The position numbers and the translations under genes were made by a program. DNA of 64,000 bases from Betaproteobacteria bacterium. Its GTDB lineage: Bacteria; Pseudomonadota; Gammaproteobacteria; Burkholderiales; Rhodocyclaceae. Below the pieces are notes generated by a model. The model did no database searches. It had not been told where the DNA came from and saw only the letters and a program-made list of their open reading frames with translations. Positions 1-64,000 of the stretch are shown piece after piece. Numbering within the stretch: the first letter of the stretch is position 1; each line of letters begins with the position of its first letter. The stretch spans positions 23,975-87,974 of the forward strand of contig JACRAR010000037.1 of the NCBI GenBank assembly GCA_016234745.1. The letters run 5' to 3'.

Positions 1-197
1 GCGCCTACCAGTTGATGCTGGCGGGACGAACCGCGCAAATGCTGCGCTTGCGCGTCTCGCGCAGCGATCCCTACATCCCCGAGATCAGCGCCAACAAGTA
101 CGCATTGAATATTCGCTTCACCGCTCCCGATGGCGATTTGCGTCCGCGTCAGGCGGATGTGGACGTCGCGTTTGAATTGACCTTCTGCAACCTGTGA
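1..197 (+). CDS. zapD: Cell division protein ZapD, C-terminal end (partial)
   Basis: The reading frame is open from the window edge and ends at TGA 195-197. The visible 64 residues run from [12 protein letters not shown] to [12 protein letters not shown], which matches the C-terminal beta-rich end of ZapD (YacF/DUF1342), an FtsZ-binding protein that bundles protofilaments at the division ring. The next gene, yacG, overlaps its stop, and a mutT-type gene lies beyond, which is the usual zapD-yacG-mutT neighbourhood of beta- and gammaproteobacteria and supports the call. The start and most of the protein lie outside the window. Confidence 0.8.
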
Positions 198-382
198 GTT
201 CCCCGGCTGCTGTGCCCGTAGTCAACTGTCCGACCTGCGGCAAGACGGTCGAGTGGATCGGCGCAAACCGCTATCGCCCATTCTGCTCGGAACGCTGCAA
301 GGCCATCGATTTCGGCGCCTGGGCGGCAGAGGAATACCGCATTCCCGAGCGCGAATCGCCGCCCCTGGAATCCGAAGCTTGA
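194..382 (+). CDS. yacG: DNA gyrase inhibitor YacG, zinc-binding
   Basis: This 62-residue protein has the YacG zinc finger: Cys-Pro-Thr-Cys near residues 12-15 followed by FCSERCK with two more cysteines about 16 residues later. Members bind the GyrB C-terminal region and inhibit gyrase; the zinc site is C-X2-C...C-X3-C. The start is GTG at 194, whose last two bases are shared with the upstream TGA stop (GTGA overlap), so translation is probably coupled to zapD. The length is normal for the family. Confidence 0.9.
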
Positions 383-386
383 TCCG

Positions 387-1322
387 TTAAGTCCAAGCCG
401 CGCGGATGGCGGCAATGCCGTGTGCGCCGGCTTGCCAGGCAGGCACCAGATCAGTGTGATTCAATCCGCCCAACGCATACACCGGAATCGGTGTGGTTGC
501 GATCAGTCGCTCCAACGCTTGCCAGCCGATTCCAGGTTGACCGGGATGCGTCGCGGTTTCGCGGACTGGACCGAGCACCACGAAATCCAGACCGAGACGA
601 GCCGCTTGCGCAAGTTCTTCGGCATTGTGGGTCGAGGCGGCGACCAGAGGGAAATCCGGTCGTGATGTAGTTGCCATGAGCTGCGTGGCATTCAGATGGA
701 TCCCGTCTGCGCCAGTTTTCAAAGCCAGTTCTGCATCGCTGTTGATCAGCACGCGGGCCGAGTGACTGCGGCAGAGCCTGACGGCAGCCGCAGCAAAAGC
801 GGCTTTCGGGCCGGCAGGCAGAGCCGGTTCGCGCAATTGCACCAGGCTTAGGCCTTGTTCCAGCTTTTTCGCAAGCTGCGCCATCTGTGCCTCAACGCCG
901 ATATCCGCCGCATTGCTGATGGCATAGAAATCCGGCAGGCCGAGTGCCGCCAGCACCGGCGCATTGGCCGGCAGCATCGGGGCCACCCCGGCAGTTCCCG
1001 CGTGCTGCCACGCCAGCGCATCATGCTGCAGGTCGCGGACTTCTTCCGACCAGTCGACCACGCGGAAGAAATGCAGGCGGACATGGGCGTGTTCGTAGTC
1101 GAATTCGCGCACGATCCAGGGATAGGCAAGGTTGACCACAATGCCCAGTTCTTCCTGCAGTTCGCGCACCAGCGCCTGCTTGGGCGTTCCGCCGGCTTCT
1201 ACCTTGCCGCCGGGGAATTCCCAGTAGCCCGCATAAACGCTGCCAGGCGGCCGTCGACCGAGCAGAAATGCACCGTCGGCACGAAGCATGACGGCGGCGG
1301 CGACTTCGACGATTTTTCTCAA
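387..1322 (-). CDS. MutT-type Nudix hydrolase fused to a thiamine-phosphate-synthase-like domain
   Basis: This 311-residue fusion has an N-terminal Nudix domain with a complete Nudix box (GGKVEAGG, then RELQEELGI), as in 8-oxo-dGTP pyrophosphatase. The C-terminal half is TenI/ThiE-like, with SLVQLREP, LINSD, GIHLNATQL and FVVLGPVRETATHPG. The first half probably cleans the nucleotide pool. The second is related to thiamine phosphate synthase, but no other thi gene is nearby, so its activity is uncertain. I chose TTG at 1322, giving a start MRKIVEV, because it overlaps the stop of the upstream ATPase gene (TTGA). An open stretch of 74 codons further upstream lies inside that ATPase gene and is low-complexity. 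Such MutT-ThiE fusions next to a DUF815 ATPase are common in betaproteobacteria. Confidence 0.85.
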   Translation of the reverse strand: MRKIVEVAAAVMLRADGAFLLGRRPPGSVYAGYWEFPGGKVEAGGTPKQALVRELQEELGIVVNLAYPWIVREFDYEHAHVRLHFFRVVDWSEEVRDLQHDALAWQHAGTAGVAPMLPANAPVLAALGLPDFYAISNAADIGVEAQMAQLAKKLEQGLSLVQLREPALPAGPKAAFAAAAVRLCRSHSARVLINSDAELALKTGADGIHLNATQLMATTSRPDFPLVAASTHNAEELAQAARLGLDFVVLGPVRETATHPGQPGIGWQALERLIATTPIPVYALGGLNHTDLVPAWQAGAHGIAAIRAAWT

Positions 1323-2209
1323 GTGCGCGATTTCTTTCGACTGATCTTGCCGGCATGGCAACCGGCATAGTCGCGTGCGAATTGCCAGGCGACCCGACCG
1401 CTGCGCGAACCGCGCAGGATGGTCCATTGCAGCGCCGCGCCGCGTGCCGCCGCCGCCTGTGTCGCACTCAGGCCGAACTCCTGCAGCCAGTGCTGGCAGA
1501 TGGCGAGATAGTGATCCTGGTCGAAAGGATAGAACGAGAGCCACAGACCGAAACGTTCGGAGAGCGAGATTTTTTCTTCCACTGTCTCTCCCGGATGAAT
1601 TTCTCCGTCAATGTGTCGGGCTTCGAGGTTTTCGTCCATGTATTCCGGCATCAAGTGGCGCCGGTTGGAAGTCGCGTACAGCAGCATGTTTTCCGGCATG
1701 CCGGCAATCGATCCGTCGAGTACGCTCTTGAGAGCCTTGTATCCCGCTTCACTGGCTTCAAAGGACAAATCGTCGCAGAAAATGATAAAGCGTTCGCGCC
1801 GGTCACTGATCAGATCGACGATCTCCGGCAAGTCGATCAAATCGTGTTTATCCACTTCGATCAGGCGCAGCCCCTTGGCCGCATACTGGTTGAGTATGCC
1901 TTTCACCAGCGAAGACTTGCCGGTGCCGCGCGCCCCGGTCAGCAGGACATTGTTGGCGGTCTTGCCGGAGAGAAACTGGCGCGTGTTTTGTTCGATGCGC
2001 GCCTTCTGCTCGTCAATGCCGCACAAATCCTCGAGGCGGATTTGATGCGGTCGAAGCACCGCCTGCAATCGGCCGCGACCCTGGCGCTTGAGCCAGCGAA
2101 AGGCCACCGCGCTGTCCCAGTCCGGTGCGCCAGCGGCACTCGGCAGCAACGCCTCGACGCGGGTCAGCAATGCTTCGGCACGGGACAGAAAACGGTCAAG
2201 ATCGATCAT
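1319..2209 (-). CDS. DUF815 family AAA-type ATP-binding protein
   Basis: This 296-residue P-loop ATPase has Walker A GARGTGKSS and Walker B FIIFCDDLSFE. It also has a later region, YATSNRRHLMPEYM, that matches the sensor-1 part of DUF815 proteins. The family has no settled function. The start is ATG at 2209 (MIDLDRFLSRAEALL); the 13 codons open upstream have no plausible ribosome site. The stop overlaps the TTG start of the mutT-thiE gene by four bases, so the two form an operon. It is divergent from mltA, with about 58 bp between the two starts, which must contain both promoters. Confidence 0.85.
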   Translation of the reverse strand: MIDLDRFLSRAEALLTRVEALLPSAAGAPDWDSAVAFRWLKRQGRGRLQAVLRPHQIRLEDLCGIDEQKARIEQNTRQFLSGKTANNVLLTGARGTGKSSLVKGILNQYAAKGLRLIEVDKHDLIDLPEIVDLISDRRERFIIFCDDLSFEASEAGYKALKSVLDGSIAGMPENMLLYATSNRRHLMPEYMDENLEARHIDGEIHPGETVEEKISLSERFGLWLSFYPFDQDHYLAICQHWLQEFGLSATQAAAARGAALQWTILRGSRSGRVAWQFARDYAGCHAGKISRKKSRT

Positions 2210-2267
2210 GGTGAGCGTCGCTATCGGGTAAGCTAGTAGTCTTGTCAAACTTGAACTTTATCAGAAC

Positions 2268-3527
2268 ATGTTGCGTATTCCCTCGGTTGCTATGGTGCTT
2301 GCACTCTTTGCTGCATTGGCGACAGCGGTCCTGGCCGGCTGCGCCCTACAACCTCAGACCTCGCCGCCGCCATTCCAGGCGCAATGTCCTGCCGCGCCGG
2401 GTACTTGCCCGGTTTGCCCGGTCTGCCCCGCGCCCGAGGTAGCGAAACCGCCTGCCAAGCCTTTGCTGGCGGCGCAATGGGATGAGCTTGACGGCTGGCC
2501 GGATGCGGCAGCCGATGATCTGCTCCATGCTTTCAATGGCTTCCTCGCCTCGTGCGGGATCCTGCAGAAGAAACCGGTCTGGCGCGAGACCTGCAGCAGC
2601 GCGCGCGCGCTCGAAGGACGCAGTAGCACGGACGTGCGCGCCTGGTTCGAGACGCAACTGCAACCCTGGCAGCTTGTCAATCCCGATGGCGGCCGCGAGG
2701 GGTTGGTGACCGGCTATTACGAACCGCTGCTCAAAGGCAGCCGCAACAGCAGCCAGCGTTATCCCTACCCGATTTATGGCGTGCCTGCCGACCTCATCGA
2801 TGTCGAACTCGGCGATCTCTATCCGGAACTCAGGCACATGCGGCTGCGCGGCCGCATTGAGGGTAGGAAGCTGCTGCCCTACTATTCACGCGCCGACTGG
2901 GAGAAAACCCAGCGCAGCGACAATGTCCTGGTCTGGGCGGACGATCTTTTCGATGTTTTCTTCATGCAGATCCAGGGATCGGGCCAGGTGCAGCTCGATG
3001 ACGGCAGCCGCATCCGCGTCGGCTATGCCGATCAGAACGGCCATCCTTACCGTTCGATCGGCCGCTGGCTGATCGACCAGGGCGAGTTGAAGGCGGAACA
3101 GGCTTCGATGCAGGGCATCAAGGGGTGGGCTCGGGCGCACCCCGAGCGAGTGCAGGAACTGCTCAATGCCAATCCCAGCTATGTGTTCTTTCGAGAACTC
3201 GGTGTTCAGGGGAATGGTCTCGACGCCGGGCCGCCGGGTGCGCTCGGCGTGCCGCTGACCGCGGAGCGCAGCATTGCCGTCGATGCGCGCTACAGCATCC
3301 TGGGCGCGCCAGTCTGGCTGGCGACGACCTGGCCGGGTAGCGAGCGGCCCCTGCAGCGCTTGATGCTGGCGCAAGACACCGGTGGGGCGATCCGCGGACC
3401 GGCGCGAGCGGATTTTTTCTGGGGTTCCGGCCATGATGCGGGCGTTCAGGCGGGCAAGATGCGGCAAAAGGGGCGGATGTGGATTCTCCTGCCGCGCAGC
3501 CATGTGCCGCCGGATGGGCAAAGATGA
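2268..3527 (+). CDS. mltA: Membrane-bound lytic murein transglycosylase A
   Basis: This 419-residue lipoprotein has an N-terminal signal with lipobox LAGC (Cys at about residue 25), so it should be anchored in the outer membrane after lipidation. The MltA beta-barrel is visible around VTGYYEPLLKGS and RYPYPIYGVP. The C-terminal 3D domain carries the expected aspartates in MLAQDTGGAIRGPARADFF. It cleaves the MurNAc-GlcNAc bond of peptidoglycan to give 1,6-anhydro products. The proline/cysteine-rich stretch at residues 35-60 (repeated PVCP) looks like a flexible linker to the anchor. The length is somewhat longer than E. coli MltA because of this linker. Confidence 0.93.
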   Translation: MLRIPSVAMVLALFAALATAVLAGCALQPQTSPPPFQAQCPAAPGTCPVCPVCPAPEVAKPPAKPLLAAQWDELDGWPDAAADDLLHAFNGFLASCGILQKKPVWRETCSSARALEGRSSTDVRAWFETQLQPWQLVNPDGGREGLVTGYYEPLLKGSRNSSQRYPYPIYGVPADLIDVELGDLYPELRHMRLRGRIEGRKLLPYYSRADWEKTQRSDNVLVWADDLFDVFFMQIQGSGQVQLDDGSRIRVGYADQNGHPYRSIGRWLIDQGELKAEQASMQGIKGWARAHPERVQELLNANPSYVFFRELGVQGNGLDAGPPGALGVPLTAERSIAVDARYSILGAPVWLATTWPGSERPLQRLMLAQDTGGAIRGPARADFFWGSGHDAGVQAGKMRQKGRMWILLPRSHVPPDGQR

Positions 3528-3553
3528 AGGTATCCGGCCGGGAGCACCAGAAC

Positions 3554-3568
3554 GCACGCAATTGGTGC
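3554..3568 (+). promoter_or_regulatory. Candidate NtrC-type binding site upstream of amt
   Basis: GCAC, six bases, then GGTGC resembles the NtrC dyad (GCACY-N5-GGTGC) with one mismatch. It lies about 25 bp upstream of the candidate sigma-54 element, closer than NtrC sites usually are. This is inferred from the motif and the nature of the downstream gene. Confidence 0.3.
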
Positions 3569-3590
3569 GTGCCTGGCGGGGCATGCCCTC

Positions 3591-3608
3591 TTGGTGTGCA
3601 TCATGCTC
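3591..3608 (+). promoter_or_regulatory. Candidate sigma-54 (-24/-12) promoter for amt
   Basis: The sequence TTGGTGTGCATCATGCTC has GG at 3593-3594 and GC at 3605-3606, exactly 12 bases apart, and matches TGGYRYR-N4-TTGCW except for one base. Transcription would begin near 3618 and leave a leader of about 95 bases before the amt start. Ammonium transporters are classic NtrC/sigma-54 targets, which supports the reading. Confidence 0.45.
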
Positions 3609-3712
3609 GGTCTTTTCCCTGTCTGAATTTTTAACTTACTAATTTTAAATGAATAAATTTTCGGGAACGGTAATTGCTGAACCACCCGAATTCGTGCAAT
3701 CGGAGCCCCAAA

Positions 3713-4915
3713 ATGGAGAATCTTAAGAACCCCGCTGATGTCCTGTTCATCTTGCTCGGCGCCATCATGATTCTGGCGATGCATGCCGGCTTCGCATTCC
3801 TCGAGTTGGGCACCGTCCGCAAGAAAAACCAGATCAATGCCCTGGTCAAGATCCTGGTTGATTTCTCGGTTTCCACGCTGGCCTATTTTTTCATCGGTTA
3901 CGCCATCGCCTATGGCGTGAATTTTTTTGCGGGGGCGGAAACGCTGGCGTTGAAGAACGGTTACGAACTGGTGAAATTTTTCTTTCTGCTGACTTTCGCA
4001 GCCGCGATTCCCGCCATTGTCTCCGGCGGCATTGCCGAGCGTGCCCGCTTTTATCCGCAGCTCGCGGCGACCTTCCTGCTGGTCGGCTTCGTCTATCCGC
4101 TGTATGAGGGGATCGCCTGGAACCATGCGTTCGGCATACAGGCGTGGCTGCAATCTGCCTTTGCCGAAGAGTTTCACGATTTTGCCGGCTCCGTCGTCGT
4201 GCATGCTGTAGGCGGCTGGGTTGGCCTTGCCGCTGTGTTGCTACTTGGTGCGAGGCGCGGCCGCTATCACAAGGATGGCGGCATCTCCGCCCACCCGCCT
4301 TCGAGCATTCCTTTCCTGGCGCTCGGCGCCTGGGTGCTGACCGTTGGTTGGTTTGGCTTCAATGTCATGAGTGCGCAGACGCTGGATAAAATTTCCGGGC
4401 TGGTGGCCATGAATTCGCTCATGGCCATGGTGGGTGGCACGCTTATGGCTCTGGTCGCCGGCAAGAACGACCCAGGCTTCGTGCACAACGGACCGCTGGC
4501 CGGCCTGGTTGCAGTGTGTGCCGGTTCCGATCTGATGCATCCGCTTGGCGCTCTGGTGACGGGCGGGGTCGCCGGCGGCTTGTTCGTCTGGATGTTTACC
4601 CTGACGCAGAATCGCTGGAAGATCGACGATGTGCTCGGAGTCTGGCCGCTGCACGGACTTTGCGGCGCCTGGGGCGGGATCGCCGCCGGGATATTCGGCG
4701 CCAAGTCGCTCGGCGGTATCGGCGGCGTCAGTCTGGTCTCGCAACTGATCGGTACCGGCCTGGGTATCTTGATTGCACTGGCTGGAGGTTTCCTGATCTA
4801 TGGCTCGATAAAGAAGATCGTGGGTATTCGCCTGGAGCCGGAAGCGGAATTCGATGGTGCCGACTTGTCGATACACAACATCACCTCATCGCCGGAGCGC
4901 GAAACTTTGTGGTGA
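3713..4915 (+). CDS. amt: Ammonium transporter Amt
   Basis: This 400-residue integral membrane protein of the Amt/Mep/Rh family has about eleven hydrophobic segments. The two pore histidines are visible in SVVVHAVGGWVGLA and WPLHGLCGAWGG, and family motifs include FAFLELGTVRKKN, GGIAERARFYPQ and WFGFNVMSAQ. It conducts ammonium across the inner membrane. The start is ATG 3713, preceded by GGAG at 3702-3705; thirteen more codons are open upstream. No glnK gene is adjacent. The stop codon at 4913-4915 lies only eight bases before a Tn7-like transposon end, so its 3' end may serve as the attachment target. Confidence 0.95.
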   Translation: MENLKNPADVLFILLGAIMILAMHAGFAFLELGTVRKKNQINALVKILVDFSVSTLAYFFIGYAIAYGVNFFAGAETLALKNGYELVKFFFLLTFAAAIPAIVSGGIAERARFYPQLAATFLLVGFVYPLYEGIAWNHAFGIQAWLQSAFAEEFHDFAGSVVVHAVGGWVGLAAVLLLGARRGRYHKDGGISAHPPSSIPFLALGAWVLTVGWFGFNVMSAQTLDKISGLVAMNSLMAMVGGTLMALVAGKNDPGFVHNGPLAGLVAVCAGSDLMHPLGALVTGGVAGGLFVWMFTLTQNRWKIDDVLGVWPLHGLCGAWGGIAAGIFGAKSLGGIGGVSLVSQLIGTGLGILIALAGGFLIYGSIKKIVGIRLEPEAEFDGADLSIHNITSSPERETLW

Positions 4916-4923
4916 GACGGTTA

Positions 4924-4969
4924 TGATAGGAAACAATAAAGTCTGTCGGGCGAGAATAAAGTCTGTCGG
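4924..4969 (+). repeat. Amt-proximal end of the Tn7-like element with two TnsB-type sites
   Basis: Two direct copies of an AATAAAGTCTGTCGG repeat lie at 4935-4949 and 4955-4969, five bases apart. The outer copy is preceded by TGATAGGAAAC and starts the element. The core ACAATAAAGTCT is shared with the terminal sites of Tn7 itself. They are probably the transposase (TnsB) binding sites. Confidence 0.75.
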
Positions 4970-4986
4970 ATAGATTGGTAGGTAAA

Positions 4987-5020
4987 GCGAAGCCCGGCAA
5001 TTGCCGGGCTTCGCCTTTTT
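4987..5020 (+). terminator. Rho-independent terminator just inside the transposon end
   Basis: A perfect 14-base inverted repeat (GCGAAGCCCGGCAA and its complement, 4987-5014) is followed by a short T run at 5016-5020. It would end amt transcription entering the element. A related hairpin follows the second left-end repeat at 33921-33951, so the hairpin appears to belong to the transposon family rather than to amt. Confidence 0.8.
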
Positions 5021-5120
5021 CACTATTCAGCCTCAACGCCGTTCGAATCGTCTCTTCGATCCGTTCGCTATACCGTCCCCAGTTGACACTCGTCGTGGTC
5101 TATTTCCGAAAAGGCTTCTA

Positions 5121-7088
5121 TCAAGCCTGCTGTTTGTAGGGGGTTAGGAGCAGCACAATCTTCGCATCCGTCAGATCCTTTGGTATGGTCTTGTCGAAGA
5201 CGCAATGGATGGCAACCGGCGGCCCCTTGAGGCTCGCTTTTCTCCACAGCCTCCCAAGGCTCGCCTTTATCTGGTCACCGCTCTCAAAGCACACGCGCTG
5301 TGCCGTCCCTGCCGTCAAGTGTTGCATCAGCAGTCCATTTTGGCTGGAAGCTTGAGCGTCTGGCAACCGTGCCCGCTCCAGCTTGCCCGAGAGCCATTCG
5401 CTGAAGTGCGATGTCAGGCTCAAGGTCGTCGTTGTCGGGGGCTTCTTCTTTGATGCTGCGCCGCCATCAGCTGGGTCTGGTTTAGGCATATGGCGTCCTT
5501 GCACGATAATCACTGAAGCCCAATGCTCCTTAGTGGCATCAAATTCCTTCTGGAACCCGTTTTTGCCGATCAGGACGAGCTTTGCGCGATAAGCTGTCAC
5601 GGAAGGCGGTGCGACGGGCTGACCAATTCGCCCCACTCGCTGAGTCAAGTCTTCTTGACGTGCGAGCGCCGCGATGGGTTTCAATCGAGCCAGTCGCTTA
5701 ATATCATCTTTTCGCTCCGACAGCTCTGCCAATTCCGGTGTCGTGGGATTCACGAAATCCCAGCGCGCCAAGTAGTACCTGCGCGCATCGCCAAAGGGTA
5801 TGCCGACCAGGTCGCCAGACTCATACGCTGTCCGATAGAACGCGAGTGCCACGTCGCTTATCTCTTGCGGAATGCAACGTAGGCACAATACCGAGGTCTT
5901 TTGACTGGAGCTGGGTCTTGCGAGGTCACAACTCTGATCGACTACGAGAAGGAACTCCTTCGGCGTGCCGTCCCCATTCAATTTTGCGAAGAGATCACCC
6001 AACTGGACCGGTGAACTCTTGGTCTCCGGGATGTCATCAGTGATGTCAAGCCGCATCACCGATCGCAAGTGCATCTCAGCCAGCCGACTGCTGGGAGGTA
6101 CTGTCCCAGGAAATGCGCTGTGCCCAATCAAGTCTGGAAGTTGCGTCGCCAAGGCGCGCATTCCTGCGTCCTCGAGGAGGTCGCTTGCAAGCGACTCTGA
6201 GACTAGCCATGACAGGTAATCGGGCAGCCTGGCCTCTTCGACAGCAAGCTCAGCCTCATGAAGTAGCGCGATTTCCGAAGGCTCTATCTTCGACAGGTTG
6301 TGGCGCAGCGCTGTCGCTGCGCGGATGGCACCTAACCAAAACTCGTCGAGCATGTGTGCCCAAGCCTGTTTGCCCTGGTAGCCCTCAAGCATGCGGTTGA
6401 GCTTCGGCGCCATCTGCTGAGTAATCTGGTTCTTCTCGATGAAGCAGAAGAAGTCCGCTCGAAGTCCGGTGCGCTCCTTAAATGTGCCCTGTTGATCTGC
6501 CGCCCCCGGCCTCGACGACATCAGGACAACCATAGGGTATTGCTTGAGAGTGCCGCGCTGTCTCGCATCAATGATCAGGTGAGCAAGCTCTGCCGCACGC
6601 TCAAGTGACCGCGCTGAGTCCAGCTCATCTTTAAGGTAGAAGTCTAAGAAGATGAGCTGGTATCCGCTGATGTCTAGTGCTGTCTGGTCAAATTTAGGCA
6701 CTCGAGCGACGCGCCATTTCTGCCCATTCAGGAAGGTATCAAGGCCTTCAAGTTCGCCCCGCTTCTGCTCTATGTCGGCGGCATATTCATGAAAGAGTGT
6801 ATCCTCCAGCCAGGACCAGGCCTGCCTCTCTCGCAGAGTCCACAGCCGCCCGACGATGGCTGCGTCCTGAAGGAGATCCTCAAGGTGCTGCGGAATAGTA
6901 GGGTCAAGTGCGTCGCGGTGAAACTCCTTCTTCACCTGCGACAGCCTCTTCGGGACATCAAGTAGAGTGTTCTGAAACCGAGTTACGGCTTCGCCATTGA
7001 TATCGGCAGGATCAGCCGGTGCATAGGCATCGTCGATCACGACCACCTTCTTTAATGGTTTGACGAGCGCCTCTTCAAGAGCCTCCAT
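5121..7088 (-). CDS. Atypical response-regulator receiver protein (ATPase/receiver module)
   Basis: This 655-residue protein begins with a receiver-like domain. VVVIDDAY (residues 15-22) supplies the acidic pair, LIFLDFYL holds the phospho-acceptor Asp149, VVLMSSRP the conserved Ser near 191, and FFCFIEKN the Lys219. An insertion of about 100 residues lies between the acidic pair and Asp149, unlike canonical receivers. The remaining 430 residues show no family I recognise and include a Lys/Pro/Thr-rich linker near residue 540. The gene starts 14 bases inside the end of the upstream ATPase gene, so the two are co-translated. It is probably the partner that receives phosphate or a conformational signal from that ATPase. 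The output is unknown; it is transposon cargo and could be a defence or stress module. Confidence 0.65.
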   Translation of the reverse strand: MEALEEALVKPLKKVVVIDDAYAPADPADINGEAVTRFQNTLLDVPKRLSQVKKEFHRDALDPTIPQHLEDLLQDAAIVGRLWTLRERQAWSWLEDTLFHEYAADIEQKRGELEGLDTFLNGQKWRVARVPKFDQTALDISGYQLIFLDFYLKDELDSARSLERAAELAHLIIDARQRGTLKQYPMVVLMSSRPGAADQQGTFKERTGLRADFFCFIEKNQITQQMAPKLNRMLEGYQGKQAWAHMLDEFWLGAIRAATALRHNLSKIEPSEIALLHEAELAVEEARLPDYLSWLVSESLASDLLEDAGMRALATQLPDLIGHSAFPGTVPPSSRLAEMHLRSVMRLDITDDIPETKSSPVQLGDLFAKLNGDGTPKEFLLVVDQSCDLARPSSSQKTSVLCLRCIPQEISDVALAFYRTAYESGDLVGIPFGDARRYYLARWDFVNPTTPELAELSERKDDIKRLARLKPIAALARQEDLTQRVGRIGQPVAPPSVTAYRAKLVLIGKNGFQKEFDATKEHWASVIIVQGRHMPKPDPADGGAASKKKPPTTTTLSLTSHFSEWLSGKLERARLPDAQASSQNGLLMQHLTAGTAQRVCFESGDQIKASLGRLWRKASLKGPPVAIHCVFDKTIPKDLTDAKIVLLLTPYKQQA

Positions 7089-9459
7089 CGCTTGCCCCTC
7101 CGTAGCTCACGACAAATCCATGATGGACCCGGTCTTCATCGGCTTCCGCAAGAGCGATTTCCATCGCATTGCCTTCCGCAAGCTTCTTCGCGATATACAA
7201 GCCCATACCGCGACCTTCGTCAGAAGGCTTGGTTGTGAAGAACGCATTGAATACTTCGTCGCCGCGATCTTCCGGGATTCCGGGGCCATTGTCCAAAACG
7301 GCGAATGAGTTGGATGCCCTGTCAAGGCTAAAGCTAATGACAGGCTCAAACTTCGTCGTCGTCGCAAGCAGCTTGAGCCAATAGACCGAGTTGGAGATGA
7401 AGTTCTCCACGATCTGAAGAATCTGTCCGCGAACGGCCTTGATCGGCACGGGCGTCTTGCCTAGTCCGGCCAGGTCAACCGTGATCTCGTGACGCGCGAA
7501 CTGCGGCTCGTGCATCTCCGCAACGTCCCGTAGCATCTGGACTAAGTCAAACGATTCCTTCCTTTGGCGCCCCGGCGTCGATAACGGATCCAGGACTCGA
7601 ATTCGCCTCTCCAGAGTGCTCAATTGATCTCGCAGGTTCCGGAGTTGCCGGTTCTCGGTGGCGTTGCTCGGCTTGTAGGTCTGCAGCAGCTTCAAGGCGT
7701 TTGCGGACAGTCGCGCCAATTCATGGAAGATGAATTCCGTCATCAAGCCGACGCCCGCGAGGTGGACATACTTGTCCATGTCAACCTCATAGGCGCGCAC
7801 AGTCATCTTCGAACGCTCCCAGGCTTCGGACATGTCCGTCATGCGGGCAAGAAGAGTGTTGATCGCAGCGATGTCCTCCGGAGCCTGGACTTTGGTCCTC
7901 AGGTGCTGAACCTGCTTCAACGCCTGTTTTTGGGCCTCCTCAAGGCGTTTCTCTAGCTGCCGAAACTCCTTCGCCGGCGACTCGCCCTGCGCTTCCTCAA
8001 CAGCATCGAGGTAGCTCTTGAACTCCACCACAAGGATGTGACGTAACAGCGCAATCAGGGCTGACTTCTCTTCCGTGTCGCGCAAGCCTTCCCGATTGGT
8101 CTGATCCTGCAGGTGTGGATTGCCCCGGTTGGAGATGCGAACTGCACCCACCAACTGCTTCCGGTTCATCTTGTAGCCTTGGGCGGCCAAAGCGATGCCG
8201 TCCAAATCAAGCCAGTCGTCGCGCGGTTCCGCGTACGGATACACGCGATAGTGATCGCGATACAGCAGCAATCCGCCCCCCCAGTGCTTCAACCATTGCA
8301 GGGCTGTTTCGTAGCCATCAGGCTTGTCGATGCGAAGCTTCTGTCGGTTGAACCAATGCGCTTCCATGTCAAAGGCGCCAAGGCTCGCAAGCCCCTGCAT
8401 CAGCGTGCCCGCAGGCTGGAACACCTCGCCCGTCTTTGGGCGCTTGCCCTTCAAGGCCAGCTTGCTGAGGAGATGCAATCCCTCGAGGCAAAACGTCTTG
8501 CTTTGCCCGTAGGCCTTGTATGTCACCTCGCCAGATAGGACAGGTTGGCCGTCAGCATCAAGCGCAAAACTCGCAGAGCATCGGGCATGCGCGTATGTGA
8601 GCTGGCGCGTCTGAAACGATGGGATGTCGACTGAATGCCCATTAAAGTAAAGCCGCACATTCGGGCGGCTGAATGTAATGAGAAACGGATCCACCAACTT
8701 GGCGAAATCTGTCTTCGCAAGAGACTCCATCTTTTCGATCGACCACTCGCTTATTAAGTTAGACATGCGGATGGCCGTGCCGTGGTCGGATGCCTTGTTC
8801 TTCTTCGGCCCAATGTTGGGAGCAGCAGGAAACTCGTCTAGGTTGAGGTGCGGATTGCGCTTGATCGCGGACCAATCGATTGCTAATTCGTGCAGCGCTT
8901 TATCACCCTTCTTGGACGTCAAGACGCGAAGCTGATCGCCAAGGCGCACAGCAGAGAGACGGCCGATACCCTTTTCCCCGAGCACCGTGTGGGCGCTGCT
9001 GCGCAGTCGTTCATCCAGGCGGTGAGTGGTGCCAATCGTGAGATAAACGCCACTTAGATCCTCGAACGACATGCCGCTACCGTCGTCAGTAATCTCAACC
9101 CAATTGAATCGTATGTAGGCGGCATCCAAAGCCTGGATGTAGTCGCCATTCGACGGCGACAGTGCCAGCTCTAGAAAAGCATCACGGTCCGCGTTAGCTG
9201 CTGTGGGCTCTACGCTGGCCTCAAGCATTTGACGGACCGTGTCTCGAGAGAGACTTTCCTTCTGCAGGGCTGATCGCTCAAGCCTTTGGCGAATGCTGAG
9301 GTATTCACTGCGCGGCAGTGTGACGCAAACGTGTACTTCAATGCGCGTTGCCCGCGCATCTAAGGAGTTCTTCACCAACTCGTATATCGCAATCTGGTCG
9401 GAGCTGATCAATTCCGCACCAAGTTCAAGGAGGACGCGAGCTTTGACTGTTATAGCCAC
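7075..9459 (-). CDS. Large protein with an N-terminal Hsp90/MutL-like ATPase and a C-terminal histidine-kinase ATPase
   Basis: This 794-residue protein contains two GHKL ATP-binding folds. The N-terminal one has YELVKNSLDAR (27-36), DDGSGM (125-130) and GEKGIGRLSAVRLG (161-174), as in Hsp90, MutL and Morc. The C-terminal one is histidine-kinase-like: an H-box candidate FIFHELARLSANAL, N-box QIVENFISNSVYW, G1 DNGPGIPE and G2 GRGMGLYIAKKL. No membrane segment is visible, so it should be cytoplasmic. I infer that the first ATPase domain acts as the sensor or clamp and the second phosphorylates the receiver protein encoded just downstream. It starts at ATG 9459 and is convergent with nothing nearby. 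Confidence 0.75.
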   Translation of the reverse strand: MAITVKARVLLELGAELISSDQIAIYELVKNSLDARATRIEVHVCVTLPRSEYLSIRQRLERSALQKESLSRDTVRQMLEASVEPTAANADRDAFLELALSPSNGDYIQALDAAYIRFNWVEITDDGSGMSFEDLSGVYLTIGTTHRLDERLRSSAHTVLGEKGIGRLSAVRLGDQLRVLTSKKGDKALHELAIDWSAIKRNPHLNLDEFPAAPNIGPKKNKASDHGTAIRMSNLISEWSIEKMESLAKTDFAKLVDPFLITFSRPNVRLYFNGHSVDIPSFQTRQLTYAHARCSASFALDADGQPVLSGEVTYKAYGQSKTFCLEGLHLLSKLALKGKRPKTGEVFQPAGTLMQGLASLGAFDMEAHWFNRQKLRIDKPDGYETALQWLKHWGGGLLLYRDHYRVYPYAEPRDDWLDLDGIALAAQGYKMNRKQLVGAVRISNRGNPHLQDQTNREGLRDTEEKSALIALLRHILVVEFKSYLDAVEEAQGESPAKEFRQLEKRLEEAQKQALKQVQHLRTKVQAPEDIAAINTLLARMTDMSEAWERSKMTVRAYEVDMDKYVHLAGVGLMTEFIFHELARLSANALKLLQTYKPSNATENRQLRNLRDQLSTLERRIRVLDPLSTPGRQRKESFDLVQMLRDVAEMHEPQFARHEITVDLAGLGKTPVPIKAVRGQILQIVENFISNSVYWLKLLATTTKFEPVISFSLDRASNSFAVLDNGPGIPEDRGDEVFNAFFTTKPSDEGRGMGLYIAKKLAEGNAMEIALAEADEDRVHHGFVVSYGGASDGGS

Positions 9460-9561
9460 AAGAAATTACCTATCGTTGCGAGAACGAAGCGCCAAAATAA
9501 CATGGTGGCGTTAGACGCGGAAAGTTTGGGCCCGACATGACAACTCTATGTCCAACAGTAG

Positions 9562-10524
9562 CTACAACTGACACCATCGGACGCGCGGGAAGGTCTCCTG
9601 GAGCCATGCCAACGGCACTGTTTCCATGATGTGGGTGCTTAGCGTCGTACGGCTGCCAGCACCGGAAATCCTTAGATTAGCCACCTTCGCGCGTTGCCCA
9701 AGAATGAATGATGCTGCCGAGCTGTCGATGGTCGGTGCTCTTTCGAGAATCTCCGCCGCAATTTGGGCATAGCGCAGAAGGATGGCTGCCGCGGCCGCGC
9801 TTTGGGGTGCTGTACGTTCCTCTATCGTAGCTTCCAAAAAGTGGTGGGGGCAGCGCTCGAAAGAATCGTGGCCACCAGCGGATAACAATGGCGTCGCGTG
9901 TGTGCCGCAGCAGTGGACGCCCGGTAGATGGTGGCTACAGCGCCAGTAGGAAAACTTCCAGAAGGCAAGGTCCTCTTCGACGCACTGGCGGCAGAACAGT
10001 GCGTGTTTGCTATCGATCCGGAACGGTGCCCGACGCTGGTAGGCACGCAGATGTCTGCCGGCACGGCCGGGCTTGTTTTGCTTCAGGTCGCCCAAGGTAT
10101 CGAAGAAAGGCGTCAGCGTATGACTCCGAATCAGGTCCTGTGGAGCAATGCCTAATACGGCGGCAGCGCATTGCACGAAATCCGGATCGTCGCCCAATGA
10201 TGGCATCTTCTGTTTTCCGAGTGTCAGCAGCAAATGTTCAGCGTCCCGGATGTTTGACCGGCAATTGACCGCCGCTACCCGGCCGCGCCATCCCTGAAGA
10301 ATTTCGTTGGGGAGAAGCGCTGGAATCGTGGGCTCGAAATCTCTTGCTATGACAGACCCCTTATCGGACGGGAAAGGTGCGGGATTCGAGCGTCCAATTT
10401 CAAGGCCCAAGACTTCACTGAGTCCGCGACCAAACTGGTCGATATTCTGCCGAGACGAGGCCGCATTTCTTAGTGCCTCAGGTAGGACCAAAAAGAATTG
10501 ATCAAGTTTACCCAAGTCATCCAT
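9562..10524 (-). CDS. tniQ: TniQ family transposon target-selection protein
   Basis: This 320-residue protein has the TniQ zinc motif around residues 178-209: FCRQCVEEDLAFWKFSYWR, then HHLPGVHCCGTHATPL. The family includes TnsD of Tn7 and the TniQ subunits that hand a chosen target to the TnsC-type ATPase. It is clearly shorter than Tn7 TnsD (about 500 residues), so it has little room for a large C-terminal DNA-binding region. It starts five bases after the upstream XRE regulator stop, and they form an operon divergent from tnsABC. It may recognise the amt 3' end, since the element sits there; this is inference. Confidence 0.85.
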   Translation of the reverse strand: MDDLGKLDQFFLVLPEALRNAASSRQNIDQFGRGLSEVLGLEIGRSNPAPFPSDKGSVIARDFEPTIPALLPNEILQGWRGRVAAVNCRSNIRDAEHLLLTLGKQKMPSLGDDPDFVQCAAAVLGIAPQDLIRSHTLTPFFDTLGDLKQNKPGRAGRHLRAYQRRAPFRIDSKHALFCRQCVEEDLAFWKFSYWRCSHHLPGVHCCGTHATPLLSAGGHDSFERCPHHFLEATIEERTAPQSAAAAAILLRYAQIAAEILERAPTIDSSAASFILGQRAKVANLRISGAGSRTTLSTHIMETVPLAWLQETFPRVRWCQL

Positions 10525-10529
10525 AGCGC

Positions 10530-11003
10530 TTAAGCTTTCACGATATTGGCAATATTGGCGACGTTGCCAGGGATCAGGGTTGCCAGGTCGAAATTGGCCG
10601 GCAAACTTCCTAGCTCCACTTGGACCAAACAGCTCCGCAATACTCGATAAAGAACGCGACGACTTTCCGCGCCCAGCCGCCTATCCGGCTGTGCCTCCGC
10701 GTAGGCTTCAATTAACTCAAAGGCTTTCTTGTCGATGCGCTCTTCTTGCTCCGTCGTTAGTTGGCCTGTTCCCAAGCGGACCCCTAAGAGAAGGTAGGCC
10801 AGGTCAACACCTAGGTTGGCGATTCCGGAAAGGTATCGGGTAGTCGGGGCTGTCGATTCATTCTCATATTGGATTTGCGAGAGTCGGCCCACACCGCCAG
10901 CCTCGGCGAACTCTGCTTGGGTCTTACCCAGACGTTTGCGCTCTTCCTTTAGCCGCAGGCCGAAGCCTGACGGGATGCCTTGGTTCCAGGATCCAGTTTT
11001 CAT
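10530..11003 (-). CDS. XRE-family helix-turn-helix regulator of the transposon
   Basis: This protein of about 157 residues has an N-terminal XRE helix-turn-helix. The sequence LRLKEERKRLGKTQAEFAEA is followed by a recognition-helix region SQIQYENE, and the C-terminal region is helical and unassigned. I chose ATG 11003 (MKTGSWNQG) because the 51 codons open upstream enter the divergent promoter region and a gene on the other strand. It is the first gene of an operon with tniQ and faces a second small HTH gene on the plus strand, an arrangement like a phage-type repressor switch. It probably controls tniQ or tnsABC expression. Confidence 0.75.
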   Translation of the reverse strand: MKTGSWNQGIPSGFGLRLKEERKRLGKTQAEFAEAGGVGRLSQIQYENESTAPTTRYLSGIANLGVDLAYLLLGVRLGTGQLTTEQEERIDKKAFELIEAYAEAQPDRRLGAESRRVLYRVLRSCLVQVELGSLPANFDLATLIPGNVANIANIVKA

Positions 11004-11097
11004 TTGTAGAGATATGTGATGAACAGTAGATACAAGACTACATACTATCGAATTCCTGTTATCATGTCCAGTATGATAAACATCTGGTATAATTATC
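11004..11097. promoter_or_regulatory. Divergent promoter/operator between the two HTH genes
   Basis: An AT-rich gap contains a consensus -10 box TATAAT at 11088-11093 for rightward transcription. It also contains the interrupted inverted repeat GTAG...CTAC (near 11024-11040) and CCAG...CTGG (11068-11087), which are possible operator dyads. The -10 is so close to the first possible start codon of the rightward gene (TTG 11098) that the message would be leaderless, or the true start lies further in. Confidence 0.4.
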
Positions 11098-11379
11098 TTG
11101 TCATCCCGGCTTCGTGACCCTATTGGCGTTCGTACACTGTTCGCGGATACGGGCATTTCAGTTGCCGAATGGGCGCGGGTTCAGGGATTTTCGACGGGCT
11201 TGGTCTATCAGGTAATAGAGGGACGCCGGAAGTGCCTGCGTGGGCAGAGTCACCGGATTGCTATTGCATTGGGGCTAAAGGAAGGTTTAACGCTTGAGAT
11301 GAACGAATTAATTGAACGGCTGAAGTCGGGCGATATGCCTTCGTCGGCCACCACCGTAGGAGGAAATAGACCCGAGTAA
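11098..11379 (+). CDS. Small Cro/Ner-like DNA-binding protein
   Basis: The product is at most 93 residues. The core ISVAEWARVQGFSTGLVYQV, then EGRRKCLRGQSHRIAIALGL, is typical of small phage- and transposon-type DNA-binding proteins that carry a Cro-like helix-turn-helix. The start is uncertain. TTG 11098 is used here, but it lies only five bases after a -10 box, and initiation could be nearer to residue 13-15. It faces the XRE regulator across a shared promoter region and lies upstream of tnsABC, so it probably takes part in their regulation. Confidence 0.7.
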   Translation: MSSRLRDPIGVRTLFADTGISVAEWARVQGFSTGLVYQVIEGRRKCLRGQSHRIAIALGLKEGLTLEMNELIERLKSGDMPSSATTVGGNRPE

Positions 11380-11567
11380 ACGAAAAACCGAACCCCCATT
11401 TCTGAAAGATTCGGCTCTCGCCTTGCCGTAGCAAGGAGTACTTCTTTAGGTCACGCTAAGAGTATCTCCAAGTTCGGCGGGCAAGTCAAGCATTTTGTCT
11501 GCTGAAATGTGCGGAACGGTGTTCTGTGTTCATTAAGACAGACATTCTTGACCGTTTGGAGGTACTC

Positions 11568-11693
11568 ATGGCTTCAATTCGCCCATTTGGCGCTGTGGCG
11601 CCATCGAATGCTCGGCGTGCTTGTAACGAATGGCTCCCGTCGTTCCCCGGACGTAATCCGCTTCCGTGCGCTGGGAGCCAGTCATGGCGCTAA
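11568..11693 (+). CDS. Possible 41-residue leader or small protein overlapping tnsA
   Basis: ATG 11568 is preceded by a strong ribosome site (TTTGGAGGT, 11556-11563). It opens a 41-codon frame that ends at TAA 11691-11693, ten bases past the tnsA start at 11684. The peptide starts MASIRPFGAV and has no domain I recognise. The better ribosome site and the overlap suggest that tnsA translation may be coupled to it. It could be a leader peptide, a small real protein or chance. Confidence 0.4.
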   Translation: MASIRPFGAVAPSNARRACNEWLPSFPGRNPLPCAGSQSWR

Positions 11694-12664
11694 AAGCACC
11701 GTCTTTCGCCCGCCTAAAAGAAATCGTCAAGCGACAGAACGAAGTCCGCTGGGGCGTCGACTATCAAGCTGCCGTTCAGGCAAACCCGAAAGAGGCGCCA
11801 ACTCTTTCCCGAGCCTCGACCGTGGTGCCGCGAAAACTTGGGGGCCGCGAAATGCATCTGCTTTCGCCGGCCGAACGCGCGTTTGCGCTGCTGGCGCTCT
11901 ATAACCCGGACGTGGTTGACATCCACGAGCAGAAGATGCTTTCGCCCGAGCCGCGGCCTCACCCTCTGGCGGGATTTCCTGGTGTGCTTGCGGCGGAGCT
12001 TCCTCACGTCAAAGGAATCATCGACGTCGCGGAACGCTTGGGCTACGAGAGTCTTCTACCGCTCGTCAAGGAAGATCCGCCCGTCGATCCAGAGAACCCC
12101 CGCGTTTTCGTCTTTCCCTTCGTCGGTGATCTGTTGCTCTATGTTGCGCGGTCGGGCGAGGCACCCTATTGTGTTAATTGGAACATCAAGGACAAAGTCC
12201 AAGCCTTCAAGCATCCCGGGGCGCCAAACAGTAAGCGGCGCCTGGTGGCAGAGGAGGTCGCCGAACTGCCGCGCAATGAGATGGAACGTGTGTATTACGC
12301 CGACGCGGGCGTGCGGACCGAGCATCTTGCGCTCGAGCAACTGGATGCCCACGTGGTCGCGAACTTGACGCAACTCTTCATTCACCACGATAGCGACCTC
12401 GACCTCACGGACGTGCGCCGTAGTGAGTTGCGCGATCGATTCTCCGCTGCCCTCGAAACCGGCGTCGCTCCCCTCGAGGTTATCCAGCTTTGCGTTGCAC
12501 GCGGACGTTTCACCGTGCATGAATGCCGCACCTATCTCTGGCAGGCCATTTGGCGCCGAGAAATTCGCTGCGATCTCTTTAAGCCGGTGCTGATCGACCG
12601 GCCCCTGCGGCGCGAAACGGTTGATGTCCTCGATGCCTATGGCGATTGGTTCCGGAGAACATAA
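11684..12664 (+). CDS. tnsA: Tn7-like transposition endonuclease TnsA
   Basis: This 326-residue TnsA homologue has a restriction-endonuclease-like N-terminal domain with the expected catalytic residues: Glu64 in SPAERAFALL, Asp149 in FVFPFVGDLLL, and Lys169 in VNWNIKDK. In Tn7, TnsA cuts the 5' ends of the element while TnsB cuts the 3' ends, giving cut-and-paste movement. Having a full TnsA predicts true excision rather than cointegrates. The start ATG 11684 has GGGAG seven bases upstream. The stop TAA shares one base with the tnsB ATG, so tnsA, tnsB and tnsC form one translationally coupled operon. Residues 250-326 probably contact TnsC, by analogy. Confidence 0.9.
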   Translation: MALKAPSFARLKEIVKRQNEVRWGVDYQAAVQANPKEAPTLSRASTVVPRKLGGREMHLLSPAERAFALLALYNPDVVDIHEQKMLSPEPRPHPLAGFPGVLAAELPHVKGIIDVAERLGYESLLPLVKEDPPVDPENPRVFVFPFVGDLLLYVARSGEAPYCVNWNIKDKVQAFKHPGAPNSKRRLVAEEVAELPRNEMERVYYADAGVRTEHLALEQLDAHVVANLTQLFIHHDSDLDLTDVRRSELRDRFSAALETGVAPLEVIQLCVARGRFTVHECRTYLWQAIWRREIRCDLFKPVLIDRPLRRETVDVLDAYGDWFRRT

Positions 12665-14694
12665 TGCATTGCGGCAGCCAACTTTTCGCACCGGATGGCT
12701 ACAAGTCGTTGCATGCTGGCGAACCCTACCATTTGCTGCGCAACAAGAAAGGTCGCGTTCTGTTATTGAGGTTTGTCGGTGGCCTTAAGGTGGTGCCGGC
12801 GGCTTACCTCATTCAGATGGCCCAAGTGGAATTTGAAGATGGGATCGAATCGGACCTCATCGTCGTCAGCCTCGCTCAGCCCGCGCTTCCGCCTTGGTTG
12901 GCCGCTTTCGAAACCATCGACCCTTCGAAGATCGATTTGCTGCGACCACGCGCGAAGAAGAGCCATGCTTCCCGCGTGGAAGATCGGGTGATAGTGCTTC
13001 TTCCCGCCCTCCAACAAATCGATGCAATTCTTGATGCGTCCGATCCGAACCAAGAATTGAACAGAATCGCCCGCTCATGCCGGCCACGTCAAAACGAAAC
13101 CCGTTTTCGTCTCTGGTTCTATACCTACCTATGCTTCGGCCAGAACGTGTGGGCGCTGTTGCCACCCTTCCACAACATCGGACGTCACGATCGCCTGTCC
13201 TTTCCGGATTCGAAACAGGGGCGCCACAACAAGGCTTTCGGAAAGCACTACGGTTTCGGCTGCCGCCAGGAAGTGATCGACGGCTGCCTGCGGGGATGGG
13301 TGAAGCACTGTGGACTGGGCCAGACGATGAAATCCGTCTACGCTCGCACTATGGAATACGAATTCCATTGTCGTACCATCAAAACCCGCTTTGGCACGGA
13401 TGACTTCGTGCAGCCGGAGGGCAAGCCGTTTCCAAGCTACTGGCAGTTTCGCTACCGGGTGTTACAGAAGTTCGGCCTGAAAGTTGTCCAGATCACCTTG
13501 TATGGAACTGTCCGTCATCGGGCGCGACTGGCGGCATCGCAGGGGGCGTTTTCGGAAGCGGTGGCGAATCTCCTGGAAAGGGTCGAAGCCGACGCTTACA
13601 ACACCAAGGAACGACCGAAGGGTTTCGTGGAGGGCAGCACGCTGCCAGCGCTTTCAGTGGTGATCGGGCGCGATTGGCTTAGCGGCATGAAACTAGGCAT
13701 CGGTTTCTCCTTTGGCGCAGAACGGAACTCGGCGTATCGCGCCATGTTATTCTCGATGGCGGTGCCAAAAGACTTTTTCTGCGCACTCTTTGGCATTACG
13801 ATCAATCGCGAGGATTGGCCCAATGTGGGACTTCCCGGCTTTCTGTCGGTTGACCGCGGCCCGGGCGCATCAGATCGTCTCGTTGAAAATTATGATCCGA
13901 AACTCCCCATCCGGGAGATTGCACCGTCGTGGTCGCCTCAGTCCAAAGCGACCGTCGAGTCGTCGCACCCGCGCGACATCAAGATCGAAGGAGCGCCGTA
14001 CTACATCCAGAGCGAACTGACGCCGGTGGAATTGGCTAAACAGGAGGTCTACCGTCTCCTCAACTACAATCACACCGCTGATATGTCGGACCGTTTTCAG
14101 CCGGTAGGTGATCTGGCGCTCGTCCCGCCCGACCCGGCCAGCCTTTGGGAATACTACGACCGAAAATGCCGCAACGACGCGGTACCAATTTCGATCGCCG
14201 ACGCTGTCAGAGCGTTTCTGATCCCGGTCGAACTATCCATGACGGAGAAGGGCATCTGGCTCCACGAGCAGTGCTATATGTCGGAGGCACTCAAAGCAAC
14301 AGACGTATTGGCCAAGCTCAAACGGTCACCGCAAACGACGGTTACGGTAAAGGGGTACATGCTGGAGATGTGTGTCCGCCACCTTTGGGTGGAGATTCAG
14401 GGCGAGCTTTTGCTCCTTGATGCCCAGCTTCGCTTGCGAGACGATGAACAGTTGCTCTTTCTGTCGTCTGCAGAACTCGATCAGTGGCATGAGACACGGA
14501 CGGTGGTTGCCTCCGCCTTCGGACCTCATCAGCATGCGGCCACCACCAAGACCTTGCGCACGTTCGAGGAGGACGTTGGTAAGCGCTGGGAAGCCGGCCG
14601 CATCCGGCGTGGCAAACCCAAGAAAGACAAGTTGGCGGAACGCGAATTCGCCGAGGCCAGGAAGTACACTTCAGGAGGTAAGAAAGCCGCATGA
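12664..14694 (+). CDS. tnsB: Tn7-like DDE transposase TnsB
   Basis: This 676-residue transposase of the Mu/TnsB (rve integrase core) class. Candidate catalytic residues are Asp310 (VEADAY), Asp397 (FLSVDRGPG) and Glu432 (ATVESSH). The last two are 35 residues apart, the canonical D-35-E spacing. The region before residue 310 should hold the helix-turn-helix modules that bind the end repeats, and a Mu-type C-terminal beta-barrel follows the core. It would carry out the strand-transfer steps at the AATAAAGTCTGTCGG ends. ATG 12664 overlaps the tnsA stop by one base (TAATG), and the stop overlaps the tnsC start (ATGA). Confidence 0.92.
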   Translation: MHCGSQLFAPDGYKSLHAGEPYHLLRNKKGRVLLLRFVGGLKVVPAAYLIQMAQVEFEDGIESDLIVVSLAQPALPPWLAAFETIDPSKIDLLRPRAKKSHASRVEDRVIVLLPALQQIDAILDASDPNQELNRIARSCRPRQNETRFRLWFYTYLCFGQNVWALLPPFHNIGRHDRLSFPDSKQGRHNKAFGKHYGFGCRQEVIDGCLRGWVKHCGLGQTMKSVYARTMEYEFHCRTIKTRFGTDDFVQPEGKPFPSYWQFRYRVLQKFGLKVVQITLYGTVRHRARLAASQGAFSEAVANLLERVEADAYNTKERPKGFVEGSTLPALSVVIGRDWLSGMKLGIGFSFGAERNSAYRAMLFSMAVPKDFFCALFGITINREDWPNVGLPGFLSVDRGPGASDRLVENYDPKLPIREIAPSWSPQSKATVESSHPRDIKIEGAPYYIQSELTPVELAKQEVYRLLNYNHTADMSDRFQPVGDLALVPPDPASLWEYYDRKCRNDAVPISIADAVRAFLIPVELSMTEKGIWLHEQCYMSEALKATDVLAKLKRSPQTTVTVKGYMLEMCVRHLWVEIQGELLLLDAQLRLRDDEQLLFLSSAELDQWHETRTVVASAFGPHQHAATTKTLRTFEEDVGKRWEAGRIRRGKPKKDKLAEREFAEARKYTSGGKKAA

Positions 14695-16031
14695 ACCAGA
14701 CACCTGATACGCCGTGGGCAGCCAGATTCCGGTCATTGCTCGACAAGGAAGAGATCCGGCGCCAAGCCAACATGGCGGCAACACCGTTGGTCAGCCTCGA
14801 CGCACTGCCTGTAGACGCCGCGTGCGTAATCTTGGCCAGAGAGCTGAAGCAGGTCTTCTACCCAACAACACAGGTAGTGGATATTTTGCACAGTCTGATT
14901 GAACGGGCTCTTGGCCATTGCCTGCAGCATTATGCGGACGCACGAACGTATATGGACGGCATCTACCGCAAGGATTCGCCGCTGCCCGAGTTCGTGCCGC
15001 CGGCCTGCCTGACGGGACTGGCCGGCGTCGGCAAGTCCTGCTTGGCCAGCGCCCTGCAGCGAATCCTTCCTACCGATGGTACTGTTAACTGTCCGCCGGA
15101 GTCAGTGGCATTCCCGCTCCGCTCCCTCTGGAAGATCGACGTTCGGATCCAGTCCTCGGTCAAGGAAATTTTTACGCCGCTTGGTGGCGCTGACGGTTCC
15201 CTAAGTGACCAGGTTAGCTCGGCGCGCAAACGTGCCTACCGCGACGGGGTGTCCCTGTTGCTGGCGGACGAGTTCCAGTACCTAACGGCGAGCGCGGAGG
15301 CCAATACCCGAATTGCGCAAACGCTGATCGCGATGGGTTATTGTGGTTTACCGGCGTTCTATATTGCGAACTACAGCTTGCTCTATCGGTTACTTAGGCG
15401 CCCGCAGGAGGATCAGGACCGGCTGCTGTCGGACGTGGTCGTGATGCTGCCCGACCCGCCTGAAAGCGAGGACTGGTCAAATACCCTCGCTGCGCAGATC
15501 GGCGTAGCGCCGGAGATATTTCGAATCGACCCAAAGACGGATGGCCCACAGTACCATCGCTTCTGCGCCGGCATCAAGCGGGCAGCGGCGCGCCTCCTCG
15601 TGATTGGTTATCGGACTGCGCGAACGGAGAGACCGAAAGAGGGACGCACGATTGTCACCATGAGGGACATTAAGGCTGCCTACGAGTCCGCGGCGTTCTC
15701 GGCTCACCGCAGCGATAATGAAATCATTACGCAGCAAGTGATCCTTAATCGTCAGGTGGACAGAAAGCGCCGTGATCTCTGGTGTCCTATCGGTCAACCC
15801 GAGAACGCTAGCGCCAAGCTGGCGAATGAAATGACTTTGCAGCGCGAGATTCAGCTAGCGGGGAAGATTCAGCAGGCGGCGGCAACTCGCGATGAACGTT
15901 CGGCATTGGCCGATCAGCGTGCTTCAGCAGGAGATGGACCCTCTAGTGCAGTGTTGAATTTCCCGCGCAAGAAGCGACGTCCTACAGCGGATATGCTCAA
16001 GGCGAACGCGTTAAGTCTGTATGAACCATAG
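14691..16031 (+). CDS. tnsC: Tn7-like transposition regulator ATPase TnsC
   Basis: This 446-residue AAA+ ATPase has Walker A GLAGVGKS (109-116) and Walker B SLLLADEFQYL (about 188-198). In Tn7-like systems TnsC links the target selector (TniQ/TnsD) to the TnsAB transposase and confers target immunity. The C-terminal 100 residues are charged and probably bind TnsA/TnsB. The first codon overlaps the tnsB stop (ATGA). The following gene starts about 170 bases later, after a hairpin. Confidence 0.92.
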   Translation: MNQTPDTPWAARFRSLLDKEEIRRQANMAATPLVSLDALPVDAACVILARELKQVFYPTTQVVDILHSLIERALGHCLQHYADARTYMDGIYRKDSPLPEFVPPACLTGLAGVGKSCLASALQRILPTDGTVNCPPESVAFPLRSLWKIDVRIQSSVKEIFTPLGGADGSLSDQVSSARKRAYRDGVSLLLADEFQYLTASAEANTRIAQTLIAMGYCGLPAFYIANYSLLYRLLRRPQEDQDRLLSDVVVMLPDPPESEDWSNTLAAQIGVAPEIFRIDPKTDGPQYHRFCAGIKRAAARLLVIGYRTARTERPKEGRTIVTMRDIKAAYESAAFSAHRSDNEIITQQVILNRQVDRKRRDLWCPIGQPENASAKLANEMTLQREIQLAGKIQQAAATRDERSALADQRASAGDGPSSAVLNFPRKKRRPTADMLKANALSLYEP

Positions 16032-16043
16032 CCAGCGGTTGTG

Positions 16044-16068
16044 CCACCGTCCACCAAAGGACGGGTGG
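16044..16068 (+). other. Stem-loop after tnsC
   Basis: CCACC-GTCC and GGAC-G-GGTGG form a nine-pair stem with one bulged base and a six-base loop. No T run follows, so it is not a classical terminator. It lies in the 168-base gap between tnsC and the next small gene, and may reduce read-through or stabilise the 3' end. Confidence 0.3.
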
Positions 16069-16199
16069 TCAGGTCAGGATGGTGATCAATGCGTCGATGA
16101 GTGCCGCAGATCTGCATCAGGGAGAAGACGCATACCGTGCATCGAGATTCAGTGGGAAGGATTAATCGTAATGGGATCCTTGGCTCAAGGAAATAAATC

Positions 16200-16622
16200 A
16201 TGAATACCAACGACCTCATTCTCTTGCTGTGCGTTTTGGCTTTTGCCGTCTTCCTCGGCGGAATCGTGCCGGCCTGCCGCCGGTCTCCTGTTGCTTCTGA
16301 AGCACTTCCCAGTCGATCGGTGACCGACCCGGTGCTGCCGGCCATCCAGGCACAGGCAGTTGCTCGCCTGATCCGTCTACCGCATTTCCGGCGCATTCCC
16401 GACGGCTCGCTCGTCGACTTCTACTGCGGTTCCCGACTGACGGTCTGCGGGTGCAAGCAACTGCCCTATCCCCATCTCGTCGTCCAGTATGGCGACGCAC
16501 TGGCCGTGGCGTTCGAATCTGATGGCGCCTTGGAGCAATACGTCGCGGTCCAAGAGGCAATCGCACCTGCATTGATATTTGGCGTCAATTTGTTCCATTC
16601 AACTGCCGCGGAGGATCGCTGA
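16200..16622 (+). CDS. Hypothetical protein with an N-terminal membrane segment (transposon accessory)
   Basis: This 140-residue protein starts MNTNDLILLLCVLAFAVFLG, a clear single membrane anchor of about 20 residues. It is followed by a soluble part with three closely spaced cysteines (DFYCGSRLTVCGCKQ). I do not recognise the family. ATG 16200 has a good ribosome site (AAGGA). The next gene begins one base after its stop, so the three small genes downstream of tnsC form one unit. Confidence 0.6.
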   Translation: MNTNDLILLLCVLAFAVFLGGIVPACRRSPVASEALPSRSVTDPVLPAIQAQAVARLIRLPHFRRIPDGSLVDFYCGSRLTVCGCKQLPYPHLVVQYGDALAVAFESDGALEQYVAVQEAIAPALIFGVNLFHSTAAEDR

Positions 16623-16623
16623 C

Positions 16624-16845
16624 ATGGCCTACCTTCCCGAAGCCTTTCTCGGCTCCCTCCGCATCGGCGCGACACCGGCCACTGTGGAAGTTCTGTTTGA
16701 AGAACCGCAGCTCTTCGTTGCCCACTACGCCACCGTCGCCGATATCCTGGACTGGCCCCGAGGATGTCGAAGCGGCACTAGACAAGGTGCGTTCATTGCC
16801 GGTGTGGAGGAGTGGTATCAGAGTTCTGCCGATGAGGAATCATGA
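16624..16845 (+). CDS. Hypothetical 73-residue protein (transposon accessory)
   Basis: A small acidic soluble protein (MAYLPEAFLGSLRIG...YQSSADEES) of no recognised family. It starts one base after the stop of the membrane-anchored protein upstream and ends in an ATGA overlap with the zinc-ribbon gene downstream. The overlap at both sides is the main evidence that it is real. Confidence 0.55.
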   Translation: MAYLPEAFLGSLRIGATPATVEVLFEEPQLFVAHYATVADILDWPRGCRSGTRQGAFIAGVEEWYQSSADEES

Positions 16846-17012
16846 AGCGCGCCAAACAAAGGTTGACCTTTAACAGTCATAAAACGCCTCCTGGTCAGCG
16901 GGCGTCGATAGCTCTTCAGGCCAAATGCGATCACGACTGGCAGCGGGATGGTCAAACGCTTACCGCGGTTCGGTGGACTTGCTGCAAGTGTCGGAAAAGC
17001 GAGTTTCGCTAA
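16842..17012 (+). CDS. Small zinc-ribbon-like protein, 56 residues
   Basis: ATG 16842 overlaps the previous stop (ATGA) and opens a frame of 56 codons to TAA 17010-17012. The product is basic and has one cysteine at residue 29 and three clustered near the C-terminus (RWTCCKCRKSEFR), compatible with a small zinc site. A second, truncated copy of its 3' half plus 64 downstream bases lies at 34019-34142 with most codons conserved (RWTCSNCQKSEF). This indicates that the frame is a real gene carried by this family of elements. Its function is unknown; it may bind nucleic acid. Confidence 0.6.
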   Translation: MKRAKQRLTFNSHKTPPGQRASIALQAKCDHDWQRDGQTLTAVRWTCCKCRKSEFR

Positions 17013-17076
17013 TCCTTGTTTCCGAACTATGGCCTGACTGGAGTGAAGTGCGCGGAAGGGGAGGTTATGTTTAACG
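16953..17076 (+). repeat. 124-bp repeat, first copy (second at 34019-34142)
   Basis: This segment aligns without gaps to 34019-34142 in the same orientation. It covers the 3' end of the zinc-ribbon gene and 64 bases beyond it, ending near a shared GTTATGTT. The second copy lies just inside another transposon-end repeat and marks a related, deleted element. Confidence 0.7.
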
Positions 17077-17260
17077 TCGGCGATCACAAACGTATCAGCT
17101 TTAATACTTAATGTCTGGGTGAACTATCGTTTCAGATATATTCCTAGGCAAAGATTCTGCCCACCTCTAAGGTCCTACCTCATTGGACAAGTCTTCTTCG
17201 TAGCCGCATCCCAAGCAATCATGTAAGATTGTTCCAATCTAATGCGAACATCTAGGTCCC

Positions 17261-18283
17261 ATGGCTGCTCGTGGTGTAGCGATTGTTGGAGGAGGGCCGG
17301 CAGGTTGCAGTGCAGCATTGCACTGCAGCCAGTTGGGAATTCCGGTCGTTCTATTCGAGTCGCGCGACCGATATCGAGAAAAACCCTGTGGAGATGCACT
17401 CGTCGCGAGTGCCGTTGCGCTTATTCAGCGCTTTGGCTTGGGGCAGGAAGAGCTTTTTTCTCTCGGTGGTCGGCCATTCAACGAGATACGGTTTGGACGA
17501 GTTGAATCGGCCGGTGCCCATCGATCGTCGCCTCATCCAGGGGGCTGGGTCGTTCCCCGCGCGGCTCTAGATCAGGCCCTTCGTGATGTCGTGTCCAGGA
17601 CATGCGAGGTGCGTTACAGTTCGGCAGTAGCGGAGTTGTTTCCAAACGGCTCCGGAGTATCCGTCAAAGTATCTCAATCAGACGGAATGGGGGAGCACTT
17701 CAGAGCTGCGATTATCGCATCTGGGGCAGCGTCCCGTCTATCGAAGAGCCTCGGAATTGATGGCGCTCCGACGCAAGGCGTGGCATTCCGCGGGTATGTT
17801 GAAGGAGTACAACACCGGAACTCACTGCTGGTTGAATTGACGAGTAATCCCACGATGGAGTACCGGTGGGAGTTCCCGATCGACGCGAGTGCGAATGTGG
17901 GAGCCTGTTTGCTGGGGTTCAGCATCGGAGAATCCAAGGGTACCGCCGTGGCTGGCCTGAAATCGCTCGTCGCCGGTTTTGGGATAACGAAATTCTCTGG
18001 TGGTGTTGAACCTCTCTGGAGTGGCAACGGACGAAGATGGCATCATGCTTCTGGGATAGTCAGTTGTGGTGACTGCGCCGGCATCGTCGATCCAATTACC
18101 GGTGAGGGAATAACGGCGGCGCTCATGAGCGGTGAAATGGCAGCGTTCGCAGTTGCGAGCTATATGGAAAACAGAGATATCATTACTCTTGAGCGATTCT
18201 CGATGCGAATTGGGGAGACGTTTTCGGCGAAATACACGGCGCAGAAGGACATCGTATCAAGCATGCTAGCGTCCTTGGAATGA
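17261..18283 (+). CDS. Geranylgeranyl reductase family flavoprotein (archaeal-type lipid saturation)
   Basis: This 340-residue FAD-dependent reductase has the dinucleotide fold VAIVGGGPAGCSAAL at the N-terminus and KPCGDAL at 41-47. It also has the family signature YRWEFP at 201-206 followed by NVG, and GDCAGIVDPITGEGI at 270-284. Such enzymes saturate the isoprenoid chains of chlorophyll, menaquinone or, in archaea, of digeranylgeranylglyceryl phospholipids. The prenylglyceryl synthase and UbiA genes are in the same cargo cluster, so the lipid role is the best reading. ATG 17261 is the first gene of a four-gene rightward operon, and the next gene starts directly after its stop. Codon use and GC are lower than in the backbone. 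Confidence 0.85.
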   Translation: MAARGVAIVGGGPAGCSAALHCSQLGIPVVLFESRDRYREKPCGDALVASAVALIQRFGLGQEELFSLGGRPFNEIRFGRVESAGAHRSSPHPGGWVVPRAALDQALRDVVSRTCEVRYSSAVAELFPNGSGVSVKVSQSDGMGEHFRAAIIASGAASRLSKSLGIDGAPTQGVAFRGYVEGVQHRNSLLVELTSNPTMEYRWEFPIDASANVGACLLGFSIGESKGTAVAGLKSLVAGFGITKFSGGVEPLWSGNGRRWHHASGIVSCGDCAGIVDPITGEGITAALMSGEMAAFAVASYMENRDIITLERFSMRIGETFSAKYTAQKDIVSSMLASLE

Positions 18284-19483
18284 ATGCAAACAGAAGATCG
18301 TGGTGTCTCCGTCACGCCCTCCTTCTATGGTGATGCGATGAATACCGACCCTGTAGCGTCGGGCATGGCTTACCAACGTCCCTCGATACGCTGGCCTTGG
18401 ATTAACACCCCTTGGTCAAGGAAGCCCCCCCTTCATTACAGCTGCGTCTGGGAGGACGCCGACGTTCTTTGCGCGGCGCTCCAGCCGGTGGCACTAGGGC
18501 GGCGGCTACTGTCCATTTCGTCAGCAGGAGACAATGCGCTCGCATTGCTGACACTCGAGCCAAGCGAAGTCGCCGCGATCGATATCGATCCCACGCAACT
18601 TGCGGCGCTTGACTTGCGCTCGCGGGCGTTCGAGGCGCTCGACCACGACGATGTTCTCGTGTTTCTCGGTGTGCGAGAGGGTCACAATCGAGCGACTATT
18701 TACCGCACACTCCGCTCGGCGCTGTCGCGATCGAGCCGCGAGTTCTGGGATAACGTGCCGAACGCGATTCAGGCTGGAATTATTCATTGTGGCAGATTCG
18801 AGCGATACATGCGCTGGTTTCGATGCCTTCTCCCGCAGCGCACGCGCGCCGCGATGCGACGGCTCGCGGACGCAAACGGATCCGAGGAGCGCTCACGTAT
18901 TTTTGATGAAGAATACGACGGATTGCTGTGGCGTACGCTGAGCGCGGTTGCGTTTGCCCCACGAACGATATCAACGTTCGATAAACGGCGTCCATATCTT
19001 GATCGCGCATCCAGCGATGTTGTTGAAATGATGCGTCGACGTCTGAAAAATGTCCTTACGGCGGCCCCATGGAACGAGAGTTCCTATCTTACCTATTTTT
19101 TTACGGGCAACTATGGCTACGGCGCCTTACCCCTCTATCTACGGCCAGAACATCATGATGCCATTCGGTCAGGAATCAGTCGGCTTTCCATTCATAACGT
19201 TGACCTGGCGGATTCGGCCGTGCTCGGGCGATTCAGTGGATTCAACCTTTCCAACGTTCTTGATTACAATGCACCAGATTCCTTCGGCAGAACCTATCGC
19301 GGTGTGCTTTCGGCTGCTGAACCTGGGGCGCGACTCGTCTATTGGTCTGCCTCTGCTGACTCGCAACGCCCCACAGGATCAACTTGCGTGCAGTCGGTGG
19401 CCGAGGCGAAGCGCCTCCAAGAGCGCGATCGTGTTGGCGCATATGAATCGTTTCATATTGACGAAGTCTGCGCGCCGATATAG
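18284..19483 (+). CDS. DUF3419 (BtaA-like) S-adenosylmethionine aminocarboxypropyl transferase
   Basis: This 399-residue protein resembles BtaA, which moves the 3-amino-3-carboxypropyl group of S-adenosylmethionine onto diacylglycerol in betaine-lipid synthesis. Recognisable parts are HYSCVWEDADVL (51-62), SISSAGDNALALL (77-89), DIDPTQLAALDL (100-111) and GRFERYMRWFRCLLPQR. These form the SAM-binding Rossmann core of the family. The first ATG abuts the stop of the reductase gene. In this context the acceptor is more likely a prenylglyceryl ether lipid than diacylglycerol, which is inference. No BtaB-type N-methyltransferase lies nearby, so a full trimethylated betaine headgroup is not predicted. 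Confidence 0.75.
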   Translation: MQTEDRGVSVTPSFYGDAMNTDPVASGMAYQRPSIRWPWINTPWSRKPPLHYSCVWEDADVLCAALQPVALGRRLLSISSAGDNALALLTLEPSEVAAIDIDPTQLAALDLRSRAFEALDHDDVLVFLGVREGHNRATIYRTLRSALSRSSREFWDNVPNAIQAGIIHCGRFERYMRWFRCLLPQRTRAAMRRLADANGSEERSRIFDEEYDGLLWRTLSAVAFAPRTISTFDKRRPYLDRASSDVVEMMRRRLKNVLTAAPWNESSYLTYFFTGNYGYGALPLYLRPEHHDAIRSGISRLSIHNVDLADSAVLGRFSGFNLSNVLDYNAPDSFGRTYRGVLSAAEPGARLVYWSASADSQRPTGSTCVQSVAEAKRLQERDRVGAYESFHIDEVCAPI

Positions 19484-19526
19484 GTTGCGAAGTTAGGCCA
19501 TCCCGGCGAATGAAAGAGAAAGTGCT

Positions 19527-20936
19527 GTGATTACCGATCTTCCGGATATCTGGCGGCGCACATCGTCTCTGTTGAATGAGGAGGTGGACGCGATCGTTCT
19601 CGTCGCGTTCCGTCTGCTTTTTTACCGTCTTGAAGATGACGGTTTCTTTCCTGGTTCTCCCGGATTGATCGATACGGTACGCGGAGAGGCGCCGGTTCCC
19701 CGTGAACTCAAAACGCTGATGCGAAACGGTGAATCCGGCGATGTCCAAACGTTCGTCCGCCTCGTTGAAGATCGATTGATCTCTCGTGACACTAGGGCGG
19801 TTGCCTCTTTGGCCTTCGCGATCGATCGAGTGTATGGGCCCTATTTATCGGAGAGCCTCAAAGACGGGGACCCCGGCCGCCAGCGAATCGTAGCCGAAGC
19901 CGTTAACGCGGCGAACCGTGCTCTTCGCCTAGAAGGGCTCCACGCGATTGTTCTAGTACGGTTACAGCGTTATTGGTCGAAGTACGAGAATTACGCCCCT
20001 GAAATTCCACCACAGGATTTCCCTTCGGAATTTCTTCATTTTGTTCCTCTCACCACAAAACTAAGCCGCGTTGACTACAGCAGGATACACGGCAGCGACC
20101 CACGCATGATTGTGGTCGCGCTTTGGCCGGTTGAAGGGCCAAAATTTGGCGATCCTGAACTGAACGTGAGCCCGCCTGTAAGTGGTATGAGTAAGTTTCG
20201 CTTCAAGCCTTGGAAGGATCTTCCGACGGGCAATCAGGCCCAACACCAATCGTTTGCAAATCGAATCGCCAAGTATGTCACCAGTGCCGATGACGCCAGG
20301 GGTTTGATTTACGTCGTAGCTGCGCCTGAACTCATGTTGGCACCGGAGGTCCATCGCACCATCAACGAAGCAGTCGCAACTCGGCGAAATGCAGCGTGGA
20401 TTGTGTTTCCCGGATCTTACCATTTCGAGCTGGGGAAACACGTCGTCAACCTTGCAGTGATGCACGTCGGCGGCGTGATCAATAAGAATGACTTATTTGT
20501 TGACCACGCGTGTGGAGCCGTCGCGGCAGTGAAGGGAATTCCCTTCGTTGAGCGCTACCAGGGACTAGAATACGTAGAAGACATTGACCGTACTGCTTCG
20601 TCTATTCATGTGCTGGATAGCCCCATCGGAAGAATCGCAGTAATGATCTGCCGTGACTTTCTCGAGGGTAGACTCACAGAAGAAGTCCTTTCGATGGGTA
20701 TTGATCACCTTTTCGTGCTCTCGATGTCGCCCGACAGTGGCTTCAAATTTGAAACGGCGATGGAAGGTGCGAGCAACCGGTTGACAGGGACGTTCGTCGT
20801 AAACGCGTTTACTAAACGCGATTCCAAATTCTTTGATGCTGGTTACCGCAAACCGTTGAAAGATGAGAGAGTTGTTCGGAAGCCACCCACAAGCGACGAA
20901 CCTTTCTGTGTCGTTGTCCTCAAGCCTGACCAATGA
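19527..20936 (+). CDS. Carbon-nitrogen hydrolase (nitrilase-fold) protein with a unique N-terminal domain
   Basis: The C-terminal half of this 469-residue protein (about 190-469) is a nitrilase superfamily domain with a possible Glu-Lys-Cys triad: Glu268 in VVAAPELML, Lys320 in VINKNDLF, and Cys375 in AVMICRDFLEG. Such enzymes hydrolyse or form amide and nitrile bonds, and some are amidases or N-acyltransferases. The first 160 residues are mainly helical and unlike known nitrilase partners. The start is GTG 19527 behind GAAAGAGAAAG, and an ATG 17 bases upstream is out of frame. It overlaps the next gene by four bases (ATGA). It may act on an amide of the lipid headgroup or on its amino-acid donor. 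Confidence 0.7.
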   Translation: MITDLPDIWRRTSSLLNEEVDAIVLVAFRLLFYRLEDDGFFPGSPGLIDTVRGEAPVPRELKTLMRNGESGDVQTFVRLVEDRLISRDTRAVASLAFAIDRVYGPYLSESLKDGDPGRQRIVAEAVNAANRALRLEGLHAIVLVRLQRYWSKYENYAPEIPPQDFPSEFLHFVPLTTKLSRVDYSRIHGSDPRMIVVALWPVEGPKFGDPELNVSPPVSGMSKFRFKPWKDLPTGNQAQHQSFANRIAKYVTSADDARGLIYVVAAPELMLAPEVHRTINEAVATRRNAAWIVFPGSYHFELGKHVVNLAVMHVGGVINKNDLFVDHACGAVAAVKGIPFVERYQGLEYVEDIDRTASSIHVLDSPIGRIAVMICRDFLEGRLTEEVLSMGIDHLFVLSMSPDSGFKFETAMEGASNRLTGTFVVNAFTKRDSKFFDAGYRKPLKDERVVRKPPTSDEPFCVVVLKPDQ

Positions 20937-21574
20937 GTCAACCGGCCGAGTGGTTTGAAAATCTCGTTATCGATGGCGGTATTGTACGTCGCTCAGACGG
21001 GAAGCTGGCTATTGGAGCCGTTCTGGTTATTGAGAAGGGCACAGGCGAAATCATCGTCGTGACTAAGGCCCGCAAGCCCGGCTATGCGTTCAGCGATCTC
21101 GATGCTTTACCCGGTGGCCTGCTGCGGAGTACCGGAAGCGATCCGATCGAACGGAGCGTTCTAGATCGAATCGCGATCGAATCGCTTGCCCGTCGCTCGG
21201 CTGCGGAGGCCGGCTTCGTGTGCGCAGTGTCGCCAAAGCCGATCTATTCTGTAGGTCCACCCACAACATCCTACGTCGTCGGTGGTGTTCAACAATACGT
21301 GCTCGTCGTTCCCTATTCCGCGACGGCTGCAAGCGACTTCACGCCGGTCGCCGCCGACCGATCCGTCACCGCTGCGCGATGGATGGATCCGTTGGCGGTG
21401 ATTCCGAATCTCTCTCCTGCGAGCTGCATAATCGTATGCTCGGTTATGTGGACTCGGTTCAGTTCGGTCGATCGAACAGCGTGCAGACCTGCTCTTGAAA
21501 CGGCGGTCGAATCGTGTCAGGAGTGGGCTCGTCAAGTTGGCGCGCCGCCGGTTGACGTTTCATGGCTTCGATGA
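20933..21574 (+). CDS. Nudix-like protein with a degenerate catalytic box
   Basis: This 213-residue protein has a Nudix-type fold signature. LPGGLLRSTGSDP is followed by ESLARRSAAEAGF, which replaces the usual REUXEEXG glutamates with less acidic residues. The C-terminus is unassigned. The loss of acidic residues suggests weak hydrolase activity or a binding role, perhaps for a nucleotide-linked or pyrophosphate intermediate such as a prenyl diphosphate. It starts inside the nitrilase-type gene (ATGA overlap) and converges with the MFS gene, whose stop is adjacent on the other strand. Confidence 0.55.
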   Translation: MSQPAEWFENLVIDGGIVRRSDGKLAIGAVLVIEKGTGEIIVVTKARKPGYAFSDLDALPGGLLRSTGSDPIERSVLDRIAIESLARRSAAEAGFVCAVSPKPIYSVGPPTTSYVVGGVQQYVLVVPYSATAASDFTPVAADRSVTAARWMDPLAVIPNLSPASCIIVCSVMWTRFSSVDRTACRPALETAVESCQEWARQVGAPPVDVSWLR

Positions 21575-22873
21575 TTAGGCGGGCATCTTGTCCGACCGGA
21601 CGGTCTCGGGCTCAGGTAAGCCTCTTGCGACCCAAACACCAGCAAAGAGTAGCACAGCCATCGCCAGCATTGCGCTCCGGTGTGCCCATTGTCCGTAGTC
21701 AGCCAGAAGCCAGACGACTGCTCCCCAGATGAGCGGACCGAGTATTGCCGAAAATCGTTCCGCCACGGAATACAGACCAAAATACAATCCCATGCGATCG
21801 TCCTTTCCTGCTACTGCGAGATAAGCGCGGGATAGTGCCCACGCGGCGCCAAAAAGCAACCCGCATGGTGCGAAGAAGGCCAAGAACACGGCAAACGACG
21901 GTGCAAAAGCAATCCCAACTAATCCAACGCACCAGCCCCAAAGCACAAGGACCAGGAGCCGGCGGATACCGTAGCGGAGCGCAAGCGCGCCTGCCGCCAT
22001 CGCGCCGATCCCAGCCGTGATAAGCGCGACCAGCACGGTCAATGCCACTTTTTCGCTCGGCAGCGACCAAACTTCGCGAAGGTAGATGGGGATGAACAAC
22101 TGCACTGATAGTATCGCATCGCCATAGAGATAAAACGCTAGCAGGAATCGGCGGATAGTTCGGTCGCGTGTGGAATCTAGTAGTTGATCCAAGGACTCGC
22201 GATAGCGTCCGCGAATTGTGATTTCGGCTACCGGAGAGGAGCCTTCGCGATCATGCAAGAAACAAAGGACGACTAATACCGTAACACCGGAGATCAGGCC
22301 TGCTGGTGCGAGGGTGAAAATTCCGCCAGGCGGCAGCAGCGGCGGAATTCCGGTCGTGACAAGCGGCAGTACGAGGAATATTCCGACGATGGATCCAAAA
22401 TGTCCCAATCCTTCGCCAACTCCCGACAGTATCGAGGTCGAACGGCCAGTGATCAGCCGCGGGAGCATCGAGTCATAGAAAATCAAGCTCGTTTGATAGA
22501 AGTAGTTTAGAAAGAAGAACAGGATGAGTACTGCAACGGCGCGGGGTAGCCCATCCTCAAGGCTAAGCACAACTACAGGAATGAGGACAGCGCAAAGCGT
22601 AATAAGTACCGTCTGCCAACGAAGCCACGTCACGCGGTGCGTCGTTCGGTCGACAATCCATCCAACGACTGGAGCGGTCAGTAGTAGCGCGACCGTGGAA
22701 GCCGCAAAGCTGAATCCATACCAAAACTCGCGGATGCCGTGCGTAGTCACCCACTGCGAAATGTAGAGTGACCCGTTGATGATCACGAAGGAGTTGCAGA
22801 AATCAAAGAGACTCCACGCCACGCGGATTCTCCGTCGAGGCGCAACCCCAGATGCAGCCTTCGTCTCACTCAT
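21575..22873 (-). CDS. MFS transporter, UMF1/Atg22-like
   Basis: This 432-residue protein has about twelve hydrophobic segments and opens with AWSLFDFCNSFVIINGSLY, the typical first-helix sequence of the UMF1 (Atg22-like) branch of the major facilitator superfamily. GWIVDRTTHR after the second segment is the usual cytoplasmic loop. The start ATG 22873 is preceded by GAGGAGG; further upstream codons belong to the preceding gene. It is the last gene of a five-gene leftward operon with an eight-base overlap to the prenylglyceryl synthase. It may export a product or take up a precursor; the substrate cannot be read from sequence. Confidence 0.8.
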   Translation of the reverse strand: MSETKAASGVAPRRRIRVAWSLFDFCNSFVIINGSLYISQWVTTHGIREFWYGFSFAASTVALLLTAPVVGWIVDRTTHRVTWLRWQTVLITLCAVLIPVVVLSLEDGLPRAVAVLILFFFLNYFYQTSLIFYDSMLPRLITGRSTSILSGVGEGLGHFGSIVGIFLVLPLVTTGIPPLLPPGGIFTLAPAGLISGVTVLVVLCFLHDREGSSPVAEITIRGRYRESLDQLLDSTRDRTIRRFLLAFYLYGDAILSVQLFIPIYLREVWSLPSEKVALTVLVALITAGIGAMAAGALALRYGIRRLLVLVLWGWCVGLVGIAFAPSFAVFLAFFAPCGLLFGAAWALSRAYLAVAGKDDRMGLYFGLYSVAERFSAILGPLIWGAVVWLLADYGQWAHRSAMLAMAVLLFAGVWVARGLPEPETVRSDKMPA

Positions 22874-23624
22874 GATTTCCTCCTCGCGGCACAATGGCTC
22901 CGAATGACGCATATTTTGAACGTGACGTCGCCCCCTCGAACACCGACCCCACGACCACGACGTCTGCACCAGCAGAAAATGCTCTTTCGGCTTCTTCCGG
23001 GCGACGAATTCCACCACCGACGACAAGGGAAACGCCCACTGCCGCTCTAACGGCGGCAATCACTTCGGCGGGAACACACTCGATCGCACCACTCCCAGCG
23101 TCAAGATAAACACACCTAGCGCCGGTCAACTCACCGCATAACGCCAACGTGGCCGCAATTTCCGGCTTGTCGCGCGGTAGTGGGACGCCCTGCAACCCAT
23201 GGCTTGACGAGGTAATACGGCCGCCATCAACGGCTAGATAGGCCATTGGAACGACAGGAGTGCCTAGCCCCTTGAGAGCGGGTGTGGCACGGTAGGCCTG
23301 CCCCAACAATTCACCAGCGGCTGAAAGCGTACCAATGAGAGGTAACAGTACTCCGGAAAGCCCCGGCACAAGCGTTGTCTCTGCCGCTGATAGTCCGAGG
23401 ATCGCGAATATCGGCAGGCTGCACTGGCATCCGGCGTCGACCGCGGCGCGTGTAATGTCTCTACCGTCCGCACGATGAAGGAACGTGCCGCCAATCCACG
23501 CTCCTGTGAAGCCGTTACTGGACGCAAGTCGAATTGCATCCGTCGCGTTTGGTCCGGTGGTGCGATCAGGGTCGATAAGTAGCACTAGGCCACCCTCGCC
23601 AAATGGTGACGAGCGTCCGATCAT
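22866..23624 (-). CDS. Geranylgeranylglyceryl phosphate synthase homologue (PcrB/GGGPS family)
   Basis: This 252-residue TIM-barrel protein has the GGGPS/PcrB landmarks: LLIDPDRT (15-22) near the start, YLDAGSGA (173-180), VVGGGIRRPEEA (201-212) and GADVVVVGSVFE (219-230). The family joins a polyprenyl diphosphate to sn-glycerol-1-phosphate, the first committed step of archaeal ether lipids. Bacillus PcrB uses a C35 chain and its product is not a membrane lipid. Adjacent UbiA and reductase genes favour the full archaeal-type route here. The start ATG 23624 overlaps the UbiA stop (ATGA). No glycerol-1-phosphate dehydrogenase is seen in the window, so its acceptor must come from elsewhere or be different. 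Confidence 0.82.
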   Translation of the reverse strand: MIGRSSPFGEGGLVLLIDPDRTTGPNATDAIRLASSNGFTGAWIGGTFLHRADGRDITRAAVDAGCQCSLPIFAILGLSAAETTLVPGLSGVLLPLIGTLSAAGELLGQAYRATPALKGLGTPVVPMAYLAVDGGRITSSSHGLQGVPLPRDKPEIAATLALCGELTGARCVYLDAGSGAIECVPAEVIAAVRAAVGVSLVVGGGIRRPEEAERAFSAGADVVVVGSVFEGATSRSKYASFGAIVPRGGNHE

Positions 23625-24490
23625 AGGATACTGCCGGCTATGAACACACCAAATACGGCGATGGCTGCATAGCGGTGCAATCGTTGTATTCGGCGGGCCG
23701 GCATGATGTCGGGCCAGGCGAATAACCAAGCGCTCGCAACAAAACCTGCGATACCGAGACCCGACGATATCATGCCGAAGGTGAAACCAGGCGGCCGGCC
23801 GAGAATGAGCGCGACACATCCAGCGGCAGCAATGGCGCTCGCACTTCGCGCGGCAATGGTTTTGCCTCGGAGTATTGGAATCGTGCGAAGTCCGGCAAGC
23901 CTATCGCCAGGCTCGTCTTCAATATCCTTCCAAATCTCGCGTGCCAGCATGAGCAAAAAGAGCACAAGTAGAAGCGATAGAATTTTCGGTGAATAACCTT
24001 GAAGCAGACCGGGCGAGGCAGATGTTGCCACGCAGAATGCAGTGAGAAGGTTTGCCAAGAGACCGGAGCGTCGCTTGAGCCCGAATGAATACCCGATCGC
24101 ACAACAGGACCATGCTATTTCGAGTACAAGAAATCGATCGAGAGGTACGAAGGCACCGGTAAGGAGCGCAACACCTGCGGCGATCATAACCGATGCGATG
24201 ATCCAGAGGGGTGTTTGGTCCACCCTCTGAAGGTAGCGATCCGGTCGGTTCACCCGATCACGTATGCGATCGACTAGGTCGTTTATCGCGTACGCGGTTG
24301 CGGCCAGCGCGGTCCAACTGATGAACAACAATACCAAGTCAAATCCAGCCCAGTGACGTCCTAACTGCGTCTCATCGACTGAGAACACGGCGAGTGCGCC
24401 GAGCAGCGTACTGTTCCCCATACGAAAGAGCTGCGCTAGTATTTCTGCGTGGTGGATCTTTGTAGGCAGTTGAAGAGTATTGAAGCCCAT
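23621..24490 (-). CDS. UbiA-family prenyltransferase, digeranylgeranylglyceryl phosphate synthase type
   Basis: This 289-residue integral membrane prenyltransferase has both Asp-rich motifs. The first is NDLVDRIRDRVNRPDR (about 70-85) and the second EIWKDIEDEPGD (about 185-196), followed by GLRTIP. The NDxxDxxxDxxNxPxR form and the KDIED-xx-GD form are characteristic of digeranylgeranylglyceryl phosphate synthases, which add the second isoprenoid ether chain. About eight or nine membrane helices are visible. ATG 24490 is used as start; TTG 24508, overlapping the upstream stop, is possible. Its stop overlaps the prenylglyceryl synthase start, so the two lipid enzymes are coupled. Confidence 0.85.
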   Translation of the reverse strand: MGFNTLQLPTKIHHAEILAQLFRMGNSTLLGALAVFSVDETQLGRHWAGFDLVLLFISWTALAATAYAINDLVDRIRDRVNRPDRYLQRVDQTPLWIIASVMIAAGVALLTGAFVPLDRFLVLEIAWSCCAIGYSFGLKRRSGLLANLLTAFCVATSASPGLLQGYSPKILSLLLVLFLLMLAREIWKDIEDEPGDRLAGLRTIPILRGKTIAARSASAIAAAGCVALILGRPPGFTFGMISSGLGIAGFVASAWLFAWPDIMPARRIQRLHRYAAIAVFGVFIAGSIL

Positions 24491-24497
24491 ACCGCTA

Positions 24498-26144
24498 TTA
24501 GCGCTCAAGCTGACTAACCGCTTGGTCGCAGTCTTCGAGTCGTTTCTTTAGATCGGAGCTAATCCCGTGCGGTGCCAGTTGTTGAAAGAGCCTTCGTGTT
24601 TTCTCAAGATTATCTTTGAGGGCGGGTGTCTTTACCATTCCGTCATTCTCGACCACGTGGATTTGTAGTTCGAGCCGGCCGAGTTCACAGAAAGCCTTTG
24701 TGAACAGCATCTCGTGAGAATAGCGGTCCCAATCCCGGTCAGTAAACATATCAGCGTGGTTACGTTTTTCGAACCGTGTCGCGAAGTCGATCGCGTCACG
24801 GAACGCGTCAATGGCTTTACTCCGTGCCTTATCTGCGGCGAGAACTCGGGCGTAGAACACAAGCGCCTCCAACTCGATCTTCCAATGGCCGATTGATGCA
24901 TCTGCCTTATCCCAGGGCTCGTCGGGTTCAAGTCCCCGCCTCTTCCGAATGAGCTTTCGCGCCTCCTCAAAATACTTGACGCCGTCAGGCAATTGAGCGT
25001 ACGTCAATCGCTGACCCTCCAGCTTTTGACAATGGATGCTCCCGTAAACATAGAAGGCGTTCGCCGACATGACCTGTGCTTCCTTTATAAGTCCAGATAC
25101 CCGTTCATTGTCCAGGCCGGCTGCCGATCCTTCGTAGATCGCTTCGTCAATGAGATTATCTATTGCCGCGAACTTATGTCGCGCCAACATCTCTGCAATT
25201 CGGACGTACGGTCGAAAAATCGCCGCATCGGGGTCGCTGGGAACAACGAGCCGCTCAGCTACGGCAAGTGTTGCGACATACGGCAATCGGACGGGTTCGC
25301 CAAGAATCCGCAGTGTCCGTTGTTCGCCGCCGATGGCGTCCGCTCTCGTTCGGATGTCCTTCAGCAACTTCTCTGCGTGCAGGAAACGATCGCCCACAAG
25401 GTCGAGCTCAGCTGAAGGAATTAGAGAGAGAACTGGAATAACATTCAAATCGATTTCGCGGTACGGAAGGACTTCTTCAACTCCCTGAAGCGCGGCGTTC
25501 AAACCGTCAAGATTCTGCTCGTTTAAACCGGCAATCACCACGGCGACGTCTGGGAGCATTCCCACGCAGAACCGTAGGTAATCTGATAGCCCTGTTCGAC
25601 TGTCGATCAACGTGAAGTCGTACTCCTTGCGCCACCAACGATCACGCATCGACAAGATGAGCTCCATGCCCCCGTGTTTTGTGAGAAACTTGTACCATCC
25701 GACATGCGCGAGTATCTCGACCGCTTGATGCGTGGCGGGGCCAGCGGGTAGTACGTCGACAAATCCGTCGGGCGTTCGATGTTCATACACCCTGCGTTTC
25801 CATTTCTGCCAGGTGATGGGGTCGCCCTTGGCGGGGACGAACGGGTCCTGGAACGGCCGCTCCTTTTTCTTGAGCGAAGAGCAGATTTGCCGCTCGACTA
25901 GGTCGAGCATTCCTCCGACGCCGAGTTCTCGCTTCTTCGGGGAGACGTACTTGATCGACGACTCGACTGCCTCATGAAACAGCGGATAGTCTTGCACTCC
26001 GGGGGCGAGCAGGTCAAGGTCTACAACAAGCACCCTGAAGCCGTTCTCTGCGAGCGTCATGGCGACGTTTACCACGGACATCGTCCGTCCTACGCCACCC
26101 TTATACGAATAGAAACTGACTATTGTGCCGGGGACGTCAGCCAT
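24498..26144 (-). CDS. KGGVGR-type P-loop ATPase (ParA/MinD-like) with a helical C-terminal region
   Basis: The 548-residue protein opens with a deviant Walker A, SYKGGVGRTMS (13-23), of the KGGVGR branch of ParA/MinD-like ATPases. The aspartate loop VLVVDLDLLAPG and the region FTLIDSRTGLSDYLRFC follow. Members of this branch often sit in multi-gene systems linked to peptide maturation or to conflict between genomes. The C-terminal 230 residues are helical and look TPR-like (repeated Ala-rich helices such as YFEEARKLI and AIDAFRDAI). It shares one base with the upstream winged-helix gene (TAATG) and precedes the lipid enzymes in the same operon. It probably acts as a sensor, switch or membrane-localising factor for the system. 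Confidence 0.75.
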   Translation of the reverse strand: MADVPGTIVSFYSYKGGVGRTMSVVNVAMTLAENGFRVLVVDLDLLAPGVQDYPLFHEAVESSIKYVSPKKRELGVGGMLDLVERQICSSLKKKERPFQDPFVPAKGDPITWQKWKRRVYEHRTPDGFVDVLPAGPATHQAVEILAHVGWYKFLTKHGGMELILSMRDRWWRKEYDFTLIDSRTGLSDYLRFCVGMLPDVAVVIAGLNEQNLDGLNAALQGVEEVLPYREIDLNVIPVLSLIPSAELDLVGDRFLHAEKLLKDIRTRADAIGGEQRTLRILGEPVRLPYVATLAVAERLVVPSDPDAAIFRPYVRIAEMLARHKFAAIDNLIDEAIYEGSAAGLDNERVSGLIKEAQVMSANAFYVYGSIHCQKLEGQRLTYAQLPDGVKYFEEARKLIRKRRGLEPDEPWDKADASIGHWKIELEALVFYARVLAADKARSKAIDAFRDAIDFATRFEKRNHADMFTDRDWDRYSHEMLFTKAFCELGRLELQIHVVENDGMVKTPALKDNLEKTRRLFQQLAPHGISSDLKKRLEDCDQAVSQLER

Positions 26145-26971
26145 TAGTGGGGGGCCGTAGCATTGCCGGTGCCGTCAGCATTCATTTTTTTCATAGTGTC
26201 CTTGTACAACGTGCCGAGTGCGTTGACATGGTTTGCGATCGAGATTTTGTTGTCGCTGGCCAAAATTACATCGGCAATCGAATACGTAACGTCTTTGTTC
26301 TCTCGAATCTCGTTAATCCACGTGCGCCGAATTTCATCTTGCATCGCTGCTCGAAGGTCGTCGTCCCGAGCTGCCTCGTCGACAAGGAACAAGGCGAATT
26401 CATATCGCCTCATGCGGCGCGCTAAGATCGCCTCGCCGAGATGCGACACGCGGTAAGCCACTGCCTTCGGGCCAAGTTTAAGGCGCTCGAGCATTCCTAG
26501 TTTGGCGAGTTTCGAGGCATGATATTTGACCTTGCTTTCCGATACGCCTGTAGAACGCACGACTCCGCGAACAAGCTCCGTCGCGCGCGATCCGGAATGC
26601 GCGAATGCTGTTTTGAGAATCATCATCCTGACCAAATCGACGGGCTCCGACGCATCCCTGTCGACCGATAGCTTCGCCTCAGCGGCATCAACGGCATCAC
26701 GATCGACTATCTTAGTGACATAGTTCGTGTATGCGCTGATGAAACCGGTGAGATACGCCAACTTTCCCACCGGTGTCGGTCCTGTGTCCTCCTCAGTCTT
26801 CCTAATTATCGCTGAAAGGTCGGGGTACTCCCCAAGTTGAAGCGCCACTGCGGCTGGGCCGAGAGTCTGAACATTGCGAATTATCTTGCGTACCAGCGCC
26901 TCGAGCGCAGCGACAAGCGCCACGTCGTCTCTGTTCGAGTAGGCATCATATATAGCATTCATTGGCATCAT
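26144..26971 (-). CDS. Winged-helix protein heading the KGGVGR/lipid operon
   Basis: This 275-residue protein of unknown family has a central winged-helix region: VRSTGVSESKVKYHASKLAK, then LGMLERLKLGPKAVAYRVS, at about 140-180, like ArsR/MarR-type DNA-binding domains. An N-terminal helical domain and a C-terminal helical tail flank it. It is the first gene of the leftward operon and overlaps the KGGVGR ATPase gene by one base, a pairing that suggests a sensor-regulator unit. It probably binds the AT-rich region just upstream (26972-27179) and autoregulates both divergent units. The start is ATG 26971; ATG 26968 or 26962 is also possible. Confidence 0.6.
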   Translation of the reverse strand: MMPMNAIYDAYSNRDDVALVAALEALVRKIIRNVQTLGPAAVALQLGEYPDLSAIIRKTEEDTGPTPVGKLAYLTGFISAYTNYVTKIVDRDAVDAAEAKLSVDRDASEPVDLVRMMILKTAFAHSGSRATELVRGVVRSTGVSESKVKYHASKLAKLGMLERLKLGPKAVAYRVSHLGEAILARRMRRYEFALFLVDEAARDDDLRAAMQDEIRRTWINEIRENKDVTYSIADVILASDNKISIANHVNALGTLYKDTMKKMNADGTGNATAPH

Positions 26972-27179
26972 GACTTAAGTTTAGCAAATATTTTCAATAT
27001 TGGGCAACAATGGGTCAAGATGATAACATTCTTATATTACTCATGTATTACTCTGAGGGTAGCCTGGAGGTACGCGAGTCCCTAGCTACCCGTGTGAGTT
27101 CGGCGGCGAGAAGGCTGAATAAAGACCCGTACGACCATGGTTGGCTCTCTAAGAGACTGACAACCGTTGAAGGCGATTA
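26972..27179. promoter_or_regulatory. Divergent AT-rich control region of the lipid cluster
   Basis: This 208-base gap separates the leftward operon from the rightward PLP-fold gene. It contains two AATATT boxes three bases apart (26987-27001). It also contains a perfect seven-base inverted repeat, GGGTAGC at 27057-27063 and GCTACCC at 27085-27091, which could fold as a hairpin in the leader of the rightward gene. It is a plausible binding region for the winged-helix protein. Confidence 0.4.
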
Positions 27180-28349
27180 ATGGAAACCGAGGCGATGGAC
27201 ACCACTTCCGTAGCAACAACCGCGCGTGAGCACGATGTACGTCTTGCTGCACTGGCCTCTGAGTGCGGTACACCGCTCTATGTCTACAATCTGACGTTGA
27301 TCCGCGCCCGCGTGTTGGAATTAAAGCGAATGCTGGACCCAGTGGGAGGCCAGCTTTTCTTCGCAGTTGTAGCAAACGATCGACCGGAGATCCTTCGAGT
27401 GTTAGCTGAAATGGGCGTCGGCGCGTGCGTGAATTCGATGCCACATCTAATGCTTGCGCATGGCGTGGGAATTGTGTCCGCCGATACGCAATTTACTGCG
27501 ACAGGCATTACGCTACAAGATATGCGACGGCTTCAGGAACTGAAGGTCCGCGCAAACCTGGATTCCCTCTCTCAGCTAGAGGCATGGCTGGACCTTGGCG
27601 CCACAGAAGCGGGGATTCGCCTCAACGCTGCATCGCTAGGCGGTTCAAGATCAGCAGATCGACTTGGGATTCCCGCGAGCGAGTTGCCAACTGCCGTGTC
27701 GATCGCCGCCCGAGTTAATGCCCGCCTTACGGGCGTGCACGTATATCTGGGAACCAGTTTTCAAAGTCCGGAGGAAATGCTGCCTACCTTGCGCCGCGCT
27801 GTTGAAGTCGCGGCTGGGCTGCCATCGCTTTCGTACGTCAATATCGGCGGTGGGATTGGAGTTGACTACGAGCATCGCGGACGGCGTTTCAATTTGAGCG
27901 CGTTCGGAGACGGCCTAGCCGATTGCGCGCGGTTTCTATCCGATCGAGTTGGACGCCCAGTCGATTTGGTGTTCGAGCCTGGCCGTGCACTCGTCGCTGA
28001 ATGCGCCACATTCGTCACCACGGTAACCGACGTGAAGGAACTTCGAGGTGAGCGTTTTGTCGGTGTCGACGGGAGCATCGCTGTCTTTCCACGCCCCCTG
28101 GTTCATCCTGAGTCGCCGCATAGTATTCGCTGGATCGGACCAACGGCTTCGGACAGGTCTGGTCCCTTGCTACGGACGTCAATCGTTGGACGGTCCAGTT
28201 TCTCAGGCGACATTCTCGGAGTCGCCCAACTCCCCGGTGATTTGCGCGTCGGCGATCTGCTTGCATTTGATGACGCAGGTGCCTACCTACAATCCGTTGC
28301 CTCCCGCTTCCTTGGTCAACCGGAGCCCTCGACAGTTTTTTTGCGATAG
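27180..28349 (+). CDS. PLP-decarboxylase-fold (type III) protein lacking the catalytic lysine
   Basis: This 389-residue protein matches the ornithine/diaminopimelate decarboxylase fold: TPLYVYN near the N-terminus, NIGGGIGVDY (221-230), VFEPGRALVAE (264-274), VGDLLAFDDAGAY (357-369). In active enzymes the pyridoxal phosphate lysine lies in AVKAN; here the same spot reads AVVAN, with Val64 (codon GTA). The catalytic cysteine of the partner subunit, normally in a GxxCESxD context, is replaced by serine (GRSSFSGD, 337-344). So it is either a pseudoenzyme or uses the pocket differently. It is divergent from the KGGVGR operon and marks the right edge of the lipid cluster. ATG 27180 is used; ATG 27195 is possible. 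Confidence 0.75.
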   Translation: METEAMDTTSVATTAREHDVRLAALASECGTPLYVYNLTLIRARVLELKRMLDPVGGQLFFAVVANDRPEILRVLAEMGVGACVNSMPHLMLAHGVGIVSADTQFTATGITLQDMRRLQELKVRANLDSLSQLEAWLDLGATEAGIRLNAASLGGSRSADRLGIPASELPTAVSIAARVNARLTGVHVYLGTSFQSPEEMLPTLRRAVEVAAGLPSLSYVNIGGGIGVDYEHRGRRFNLSAFGDGLADCARFLSDRVGRPVDLVFEPGRALVAECATFVTTVTDVKELRGERFVGVDGSIAVFPRPLVHPESPHSIRWIGPTASDRSGPLLRTSIVGRSSFSGDILGVAQLPGDLRVGDLLAFDDAGAYLQSVASRFLGQPEPSTVFLR

Positions 28350-28872
28350 TCCGAGTATGCGCATGTACTTTGACGCCAGCGCTGAGGGTAGGCTGAAATC
28401 TATCACTCAAATCGGATCAGAGATTATTACATCGGCAAGACCATCATAGTGGAGATAGCCACGCTACTGGCGACACATGTCGAGCGAAGGGCGTGATCCG
28501 GGAGCGATTATCATCACTGATAGGCCATAGTTATGGCCATGCACTGCAAATCTCCAGTGAATCTTGGTCCTTAACACCTGATCAGACAACCATCAAATGG
28601 CCAAGTCAGATTGAGCGAAAGATCGCAATCATGAGCAATCATTCACTTACCAGCACTTGGGATGTAATCACGGTACCTGCCGGCGAGCGGGTCACTTGGC
28701 TAGGAGCCTGCGCGGCAGAGCGAAATTGACACGGCGGGAGGCGAGTCAAGAGGGCTGAGGTCGTCAGCGCGCTGGTCATTGATGATTGCGCAAAGTAGGC
28801 GTAATCGGATGAACTGCTGTAGCGGATCAATTTGCCCGCTGCACATGGGTTCTGTGGGTGTTCTGGCGTGCG
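28350..28872. other. Gap with no convincing gene
   Basis: Between the PLP-fold gene and the IS remnant I see only short frames without ribosome sites or recognisable products. The left boundary of the old IS1182-type element should fall near its end, but I could not define it. Confidence 0.4.
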
Positions 28873-29651
28873 TTATGCAGGTACCAGACTCGCCATTCGA
28901 CGCAGATTTAGTGCCGCACAGACGAGTTTCCACTCAGCCTGGACTTTGTGCAGACCGCGCAGACTGAATTGCCGGAAGCCAAGTACGCTCTTGATCCAGC
29001 CATTGGGTGGCTCGCTGAGCCACTTCCGTCGCCGGTAGGCATTCTGGGTTTCTTCTGCGCGGAATTTCTCGGCCATCGCCGCCGTCAGCGGCCGTCTGCC
29101 GACATCGATCAGGACCTCCCGCTTGCCTTCGCGTCCGATGGCAATCACCAGATCCGCTGGGTGATCCTGAAGGGCCGCGAACACCACCTCGGAACGGTAG
29201 CCAGCATCCGCCAGCACCTGCTGCGGGTGGCTTCCTGCGGTAATCCTGACGGCCTCCAACATTCCGGGCAATTGACGACTGTCCGCACCACTGTTGGTCA
29301 ATTCCGCGGCGACGATGATGTGGGCAGTGTCATCCACCGCCGCCTGCGCGTTGTAACAGTAATCAAAGCCACCCCCGGCACGCCTCATGATTCGGCTGTC
29401 CGGGTCCGTGAAGTTCTCTTGCGCCTTGGGGTTAGGCTCACCGAAATCGCGTTGGTACCGGGGGCCTTTCTTCGGCTTGCCGTCCCCATCACGCGGCTTG
29501 CGGTCATCATCAGCGGATCGCCCGCGCGCCGTATCCGCTTCGCGTTGGCGCGCCTCCAGACGTTCGCGTGCAGCCCGGATGACCGCCAAGCGATCCTGAC
29601 GGCGCTCGATTTCCGCTGGCAGATCCAACTCCGGCTCACTACCCTCAATAA
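28873..29651 (-). pseudogene. IS1182-type transposase, C-terminal remnant interrupted by an IS1595 element
   Basis: About 260 residues resemble the C-terminal part of IS1182-family transposases: DLPAEIERRQDRLAVIRAAR, then PDSRIM, YNAQAAVD, VLADAGYRS and a C-terminal FRQFSLRGLHKVQAEWKLVC. The N-terminal 170 or so residues are missing. The frame is cut at 29651 by an insertion with an eight-base target duplication. Beyond the insertion (30738 onward, reading leftward) it stays open for about 30 codons but is not recognisable as transposase. The gene is therefore not functional. Confidence 0.75.
29644..29651. repeat. Eight-base target duplication CTCAATAA (partner at 30730-30737)
   Basis: CTCAATAA occurs directly outside both ends of the IS1595-type element. 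Eight bases is the usual duplication for this family, which fixes the element boundaries. Confidence 0.9.
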
Positions 29652-30729
29652 GGCTGTTTTGGCGAATGATGTGGGTGGCTCATCTAGCGCGCCTGTGAAG
29701 GTGGAAACTGGCTTTGTAGCGCACGGGCGCTGAAGCCAGGAGATACAAAATGAGGACGAGGGAATTGGCGAGGCTGATCGGAACACTGGGCAAGTTGCCG
29801 CGAGACCAGCGCAAAGCGGTGGTCGCAGAATTGGCAGCTTTGGAATCGTGTGCATCCTCGATCGATGTGATCGAAACCGGGATGCCGGGGCGGCCCGACT
29901 GCCCGCGCTGCGCTAGTCGTCAGATCATCAAGCATGGCCACTGCGGTGACCTGCAGCGGTTTCTCTGCCGCCATTGCAATCGCACTTTCAACGCTCTGAC
30001 TGGAACGCCACTGGCGCGTCTGCATCTGCGCGGCAAATGGATAGGGCAAGCCGAAGCCCTGCGGGATGGACTGACGCTCCACCAGGTCAGCGAGCGACTT
30101 CACGTGGCCGTGAGCACGGCGTTCCGCTGGCGTCATCGCTTCCTGGCGCTGCCGCAAACCGTGCAGACCCAAGCCTTGATCGGCATCGCCGAGGCGGACG
30201 AAGCGTACTTCCTGAGTTCCTGCAAAGGACAGCGCCACGAACTTGGCCGTGCATCGCGCAAGCGCGGGGGCAAGGCCAAGAAGCCGGGTGTGTCTCCTGA
30301 GCAAGTGCCGGTGTTGATTGCGCGCGACCGCATTGGCAACACCGCCAACTTTGTGCTGGCGTCGGTAACGGCCCAGGAAATCAGAAGGACTCTGCGGCCG
30401 ATCCTGCCCGCCGACACCGTGTTGTGCACCGATGGTGGCACGGCTCTGGCTGCTGCCGCGCGATACCTCGGTGTCGAGCATCATCCGATCAATCTCTCCG
30501 CTGGTATTCACGTGAAGGGTGCCTGGCATGTCCAAAACGTCAATGCCTATGGCAGCCGCTTGAAGAACTGGATGATCCGTTTCAAGGGCGTGGCCACGAA
30601 ATACCTGGCCAACTACCTTGGCTGGTTCCGAGCCCTCGACCGGTCGCCGGAATTCAGCCCGGATCCCGCGCAGTTGCTCGCTCTTGCTATCAGGGTTTGA
30701 GTTCAACAACTTCATTCGATAAAACAGCC
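29652..30729 (+). mobile_element. IS1595-family insertion sequence, complete
   Basis: The element is 1078 bases long, with terminal inverted repeats GGCTGTTTTGGCGAATG on the left and its complement, with two mismatches, on the right, flanked by the duplication CTCAATAA. One transposase gene fills it. It landed inside an older IS1182-type remnant in the transposon cargo, so it arrived later. Confidence 0.9.
29750..30700 (+). CDS. IS1595-family transposase
   Basis: This 316-residue transposase has an N-terminal zinc ribbon (CPRCASRQIIKHGHCGD, then FLCRHCNRTFN) and a DDE-type core: IAEADEAYF supplies the first Asp, LCTDGGTAL the second. The third acidic position is occupied by Asn in HVQNVNAYGSRLKNW, as in some groups of the family. 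It looks intact and probably active. Confidence 0.9.
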   Translation: MRTRELARLIGTLGKLPRDQRKAVVAELAALESCASSIDVIETGMPGRPDCPRCASRQIIKHGHCGDLQRFLCRHCNRTFNALTGTPLARLHLRGKWIGQAEALRDGLTLHQVSERLHVAVSTAFRWRHRFLALPQTVQTQALIGIAEADEAYFLSSCKGQRHELGRASRKRGGKAKKPGVSPEQVPVLIARDRIGNTANFVLASVTAQEIRRTLRPILPADTVLCTDGGTALAAAARYLGVEHHPINLSAGIHVKGAWHVQNVNAYGSRLKNWMIRFKGVATKYLANYLGWFRALDRSPEFSPDPAQLLALAIRV

Positions 30730-30737
30730 CTCAATAA

Positions 30738-31038
30738 ACTCAACTTCCGTCGGCCGGTGAAACAAGCGGGCTAATTCTGTCGATCTAATTTTTGACGGAA
30801 ACCATCGCAGCTTATTGCGGAATTTCATACGAGCCTCTTCATATTCACATAGGATCTGAAGGGATCTGAGCACTGCGAAACTCTATGGACCTGGCTACTA
30901 TGACGGGATGATCTGCCCACCCCACCCTCCACCCAGTTGAAGCAAGCAACGCCAAGCCGGAGAACTCGAAGACCCAACTTGCGTGCGACCGATGTCCATT
31001 GCATAATGAATAACCTTGGACTTGCCTGGGAGGTGGCT
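30738..31038. other. Intergenic stretch between the IS and the EEP gene
   Basis: The first 100 bases continue the interrupted older insertion sequence, without recognisable coding content. The rest leads to the EEP-family gene, with a ribosome site GGGAGG at 31028-31033. I see no other gene. Confidence 0.4.
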
Positions 31039-32175
31039 ATGAGCATCAAGTTAGGAAGCTTCAATGTCGAGAATCTGTTCCGGCGTGCACGAATTCTCAA
31101 TTTGCAGAACGAGGCTCAGAGCGCCGATCTTCTAGGCAAGGTGGCCGGCCTTCAGCGCCTACTGGATAGGCGGACTTACGATGATGCGACGCGAAGCGAC
31201 ATTTTCGCTGTCTCAGCTCAGCTTCTTCCCTACATCGATATCCGGGTAGATTTGGGCAGCCTGGGCAACTGGAAGAAAGGTGACGGCACGACGGGCTTCC
31301 AGGTCTTCAAAAGTTGCGGTGGTCGGAGTACCTGGACGGGGCAGATTACTTTCAAGGACGAGGCATTCTCAGATCGTCAGCGCCTTAATACCGGCCGGGT
31401 CATCAAAGAGGTGGGTGCCGATGTCCTTTGCGCGATCGAGGTGGAGGGCATGGATGCTCTGCGCAACTTTAACAGTCAAGTTCTTGGTGGCTCTTACCAG
31501 GAGTACTTGCTGATCGACAGCCCGAACGATCCTCGGGGCATCGACGTGGCCTGCCTGAGCAAGTACCCCATCCTCTCATTGCGCACCCATGTCTTCGACA
31601 AGGGTGCCGATGGTCGACACACCTTTAGTCGGGACTGCCTCGAACTTGCTCTGGACGTCGGCAACGGCCAAACTCTGTTCGTCTTGTGCAACCACTTTAA
31701 GAGCCAACGGGGCCGCAGCAAGGAAGAGCAGGATCAGTCGGCCCTGAAGCGCAAGGCCCAGGCCACGCGCGTTGCCCAGATTCTGGCTGGCTACGATCTC
31801 AAGCGGGATTGGGTCGTCGTCATGGGCGACCTGAACGAGGATTCCAGTAATTCGTACAAGTCTCTCGAACCGATGTTCTCCGCACCGGATCTGCATCCGA
31901 TTGTCGATCCGGCTGCGCCAGTTACAGAACGCTATACACATTATTACGGCGGCAACAAGCGGGGCGAGCGGCTTTCTCAATTGGACTACATATTCGCCTC
32001 CAGCGCGTTAAACTCCCGGTTCAAAGCGTACGGATTCGAGCGGAGGGGGGTCTTTCAACTTGGCATAGAAGCTGAAAAGGAAGGCGCCCAACAGGTAACA
32101 GTCTTCGACACGGTTACCGGATCAGACGTGAATGCATCAGATCACTGCGCTCTTTGGGCTGAGTTCGACATTTGA
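31039..32175 (+). CDS. Endonuclease/exonuclease/phosphatase (EEP) superfamily protein
   Basis: This 378-residue protein carries the full EEP (DNase I-like) catalytic set: LGSFNVENLF at the start, the metal-binding CAIEVEG, LFVLCNHFKSQRG, WVVVMGDLNEDSS, SQLDYIFAS and the final SDHCALWAEFD. It probably hydrolyses a phosphodiester in nucleic acid, a nucleotide or a phospholipid; sequence does not distinguish these. No signal peptide is visible. ATG 31039 has GGGAGG five bases upstream; 34 more codons are open upstream but lack a ribosome site. It is cargo near the distal end of the element and could be a defence nuclease. Confidence 0.8.
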   Translation: MSIKLGSFNVENLFRRARILNLQNEAQSADLLGKVAGLQRLLDRRTYDDATRSDIFAVSAQLLPYIDIRVDLGSLGNWKKGDGTTGFQVFKSCGGRSTWTGQITFKDEAFSDRQRLNTGRVIKEVGADVLCAIEVEGMDALRNFNSQVLGGSYQEYLLIDSPNDPRGIDVACLSKYPILSLRTHVFDKGADGRHTFSRDCLELALDVGNGQTLFVLCNHFKSQRGRSKEEQDQSALKRKAQATRVAQILAGYDLKRDWVVVMGDLNEDSSNSYKSLEPMFSAPDLHPIVDPAAPVTERYTHYYGGNKRGERLSQLDYIFASSALNSRFKAYGFERRGVFQLGIEAEKEGAQQVTVFDTVTGSDVNASDHCALWAEFDI

Positions 32176-32384
32176 TGTGTCTGGAGTGGCACAGCCTCTC
32201 GCGCATATGTGCATCTCATAGCGCGGATATTCTGGCATATTGCTTTCATTTGAATGCTAGCCGAATATGTAAGCTCCTGTGTCTGATAAACCAATGCATC
32301 TTCTACCGGACGGCATCAATAGCAATTCCGCGTCCTGCCCCATTGGTTGTTTGAGTCAACAGGTACAAAGAAAGGAGGTTACCC

Positions 32385-33620
32385 ATGCGACTGTCCATGA
32401 TTCGATTCGATACCGTTAGGGTGGCCGGTGCCCCGAAATTTGGCGCTGAGTTGCCTGCGCTTACTGGCCTTCTAGGAACCGTTGCACCGACCGACAGGCC
32501 CCGCTCTGTCTTGATTACGCATCTGTTAGATACTGCCATTGCCTACGTTGAAGCGGTTCACAGTGTTTTCCCGGTTGCTCGTGTAGTTGCAATACCGTAC
32601 TCTGCTTCCTCCTCAGCAGTCCAAACCCTGCGGGCCAAGGGCTTTAACGTAATACTGCCGGCATCGATTCCCGATACCTTCGTTCAGTCAGAGACACAGG
32701 TTATCGAAGTCCTCAAAGAGGCATCGACTCCACTGATCGTTCAAGAAGTGGGCGGCTACTTAGCTCATGCGTCGGCTCGCTTGGCTGCCTTCCAACACTT
32801 TCTGGGCGTCGTGGAGGATACCAACAACGGGCATTGGCTCTACGAGAGTACTGGCCCTCACCCCATTCCAGTCCTGTCAATGGCTCAAAGCCCACTGAAG
32901 GCTGTTGAAGACTCGATAATCGGCGACGCCGTTCTATTCAGCATTGAGAGGATTCTAAGAGAGGAGTTCGCCGCGATCTGCCAGGGTCTAAGGAGTGCAG
33001 TCATTGGATTCGGGAAGATTGGTCGCTCAACTGCCGTCGCCCTTAAGGGCCGAGAGTCTGTTGTGTCGATCTACGATATCAACCCTGCTAAGGACATGAG
33101 TGCCAAGGTTGAGGGTTTCTTTCCAAGACCGTTGCACGATCTTCTCCCGGAATCCGAGTTGGTTGTTGGGTGTACTGGACAAACGTCGATTCGTCTCACG
33201 GACATGCCGTTCATCAAGGACGGAGCCATCCTTGCAAGCGCAACATCGAAGGCGGTGGAGTTTGCCCTGACGGACTTCGAACGTGAATGCTCGGTTGAGA
33301 AGTTTTCTGACTTGATCTGGAGATTCACGCAGCCCAGTGGGAAGCGTTTTTATGTCCTGCTACAGGGAACTCCGGTCAACTTCAGGGACGGCAGCATTTT
33401 GGGAACCATCCTCGACATGATCTACTGCGAACTTTTTCTTTGCATGCGCGAATTGGCGGCAAAGCGCGCCCCGATCGGGCTGTCGAAGTCGCCGCCCCCC
33501 ATTCAGGATGAGGTAGGCAAGGCATGGCTGAGGTCTCATTCTGATGATTTTTCACGTGCTTTAGGCGACAAAATCTGGGATTACCCGGAAAGCCTGAAGC
33601 TTGGATTGCCAAAGCCATGA
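32385..33620 (+). CDS. S-adenosylhomocysteinase-like NAD-binding protein
   Basis: This 411-residue protein resembles adenosylhomocysteinase. It has GVVEDTNNGHWLYE, an NAD-binding fold AVIGFGKIGRSTAVAL (about 205-220), and ELVVGCTGQTSIR. However, the Lys-Asp-Asn substrate triplet region reads MAQSPLKAVEDSIIGDAVLF, and the C-terminus lacks the usual tetramer tail. It may therefore act on a different nucleoside or only bind NAD. The start has a near-perfect ribosome site (AAAGGAGG, seven bases upstream). It is the last cargo gene before the distal transposon end and has no gene partner in the same operon. Confidence 0.7.
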   Translation: MRLSMIRFDTVRVAGAPKFGAELPALTGLLGTVAPTDRPRSVLITHLLDTAIAYVEAVHSVFPVARVVAIPYSASSSAVQTLRAKGFNVILPASIPDTFVQSETQVIEVLKEASTPLIVQEVGGYLAHASARLAAFQHFLGVVEDTNNGHWLYESTGPHPIPVLSMAQSPLKAVEDSIIGDAVLFSIERILREEFAAICQGLRSAVIGFGKIGRSTAVALKGRESVVSIYDINPAKDMSAKVEGFFPRPLHDLLPESELVVGCTGQTSIRLTDMPFIKDGAILASATSKAVEFALTDFERECSVEKFSDLIWRFTQPSGKRFYVLLQGTPVNFRDGSILGTILDMIYCELFLCMRELAAKRAPIGLSKSPPPIQDEVGKAWLRSHSDDFSRALGDKIWDYPESLKLGLPKP

Positions 33621-33778
33621 GCACATCAAGTCGGTAGGCTACAGAAGGCGGCTCGCTGGTCATCATTGTCGAAGCCCTCGGTACTGACTGTCCCGCGCCG
33701 CGAGCAAAGCTGCATGTTTATTGGCCCCGACTGACTATATTCCCGCCAGAGTAATGACAATCGCTGGAAATCGATGGC

Positions 33779-33873
33779 CCGACAGACTTTGCGGGATTTT
33801 TGCTATATTTCTGATTTAGTCAAATCAATGAGTTAGAAGGGCACTTTCCGACAGACTTTATTGTTTTCGATCA
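33779..33873 (-). repeat. Distal end of the Tn7-like element with two TnsB-type sites
   Basis: The outer site (33848-33873) reads CCGACAGACTTTATTG, then TTTTCGATCA, and matches the complement of the amt-proximal end at 24 of 26 positions. An inner, partial copy CCGACAGACTTTGCGGG starts at 33779. The outer site stops four bases before a second copy of the left-end sequence. Confidence 0.75.
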
Positions 33874-33877
33874 GTTA

Positions 33878-33903
33878 TGATAGGAAACAATAAAGTCTGT
33901 CGG
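33878..33903 (+). repeat. Second copy of the transposon left end
   Basis: This is a 26-base direct copy of the amt-proximal end at 4924-4949, beginning TGATAGGAAACAATAAAG. It abuts the distal end of the first element through the tetramer GTTA, and with it forms an imperfect palindrome. Only one TnsB-type site is present here. Confidence 0.75.
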
Positions 33904-33920
33904 ACCTGTGGTGGAATAGA

Positions 33921-33951
33921 CAAAGCCTGGCTCTTGCCGGGCTTTGTTTTT
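33921..33951 (+). terminator. Rho-independent terminator after the second left end
   Basis: CAAAGCCTGGC and GCCGGGCTTTG (33921-33931 and 33936-33946) form an 11-pair stem with one G-T pair and a four-base loop. A run of five T follows at 33947-33951. It is related in position and sequence to the hairpin at 4987-5020. Confidence 0.8.
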
Positions 33952-34018
33952 GGGGCGATTAGTTATTGAGCCTGCTTATCGGCCTTATGTTGAGCTCCAC
34001 ATAAGGCGGAGTTCAGAT

Positions 34019-34142
34019 CAGACGATCTCTGCAGTTCGGTGGACCTGCAGCAATTGTCAGAAAAGCGAGTTTCTCTAATTCTTCGTTCCGAGCTGTGGCC
34101 AAGTTGAAGAGAAGTGTGCGGAAGGGGGCGTTATGTTCAGCG
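34019..34142 (+). pseudogene. Truncated second copy of the small zinc-ribbon gene and its downstream sequence
   Basis: Codons 34019-34078 encode QTISAVRWTCSNCQKSEFL and a stop, homologous to the end of the 56-residue protein encoded at 16842-17012. The following 64 bases also match. The 5' part is absent, and upstream lies the transposon end and its hairpin. It marks a deletion that removed the transposition genes of the second element. Confidence 0.65.
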
Positions 34143-34533
34143 ACCGCTTATTGGCGGTGAATCTGAAATGTTGAAGGGCGGTTCTACGCCATCAAGCCGA
34201 CGTACACCTCAAGATTTTGACAGGCCGCTTTAACCTCGACTGCGGTCATCAACTATCACGCACGGCGGTGAGTCATCGATTCTCGTTTGAACGGGAGCTC
34301 CCCGAAGACCTCAGTGCCCGCCTTTCGACCCCAAGCCGACTGATTGTTGTTTGCGCGAGGCTGATTACCCATGGTGCGCGCCTTACATTACCTAGGCCAA
34401 ACCAACTCCAACTGCTTGTCGAGCTAAGCAATTCTGCTTCTGATGGGTGGGTAGCAAAGTTCGCGCGCCACGGGTAATTTTCGCCGCGCGACAACAGAAT
34501 TGAGGCAAAATGACGGAAAAAAGAGGAATATTC
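34143..34533. other. Leader region upstream of the binding-protein gene
   Basis: No convincing gene is visible. The last 30 bases contain two possible ribosome sites (TGAGG near 34500 and AGAGGAA near 34524) for the two candidate starts of the next gene. Confidence 0.4.
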
Positions 34534-35544
34534 ATGAGAACGCGCGCGCTATACGCATTTGTCCTCGCATTTCTTGCATTAGTTACTGGCGCACAGGCTT
34601 TTGAAAAGATCGTGATCAGCGCGCCCGGACCGCGCAACCTTTCCTATCTACCGGTAGACCTGATCCCAGCCATCGGTGCCGACAGGGAAGAAGGCGTCCT
34701 GCTTCAGATCCAGCGCACCGGCGGCGGCGCGGTGGCACTTAACAACCTGATTACCCGTGACGCCGACTTCGCCGTCGCCGGCTTTCCAGCTGCGATGTCA
34801 CTGAGCAGCAACGGCGGCGATGTAATCGGCATCGCGGCGGTGGATGACGCGCCGATGTTTGTACTTATGGTGCGCTCCGGGCTAAAGGGCCATGTCAAGC
34901 GTATCGCCGACCTGCGTGGCAAGGTGATCGGCGTCAATACCAGTACCAAGAATAGCAAAACGACTTCGCAGCAGCTGGCCGAGCTGTTGCTCAAGTCCGA
35001 CGGCGTTGACCTCGACAGGGTGCGCATCGTGCCCGCCGGGCAGAGCTGGGTTGAGCAGTCTTCACTGATGATCTCCGGCACCGCCGACGCAGTGATGGGC
35101 GACGAACCCTTTGCTTCACGACTGGCTGCAGACGGCAAGGTCTTCTTTCTTGCCAACCTGGCCGATCCGGGGACAACGCAGAGAATATCCGGCGCCAAGT
35201 TTCTGCATGCGACGCTGGAAACACGCAGCGATATGATCCGCGACGCGCCGCAGAAGGTGGAGAAGATGGTCCGCATGATGGTGAAATCGCTGCAGTGGAT
35301 CGCAAAGCACAAGCCGGAAGAGGTGGTGGACCAGCTGAAGGTAACCGACCCCGAGGAGCGCACCTCGCTGTTGCTGGCGTTGCGTAAATATCCGAACGTC
35401 TTCAGCCGCGACGGCAAGTTCTCTACCCGCCAACTGCAGGAGACCGAGGTCTTTTTCCACAAGACCAGCGAAGGCGATGTCAAGGCGCAAAGCCTGAAAA
35501 TCGAGAGCATCATCGACGATCGATGGGCAGGCCGCAGCCAGTAA
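34534..35544 (+). CDS. Periplasmic substrate-binding protein, NMT1/SsuA type
   Basis: This 336-residue protein begins with a signal peptide (MRTRALYAFVLAFLALVTGAQA, about 22 residues) and continues as a type-2 periplasmic binding fold: LPVDLIPAIGADREEGV, then DADFAVAGFPAAMSL, and ADLRGKVIGVNT, as in ABC-type nitrate, sulfonate and taurine binding proteins. No permease or ATPase gene is adjacent. Instead it overlaps a membrane GGDEF-EAL gene by 22 bases, so it may act as the periplasmic sensor that regulates that enzyme. ATG 34534 follows AGAGGAA; ATG 34510 is an alternative. Confidence 0.8.
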   Translation: MRTRALYAFVLAFLALVTGAQAFEKIVISAPGPRNLSYLPVDLIPAIGADREEGVLLQIQRTGGGAVALNNLITRDADFAVAGFPAAMSLSSNGGDVIGIAAVDDAPMFVLMVRSGLKGHVKRIADLRGKVIGVNTSTKNSKTTSQQLAELLLKSDGVDLDRVRIVPAGQSWVEQSSLMISGTADAVMGDEPFASRLAADGKVFFLANLADPGTTQRISGAKFLHATLETRSDMIRDAPQKVEKMVRMMVKSLQWIAKHKPEEVVDQLKVTDPEERTSLLLALRKYPNVFSRDGKFSTRQLQETEVFFHKTSEGDVKAQSLKIESIIDDRWAGRSQ

Positions 35545-38306
35545 GCGCACGGCGGCGATCGATTGCTCACCAGGCAGCCCTGCGGCTGATCTTCAGCCTG
35601 GCGCTGTTTGTCGTGCTGCTCGGCTTCTCGAGCTACAAACTTTATTCGGTCGCGCTGCAGAAGTCGGCGCATGAGCGCGCTGGGGATTTGGCGACCTTCT
35701 ACCGGACGCGCCTCATGCAGCTGGATCGCGACTGGGAACTCCAGGCGCGCGACTTCAAGGTGCGGCTCGAAATCGCGCGTCTGCTGGAGGACAAGAAAAC
35801 CGGCATTATCAACCTTCAGGCATTCATGACCTTGCAGGGCACCAACCGGCGCTTCCAGTACCTGCTGATTCAAGATCGGATTGGCGGCAAGATATTTGAA
35901 TTCGGCACGGATCTCGACCTGAAGAGTATTCCCATTCCGATAGGGCGGGATGACGGCTGGTATTTCGCTTTGGAGAACGGAAATCTGTACCGCGTGTTCG
36001 TCGTGCCAATCTGGCTCGGCGAGACTGGAACGGGCCGCATGGCAATTTTCTACCAGATCGACAACTCGCTGTTGTTCAACCTGGCGACGCCGGACATCAT
36101 GCTGATAGCCAAGCACAATGGAAAGCCTATTGCCAGTTCGGCTGGACAGGCAGGAGTGGAATCGGCGAAGCTGCTGTCCACAAGAGCGGCGGAGGTCGAG
36201 GAACGGGAGATTTCCTGGAGTGGAAATGCTGCCGACCAGACGGTACTCTGCATCGTTGCACCGATCAAAGTGCTGTTTACCAAGACGGAATTGGTGGTCG
36301 GCGCTGCCACGATTCCGATTATCGACGGCTTGATCCTCTGGTTCACGCTTGGCTTCTGGCTGATGCGTAACGCTCGCCGCATCAGGGAACTCGGCGGCGC
36401 CGTCGAGGAATTCTCCATTCAGCAAAGGCCAACCGCGGCGCTGGACCAAAAGCTCGATATGGCGAGTGGCGAACAAATTGACGAAATCAGCGAAGTGGCC
36501 GGCGCCATCGAGGACATGGCCGAGCAGACCTTGCAGCGCGAACGCGAACGCCAAAGAGAGGAAGCCCAGCACCACCTCTGGTCCATGGTCTTCGCCAACA
36601 GCCACGAGGCCGTGGTCATCACCGACCGTGACAACAACATTCTGACGGTAAATGCCGCCTTTACCCACTTAACCGGCTACGCTGAGGACGAGGCCATTGG
36701 CCGCAACCCGCGGATTCTTTCCTCCGGCCGCGAGACGCCCGAGTTTTATACAGCGATGTGGCAGCAACTCGAAGAACAAGGCAGTTGGTCCGGCGAACTC
36801 CAGGACCGACGCAAAGACGGTTCGCTGTATCCCAAGTGGCTCAGCATCAGCGTGGTGCGCGATAGCGACGGCAATGTGACCAACTACGTCGGCACCTTCC
36901 TCGACATCACCGAGCGCAAGCAGAACGAGGAACAACTCATCTATCTCGCGAGTCATGATGCACTTACCGGATTGCCTAATCGCCACCTGCTGCTCGACCG
37001 GCTGCAAAGCGCTGTCAGTCTCTCGCATCGGAGCAACGAGGTCATCGGCCTGCTGTTCCTCGACCTCGACAACTTCAAGTGGGTCAACGATTCGCTGGGG
37101 CACGCCAGCGGCGACAAGCTGTTGATGGCCGTCGCCACGCGCCTGAAGGACACGGTGCGCGTCTCCGATACCGTGGCGCGCCTCGGCGGTGATGAATTTG
37201 TGGTGCTGCTGACGCAGGCAGCCAGTGACCTTGAAATCGCGCAGATCGCCAGTAAGATCATCGATGCCATCGCGCGTCCACTAGACTTGTCGGGTCACGA
37301 CTTTCACGTTACCACGTCGATGGGTATCAGCACCTTCCCCAACGACGGCGAAGACGCGACAACCCTGCTTAAGCACGCTGATACGGCGATGTACACCGCC
37401 AAGGCAGCCGGCAAGAACCAGTACCGCTATTTCGACCCTGCCATGAATCGCAGTGCGGTTGAGCGCATCGAGCTTGAACAGGACCTGCGGCAGGCTTTGA
37501 ATCGCGGCGAATTCGAGTTGTACTACCAGCCCAAACTTTGTGTCGCCAGGAACTCGATTTGCGGCGCTGAGGCGCTGATCCGCTGGCGGCATCCACGGCT
37601 CGGTATTGTCGCACCGGCCAAATTCATTCCACTGGCCGAGGAAACCTCGCTCATCATCGAAATCGGCGAGTGGGTGATCCACTCCGCTTGCCGGCAGACA
37701 GTCGCGTGGCAGGAGGAAGGTATCCTGCTGCGTGGCGTGGCGGTGAACCTCTCGGCGATCCAGCTCGAATCGGACAGCTTTGTTGACTCCGTTAAACGTA
37801 TTCTCGAAGAAACCGGCGCGTCGACCGACGCCATCGAGTTCGAACTCACCGAGAGCATGGTATTGCGCAACCCCGAGCGTTCAGTGGTGACGTTGAACCG
37901 CCTGCGCCAGCTCGGTATCCGCCTTGCACTGGACGACTTCGGCACTGGCTATTCGAGCCTTTCCTACCTCAAACGCCTGCCCATCGATACGCTGAAGATC
38001 GACCGCAGCTTCATTGAAGGCCTGCCGGAGGAGGCAGACGATGCGCAGATTGTGCGCATGATCATCGCGTTGGCGAAGTCGGTCCGTCTCGAAGTGGTTG
38101 CCGAGGGTATCGAGACCTCAGCACAGCGCGACTTACTCACAGAATTAAGCTGCGAGTTTCTCCAGGGCTACCTGATCTCGAAGCCTCTGCCGGCAGAAGA
38201 GTTCCGCGCCCTGCTCATCGTCCCTGGTTGCGCCGGTTGTGGCCTGCCGAAACGCTGTGACTCTCCAACAGATTGGAGCAACAGCGAAGAATCCAAGACG
38301 AAATAG
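35523..38306 (+). CDS. Membrane PAS-GGDEF-EAL protein (cyclic di-GMP metabolism)
   Basis: The 927-residue protein has two membrane segments (about 20-40 and 260-280) that enclose a periplasmic sensor region. A HAMP-like helix, a PAS domain (about 355-465), a GGDEF domain with an intact RLGGDEFVVLL, and an EAL domain with AEALIRW and the metal-site regions DDFGTGYSSL and EVVAEGIE follow. Both catalytic motifs look intact, so it could make and degrade cyclic di-GMP. The gene overlaps the upstream periplasmic binding protein, which probably controls it. The C-terminal tail has four cysteines. It is transposon cargo by position. Confidence 0.9.
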   Translation: MGRPQPVSARRRSIAHQAALRLIFSLALFVVLLGFSSYKLYSVALQKSAHERAGDLATFYRTRLMQLDRDWELQARDFKVRLEIARLLEDKKTGIINLQAFMTLQGTNRRFQYLLIQDRIGGKIFEFGTDLDLKSIPIPIGRDDGWYFALENGNLYRVFVVPIWLGETGTGRMAIFYQIDNSLLFNLATPDIMLIAKHNGKPIASSAGQAGVESAKLLSTRAAEVEEREISWSGNAADQTVLCIVAPIKVLFTKTELVVGAATIPIIDGLILWFTLGFWLMRNARRIRELGGAVEEFSIQQRPTAALDQKLDMASGEQIDEISEVAGAIEDMAEQTLQRERERQREEAQHHLWSMVFANSHEAVVITDRDNNILTVNAAFTHLTGYAEDEAIGRNPRILSSGRETPEFYTAMWQQLEEQGSWSGELQDRRKDGSLYPKWLSISVVRDSDGNVTNYVGTFLDITERKQNEEQLIYLASHDALTGLPNRHLLLDRLQSAVSLSHRSNEVIGLLFLDLDNFKWVNDSLGHASGDKLLMAVATRLKDTVRVSDTVARLGGDEFVVLLTQAASDLEIAQIASKIIDAIARPLDLSGHDFHVTTSMGISTFPNDGEDATTLLKHADTAMYTAKAAGKNQYRYFDPAMNRSAVERIELEQDLRQALNRGEFELYYQPKLCVARNSICGAEALIRWRHPRLGIVAPAKFIPLAEETSLIIEIGEWVIHSACRQTVAWQEEGILLRGVAVNLSAIQLESDSFVDSVKRILEETGASTDAIEFELTESMVLRNPERSVVTLNRLRQLGIRLALDDFGTGYSSLSYLKRLPIDTLKIDRSFIEGLPEEADDAQIVRMIIALAKSVRLEVVAEGIETSAQRDLLTELSCEFLQGYLISKPLPAEEFRALLIVPGCAGCGLPKRCDSPTDWSNSEESKTK

Positions 38307-38603
38307 TGTCGTACTGCTCGTATGAACTGCCTGCCCTGGTATTCAACGGCATCAGAAACAGGCGAATTGCTAGGGGCACGGACCTGTCCGCCGAGTTCTT
38401 TGAAGGCGGCCCCTCAGACCGCCGGCACTGATTCCCTCGCCGGCGGCACGGCAATGGCGGCTGTACACCATGGATGACTCAGTGACCAATGGCCGGTTCG
38501 GAGAAGCCAAACGAGAAGGTCGGGTTGAGGTGTCGGACTTTGGGGCACCCAAGATCCACCTTTCGATGAACGTTCCGTTCCATGTGTGTTGTGTTTACTG
38601 GGG
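38307..38603. other. Gap before the second right-end repeat
   Basis: I see no gene. The stretch contains only short frames in both directions. Confidence 0.4.
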
Positions 38604-38629
38604 CCGATAGACTTTATTGTTCACGATCA
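38604..38629 (-). repeat. Second right-end-like transposon repeat
   Basis: The sequence begins CCGATAGACTTTATTG and ends CACGATCA. It matches the distal end of the first element at 23 of 26 positions and has the same orientation, so it is the likely outer end of the second element. Confidence 0.6.
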
Positions 38630-38647
38630 AGGCGTTGCTTCTTGCAG

Positions 38648-38890
38648 TTAGAGCCAGCGCATGCGTCTGCTGTCATCCCGAAACATTTCGCCTGTCCTGA
38701 TGGACAGCAGGTCGCATCTGCTCAAGCCAATATCCTTCAAATCGGTATCGCTGAAGTTTTCCAGAATGTCATAGTCATTGCGCGAAGCGCGCCATTGCCT
38801 CAGTTTGCCCACCAGATTTGGCAACCATTGCAGCAGCCGGCGATGGTCAGCGCTATCGGTGCTGTCGATGAGAAACAGAGCCTTCTCCAT
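38648..38890 (-). CDS. DUF1127 small protein
   Basis: This 80-residue protein has the DUF1127 (YjiS-like) core NFSDTDLKDIGLSRCDL near residues 48-64, preceded by an Arg/Trp-containing helix (LVGKLRQWRASRND). Relatives in alphaproteobacteria bind RNA or influence phosphate and carbon metabolism, but the role here is unknown. ATG 38890 follows GGGAG at the right spacing; a TTG nine bases upstream is in frame but has no spacing to that site. It lies just outside the second transposon end. Confidence 0.75.
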   Translation of the reverse strand: MEKALFLIDSTDSADHRRLLQWLPNLVGKLRQWRASRNDYDILENFSDTDLKDIGLSRCDLLSIRTGEMFRDDSRRMRWL

Positions 38891-39137
38891 AATTTTCAAC
38901 TCCCGCTGAGTTCATGTGGCTACGGAATGTAGTGGCATTGGGAGCAGAAAACCATGGCGGTTAACGACAAAAAAACCGCGAAATCGGACAGCCCTGGGTG
39001 ATGTCCTTTTTTGCGTTATCCGTGTCCGAAAAGCGGGTTGATTTCTTGTGTTGTCGCGGATAAGCTTGGACATCCATTATTTCTGCCAGGTGGTCCTTCG
39101 GTTAGGATCGTGCGGCAGTGCTGGAGGAGCCGTCCAA

Positions 39138-40148
39138 ATGAAAGCGACCGATATTTACTTCCTCATTCTTCCTGGAGCCGTGCTCATGGATCTTGCGGGC
39201 GTCGGCGAGCCTTTCCGCTTCGCCAAGCGCTTTGGCGCAGAATTTCGTTTGCATTTCATCGGGCCCAAGGCCCTGCCCAAGACTTTTCTCGGCCTGACCC
39301 TCCAGGGCGTTGAAGATCTGCCGCAGTCCCTGCCATCTGACGCGATCATTTTTGCGCCCTGCGTTGCATTGACCCCCGATTTTCCGCGTCCCGAAGCCAA
39401 GCAGGCAGCGGCATGGCTGGCTGAGACAGTCCAGTCCGACCACATTCTTTGTACCGTTTGCACGGGCGCTTTCCTGGCGGCCATGAGCGGTTTGCTGGAT
39501 GGGCGGCAATGCACCACGCACTACATGTACACCGAAAGACTGGCTCAGGATTACCCGAGACTGAATGTCGTCGAGAACCGCATCTTCGTCCAGGACGGCA
39601 ATGTGTATTCCAGCGCGGGGGTCACCGCGGGTGTCGATCTTGCCCTGCACCTGATTTCCGAGCGTGCCGGACCGCTGGTGGCGCGCGAAGTCGCCAAGTT
39701 TCTGGTGATCTACATGCGCCGGACAGGCAACGATCCGCAATTCTCGCCTTGGCTGGCGCACCGCAATCACATCCATCCGCGCATCCACGCAGTGCAGGAT
39801 CTGATCATTCGCGACCCGTGCGCGGAATGGACGGTTGCCGAGCTGGCCGAGCGGATTCATACCAGTCCGCGCAACCTGACCCGGCTGTTCAAGACCCACG
39901 CCGGGATACCGCCGCTCACCTATCTCAGAAAGGTGCGAACTGCGGGGGCCAAGGAACTTATGACGAATTCCAGTCTGAGCATGGAGCGGGTCGCAGAGAT
40001 GGCCGGCTTTACTTCGGCCGAGCAGATGCGCCGCGCCTGGCGAAAATTCGAGCAGACGCCCCCGGCCGGGAGGCGCCAAGCAAGTCGGACTGACCCAGAG
40101 ATTGCCGTGAATAGAGAAAGAGGAACCTATGAACAAAGTCTTGTATGA
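39138..40148 (+). CDS. GlxA-family regulator: DJ-1/PfpI domain plus AraC-type HTH
   Basis: This 336-residue protein has an N-terminal DJ-1/PfpI-like domain with a nucleophile-elbow region CTVCTGAFLAAMSGLL, and a C-terminal AraC/XylS double helix-turn-helix (AELAERIHTSPRNLTRLFK, then ERVAEMAGFTSAEQMRRAW). Such proteins activate catabolic genes in response to small molecules. ATG 39138 has GGAGGAG upstream. It overlaps the start of the crotonase gene by 20 bases, so the two are one unit. Confidence 0.88.
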   Translation: MKATDIYFLILPGAVLMDLAGVGEPFRFAKRFGAEFRLHFIGPKALPKTFLGLTLQGVEDLPQSLPSDAIIFAPCVALTPDFPRPEAKQAAAWLAETVQSDHILCTVCTGAFLAAMSGLLDGRQCTTHYMYTERLAQDYPRLNVVENRIFVQDGNVYSSAGVTAGVDLALHLISERAGPLVAREVAKFLVIYMRRTGNDPQFSPWLAHRNHIHPRIHAVQDLIIRDPCAEWTVAELAERIHTSPRNLTRLFKTHAGIPPLTYLRKVRTAGAKELMTNSSLSMERVAEMAGFTSAEQMRRAWRKFEQTPPAGRRQASRTDPEIAVNRERGTYEQSLV

Positions 40149-40899
40149 AAAGAAGGGACGCATCGCTTACGTCACATTGAATCGTCCCGAGGCGCTGAAT
40201 GCGTTTGACGATGAGTTGAATCGGGAATTATGGGAGGTCTGGCGCGATTTCGCCGCCGATGCGGAGCGGGATGTGGCGATCCTCACGGGAAGCGGCAAGG
40301 CCTTCAGCGCAGGCGCCGATCTCAAGACGTATATTCCGCAGTGGGAACAGGCCAACATGCTCGACGTCCGGCGCAACGCGGCCTGCGGCCTGGGGGGCGG
40401 CCTGACGCGCGGCCAGCATCGTCTCGCCAAGCCGGTGATCTGCGCCATCAACGGCCACGCCTTTGGCGGCGGATTCGAACTGGCGCTGGCCTGCGACATC
40501 CGGATTGCCGCCGAAACCGCCAAGTTCGGCGTATTCGAGATGCGTTTCGGCATCCATCAGGGCGACGGCGGTTTGGTGCGCCTGGTGGCGATCGCAGGAA
40601 CGGCGGTGGCACTCGATCTGACGCTGACGGGACGCGAAGTGCTGGCGGACGAAGCCTTGCGGCTCGGCCTGGTCACTCGCGTGGTGCCGGCAGGCGAAGT
40701 GATGTCCACTGCAGAAGCCTATGCGGCGATGATCCTGCGCAACGGACAGCAGGCGGTGCGTTCGGCGAAGGAGACCATTCTGGACATCGTCGGACGGCAA
40801 CTCGACGATGCGCTGCGGCTGGAAGCCATCAACGGTTACTCGAGCGTCGGCGATTTCAGCGAAGTCCGCCAGCGGCTCGACCGGCATTTCTCAAAGTGA
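40129..40899 (+). CDS. Enoyl-CoA hydratase/isomerase family (crotonase) protein
   Basis: This 256-residue protein carries the crotonase fold: GKAFSAGADLKTY and NGHAFGGGFELALACDIRIA form the CoA pocket and oxyanion hole, followed by FGIHQGDGGLVRLVAI. The first catalytic Glu of true hydratases may correspond to the Glu in FEMRFG, while the second position seems to be Asp in ALDLTLTG, so the exact reaction is open. It is co-transcribed with the GlxA-type regulator and ends before a strong terminator. ATG 40129 has the site AAAGAGGAA. Confidence 0.85.
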   Translation: MNKVLYEKKGRIAYVTLNRPEALNAFDDELNRELWEVWRDFAADAERDVAILTGSGKAFSAGADLKTYIPQWEQANMLDVRRNAACGLGGGLTRGQHRLAKPVICAINGHAFGGGFELALACDIRIAAETAKFGVFEMRFGIHQGDGGLVRLVAIAGTAVALDLTLTGREVLADEALRLGLVTRVVPAGEVMSTAEAYAAMILRNGQQAVRSAKETILDIVGRQLDDALRLEAINGYSSVGDFSEVRQRLDRHFSK

Positions 40900-41000
40900 A
40901 TCGCTGCGGAAAAGACGACGAAAGCTTAACGAAGTACTTTGGAAAGTAGGCCAGACATTACCTCGACAACGCTGCTCAGGTCAGCTGGATTCGGTGCTGC

Positions 41001-41031
41001 GCCGATTTACTTGTTGGTAAATCGGCTTTTT
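41001..41031 (+). terminator. Rho-independent terminator after the crotonase gene
   Basis: A perfect ten-base stem, GCCGATTTAC at 41001-41010 and GTAAATCGGC at 41017-41026, with a six-base loop, is followed by five T. Confidence 0.92.
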
Positions 41032-41059
41032 CTTATCACCTCTCCTACATGCAGAGATT

Positions 41060-41085
41060 CCGACAAGCAGTATTGTTTTCGATCG
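41060..41085 (-). repeat. Degenerate third right-end-like repeat
   Basis: CCGACAAGCAGTATTG followed by TTTTCGATCG matches the distal transposon end at 21 of 26 positions, with the TATTGTTTTCGATC part intact. It could be the fossil of an older element end or coincidence. Confidence 0.3.
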
Positions 41086-41319
41086 GAACCTTGTCCTGCG
41101 CGAGACTCTGCTTGGACATCTGCATCGGCTGTCCGCCGTCATGGGCAGACTGCAGCGGCTTCAAAGCGGCAAATCCGTCTAGCTTTCCATTGCCATCCCC
41201 AAATCCGCGCTTTGGTCAATACCGATTTCCCGGTAGCGTAATTTACGGCGAACCGGGTATTGTCTTTTTCGCTTGCGCTCAATAAATTGCTCAAAAGACA
41301 AGCCGGTACGGAGGAAGCC

Positions 41320-41799
41320 ATGACAGATCGACGCGAGAGTTGCCCGGGCGGGTGGGACGCCGGGCTATCCACTGGCGTGCGTGTGCTGGACGAGCAGCAT
41401 CAGGCCTTGTTCGCATGCCTGAACGATCTTGAAAAAGCCGCGACGCAACAAGCCATGCTGGCAACTTTTCATGCCATGGAACAACTGAGTCGATACATCA
41501 GAGACCACTTTTCTGCGGAAGAGCGCCTGATGAAGATGTACGGCTATCCCTGGCTGGCCGAGCACATGCAGGAACACCGAAGCTTCAGCGACAAGCTGTT
41601 CGAATTGCGCAAGGACTATCTCGATCATGACATATCCGCCGATCTGATCGACTTTCTGCGCGATTGGCTTGAGCGCCATGTTGCGCAGACCGATATGGAT
41701 TACGTTCCCTATCTGCATGGGGAAGCTGCACAGAGGGAATGCGCATGTGCACCAGGCGCGGAGGCCGGCGCTAGGACGCTGTGCTTGCTGGAGCGGTGA
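41320..41799 (+). CDS. Bacteriohemerythrin
   Basis: This 159-residue protein has the ligands of the diiron-oxo site of hemerythrin: His in VLDEQHQALF, His and Glu in IRDHFSAEERLM, two His in AEHMQEHRSF, and His and Asp in LERHVAQTDMDY. It binds oxygen reversibly and may carry or sense oxygen. ATG 41320 follows GGAGG at 41308-41312. The last 25 residues, Ala- and Cys-rich, are not part of the fold. Confidence 0.9.
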   Translation: MTDRRESCPGGWDAGLSTGVRVLDEQHQALFACLNDLEKAATQQAMLATFHAMEQLSRYIRDHFSAEERLMKMYGYPWLAEHMQEHRSFSDKLFELRKDYLDHDISADLIDFLRDWLERHVAQTDMDYVPYLHGEAAQRECACAPGAEAGARTLCLLER

Positions 41800-41835
41800 A
41801 GCGCTGTTGCGGGCAGGCCGTGCCGGACGCGGGCA

Positions 41836-42642
41836 TCATATCTTGCCGGCCAGGCGCTCGCTTTCCACTTTGAGAATGTAGCGCAACAACTGTTTCTGCA
41901 CCGGGGTGGGCATTTTCAGGAACTGGCAACCCGAGCGTTTGACTGCCCTGCCGCCGCTCAGGTTGGAAAAGTAGATGCTGCGTATTTGCAGCGTCGTGTC
42001 GATGTGCTCTCCTCCAGGCAGATCGATGCGGCAGTTGGGAAATTCCTGGTCCAGCTCGAGTTCGACACCTTCATGCGGTACGTCCATGGTCAGGCCGCGG
42101 CCGCTGATGTTGACGATATTGGCTTCGTGGTGGACGGTCCGGCCGTCGGGTTGCAGCACCGGGATGATGCACTTGAGCGGACTGCCTTTGGGTACCATCA
42201 GGCGGTAGTAGTCGCGCCGCTGCAGGCGAATTATGCTGGCGGGAATATCGCCTTGAAAAGCGGTGCCCTCGCCAAACTTGACCAGATCGACGCCGTCCAG
42301 CTCGAATTGAAGCTTGATCTTGCCCTGGCTGGAGATGCAAATCAGCTTGCTGCACAATTGAGCGCGCCGGTTCAGGTGCTTGCTGCTGTCCAGTGCGAGC
42401 GTCAGCTTGTTGCTCTCTGCGTCGATGGCGAGCAAAGAGGTCATCAGGAAATCCAGCGAGTCGTTGAGATAGGCGGTGACGCGTGTACCGTTTCTGAGCA
42501 GGCCGCGCAGGATGATCAGGATCTCTTCTTCCGAAGTGACCTCGAATTTGGCGTAATTCCCGTCAACCTCCTGAGTCGATATTCTCAAATCCTGAGGAAC
42601 GTTGTCCGGTTCCGGCATCCCGTCTTGTATCGGTTTTTCCAT
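41836..42642 (-). CDS. YcgR-type flagellar brake protein (PilZ domain)
   Basis: This 268-residue protein has an N-terminal YcgR domain and a C-terminal PilZ domain with the cyclic di-GMP motifs RRDYYRL (RxxxR) and NISGRGL. YcgR proteins bind cyclic di-GMP and slow the flagellar motor. It is divergent from another PilZ gene, in a cluster of four signalling genes. Confidence 0.85.
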   Translation of the reverse strand: MEKPIQDGMPEPDNVPQDLRISTQEVDGNYAKFEVTSEEEILIILRGLLRNGTRVTAYLNDSLDFLMTSLLAIDAESNKLTLALDSSKHLNRRAQLCSKLICISSQGKIKLQFELDGVDLVKFGEGTAFQGDIPASIIRLQRRDYYRLMVPKGSPLKCIIPVLQPDGRTVHHEANIVNISGRGLTMDVPHEGVELELDQEFPNCRIDLPGGEHIDTTLQIRSIYFSNLSGGRAVKRSGCQFLKMPTPVQKQLLRYILKVESERLAGKI

Positions 42643-42846
42643 GCATTTGCTCTCTGGAGCGAGTAGCCTAGCTTAGCATAAGGCGGTAATCAATTGATGC
42701 CAGAAAAATCGTCTTTTAGTGAGCTGCTTCACAGCGGCACAGAGGGCCTCGGCCCAGAATCGAGCCTGAGAAGTGGCAATGGATCCGACAGAAGGTATTC
42801 GACGCAAGGGGGTGCTATTCGAGGTGATTTTGCAAGCAGGCAGGAC

Positions 42847-43272
42847 ATGACCATGAACCGGAGCATCGCGCGATATCACGTACGCTGGAAGATCGCGCTG
42901 ATTTTCGATGAGGAAGAATTCAGGCCCACCTACCATGGCAGGACGCACGATCTGACCGTGGAGGGAACCGGCATGCTCACGCATCGCGATGTCATGACTG
43001 AATCCCCGGTGGTGGTGCTTCTCGCGATCCCGCCGCTGCAGCGCAATTTCAAGCCCAAAGTCGTCGAAATCAAGGCACGCCAGATATACTCGGTGTATTC
43101 CGGCGAGACCTACTGCTTCCGTCTCGGCCTCGAATTCACCCATTTCAAGAACAATGGTTTTGAGGTCCTCAAAGAAGCGCTGAGCCATTACCATCCAATC
43201 ATCGAACTGCCTGACTACGAGCCATTCCCGACGCTATTCGGCGCCGACAGCCGCACCGAGACCATTCCCTGA
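42847..43272 (+). CDS. PilZ-like domain protein
   Basis: This 141-residue protein resembles a PilZ fold: ARYHVRWKIALIFDEEE at the start and the loop THDLTVEGTGML in place of the usual DxSxxG. The RxxxR motif is not clear, so cyclic di-GMP binding may be weak or lost. ATG 42847 (MTMNRS) has AGGCAGGA upstream; 51 more codons are open upstream but overlap the control region. Confidence 0.65.
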   Translation: MTMNRSIARYHVRWKIALIFDEEEFRPTYHGRTHDLTVEGTGMLTHRDVMTESPVVVLLAIPPLQRNFKPKVVEIKARQIYSVYSGETYCFRLGLEFTHFKNNGFEVLKEALSHYHPIIELPDYEPFPTLFGADSRTETIP

Positions 43273-43279
43273 CCGGCGG

Positions 43280-44509
43280 TCAGGTCGCGTCGTGCTCGAT
43301 CCGGCGGAAAGCTTGGTTGGCCTTGTCGATCAGATCCTGACGCATTTCCTCCGGCACCCATTTCAATTCGCCGGCCAGCCATTCCATGCTGGCGTGCGGG
43401 ATAAGCTTTTGCGCTGCGGCCAGATCGTCGGGCAAGGCCGGATTGTCAGGACCCGCAGTCAGATGTCGTGCGGTATCCCGGCAGAGTCGGGCGATATTGG
43501 CGCGCACGGTGTCGTGGCCATGAATCAACTGCATCAGAATCGCGGGCAGCTTCCAGATCTCGGCGCATTTGAGCGTTAGATCCTTGAACTTGAAGCCGCA
43601 GGAGGCTTCCTGCGCTGCCGCCGTGCGTTTGGCTTCGCCACTCGCCAGTGTCGCGAGGGCGGCCTGCGGCAGGTCGGAAGCAAAGTGCCAGAGCAGCAGT
43701 TCGCCCATTTCCGAAAGCAGTGCCGCCATCAGGACCTCTTCGGGCGATACGTCGGAGCGCGAGGCGGACCAGGCCGCGGCAAGCTCTCCGGCAATCACTG
43801 CGCGGTTTTCGCACTTGGCGAGTCCCGGGTTGGATTCGTCGGTTTCCGGGCTGGTCAGCAGCAATTCGCGAAACCCGGCGACACCCAGCTGCATCACGGC
43901 CGCCAATGGCGTACTGGTTTCGTGACCGAGTCGCGTGGAGCGGCGCTTTTCTGCTTCCCGCAGCAGGCACAGGCACAGGAATGGGTCGGCATTGACGAGC
44001 TTGACCAGATCGTTGGCGGATATCTCGGCGCCCTTCTCGGTCTCCAAGGCCTGCAGCGCGGTTTTGGATCTGGGCATGACCGGCAACTGCTGCGCAGTCA
44101 GATAGGCGGCCCACTGCGGGACGCGCCAATGTTTGCGGATCTGCTGAGGGCTTTCGCTGCGCGCCGGCTGAAAAGCTTCGGATGTCAGGGCGGCCTGCAG
44201 CAGCGCGACCAACAGCTCAGATAGCTGTTCGAATTTCAGTGACACCAGCAGGGTATCGTCCCGCGGATTCCGGGAAACGATGCGACACTGAAATGCAACG
44301 GGTTCGGCATGACCCGGCAGGGCAAGCCTGATCAGGGCGAGCGCCCCTACCAGGGGCGCGTCAACCGCATACAAGGCGCAGCCGCCTTGGGAAATGTCCC
44401 GCATCTGTGCCGGCGCATGCCGGTTGCCGCTCTCGTCCTGCCAGATTAGCAGGCCGGGCAACGCTTCCTTGGCTTCGTAGCGTACATGCTCGCGGCGGTC
44501 AGTGCTCAT
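43280..44509 (-). CDS. PilZ-HDOD signalling protein
   Basis: This 409-residue protein starts with a PilZ domain (RREHVRYEA, then MRDISQGGCALY, both motifs present), which should bind cyclic di-GMP. It is followed by an HDOD domain (residues 130-400) with helices such as NDLVKLVNADPFLC and RAVIAGELAAAWSASR. HDOD domains are non-catalytic HD relatives involved in signal output. It is convergent with the PilZ gene and divergent from the HD-GYP-like gene. Confidence 0.82.
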   Translation of the reverse strand: MSTDRREHVRYEAKEALPGLLIWQDESGNRHAPAQMRDISQGGCALYAVDAPLVGALALIRLALPGHAEPVAFQCRIVSRNPRDDTLLVSLKFEQLSELLVALLQAALTSEAFQPARSESPQQIRKHWRVPQWAAYLTAQQLPVMPRSKTALQALETEKGAEISANDLVKLVNADPFLCLCLLREAEKRRSTRLGHETSTPLAAVMQLGVAGFRELLLTSPETDESNPGLAKCENRAVIAGELAAAWSASRSDVSPEEVLMAALLSEMGELLLWHFASDLPQAALATLASGEAKRTAAAQEASCGFKFKDLTLKCAEIWKLPAILMQLIHGHDTVRANIARLCRDTARHLTAGPDNPALPDDLAAAQKLIPHASMEWLAGELKWVPEEMRQDLIDKANQAFRRIEHDAT

Positions 44510-44601
44510 GATGCCTGGCTCGACTGTGAAGCAATCATGGTAGCGGCGCGCGGCAAAACTGCAAGAGTGGAATCACCGGTGAAAACCACACCACGGGTGG
44601 A

Positions 44602-44627
44602 ATTTGACATATAAATAATTGTCAAAT
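44602..44627 (+). promoter_or_regulatory. Palindromic operator/-35 region upstream of the HD-GYP-like gene
   Basis: ATTTGACA (44602-44609) and TGTCAAAT (44620-44627) are perfect eight-base inverted arms around a ten-base AT-rich spacer. The left arm contains TTGACA, a -35 consensus. It probably binds a dimeric regulator that controls the genes on one or both sides. Confidence 0.45.
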
Positions 44628-44726
44628 CAATAAGGCGAGTGATATGCTGTCCTGACCGGTTTGTGATCAGATAGAATCTGGAGCGCTTCCCAAGCAGAAC
44701 CTGATCAATTGCCAACAGGTGACGTC

Positions 44727-45845
44727 ATGCCATTGCAGAAGCTGACCAGAGGACAAGTGGAATGCGGGATGCCCCTGCCTTGGGACATCTACGATGAAGC
44801 CGGGAAGCTGCTGTTGCCGCGCGGTCATGTGATTCGCGATCCGGATCAATTGCAGATGATCATGCGGCGCGGGATGTACCAGGATTTTCCGGATCCCGCC
44901 AAAACCGGCACCGCCGCCGTCGCCCTCGATAAAAATTATGATCCGTTCCGGCTGTGGAACGAGATCGTCGAGAAGCTCGATCAGCTCCTGCATCACTACG
45001 AACAGAGCTCCGCAGTTTCCAATCAGTTTGCCGACATTGCCCAGCAGGTTCAGGTCCTGTCCGAGCACAGCAAGGATGCCGCGCTCGCGGCGATGATCCT
45101 GCTCACCCAGCAGAATCGCTATTCTCTGGAGCATTGCCTGCACGCCGCACTGCTCGCGGACATGGTGGCGCAACGTCTCGAGTGGCAGGAGGAAAGGCGC
45201 AAGAGCCTGGTTTGCGCGGCGCTCAGCATGAACATCTCGACCGTCGATACGCAGCAGCAACTCACCGAGCAGACAGGGCCACTCACGCCGGAACAGCGCG
45301 ACGCCATCAAAAACCATCCCCAAAGCAGTGTCGACATCCTCAGCCGAGTGGGCGTCAATGACTCGATCTGGCTGCAATCGGTCCGCGATCACCACGAGAC
45401 TCCCTTGGGCAATGGCTATCCGTCCGGCATCAAGGAAGTCGGCGAAGAGGCGACGCTGCTGCGTACCACGGATGTGTTCAGCGCCAAGATCAGTCCCCGC
45501 CTCAATCGCAAGCAAATGAACGGCGCCCAGGCGGCACGCGTGCTGTTCACCGATCCCGGCATGACTACCGCGAACCCCTTTATCGCGGTCTTGATCAAGG
45601 AGGTCGGCATCTATCCGCCGGGATCCTTCGTCAAGCTTGCCAATGGCGAGCTCGCCGTGGTTTACAAGCGTTCCAGCAGTGCCCACACGCCCGTGGTGCT
45701 GAGCCTCACCAATTCCAAGGGCACGCCTGAAATGAAGCCGATGCGCCGCGACACCGCGCGCGAAGAATACAACATCAAAACGGTCGTTCCGCGCGACCAG
45801 ATCAATCTGCGCATCAACCCCGCGACGCTCTGGGGCAACGCCTGA
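44727..45845 (+). CDS. HD-GYP-like protein with altered catalytic residues
   Basis: This 372-residue protein follows the HD-GYP plan: N-terminal unknown domain, then RYSLEHCLHAALLADMVA, and the GYP loop HHETPLGNGYPSGI. In active phosphodiesterases an HD pair (LLHDIGK) follows the first helix; here the equivalent is ALSMNISTVD, so the metal-binding His-Asp pair is absent. It is likely a binding or regulatory protein rather than a cyclic di-GMP hydrolase. ATG 44727 follows AGGTGA. Confidence 0.75.
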   Translation: MPLQKLTRGQVECGMPLPWDIYDEAGKLLLPRGHVIRDPDQLQMIMRRGMYQDFPDPAKTGTAAVALDKNYDPFRLWNEIVEKLDQLLHHYEQSSAVSNQFADIAQQVQVLSEHSKDAALAAMILLTQQNRYSLEHCLHAALLADMVAQRLEWQEERRKSLVCAALSMNISTVDTQQQLTEQTGPLTPEQRDAIKNHPQSSVDILSRVGVNDSIWLQSVRDHHETPLGNGYPSGIKEVGEEATLLRTTDVFSAKISPRLNRKQMNGAQAARVLFTDPGMTTANPFIAVLIKEVGIYPPGSFVKLANGELAVVYKRSSSAHTPVVLSLTNSKGTPEMKPMRRDTAREEYNIKTVVPRDQINLRINPATLWGNA

Positions 45846-45939
45846 GCAGACCAAAGGTTCTGCCGCAATCTCGCGTCGGCGGCAGGGACTAATGTTAGAA
45901 TCGATCCCGCTGCATGAGTTCACTCACGCAGCAAGCATG

Positions 45940-46145
45940 TCCGCGGTGCCTGCGCAGCCCAGATCACAGGGAGCTGCGAGGTGAAACGGGAAACAGGTGC
46001 GCGTCAATTTGTTTGCGATGCAATTCCTGTACTGCCCCCGCAACGGTAAGGAAGTGCGAGTTCATCGAGAAGCCACTGAGCCTCAGGTTCGGGAAGGCGG
46101 TGAATTAAATCTTCCGAGTCCGGAGACCGGCCACGGACGGCAAAA
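45940..46145 (+). promoter_or_regulatory. Cobalamin riboswitch
   Basis: About 200 bases before btuB contain the conserved cobalamin-riboswitch blocks in order: GGGAAACAGGTGC (45988-46000), CTGCCCCCGCAACGGTAAG (46032-46050), GCCACTG (46072-46078), GGGAAGG (46091-46097) and GAGTCCGGAGACCGGCC (46116-46132). Binding of adenosylcobalamin or a related corrinoid should repress btuB and probably btuCD behind it. The outer boundaries are approximate. Confidence 0.92.
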
Positions 46146-46267
46146 GAACGGAAACGTCGCGGGGAAGCGATGGCCGGCATTCTATGACGCCCGCCCTTCC
46201 TCTCCCAACGCGCTTCCACGTGCAACTCACCGGCTTGCGGGGACGCAGACCGGATAGGGAGATCATC

Positions 46268-48232
46268 ATGTTCCAGTGTATCCGCAACAAGCTGCTGGCG
46301 CTCGGCGCCGCAGTATGTACCTGTGCCGCCTTGGCGGCCCCCCAAGATCAGACCGTGGTCATTACGGCCAAGCGTTTTGCCGAGGCAAGTACGACCGCGA
46401 ATGTTTCAGTGATCAACCAGGATGAAATTCAGCACAGCCCGGCGCGCAGCATCCCCGATCTGCTCAAGACCCTCGCCGGCGTGGATATCCGTCCGCTCTA
46501 TGGCAGCATGGGCATCGATACCGTGGTGGACATCCGCGGCAGCGGCGAAGCAGCGGGAAACAACACCCTGGTCCTGGTCGACGGTCAGCGCCTCAACCCG
46601 GTCGATATGGGCGGCGTCAAATGGGAAACGATTCCGCTGTCGGCCATCAAGCAGATCGAGATCGTGCGCGGCAGCGGTTCGGTGCTTTACGGCGACCGGG
46701 CCGGCGCCGGCGTGATCAATATCATCACCGACAAGAGCAACACGCCGCGGGCCATGCTCAAGGCCGAGCGCGGGTCCTTCCGCAGCAACGCCTTCGATGC
46801 CGCCCTGGCCGGCGGCAAGGACGACTGGTACGGCAACCTGTTTGCCCACCATGCTTCCACCGATGGTTACCGGGCGAATAGCGATGCCGAGCAGAATTCG
46901 GCCGGAGGCCGTGCCGCGTATCGCTTCGGTGACGGTGAAGCCTTCCTCGATCTTTCCGGGTATCGCGAGCGCTACGGTCTTCCCGGCACGCTGAGCCGTG
47001 CCCAGTTCGACAGCGATCCGCGCCAGAGCACTTCGCCGAATTACCGCCTGGAACGCGATGGCTACCGCCTGCGGCCGGGTGGCAGCTTCAGGCTCGGCGC
47101 CGACCTGCGGGTCGAGATCGACGGCAGCTTCAGCAACGACCTGTTGCAGGCGAGCAATCCCGACTGGTTCTACCGCAGCGAATCGCGCGTCAAGGCCAGC
47201 ATGCTCTCGCCGCGCCTCAAATGGGCGCATTCTCTGGCCGCAGCGCTGAGCAGCGAAACCGTGGCCGGTGTCGATGTCTATCGCGGCTGGGCCTACGGCG
47301 ACAACCTGGATTTCATGTCGGGCAGCCGCCAGAACCGCCAGACCGGAGAGCAGCAGAGCCAGGGCATTTATCTGCAGAATGTCTCACTCTGGAACAACGG
47401 TTTCGACACCCTCGCGGCGCTGCGGCACCAGCATTTCGAGCAAACCATGCGCGACGAGGGCGCCGGCTTGCGTGGGCACAGCAGCGACAGCCTGCAGGCC
47501 TGGGAACTCGGCTTGGGGTATCGCATCAACGCATCCTGGCGCACTTTCGTCAAGGCCGCGCGGAACTTCCGCCTGCCCAATACCGACGAGTTGTTCGCCT
47601 ATGATCCGGTGACCTACAAGGTGCTCTTCAACGGGGCGCTGCGTCCGCAAACCGGCCGCCTGTACGAGGCCGGCATCGCCTATCGCTCGGCCAGCCTGGT
47701 GCAGCAATTGAGCGTGTTCCGGCAGAAATACCACAACGAGATCGGCTTCATCGCCGCCAATGACCGCAACGCCAATCTCGATCCGACCCGCCGCTGGGGC
47801 GCCGAATGGGAAGCGCGCTGGTACCTGAGTCCGGCCTGGCTGGTGAAGGGCAGCCTCACTGCAATGCGCGCCACTTTCCGCGAGGGCGCCTACGACGGCA
47901 AGAGCATACCGCTGGTACCCCGGCACAAGGAAACCCTGGGCGTGCAATGGAACGGCAATCAGGCGGGCACGCACAACCTGGTGCTGGTCGGCGTCGGCAG
48001 CCGTTATTTCGGCGGCGATTTCGACAATCGCTGGCGCAAGCTCGACGGCTACACCACGCTCGACTACCAGGCGCAATGGCAGGTCAAGCCCGTCACGCTG
48101 ATTTTCCGCGCGGCCAATCTCACCGACCGAAAATATTCCGCTTCCGGCTTCAGCAGCGCCTTCAATCCCGGCACGTTCTATCCGGCCGATCCGCGCAGCT
48201 ATTCGTTGTCGATTCGCGCGGATCTTCTGTAG
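46268..48232 (+). CDS. btuB: TonB-dependent vitamin B12 receptor BtuB
   Basis: This 654-residue outer-membrane receptor has a signal peptide (residues 1-23, ending CAALAA), a TonB-box-like stretch QTVVITAKR, a plug domain (SIPDLLKTLAGVDIR, then VDIRGSGEAAGNNTLVLVDG) and a beta-barrel ending in the aromatic-type C-terminus SYSLSIRADLL. It brings cobalamin across the outer membrane with energy from TonB. The cobalamin riboswitch upstream and btuCD downstream confirm the substrate. Confidence 0.95.
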   Translation: MFQCIRNKLLALGAAVCTCAALAAPQDQTVVITAKRFAEASTTANVSVINQDEIQHSPARSIPDLLKTLAGVDIRPLYGSMGIDTVVDIRGSGEAAGNNTLVLVDGQRLNPVDMGGVKWETIPLSAIKQIEIVRGSGSVLYGDRAGAGVINIITDKSNTPRAMLKAERGSFRSNAFDAALAGGKDDWYGNLFAHHASTDGYRANSDAEQNSAGGRAAYRFGDGEAFLDLSGYRERYGLPGTLSRAQFDSDPRQSTSPNYRLERDGYRLRPGGSFRLGADLRVEIDGSFSNDLLQASNPDWFYRSESRVKASMLSPRLKWAHSLAAALSSETVAGVDVYRGWAYGDNLDFMSGSRQNRQTGEQQSQGIYLQNVSLWNNGFDTLAALRHQHFEQTMRDEGAGLRGHSSDSLQAWELGLGYRINASWRTFVKAARNFRLPNTDELFAYDPVTYKVLFNGALRPQTGRLYEAGIAYRSASLVQQLSVFRQKYHNEIGFIAANDRNANLDPTRRWGAEWEARWYLSPAWLVKGSLTAMRATFREGAYDGKSIPLVPRHKETLGVQWNGNQAGTHNLVLVGVGSRYFGGDFDNRWRKLDGYTTLDYQAQWQVKPVTLIFRAANLTDRKYSASGFSSAFNPGTFYPADPRSYSLSIRADLL

Positions 48233-48244
48233 GAGTCCCAGCGC

Positions 48245-49237
48245 ATGCCCAGTCGCCGTCGCGCCTTGCTGATCCTGCTGCTGCTGGCAGTAGCGGCAAG
48301 CGCGAGCGTGGCGGTCTCGTTGACCACGGGCAGCGTGCATCTGGCTCCGCTCGAAGTGTTGCGTGCCTTGTGCGGCGAGGATGCGGGGCTGGGCGGCGAT
48401 GTGGTGCGCGGCTTGCGTTTGCCGCGCGCCCTGGCGGGACTGGCCTGCGGCGGCCTGCTCGCGCTGGCCGGGGCTTTGATGCAGGTGCTGCTCAAGAACC
48501 CGCTCGCCGACCCGTATGTGCTGGGGGTTTCCGGCGGAGCCTCGGTCGGTGCGCTGACGGCGATGCTGTTCGGCTTGCCGCTCCTGGCCCTCCATGCAGG
48601 CGCCTTTGGCGGCGCGCTGGCGGCGATGCTGCTGGTGTTCGGCCTGGCGCATGGCGAAGGCAGCTGGACCCAGACGCGCCTGTTGCTCACCGGCGTGATC
48701 GTCGCCGCCGGTTGCGGCGCGCTGGTGGCATTGATTCTGTCGATCGCACCCGAACATCAGTTGCGCGGCATGCTGTTCTGGCTCATGGGCGATCTGTCGC
48801 AAACCGAATCGGCCTGGCCCGCCCTGCTGGTGCTGGCCGTGGGCCTGGCGTGCGTGTTGCCGTTTTCGCGCGATCTCGGCCTGCTCGCACGCGGCGAATT
48901 GTCGGCGCGCGCGCTTGGCGTGCCGACCGAGAGACTGCGCCTGCTGATCTACGCCCTGGCCTCTTTGCTCACCGCCGTGGCGGTGAACCTGGCTGGCAGC
49001 ATCGGCTTCATCGGACTGATCGTGCCCCATCTGGTGCGCCTCGCCGCCGGGAACGACCTGCGCCTGCTGCTGCCTGCCGCGGTGCTGGCGGGCGGCACCC
49101 TGCTGGTGGTGGCGGATACCCTCGCGCGCGTCGTTGTCGCACCCCAGCAACTGCCCGTTGGCGTGCTGACCGCGCTGCTCGGCGTGCCGGTGTTTCTCTA
49201 TCTGCTGTCGCGCCAACCGCAGAGGAATGAGTCATGA
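48245..49237 (+). CDS. btuC: Vitamin B12 ABC transporter permease BtuC
   Basis: This 330-residue FecCD-family permease has about ten membrane helices and the conserved segments LRLPRALAGLACGGLLALAG, ADPYVLGVSGGASVGAL and GFIGLIVPHLVRL. It forms the inner-membrane channel with BtuD. It overlaps btuD by four bases (ATGA). Confidence 0.93.
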   Translation: MPSRRRALLILLLLAVAASASVAVSLTTGSVHLAPLEVLRALCGEDAGLGGDVVRGLRLPRALAGLACGGLLALAGALMQVLLKNPLADPYVLGVSGGASVGALTAMLFGLPLLALHAGAFGGALAAMLLVFGLAHGEGSWTQTRLLLTGVIVAAGCGALVALILSIAPEHQLRGMLFWLMGDLSQTESAWPALLVLAVGLACVLPFSRDLGLLARGELSARALGVPTERLRLLIYALASLLTAVAVNLAGSIGFIGLIVPHLVRLAAGNDLRLLLPAAVLAGGTLLVVADTLARVVVAPQQLPVGVLTALLGVPVFLYLLSRQPQRNES

Positions 49238-50016
49238 CAGATGTGTCTTCAGCGCTGCTCGCGGTTCGCGACCTGAACATTGCGGTGGTTGGCAGGACCT
49301 TGGTCGCCGGGTTGCAGCTGACCGTTGAAACCGGTGAAACGCTGGTCATCCTGGGGCGCAACGGCAGCGGCAAAACCACCTTGTTGCATACACTCGCCAA
49401 TCTGCGTGCGCCCGCCGCCGGTCAAGTCGAACTTTGCGGTCGTCCTTACGACGACTATGAGCCGCGTGCCGCAGCGCATTTGCGCGGGCTGCTGACGCAG
49501 TCGCAGAATGATTCCTTCCCATCGAGCGTGCTGGAAACCGCGCTGATCGGCCGCCACCCGCATCTTGGGCGCTGGGCCTGGGAAGGCGCGGCGGACGAGC
49601 GCATCGCGCTCACGGCGCTGGCGGCGGTCGGACTCGCGGGACTGGAGCAGCGCCAGGTATCCAGCCTCTCCGGCGGCGAGCGTCAGCGCCTGGCCATTGC
49701 CACCCTGCTGACGCAGCAACCGCGTTTGTATCTGCTCGACGAGCCGCTGGCGCATCTCGACCTGGGGCATCAGATCGCCATACTCGAACTGGTGCAGCGC
49801 TATGCCAGCGAGAACCGGGCCGGCTTCATCCTGGCCCTGCATGACGTGAATCTCGCATTGCGCTATTGCCGGCGTGCCTTGCTGCTGTTCGGTGACGGAC
49901 GCTGGATTGCCGGGCCGAGCAAGGAAGTATTGACCTCCGAAAATCTGTCCGCGCTATATGGGCATCCGCTGCAGGTTGTCGGCACCGGCGCTTCCAGTTA
50001 TTTCATCGCCGCGTGA
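49234..50016 (+). CDS. btuD: Vitamin B12 ABC transporter ATP-binding protein BtuD
   Basis: This 260-residue ABC ATPase has Walker A LGRNGSGKTTLL, signature LSGGERQRLAIA and Walker B LYLLDEPLAHLD. It powers cobalamin import through BtuC. It is the third gene of the riboswitch-controlled operon and converges with btuF on the other strand. Confidence 0.93.
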   Translation: MTDVSSALLAVRDLNIAVVGRTLVAGLQLTVETGETLVILGRNGSGKTTLLHTLANLRAPAAGQVELCGRPYDDYEPRAAAHLRGLLTQSQNDSFPSSVLETALIGRHPHLGRWAWEGAADERIALTALAAVGLAGLEQRQVSSLSGGERQRLAIATLLTQQPRLYLLDEPLAHLDLGHQIAILELVQRYASENRAGFILALHDVNLALRYCRRALLLFGDGRWIAGPSKEVLTSENLSALYGHPLQVVGTGASSYFIAA

Positions 50017-50023
50017 ACGTGCG

Positions 50024-50923
50024 TCAGCGCGGGCGCTTGCTGCGGGCGGTTTCCAGGTGGTTGCAGAGCATCTGCGCGCCGTCGAGAACGCGCGACGTAT
50101 GGCGGTTGATCAGGTCCGGCGGGATGAAGAACAGGTTGCCGCGTGCATTCGCCGTGAGGTCTTTCCAGCGTCGCCACATGTCCAGCCATTCCGGTCGCGA
50201 CTCGTCCATGCCGCTGGCGACGATGGCCTCGGGATTGGCCGCCAGCACGGCTTCCAGCGTCACGCTCGGCGCCAGCAGGGGCAGGTTGGCAAAAATGTTC
50301 TCGGCGCCGCACAGTTGCATGACGCGGCTGATGAGCTGCTCGCCGTTGACCGTGGCCAGCGGCTGATGCCAGATCTGATAGAAAGTGCGCACCACGGGGC
50401 GGTTCGCGTAGCGGCTCCGCAGTTGCGCGAGGCGGGTGCGAAACGCGTGCGCTGCCGTCGTGGCGACATCGCCGGTTGCGGCGAGTTCGCCGAAGCGCTC
50501 GATATTGCTTGGGATGTCGTCGATCCGGCGCGGCTGGCTGACGAACAGCGGCAGTCCCAATGCCTTGAGCCGTGCCAGTTGCGCCGCCGTGCTGCCGCCT
50601 TCCCAGACAATCACCAGATCCGGCTGCCGGGCGAGGATCGCTTCGAGATCGAAGCCGGCATAGTTGCTGACATGGGCAATATGTTTTGCCTCGGGCGGGT
50701 AATCGCTGAATTCGCTGACGCCAACAATGTATTTGCCGGCTCCGGCGGCATACAGATTTTCGGTGATGTGCGGCGCCAGGCTGACGATGCGACGTGCCGG
50801 TGCAGCCAGCTTCAGCATCGCACCGCTGTCGTCGCGCACGCTGATTTCGGCGCGTGCGGCGCCGAACATCAGCAGGGAAAGCAGGAAGAGAATGAAGGGT
50901 ATGGAGGGGGACGGGAATTGCAT
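50024..50923 (-). CDS. btuF: Periplasmic cobalamin-binding protein BtuF
   Basis: This 299-residue protein has a signal peptide (ending at about residue 25, GAARA), then the type III binding fold: RRIVSLAPHITENLYAAGAG and LARQPDLVIVWEGG. It delivers B12 to BtuCD. It is transcribed towards btuD from its own promoter, and no riboswitch is visible in its short upstream region. Confidence 0.9.
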   Translation of the reverse strand: MQFPSPSIPFILFLLSLLMFGAARAEISVRDDSGAMLKLAAPARRIVSLAPHITENLYAAGAGKYIVGVSEFSDYPPEAKHIAHVSNYAGFDLEAILARQPDLVIVWEGGSTAAQLARLKALGLPLFVSQPRRIDDIPSNIERFGELAATGDVATTAAHAFRTRLAQLRSRYANRPVVRTFYQIWHQPLATVNGEQLISRVMQLCGAENIFANLPLLAPSVTLEAVLAANPEAIVASGMDESRPEWLDMWRRWKDLTANARGNLFFIPPDLINRHTSRVLDGAQMLCNHLETARSKRPR

Positions 50924-51016
50924 GGGATAATCGCTGCGGGTTGCATGTCTTAGGCCAACGCGCTGATTCTACCTCGCTCAGATGAAGGGGAACTGCGCCA
51001 CAAGGATGAAACGACC

Positions 51017-51541
51017 ATGCCAAATCATGAGGTTCGATGGGGGCTGTGGCTGGCGCTGCTGCTCTGCGTATTTTCCGGCGCAGTGCTGGCGGATGAGGAC
51101 TGGCTCATCACGCGGGTCAACGGCGCGTGGACCTGGGAAAAAACCGGTCCGGAGGGCAGGGTTCTGAAAAACTTCCTTAACCAGGAAGTGCTGCGCTTGG
51201 GCGAGGATGGCCAGGTGATTGCGGTCTCGGCCCTGCCTTTCACGCCGGGCGAGACCACCACCTGCAGCGAAACTGCCCGGCGCAATCCGAAGCATGCCTG
51301 CTCGAGTGCCTTCCTCGATTGCAAGGCGGCCGGTGGCGGCGTGTTTTCCGTGATGCTCGGCTTCGTGCTCGATGGCGGCAAAGGAGCGAGCGAAGCACGC
51401 AACGCCTTCAGTTGCACTTTCAATGAACAGGCGCTGCAGGAGGCCGCTGTGGCGGTCGGACTGATTGACAAGCTTGCTCCCAAGAAGGCCCAGAAGCGTG
51501 CCGAGACGGAAGCCAACACTGCGCCACCGGTCACCGATTAG
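51017..51541 (+). CDS. Hypothetical secreted protein, Cys-containing
   Basis: This 174-residue protein has a signal peptide (WLALLLCVFSGAVLA) and a small domain with four cysteines (TTCSETARR, ACSSAFLDC, FSCTF), probably disulfide-bonded in the periplasm. I do not recognise the family. It lies 80 bases before the carboxylase operon and could share its promoter. Confidence 0.6.
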   Translation: MPNHEVRWGLWLALLLCVFSGAVLADEDWLITRVNGAWTWEKTGPEGRVLKNFLNQEVLRLGEDGQVIAVSALPFTPGETTTCSETARRNPKHACSSAFLDCKAAGGGVFSVMLGFVLDGGKGASEARNAFSCTFNEQALQEAAVAVGLIDKLAPKKAQKRAETEANTAPPVTD

Positions 51542-51622
51542 CACCCTAGGCCCAACTGCGGGTACAAGTCACTCCAGTCTCGTTCCCATGCACGTTCATT
51601 TCTTCATATCGGGCAAAGCGTA

Positions 51623-53254
51623 ATGGCCCGCATCGATTCGAAAATCGATCCAGGCAGCGCGTCATGCCGCGCGAATCGCGCCGCCTGGCTGCAGCTCATC
51701 GAGACGTTTCGCGCGGTCGAAGCGCGCACCCGTGCGGCTTCGGAAAAAGCCCGACCACTCTTCGAGAAGCGTGGCGCCCTGCTGCCGCGCGAGCGGGTGG
51801 CGCGTGCGCTCGATCCGGGATCCCCATTTCTCGAACTGGCCAGTGTTGCCGGCTGGTGCCAGGACCAGCCTGATCCGCAAAAAACCTTGGCGGGCGGCGG
51901 ACTCATCGCTGGCATCGGCTATGTCGCCGGCGTACGCTGCATGGTGATGGCCTCGGATGCCGGCATCGAGGCCGGCGCGATCCAGCCCAAGGGCCTCGAC
52001 AAGATGTTGCGCATGCTTGAGATCGCATTGCAGAACAAGCTGCCGCTGTTGTATCTGGTTGAATCCGCCGGTGCCAACCTGATGCGCTACCGCGTCGAGG
52101 ATTTCATCCTGGGCGGCGGCCTGTTCCACGGCCTGACGCGCCTGTCGGCCGCCGGCATCCCGGTGGTGACCGTGGTGCATGGTGCATCCACTGCCGGCGG
52201 CGCCTACATGCCGGGCATGTCCGATTACGTGGTGATGGTGCGCGGGCGCGCCAAGGCCTTCCTGGCCGGCCCGGCCCTGCTCAAGGCCGCCACCGGCGAA
52301 GACGCCAGCGAGGAGGAACTGGGCGGCGCGGAAATGCACGCCAGCGTCAGCGGACTCTGCGAATACCTGGCCGAGGACGATGGCGACGGCATACGCCAGG
52401 GGCGCGAAATCTTCCGCTGCTTCGAGCGCTTCAAAAGCGCGGCAGGAACGGCAGAACTGGGCAGGGTACCGGCCTATGACAGCGAGGACCTGCTCGCGCT
52501 GGTGCCGCTCGACGGCAGGAAGTCCTACGATGTGCATGAGGTGATCGCCCGCATCGTCGATGCCTCGGACTTTCTCGACTTCAAGCCGCTGTATGGCGTG
52601 TCTACCGTGTGCGGCCACGCCGAGATCGACGGCCATGCCGTTGGCATCATCGGCAACAACGGCCCGATCGATCCGGCCGGCGCCACCAAGGCTTCGCATT
52701 TCATCCAGCTCTGCTGCCAGAGCGGCACACCCCTGGTGTATCTGCAGAACACCACCGGCTACATCGTTGGCAAGGCGGCAGAGTCCGCCGGCATGATCAA
52801 GCACGGTGCGAAAATGATCCAGGCGGTCGCCCATGCCAGCGTGCCGCAGATCACCCTGCACATCGGTGCGTCCTTCGGCGCCGGCAACTATGGCATGTGC
52901 GGCCGTGCCTACGGCCCGCGCTTCGCCTTCTCCTGGCCCAACGCCAAGACCGCGGTGATGGGTGCGGAGCAGGCCGCTACCACCATGCGGCTGGTGATGG
53001 AAGCCAAGGCCAGGCGGGGCAAGGGGGTAGCAGGCGGTTCACCAAATGCGGAGGAAATTGCAACAATGGAAGCGAAGATCATCGACACCTTCGAGAGCCA
53101 GTCTTCGGCTTTGTACACCAGCGGCCTGCTGCTCGACGATGGCATCATCGATCCGCGCGATACGCGCAAGGTCCTGGCCTACACCCTGTCGATCTGCCGC
53201 GAAGCCGAGGCCAGGACACTCACGCCAATCCAGTTTGCAGTAGGACGACACTGA
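51623..53254 (+). CDS. Acyl-CoA carboxylase beta subunit (geranyl-CoA or methylcrotonyl-CoA type)
   Basis: This 543-residue carboxyltransferase has the crotonase-like folds of biotin-dependent carboxylases, with GGLIAGIGYVAGVRCMVMAS, GASTAGGAYMPGMSDYVVMV and the C-terminal SFGAGNYGMCGRAYGPRF. It resembles the beta subunit of methylcrotonyl-CoA and geranyl-CoA carboxylases. The next gene, an acyl-CoA dehydrogenase, and a biotin carboxylase follow directly, an order like that of the acyclic terpene utilisation genes atuC-D. Leucine degradation is the alternative. Confidence 0.85.
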   Translation: MARIDSKIDPGSASCRANRAAWLQLIETFRAVEARTRAASEKARPLFEKRGALLPRERVARALDPGSPFLELASVAGWCQDQPDPQKTLAGGGLIAGIGYVAGVRCMVMASDAGIEAGAIQPKGLDKMLRMLEIALQNKLPLLYLVESAGANLMRYRVEDFILGGGLFHGLTRLSAAGIPVVTVVHGASTAGGAYMPGMSDYVVMVRGRAKAFLAGPALLKAATGEDASEEELGGAEMHASVSGLCEYLAEDDGDGIRQGREIFRCFERFKSAAGTAELGRVPAYDSEDLLALVPLDGRKSYDVHEVIARIVDASDFLDFKPLYGVSTVCGHAEIDGHAVGIIGNNGPIDPAGATKASHFIQLCCQSGTPLVYLQNTTGYIVGKAAESAGMIKHGAKMIQAVAHASVPQITLHIGASFGAGNYGMCGRAYGPRFAFSWPNAKTAVMGAEQAATTMRLVMEAKARRGKGVAGGSPNAEEIATMEAKIIDTFESQSSALYTSGLLLDDGIIDPRDTRKVLAYTLSICREAEARTLTPIQFAVGRH

Positions 53255-54403
53255 ATGAGATACACGCAGGAACACCTCGAACTGCAGCGCTCGCTCAGGA
53301 AGCTCATCGACAGCGAAATCAATCCCTTTGTCGACGAATGGGAGGCCGCCGAGTTTTTCCCGGCCCATGAAGTCTTCAAGAAACTGGGCAGCGCCGGCTT
53401 CCTCGGCATCAACAAACCGCCGGAATACGGCGGGCAGGGACTGGATTACAGCTACCAGCTGGCGTTCGCCGAGGCACTCGGCCACATCCGCTGCGGCGGC
53501 GTGCCGATGGCCATCGGGGTGCAGACCGACATGGCCACGCCGGCACTGGCACGCTTCGGCTCCGACGAATTGCGCCGGGAGTTCCTCGCGCCTTCGATTG
53601 CCGGCGATTTCGTCGCCTGCATCGGTGTTTCCGAGACCGGCGCCGGTTCCGACGTCGCCTCGATCAAGACCACGGCGCGCAAGGACGGCGGCGATTACCT
53701 CATCGACGGCGGCAAAATGTGGACCACCAGCGGCACCCAGGCTGACTGGGTTTGCCTGCTCGCCAACACTTCGGCAGGCGCGCCGCACAAGAACAAGAGC
53801 CTGATCTGCGTGCCGCTCAACACGCCCGGCGTCAGCCGCGCCAAAAAATTCAAGAAGCTGGGCATGTGGTCGTCGGATACCACGCAGCTGTTCTTCGACA
53901 ATGTGCGCGTGCCGCAGCGCTACCGCATCGGCGAGGAGGGCCTGGGCTTCACCTACCAGATGCGCCAATTCCAGGAAGAGCGCCTGTTCGCCGCGGCACA
54001 GTGGACGGTGCTCGAGCGCATCCTCGCCGACACCATTGCCTACACGCGCGAACGGCAGGTCTTTGGCCAGGCGGTGCTCGACCACCAGTACGTGCAGTTC
54101 CGCCTCGCCGAGTTGCAAACCGAGATCGAGGCCTTGCGAGCGCTGGTGCATGACGCTGCGGAGCGTTATCTGGCCGGCGAGGATGTGACGCTGCTGGCCT
54201 CGATGGCCAAGCTCAAGATCGGCCGGCTTGGTCGCGAGGTTGCCGATTCCTGCCTGCAGTTCTGGGGCGGCATGGGCTACATGTGGGAGAGCGGCGTTTC
54301 ACGCGCCTTGCGCGACATGCGCCTGTCGAGCATCGGCGGCGGTGCCGACGAAGTGATGCTGGGCATCATCAGCAAGCTCATGGGGACGGTGACGCGACGC
54401 TGA
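53255..54403 (+). CDS. Acyl-CoA dehydrogenase (citronellyl-CoA/isovaleryl-CoA type)
   Basis: This 382-residue flavoenzyme has the acyl-CoA dehydrogenase motifs CIGVSETGAGSDVASIKT and KMWTTSGTQADWVCLLAN, and a C-terminal LQFWGGMGYMWESGVSRALRD (read in two parts: LQFWGGMGYMWE and SGVSRALRD). The ATG directly follows the stop of the carboxylase beta subunit (TGAATG). With the flanking carboxylase genes it is the AtuD-type step, oxidation of citronellyl-CoA, or the isovaleryl-CoA step. Confidence 0.85.
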   Translation: MRYTQEHLELQRSLRKLIDSEINPFVDEWEAAEFFPAHEVFKKLGSAGFLGINKPPEYGGQGLDYSYQLAFAEALGHIRCGGVPMAIGVQTDMATPALARFGSDELRREFLAPSIAGDFVACIGVSETGAGSDVASIKTTARKDGGDYLIDGGKMWTTSGTQADWVCLLANTSAGAPHKNKSLICVPLNTPGVSRAKKFKKLGMWSSDTTQLFFDNVRVPQRYRIGEEGLGFTYQMRQFQEERLFAAAQWTVLERILADTIAYTRERQVFGQAVLDHQYVQFRLAELQTEIEALRALVHDAAERYLAGEDVTLLASMAKLKIGRLGREVADSCLQFWGGMGYMWESGVSRALRDMRLSSIGGGADEVMLGIISKLMGTVTRR

Positions 54404-56382
54404 TGCTGGACAAAATTCTGATTGCGAACCGTGCGGAGATCGTCGTCCGCGTCGCCCGCACGGCGCGACAACTGGGCTATGCCACGGTTGCGGTGTATTC
54501 GGACTCCGATCGGCACGCGCCGCATGTGACGGCCTGCGACGAGGCCGTGGCGCTTGGCGGGCGGCTGCCGGCTGAGTCGTATCTCAATATCGAAAAAATC
54601 CTTCGGGCCTGCCGTCAGAGCCATGCGACGGCAGTGCACCCGGGCTATGGCTTCCTGTCCGAAAGCGCCGCATTCGCCGAGCGCTGCGCGGCGGCCGGCT
54701 TGCACTTTATTGGTCCGCCCGCGGCAGCGATCCGCGCCATGGGCGACAAGGCGGGGGCCAAGCGGCAGATGCTCGCGGCGGACGTGCCCTGCATTCCCGG
54801 CTACCAGGATGAGGACCAGTCGGATCAAAGACTGACCGCGGAGGCTCAGCGCATCGGCCTGCCGCTGATGATCAAGGCCGCGGCCGGCGGCGGCGGGCGC
54901 GGCATGCGCCGCATCCAGGATTTCGCCGAACTGGCGGCGGCGTTGCGCTCGGCGCGATCCGAAGCCCGAGCCGCTTTCGGCGATGAGCGCCTGATCCTCG
55001 AGCGGGCGCTCATCGCAGCGCGCCATGTCGAAATCCAGGTGTTTGCCGATGTTCATGGCAATATCATCCATCTGTTCGAGCGCGATTGCTCGATCCAGCG
55101 GCGTCACCAGAAAGTCATCGAGGAGGCGCCGTCGCCGGTGCTGACGCCCCAACTGCGTGCTGCCATGGGCGCGGCAGCCTGCGCTGCGGCGCGCAGCGTA
55201 GGCTATGTCGGTGCCGGCACGGTGGAGTTTCTGCTCGATAGCGCGGGCAAGTTTTATTTCATGGAAATGAATACCCGGCTGCAAGTCGAGCATCCTGTGA
55301 CGGAAATGATCACCGGGCTCGACCTCGTCGAATGGCAGTTGCGAGTGGCGCGGGGCGAACCCCTGCCATCCCAGCAGCAGATCGAAATGCGCGGTCATGC
55401 CGTGGAGGCGCGGCTGTATGCGGAGGATGCCGAGCGCGGCTTCCTGCCGCAAAGCGGACGCCTGTTGCGCTGGCGTCCGTCGCATAAGTCGCACCTCGCA
55501 CGAACCGATCATGCCCTGGCCGACGGACTGGAAATCACCTCCGACTACGATCCGCTGCTGGCAAAAGTGATTGCGCATGGCGCAACGCGCGGGGAAGCGC
55601 GGCAGCATCTCATCGCCGCGCTGCGCGATACCCAAGTGCTGGGCCTGACCAGCAACAAGGCGTTTCTGCTGGGTTGCCTCGAGCATCCGGAGTTCACCGC
55701 GGGTCGTGCCGATACCGACTTCATCGCCGCGCATTTCTCCGATCAGGCGGATATCCCGCCTGCGGCAGAAGCGCTGGCGGCGGCGGCCTTGCTGTTGCTG
55801 GCCCAGGCCAGGGCGCGGCTGCTGCAGCCGTGGCTGGCCAATTGGCACAGCGCCGGCCTGGCGCGTTCATTATTTGATTTGAATATCGGCAAAAAAGTAT
55901 TGGTTGGGCTGGTACCGCTGGATGCCACCCATTACCGTGTCGAATCTGCCGCGGGAAGCTTCGAAGTCGAACAACTCGCACTCGATGCAGCGGCGATCCA
56001 CCTGGCGATCGGCGGCATGCGCCAGCGCATCGCCTATGCCATGGAGAACGAGCAGCGCCTGCATCTCGACATCGCCGGTCGCAATGTGGTGGTCGAGGAT
56101 TTGTCGCGCCTGCCACCCCAGGTCATTGCGGCAGCCGGCAGCGGCGTGGTGACGCCGCCCATGAATGGACGCATCGTCGCCTTGCACGTCCATGAGGGGC
56201 AAACCATCGAACGCGGCACTGCCCTGCTGACGCTCGAGTCGATGAAAATGGAACATGTATTGCAGGCCGCCTGCGCCGGTATCGTCACCGAACTCGTTGT
56301 CCGTGTCGGTGACCAGGTGGCGCCGGGCCAGCGGCTGGCCTTGATTCAAGATGCGAAGACATCCGATACCAGTGCTGCCTAG
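54403..56382 (+). CDS. Acyl-CoA carboxylase alpha subunit: biotin carboxylase plus biotin carrier
   Basis: This 659-residue protein has an N-terminal biotin carboxylase (KILIANRAEIVVRVARTAR, ATP-grasp loop AAAGGGGRGMR, and MEMNTRLQVEHPVTE) and a C-terminal biotinyl domain with the lysine in LESMKMEHV. The ATG at 54403 shares a base with the stop of the dehydrogenase gene. It is the partner of the beta subunit encoded at 51623, giving a two-subunit carboxylase of the MCC/GCC class. Confidence 0.9.
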   Translation: MLDKILIANRAEIVVRVARTARQLGYATVAVYSDSDRHAPHVTACDEAVALGGRLPAESYLNIEKILRACRQSHATAVHPGYGFLSESAAFAERCAAAGLHFIGPPAAAIRAMGDKAGAKRQMLAADVPCIPGYQDEDQSDQRLTAEAQRIGLPLMIKAAAGGGGRGMRRIQDFAELAAALRSARSEARAAFGDERLILERALIAARHVEIQVFADVHGNIIHLFERDCSIQRRHQKVIEEAPSPVLTPQLRAAMGAAACAAARSVGYVGAGTVEFLLDSAGKFYFMEMNTRLQVEHPVTEMITGLDLVEWQLRVARGEPLPSQQQIEMRGHAVEARLYAEDAERGFLPQSGRLLRWRPSHKSHLARTDHALADGLEITSDYDPLLAKVIAHGATRGEARQHLIAALRDTQVLGLTSNKAFLLGCLEHPEFTAGRADTDFIAAHFSDQADIPPAAEALAAAALLLLAQARARLLQPWLANWHSAGLARSLFDLNIGKKVLVGLVPLDATHYRVESAAGSFEVEQLALDAAAIHLAIGGMRQRIAYAMENEQRLHLDIAGRNVVVEDLSRLPPQVIAAAGSGVVTPPMNGRIVALHVHEGQTIERGTALLTLESMKMEHVLQAACAGIVTELVVRVGDQVAPGQRLALIQDAKTSDTSAA

Positions 56383-56420
56383 CGAGAAGCGCGGAGCGCG
56401 TCAGATAAAATTATTTTTGA

Positions 56421-59290
<2,870 letters not shown>

Positions 59291-59499
59291 TTTCGCTTGA
59301 GCAGGCCACCCGATAAGCGTAACCGAAGTGGCCGGCAGCCGCTTGGCTGGCTGGGTCTCAGCCGATTTGCGGTGGCCCAGGGTGCGCTTCGTTGGCAGGG
59401 CTGCAAGCCTTTGCGGGGTTTGCGGGAAGCTTCCCGAGTTCGGGTGTCGCGCCGGTTTCCCTGTAAAATTATGCTTTCGCGATTCGCAATGGATACCTG

Positions 59500-60432
59500 A
59501 TGACGCCTAGTTCTCCAACATTCCAGGAAGTCATTCTTCGGCTGCAAACCTACTGGAGCGAACAGGGCTGCGCTCTGCTCCAGCCTTATGACATGGAAGT
59601 CGGCGCCGGCACCAGCCATACCGCCACCTTTCTGCGCGCCATCGGTCCCGAGCCCTGGAAGGCCGGCTATGTCCAGCCTTCGCGGCGTCCCAAGGATGGC
59701 CGTTACGGCGAGAACCCGAACCGCATGCAGCATTACTACCAGTATCAGGTGGTGCTCAAGCCTGCGCCGGGAAACATTCTTGAACTGTATCTGGGTTCCC
59801 TGGAAACCTTGGGATTCAATCTCAAGCAGAATGACATCCGTTTTGTCGAGGACGACTGGGAGAACCCGACACTGGGCGCCTGGGGGCTGGGTTGGGAGGT
59901 CTGGCTCAACGGCATGGAGGTGACCCAGTTCACTTATTTCCAGCAGGTCGGCGGCATCGATTGCAAGCCCATCACGGGAGAGATCACCTATGGCCTGGAG
60001 CGTCTGGCGATGTATCTGCAGGGTGTGGAAAATGTTTTCGACCTGACCTGGACCAAGGGACTCACCTATCGCGACGTTTATCACCAGAACGAGGTCGAAC
60101 AATCGGCCTACAACTTCGAGCACAGCGATGCGGAGTTCCTGCTCGGCGCTTTCAGCGCCCACGAGAAACAGGCCAAGCATCTCATGGAAAACGCGCTGGC
60201 CCTGCCCGCCTACGAGCAGGTGCTGAAAGCCGCGCATACCTTCAACCTGCTCGACGCGCGCGGCGCGATTTCGGTCACCGAGCGCGCCGCCTACATCGGC
60301 CGCATCCGCAACCTCGCGCGCAGCGTGGCGCAGAGCTACCTGGATTCGCGTGCCCGGCGCGGCTTCCCCATGGCGTCGCGCGCTCATGCCGAAGAAGTCC
60401 TCGCCCAACTCAATGCAAAGAAGGCGGCCTGA
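59500..60432 (+). CDS. glyQ: Glycine-tRNA ligase alpha subunit
   Basis: This 310-residue protein is GlyQ of the bacterial (alpha-beta)2 glycyl-tRNA synthetase, with the class II motifs [35 protein letters not shown] and [15 protein letters not shown]. The glyS start lies two bases after its stop. The gene pair is a standard housekeeping operon. Confidence 0.97.
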
Positions 60433-60434
60433 GC

Positions 60435-62552
60435 ATGAGCGAGAATCTGCTGGTCGAACTGTTTGTCGAGGAGCTGCCGCCCAAGGTCCTGAACACCCTG
60501 GGCCTTGAATTTGCCAGGGGCATGCTCAACGGACTGGTGCGCGCCCAGCTGGTTGCGGCGGATGCCACGGTTGAAGCCTTTGCCAGTCCGCGCCGGCTTG
60601 CCGTGCATGTTGCCAACGTGCGTGCCCAGGCCGATCAAAGAAGCGTGCCGACCAAGCTGATGCCCGTGAGCGTCGGCCTGACGCCCGATGGCCAGGCGAC
60701 GCCCGCGCTGCTGAAGCGGCTCGCCGGCATGGGACTGGATGCGGCTGCGCTGCCGTCGCTGCGACGGGAAAGCGACGGCAAGGCGGAAGTCCTCTTCGTC
60801 GACAAGCTCGAAACGGGCATGACCCTGGCTGCCGGACTGGAGCTTGCACTCAAGGACGCGCTGGCGAAACTGCCGATCCCGAAAGTCATGACCTACCAAC
60901 TGGCCGACGGCTGGACCACGGTGAATTTCGTGCGCCCGGCCCATGGCCTGGTCGCACTGCACGGTGCGGAGGTGGTGCCGATCTCGGTGCTGGGCCTGCA
61001 GTCCGGCCGCAACACCCACGGCCACCGCTTCGAGGCCAGCGCAGATCCGATCGTGCTTAAGGATGCGGACAGCTATGCGCAACAGCTCGAAACCGAAGGC
61101 GCCGTGATTCCCGGATTTGCGGCGCGGCGCGAGGAGATCGTCCGCCAGCTCGCCGCCGCGGCGGTGCAAGCCGGCGCGCAGCCCATCAACGATGCGGCGC
61201 TGCTCGATGAAGTTACGGCATTGGTCGAGCGGCCGAACGTGCTGATGGGCCACTTCGAGGAAGCTTTCCTCGAAGTGCCGCAGGAATGCCTGATCCTGAC
61301 GATGAAGGCCAACCAGAAATATTTCCCGCTGCTGAATGCGGCGGGCAAGCTCACCAACCGGTTCCTCATCGTCAGCAACATCCGTCCCGCCGACGCCAGC
61401 GCGGTGGTCGGCGGCAACGAGCGCGTGGTACGCCCGCGCCTCGCCGACGCCAAGTTCTTCTTCGACCAGGATCGCAAGAAGCCGCTCGAAGCGCGTGTGC
61501 TGGGACTGGCCAAGGTGGTGTATCACAACAAGCTCGGCACCCAGGGCGAGCGCGTGCAACGCGTCTGCGCCATCGCCAGGAAGATCGGCCAGCAGCTGGG
61601 TGCTCAGTTGGGTGATGCTGCGCTCGCCAACCAGGCGGATCAGGCCGCGCTGCTCGCCAAGGCCGATCTCCTCACCGACATGGTCGGCGAATTCCCTGAA
61701 CTGCAGGGCATCATGGGCCGTTACTACGCCTTGCATGACGGCTTGGCGCCGGAAATCGCCGATGCCATCGAGGATCATTACAAGCCGCGCTTTGCCGGCG
61801 ACAGTCTGCCGCGCGGTCGCGTCGGGCTGGTCGTGGCGCTGGCGGACAAGCTCGAAACTTTGGTGGGCATGTTCGGCATCGGCCTGGTGCCGACCGGCGA
61901 CAAGGATCCGTTCGCGCTGCGCCGCCATGCGCTGGGCGTGATCCGCATGCTGGCCGAGAACGATCTCGACCTGCCGCTCGATGCTCTGCTGCAAACCGCC
62001 ATCGTGCCGTTTGCCGCGGTCGCCGGGTTCAAGCCGGCCGAGGCTGCGATTGCGGATTTCATCTACGAGCGTCTGGCCGGCAGCCTGCGCGACCAGGGCT
62101 ACTCGGCACAGGAAGTGGATGCCGTGGTGAGCCTGCGTCCGCAACGCCTCGGCGACATCCCCAAGCGCCTTGCCGCCGTGCGCGCTTTCGCCGCGCTGCC
62201 GGAGGCGGCCAGCTTGGCCGCAGCCAACAAACGCGTCGGCAACATTCTGAAGAAGGCGGAGGGTATTGTTCCCTCCACAGTTGATAACTCGTTACTGAAA
62301 GAGCAAGCAGAACAAGCCCTAGCCACAACCTTGATGCTTGTACAGGCAAAGGCAGATGCAGCATTCCAGCATGGTGATTACGCTACTTCACTTCAAGAAT
62401 TGGCAAAACTAAAGAGGCCAGTGGACAACTTCTTCGACAGCGTCATGGTCAATGCCGAAGACCTGCAACTACGCGCCAACCGCCTCGGCCTGCTGGCCGT
62501 CCTTTACTCTGCCATGAATCAGGTGGCCGACATTTCGAAGCTCTCGTCATGA
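60435..62552 (+). CDS. glyS: Glycine-tRNA ligase beta subunit
   Basis: This 705-residue protein opens with MSENLLVELFVEELPPKVL, typical of GlyS, and contains TMKANQKYFPLL and FFFDQDRKKPLE. The C-terminal region (DALRVVR-type anticodon-binding part) reads through to codon 705. Bases about 62265-62420 have visibly lower GC and different synonymous codon choice than the rest. The gene overlaps gmhB by four bases. Confidence 0.96.
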   Translation: MSENLLVELFVEELPPKVLNTLGLEFARGMLNGLVRAQLVAADATVEAFASPRRLAVHVANVRAQADQRSVPTKLMPVSVGLTPDGQATPALLKRLAGMGLDAAALPSLRRESDGKAEVLFVDKLETGMTLAAGLELALKDALAKLPIPKVMTYQLADGWTTVNFVRPAHGLVALHGAEVVPISVLGLQSGRNTHGHRFEASADPIVLKDADSYAQQLETEGAVIPGFAARREEIVRQLAAAAVQAGAQPINDAALLDEVTALVERPNVLMGHFEEAFLEVPQECLILTMKANQKYFPLLNAAGKLTNRFLIVSNIRPADASAVVGGNERVVRPRLADAKFFFDQDRKKPLEARVLGLAKVVYHNKLGTQGERVQRVCAIARKIGQQLGAQLGDAALANQADQAALLAKADLLTDMVGEFPELQGIMGRYYALHDGLAPEIADAIEDHYKPRFAGDSLPRGRVGLVVALADKLETLVGMFGIGLVPTGDKDPFALRRHALGVIRMLAENDLDLPLDALLQTAIVPFAAVAGFKPAEAAIADFIYERLAGSLRDQGYSAQEVDAVVSLRPQRLGDIPKRLAAVRAFAALPEAASLAAANKRVGNILKKAEGIVPSTVDNSLLKEQAEQALATTLMLVQAKADAAFQHGDYATSLQELAKLKRPVDNFFDSVMVNAEDLQLRANRLGLLAVLYSAMNQVADISKLSS

Positions 62553-63082
62553 AACTCGCCATCCTCGACCGCGACGGCGTCATCAACTATGACTCCAAGC
62601 AGTACATCAAGTCTCCGGAGGAGTGGAAACCCATCCCCGGCAGCCTGGCCGCGATCGCCCGCCTCAACCAGCAGGGCTACCGCGTGGTGGTGGCGACCAA
62701 CCAGTCGGGTATCGGGCGTGGCCTGTTCGAGATGGACACGCTCAACGCCATCCACGACAAGATGCTCAAAGCCGCGGCGCAAGCCGGCGGGCGCATCGAC
62801 GCGGTGTTCTTCTGTCCGCATACCAATGCCGACCAATGCGATTGCCGCAAGCCCGAGCCGGGCATGCTGCGCGAGATCGGCAAGCGCTACAACACCGATC
62901 TGGCCGATGTGCCGGCGATCGGCGACTCGCTGCGCGACATGCAGGTTGCGGCAGCAGTCGGCGCGCAACCGATGCTGGTGCTGACCGGCAACGGCAGCCT
63001 CACCGCCGACAACCCGGATCTGCCGCCCGAAACCCTGGTGTTTCCCGACCTTGCCGCCGCGGTGGCGCATATCACTCGGTAG
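62549..63082 (+). CDS. gmhB: D-glycero-beta-D-manno-heptose-1,7-bisphosphate 7-phosphatase
   Basis: This 177-residue HAD-superfamily phosphatase has the nucleophile motif ILDRDGVINYDS at the start, VVVATNQSGIGRG in motif II and the zinc-loop cysteines in CPHTNADQCDCRKPEPGM. It makes heptose-1-phosphate for lipopolysaccharide core synthesis. The gene order glyS-gmhB-plsC is typical of betaproteobacteria. Confidence 0.95.
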   Translation: MKLAILDRDGVINYDSKQYIKSPEEWKPIPGSLAAIARLNQQGYRVVVATNQSGIGRGLFEMDTLNAIHDKMLKAAAQAGGRIDAVFFCPHTNADQCDCRKPEPGMLREIGKRYNTDLADVPAIGDSLRDMQVAAAVGAQPMLVLTGNGSLTADNPDLPPETLVFPDLAAAVAHITR

Positions 63083-63087
63083 TGCTT

Positions 63088-63864
63088 ATGGCCTACCTGC
63101 GCTCGGTGCTGTTCATGCTGATCCTGACGGTGGTCACGCCGCCCTATGCGCTGTTCATGATTTTCTGCTTTCCCCTGCCGCATCGCGCCCGCCGTTACAC
63201 GGCCGTGCCCTGGGTGTTCATGACCATCTGGCTGATCAAGCACCTGCTGCGCATCGACTATCGCCTGCTTGGCCGCGAGAATATTCCCGCCCGTCCCGCG
63301 GTGATTCTCAGCAAGCACCAGTCGGCCTGGGAGACTGTGGTCTTGCAGGAAGTCTTTCCGCTCGGGCTGTTCGTCTGGAAGCGCGAGATCAAGTGGCAAC
63401 TGCCCTTCTTCGGCTGGGCGCTGGCGGTGATTCCGATGATCTCGATCGATCGCGGCGCCGGCAAGAATGCGCTGAAGCAGCTGGTCGATCAGGGCCGGCT
63501 GCGCCTCTCGCAAGGCTATCCCGTGATCATTTTTCCCGAAGGCACGCGCGTGGCGCCGGGCAGTCACCGGCGCTACAAGGTGGGCGGCGCGCATCTCGCC
63601 GTCGAAACCGGCGCACCGGTGCTGCCGGTGGCGCTCAACTCGGGCGAATGCTGGGGGCGTAACGCATTTTTCAAGCACCCCGGAACGGTGACGGTGAGCA
63701 TCGGCCCGGCCATCGATCCGACCGGGCTTAGCGCGGAGGAAGTCAATGCGCGCGCCGAAGCCTGGATGGAGGGCGAGATGGCGCGCATCAGCCCGCACCT
63801 CTATGGCACTGCGAGCGGCAGCGCAGTGCCGGATTATTCGCAGCCCCAAGGCGAGCAGGGCTAG
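63088..63864 (+). CDS. plsC: 1-acylglycerol-3-phosphate acyltransferase
   Basis: This 258-residue acyltransferase has the catalytic block KHQSAWET (His with a following Glu four residues on, in place of the usual Asp) and the phosphate-binding motif FPEGTR. One or two N-terminal membrane helices are visible. It acylates lysophosphatidic acid at position 2. ATG 63088 is used. The stop TAG at 63862-63864 lies at the edge of an insertion sequence, so the native 3' end is only just preserved or was shortened. Confidence 0.93.
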   Translation: MAYLRSVLFMLILTVVTPPYALFMIFCFPLPHRARRYTAVPWVFMTIWLIKHLLRIDYRLLGRENIPARPAVILSKHQSAWETVVLQEVFPLGLFVWKREIKWQLPFFGWALAVIPMISIDRGAGKNALKQLVDQGRLRLSQGYPVIIFPEGTRVAPGSHRRYKVGGAHLAVETGAPVLPVALNSGECWGRNAFFKHPGTVTVSIGPAIDPTGLSAEEVNARAEAWMEGEMARISPHLYGTASGSAVPDYSQPQGEQG

Positions 63865-64000
63865 GGTCTGTTCACAATTACTGAAGCCAGATGAGAGTGC
63901 AAGTCAAACAAATGAATGACAGGAAGCTGGATGCGAGCTTGTCATATCTCGTGGCGATTCGCCTGAAGTGCTTTATGCGATTGAAGAAGCGCTCGATGAG
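63865..64000 (-). mobile_element. IS5-family insertion sequence, end only (cut by window)
   Basis: The segment begins with a candidate terminal repeat GGTCTGTTCACAATTA directly after the plsC stop codon. It contains the 3' end of a transposase gene on the minus strand. The rest of the element lies beyond the window. Confidence 0.7.
63878..64000 (-). CDS. IS5-family transposase, C-terminal part (partial)
   Basis: The last 40 residues read LIERFFNRIKHFRRIATRYD, then KLASSFLSFICLTCTLIWLQ. This is the C-terminal signature of IS5-family (IS427-type) transposases, with the catalytic Glu in the ERFFNRIK motif. The start is outside the window. Confidence 0.85.
   Translation of the reverse strand, partial: LIERFFNRIKHFRRIATRYDKLASSFLSFICLTCTLIWLQ

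Follow-up and report, generated by a model that had tools for sequence, protein, structure and literature searches.

Archaea build their membrane lipids with GGGPS, DGGGPS and geranylgeranyl reductase (GGR) steps, and the test case for the 'lipid divide' is the occurrence of glycerol ether lipids of archaeal type in bacteria. Genes resembling those of all three steps lie together in the window, the whole stretch of 64,000 nucleotides from a Betaproteobacteria bacterium that was analysed here. This locus raises the question what such a set would make in its host. We propose, with a confidence slightly short of even, that the cluster builds an archaea-like diprenyl glycerol ether lipid with a homoserine-type head group; it is likely a conserved unit and likely mobile.

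Two convergent operons hold the PcrB/GGGPS, UbiA/DGGGPS-type, GGR-like and BtaA-like genes together with those for a KGGVGR ATPase, a probable winged-helix protein, an MFS protein, a nitrilase-fold protein and a Nudix-like protein (Table 1). The first-pass annotation had described the packing of archaeal-type lipid gene families with most of these partners (BtaA-like, KGGVGR, winged-helix, MFS and nitrilase-fold). This was borne out by the family profiles and by the frames, which were all open at the coordinates given there. Overlaps of 4-8 bases between the UbiA and GGGPS, the GGGPS and MFS, and the nitrilase and Nudix frames fit co-transcription.

Table 1 Features of the element and of its gene cluster (positions in the window)
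Feature	Position	Strand	Basis
Left end	4924..4975	+	terminal TGATAGGAAACAATAAAGTCTGTCGG and second copy of core repeat
TniQ target-selection protein	9562..10524	-	PF06527 8.8e-15, 56 bits (cut-off 27); PADLOC TniQ 2.1e-19
Gene at TnsA position	11666..12664	+	assigned by position only
TnsB-like transposase	12646..14694	+	similarity to plasmid transposases
TnsC-like ATPase	14691..16031	+	AAA_22 2.4e-4, 21.9 bits, under cut-off 27
GGR-like flavoprotein	17261..18283	+	TIGR02032, under cut-off
BtaA-like protein (DUF3419), predicted 3-amino-3-carboxypropyl transferase	18284..19483	+	PF11899
Nitrilase-fold protein with helical N-terminal part of about 190 residues	19527..20936	+	structure comparison
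Nudix-like protein, degenerate motif	20933..21574	+	motif by eye only
MFS/ATG22-like transporter	21575..22873	-	PF07690 7.6e-16, PF11700 2.4e-13
GGGPS/PcrB-family glyceryl-phosphate prenyltransferase (predicted)	22866..23624	-	Pfam PcrB (PF01884)
UbiA-family prenyltransferase, DGGGP-synthase type	23621..24490	-	PF01040, clade profile, motifs
KGGVGR-motif ParA-like ATPase	24498..26144	-	NF047398 107.9 bits (cut-off 90)
Probable winged-helix protein, first gene of minus-strand operon	26144..26971	-	weak matches only
Diaminopimelate-decarboxylase-like protein	27180..28349	+	LysA family; candidate cluster neighbour
Right end	33776..33873	-	inverted terminal-repeat copy and partial second site; repeat at 33848(-)

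The GGGPS protein matched PF01884 with 1e-20 and 74.6 bits (cut-off 23.9) and has a GGGPS-type TIM barrel. Profile, fold and tree agree with the claim that it falls within the GGGPS/PcrB family. It stayed under the NCBIfam subfamily cut-offs (TIGR01768 101.2 vs. 113.25; NF003198 129 vs. 247), and by its sequence it is a divergent family member, not an equivalog. Its sisters in the tree were rows from Gemmatimonadota, which weakens the 'archaeal' origin suggested before. In group II a chain-length limiter has been proposed; at the position aligned with it, in a gap-rich region beside an indel, all 17 clade members have E/D vs. V/I/L/F in five references; the position of W141, also in gap-rich and uncertain alignment, is His. 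The prenyl pocket looks remodelled, so that a C15 chain may take the place of C20.

The cluster could also be read as the source of a secreted phosphoglycolipid-type natural product. Its GGGPS-family protein, working like MoeO5, would couple farnesyl with 3-phosphoglycerate or another acid of this kind, while the remaining proteins would decorate and export the product. MoeO5 of moenomycin synthesis shares fold and family with the protein described here, for which a farnesyl donor is possible too. By structure, however, the latter is nearer to group II GGGPS than to MoeO5, and the gene partners of MoeO5 differ from those in the cluster. We regard this explanation as unlikely. In the bacterial PcrB/AraM heptaprenylglyceryl pathway of Bacillales, the first ether bond is made by an enzyme of this same family. 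As far as it is described in PMC9179154, that pathway has a single C35 chain and lacks a second isoprenoid one, whereas a UbiA enzyme for a second chain is predicted here, and PcrB structures scored about 5 Z units lower in the structure comparison.

For the UbiA protein (PF01040 7.6e-20, 71.7 bits vs. cut-off 34.2) the DGGGPS form had been claimed. Both Asp-rich motifs are present in its clade (motif 1 in 21/21 members, motif 2 in 20/21) with DGGGPS spacing. With a clade-only profile, the best solved relative was the DGGGPS of M. jannaschii (6m31, E 1.4e-8, nearly full length); the one other chain found was a decaprenyl-phosphate phosphoribosyltransferase (4.7e-5). The equivalog cut-off was missed (NF009521 66.7 vs. 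296), and the best-scoring NCBIfam model was NF009523 'prenyltransferase' (86.1 vs. cut-off 269). A quick tree with long branches grouped the protein with nine DGGGPS-like rows (SH-aLRT 82). The best careful tree, also with long branches, did not hold this group together, but the forced grouping was not rejected (AU p 0.234). Motifs and solved match speak for the DGGGPS form; the deep placement of the protein by these trees is tentative.

The GGR-like protein carries YRWEFP and GDCAGIVDP and fell short of the TIGR02032 cut-off (9.4e-42, 143.7 bits vs. 158.8). Its best solved matches were the archaeal chains 4opt/3atq (4e-15, best stretch only 5-46), followed by the halogenase 3i3l (2.6e-13) and the DGGGPL reductase 3oz2 (1.9e-11, nearly whole length). 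The missed equivalog cut-offs, the nearness of a flavin halogenase in score, the breadth of the UbiA family and the very long stem of the UbiA clade (2.8 and 4.6) would also suit prenyltransferases and a reductase that make a prenylated small molecule, quinone- or tetrapyrrole-like, instead of a glycerolipid. The GGGPS-family partner with its overlapping frame and the DGGGPS-spaced motifs of the UbiA protein argue against this reading, which we consider highly improbable.

The supply of precursors was examined in the same genome. PF13685 and PF00465 found a single frame, read as AroB, and no G1P dehydrogenase. Only two PF00348 synthases were detected, read as IspA-like (FPP-type) and IspB-like, and no GGPP synthase. 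Since only these FPP- and IspB-type synthases were found, the chain in this host is likely farnesyl (C15). The C20/G1P chemistry assumed in the first-pass annotation is weakened by the lack of a G1P dehydrogenase and of a third prenyl synthase in this genome and by the changed pocket residues. No phosphatase was found in the cluster. Against the proposed pathway stand these three absences, the changed pocket positions with their uncertain alignment, the NCBIfam cut-offs missed by GGGPS, UbiA and GGR, the halogenase scoring between archaeal reductases and the tentative deep placement of the UbiA protein.

The BtaA-like protein (PF11899 7.8e-54, 183.7 vs. cut-off 28.2) forms a clade of its own (n=10) and is predicted to be a 3-amino-3-carboxypropyl transferase. 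A PDB sequence search with this clade gave no relative (nothing below E 0.09). The DUF3419 transferase is shared with betaine-lipid synthesis by BtaA and BtaB, in which BtaB is the methyltransferase. In contrast, no methyltransferase family match was obtained among the ten cluster proteins scanned with Pfam and NCBIfam, and the partner genes predict a diether instead of a diacyl acceptor. We considered whether the LysA-like neighbour decarboxylates the head group, which would give an aminopropyl ether, and dropped the idea because the PLP-lysine position of this protein is Val (AVVAN vs. AVKAN; compared with 2yxx).

In the proposed pathway, a prenyl diphosphate and a glycerol phosphate would be linked by the GGGPS-family enzyme, a second prenyl chain would come from the UbiA enzyme, and both chains would then be saturated by the GGR-like flavoprotein. 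A postulated phosphatase would remove the phosphate, and the glycerol hydroxyl set free would receive 3-amino-3-carboxypropyl from S-adenosylmethionine through the BtaA-like enzyme, in the way that BtaA acts on diacylglycerol; CDP-activation would then not be needed. The MFS protein may move the product or a precursor. The KGGVGR ATPase and the winged-helix protein could switch on the operon or the pathway, and a small amide or nucleotide could be the compound that the nitrilase-fold and Nudix-like proteins modify or sense. As a guess, the host would benefit by remodelling its membrane when under attack or in phosphate stress. To our knowledge, no role of nitrilase or KGGVGR proteins in any ether-lipid pathway has been described.

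None of the nitrilase-like, Nudix-like and winged-helix-like genes passed a Pfam cut-off. The nitrilase-fold protein has the fold, backed by structure comparison of a low-confidence model, and an E-K-C triad. Among six nitrilase-like members, PF00795 was under its cut-off in two and undetected in four; a distant relative (L117) just exceeded it (23.3 vs. 23.2). A PDB sequence search with the nitrilase gave no relative up to 0.1. The Nudix-like protein had no Pfam match up to E 5, and its motif was recognised by eye. In P0273 a similar N-terminus follows the nitrilase within one frame. The winged-helix protein matched weakly to Csa3 (1.5e-3) and PaaX (0.019). A pairing of KGGVGR and winged-helix genes elsewhere was rejected, the upstream genes in three plasmids being not alike.

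The cluster lies in an element of about 4924-33873, bounded by inverted end repeats and situated directly 3' of the amtB stop codon (4915), where the alignment with five relatives stops (4905-4949). The closest amtB relatives in the plasmid collection are from Cupriavidus (80%), by which a betaproteobacterial host is plausible. The repeat AACAATAAAGTCTGTCGG stands at 4932(+), with a copy of 2 mismatches at 4952(+); with up to 3 mismatches allowed, the end-repeat pattern occurs five times in the window, vs. 0.03 expected. Both ends are flanked by GTTA, a shared sequence of 4 bp only vs. the 5-bp target duplication of Tn7 type. TniQ, the TnsABC-like gene order, repeated end sites, large cargo and an apparently fixed site resemble Tn7-like transposons; different are the position right after amtB and the TnsA/B/C-like genes, none of which passed a family cut-off in profile scans. 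For the gene at the TnsA position, searches of Pfam, NCBIfam and PADLOC gave no match within the limits applied. The TnsB-like protein had no Pfam match and showed 35% and 33% identity over 98-99% to annotated transposases of two Pseudomonas plasmids. The element is likely a Tn7-like transposon, as had been claimed, with support from TniQ and the inverted end sites. It also holds a paired ATPase module (5121-9459) of defence-like appearance.

Cargo of Tn7-like elements often carries defence genes, as stated in PMC8649781. As another explanation, the cluster could serve in defence or conflict, with the lipid or a KGGVGR/winged-helix/nitrilase module acting against phages or plasmids. Besides the paired ATPase module, the KGGVGR ATPase matched the PADLOC candidate family PDC-M28B (2.5e-18), a related ATPase is fused to TIR and near TIR genes in one of three annotated plasmids inspected, and the nitrilase part had a weak match (1e-3) to an RT-associated defence nitrilase. 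However, no complete known system emerged when 20 proteins of the window were scanned with PADLOC, and of the nine genes in the cluster four seem biosynthetic. We judge this explanation improbable. In the literature searched, no work was found joining geranylgeranyl reductase, defence system and phage, and the sole mention of KGGVGR found concerns mushroom lectins.

Six of the cluster families recur together. In protein lists, 17 of 40 other contig sizes were common to at least two of them (controls 0/83 and 1/100), co-location being inferred from equal contig size and not from the contigs themselves. BtaA and nitrilase families occur on contigs of equal size with GGGPS (15254, 2250452, 6083), and by the same criterion an Acidobacteria MAG has one contig with at least two families. 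The genes are hence not only scattered and never together, which had been named as evidence against the cluster, and from these data it is likely conserved as a unit.

Relatives in GTDB genomes were not found with the single GGGPS protein; the GGGPS clade alignment yielded 89, of which 80 were kept, all distant (best segment at most 54%). Around these 80 loci (flanks up to 10 kb, many shorter) UbiA, nitrilase, BtaA, GGR and KGGVGR were sought and a single UbiA was detected (L044), and tblastn of the window proteins gave no cluster gene, but some SAHH-like matches and one ATPase match. Clade profiles in sampled genomes, whose draws overlap and in which only first-look candidates were scored, found the own genome only for GGGPS (1/398, phylum draw; 1/297, family), UbiA (1/399, order) and KGGVGR (1/369, class; E 1e-40); the nitrilase profile found 3/398, two of them distant. 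Plasmids gave no match for GGGPS, winged-helix, nitrilase and UbiA, nine records for BtaA (22-32% identity) and twelve for KGGVGR, none covering 80%. Phages held no GGGPS match, and in viral contigs neither the alignments of GGGPS and UbiA nor the nitrilase and KGGVGR proteins found one. A Roseinatronobacter UbiA-DUF3419 operon was rejected as a relative, its UbiA being not similar (blastp E 0.4).

The nearest known case are Ca. Cloacimonetes and other FCB-group bacteria, for which PMC7852524 reports both ether-bond-step genes, GGR in the genome and no G1P dehydrogenase; in Ca. Cloacimonetes GGGPS and DGGGPS co-localise, which among bacteria seemed restricted to this group in that survey, and the two work together in E. 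coli. The present locus resembles this case in its neighbouring genes for both ether-bond steps, in having a GGR-like gene and in the G1P dehydrogenase not found in its genome. An ordinary archaeol-type phospholipid pathway as proposed there is conceivable, with head-group enzymes of the host (CdsA/PgsA) and BtaA and the others as passengers. The equal-size contigs with BtaA, nitrilase and GGGPS are hardly expected of passengers, and no GGPP synthase was found in this genome; we hold this pathway to be very unlikely. Furthermore, the sequences here form own clades and share a transposon-like element with genes for BtaA-like, KGGVGR ATPase, nitrilase-fold and Nudix-like proteins, in what is probably a proteobacterium.

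No title or abstract opening describing such a cluster was found in the literature searched. A further-reaching reading, which we consider rather doubtful, is a transposon-borne 'membrane conversion' island, controlled by the KGGVGR ATPase and winged-helix switch, that makes a phosphorus-free, short-chain (C15,C15) isoprenoid diether with homoserine head group and spreads it between bacterial phyla. If true, its lipid would be a class crossing the archaeal/bacterial divide and the betaine-lipid pathway. The cluster may supply a new lipid class. Since the set is compact, apparently mobile and equipped with a likely head-group enzyme and regulators of its own, it would allow the horizontal transfer of a membrane type to be tested directly in a laboratory strain.

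The open frames of all genes named in the first-pass annotation are present where it had placed them (table). The minus-strand set from the MFS to the winged-helix-like gene converges on the plus-strand set from the GGR-like to the Nudix-like gene. With the start codons chosen in this analysis, on which these sizes depend, overlaps of 1-8 bases were found for the frames of nitrilase/Nudix, winged-helix/KGGVGR, UbiA/GGGPS and GGGPS/MFS; BtaA starts immediately 3' of the GGR stop, and the gap between KGGVGR and UbiA is 7 bases. To judge from this layout, the packing appears similar to that of co-transcribed operons.

Genes of the putative ether-lipid cluster (positions in the window)
Gene	Position	Strand	Remark
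GGR-like (geranylgeranyl-reductase-like)	17261-18283	+	
BtaA-like (DUF3419)	18284-19483	+	
Nitrilase-fold	19527-20936	+	
Nudix-like	20933-21574	+	
MFS	21575-22873	-	
GGGPS (PcrB/GGGPS-family)	22866-23624	-	
UbiA (DGGGPS-type)	23621-24490	-	
KGGVGR ATPase	24498-26144	-	
Winged-helix-like	26144-26971	-	
LysA-like	27180-28349	+	divergent

Curated cut-offs were passed by PcrB, UbiA, DUF3419, the KGGVGR ATPase and MFS. With the NCBIfam models for GGGPS, DGGGPS and GGR the cluster proteins score under the cut-offs, and are therefore divergent members. GC3 of the cluster genes is 0.54-0.62, compared with 0.73-0.81 for five host genes in the window.

The recurrence of the cluster was searched for six families (GGGPS, UbiA, KGGVGR ATPase, GGR, BtaA and nitrilase). 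The GGGPS clade comprises P0001-P0019, the own protein included; the others are 50-74% identical, and identity then falls to mostly 33-42%. For UbiA the clade holds 21 proteins, 20 of them 61-81% identical to the own one, before matches fall to E 2e-12; the rows below are mostly annotated as DGGGPS, and their named organisms are archaea and one Neomarinimicrobiota. Relatives of the other four were obtained in one search with a joined query of four pieces, and matches were assigned afterwards. Besides the own protein, this gave clades of 6 (nitrilase), 13 (KGGVGR) and 9 members (BtaA), and of 5 for GGR, where the own protein was absent from the list.

Co-occurrence was inferred from equal contig sizes, taken as a sign of the same contig; the own contig (87,974 bases) was excluded, as were four members of the clades (source 'src') for which no size was given. 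At least two of the six families occur on 17 of the 40 other contig sizes. One of the 40 is 32,338, the value given for the cluster of the own UbiA. Sizes common with another family were 11 of 16 for GGGPS, 13/19 for UbiA, 9/13 for KGGVGR, 3/5 for GGR, 4/9 for BtaA and 5/6 for nitrilase. As a control from the same lists, non-clade sizes coincided with the clade size of another family in 0 of 83 cases for BtaA and in 1 of 100 (of 101) for GGGPS. By equal size, GGGPS is found with UbiA, BtaA and nitrilase (2,250,452 bases), with KGGVGR, BtaA and nitrilase (15,254 bases) and with UbiA, KGGVGR and GGR (23,314 bases). A contig of 795,307 bases from an NCBI Acidobacteria MAG likewise combines UbiA, KGGVGR and GGR; its GGGPS, BtaA and nitrilase were absent from the protein lists used. 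All six families together were on none of the other contig sizes. In protein P0273 a nitrilase and a Nudix-like start lie within a single frame, which would fit the same gene order elsewhere.

The GGGPS tree had 113 rows (16 of the 19 clade proteins, 78 of 80 loci, 17 of 101 other matches and two PDB chains) and was rooted with the archaeal PDB chain. The clade forms one group (SH-aLRT 100, stem 1.7), and its sister consists of 20 of the 25 Gemmatimonadota rows (SH-aLRT 100). The nearest GGGPS relatives among the rows examined are bacterial. Thus, the term "archaeal-type" used in the first-pass annotation holds as a label of predicted chemistry and is weakened as a statement on the ancestry of GGGPS. 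The UbiA clade is one group in both trees (18 of 21 proteins in one, 8 of 21 in the careful one); the best careful tree does not group it with the DGGGPS-like rows, and a tree joining them is not rejected (AU p 0.234). All 10 BtaA clade proteins group together in a tree with 29 of the 84 others.

Two inverted repeats were located, one at 4924 and one at 33873, with the sequence TGAT(A/C)G(G/A)AAACAATAAAGTCTGTCGG. Their core pattern has five matches in the window (≤3 mismatches) versus 0.03 expected. TniQ exceeds its family cut-off, and transposases from plasmids share 33-35% identity with the TnsB-like protein. With five relatives the alignment breaks off between 4905 and 4949, close to where amtB ends (4915). 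At the same site one relative (L110) carries a different element (about 3412-15202); its end repeats are similar (2 and 3 mismatches), its cargo is of the metal-efflux type (OEP, CusB/CusF-like, AcrB-family), and none of the window's genes was found in it. Elements of this family appear to insert at one fixed place, the 3' end of amtB. Only GTTA (4 bases) is common to both flanks, versus the 5-base duplication sought. The best amtB matches in the plasmid collection (Cupriavidus 78-80%, Burkholderia and Caballeronia 76%) would agree with a betaproteobacterial host.

Several other features were seen. A second, smaller end-repeat pair (33878-38629) directly adjoins the first element and encloses an NMT1-like and a PAS-GGDEF-EAL protein; no transposase was seen in it, and it is possibly a mini-element mobilised in trans. 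Near the element's left end (5121-9459), genes for two proteins are packed together: one of 794 aa, in which two ATPase domains of the GHKL type were recognised (HATPase_c_3 and histidine-kinase-like), and a 655-aa partner with no family match. This pair may be called defence-like. Beyond an IS1595-type transposase, genes for endonuclease/exonuclease/phosphatase-family and adenosylhomocysteinase-like proteins (30937-33620) make up the element's right part. Outside the element lies a cobalamin riboswitch (RF00174, 45927-46149, 104 bits).

The KGGVGR ATPase and the winged-helix protein are read as putative regulators, based on gene order, a PADLOC candidate-family match and one plasmid relative: a related ATPase is fused to TIR on one annotated plasmid, with no fusion on two others. 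In the LysA-like (diaminopimelate-decarboxylase-like) protein the PLP lysine position is Val and the CESGD motif reads SFSGD; it is probably not a PLP decarboxylase. The host genome also has two close pairs of additional UbiA-family genes (L092, L093, L095, L096), one gene being read as haem O synthase. A Roseinatronobacter plasmid operon (L090, 523-8507) encodes UbiA, a PEP-utilising kinase, DUF3419, a hypothetical protein, an AMP-ligase and a membrane protein read as phytol/dolichol-kinase-like, which raises the question of another prenyl/aminocarboxypropyl pathway.

Regarding substrates, PF13685 and PF00465 both match one frame in the host genome, read as AroB, and no G1PDH was found with them. 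PF00348 matches two proteins, one read as IspB-type and the other as IspA with YSLVHDDLPCMD, which we take to be the FPP-synthase pattern. Since the genome is 97.9% complete, absence of the missing genes is likely, though not certain. AraM is reportedly dispensable for making archaeal lipids in E. coli (Caforio 2018, cited in PMC13400652), and Ca. Cloacimonetes MAGs likewise lack G1PDH (PMC7852524). Because of these cases the missing G1PDH does not exclude the lipid pathway. A C15 chain is predicted, since FPP is the donor available in the host.

Taken singly, pairs of GGGPS and DGGGPS in bacteria, BtaA lipids and Tn7-like cargo are all of known kinds. For their combination in one cluster no description was found in a literature search at the level of titles and abstract openings. 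We tentatively propose, at slightly below even chances, that the cluster builds an archaea-like ether lipid with a BtaA-type head group. The observed basis comprises the families, the fold, the packing, the equal contig sizes and the signs of mobility. The steps would run from GGGPS via UbiA and GGR to a dephosphorylation and finally BtaA. BtaA-type transfer requires free diradylglycerol and SAM, without CDP-activation. This makes the model attractive, as GGGPS, UbiA and BtaA would then need only a single phosphatase to yield a complete lipid.
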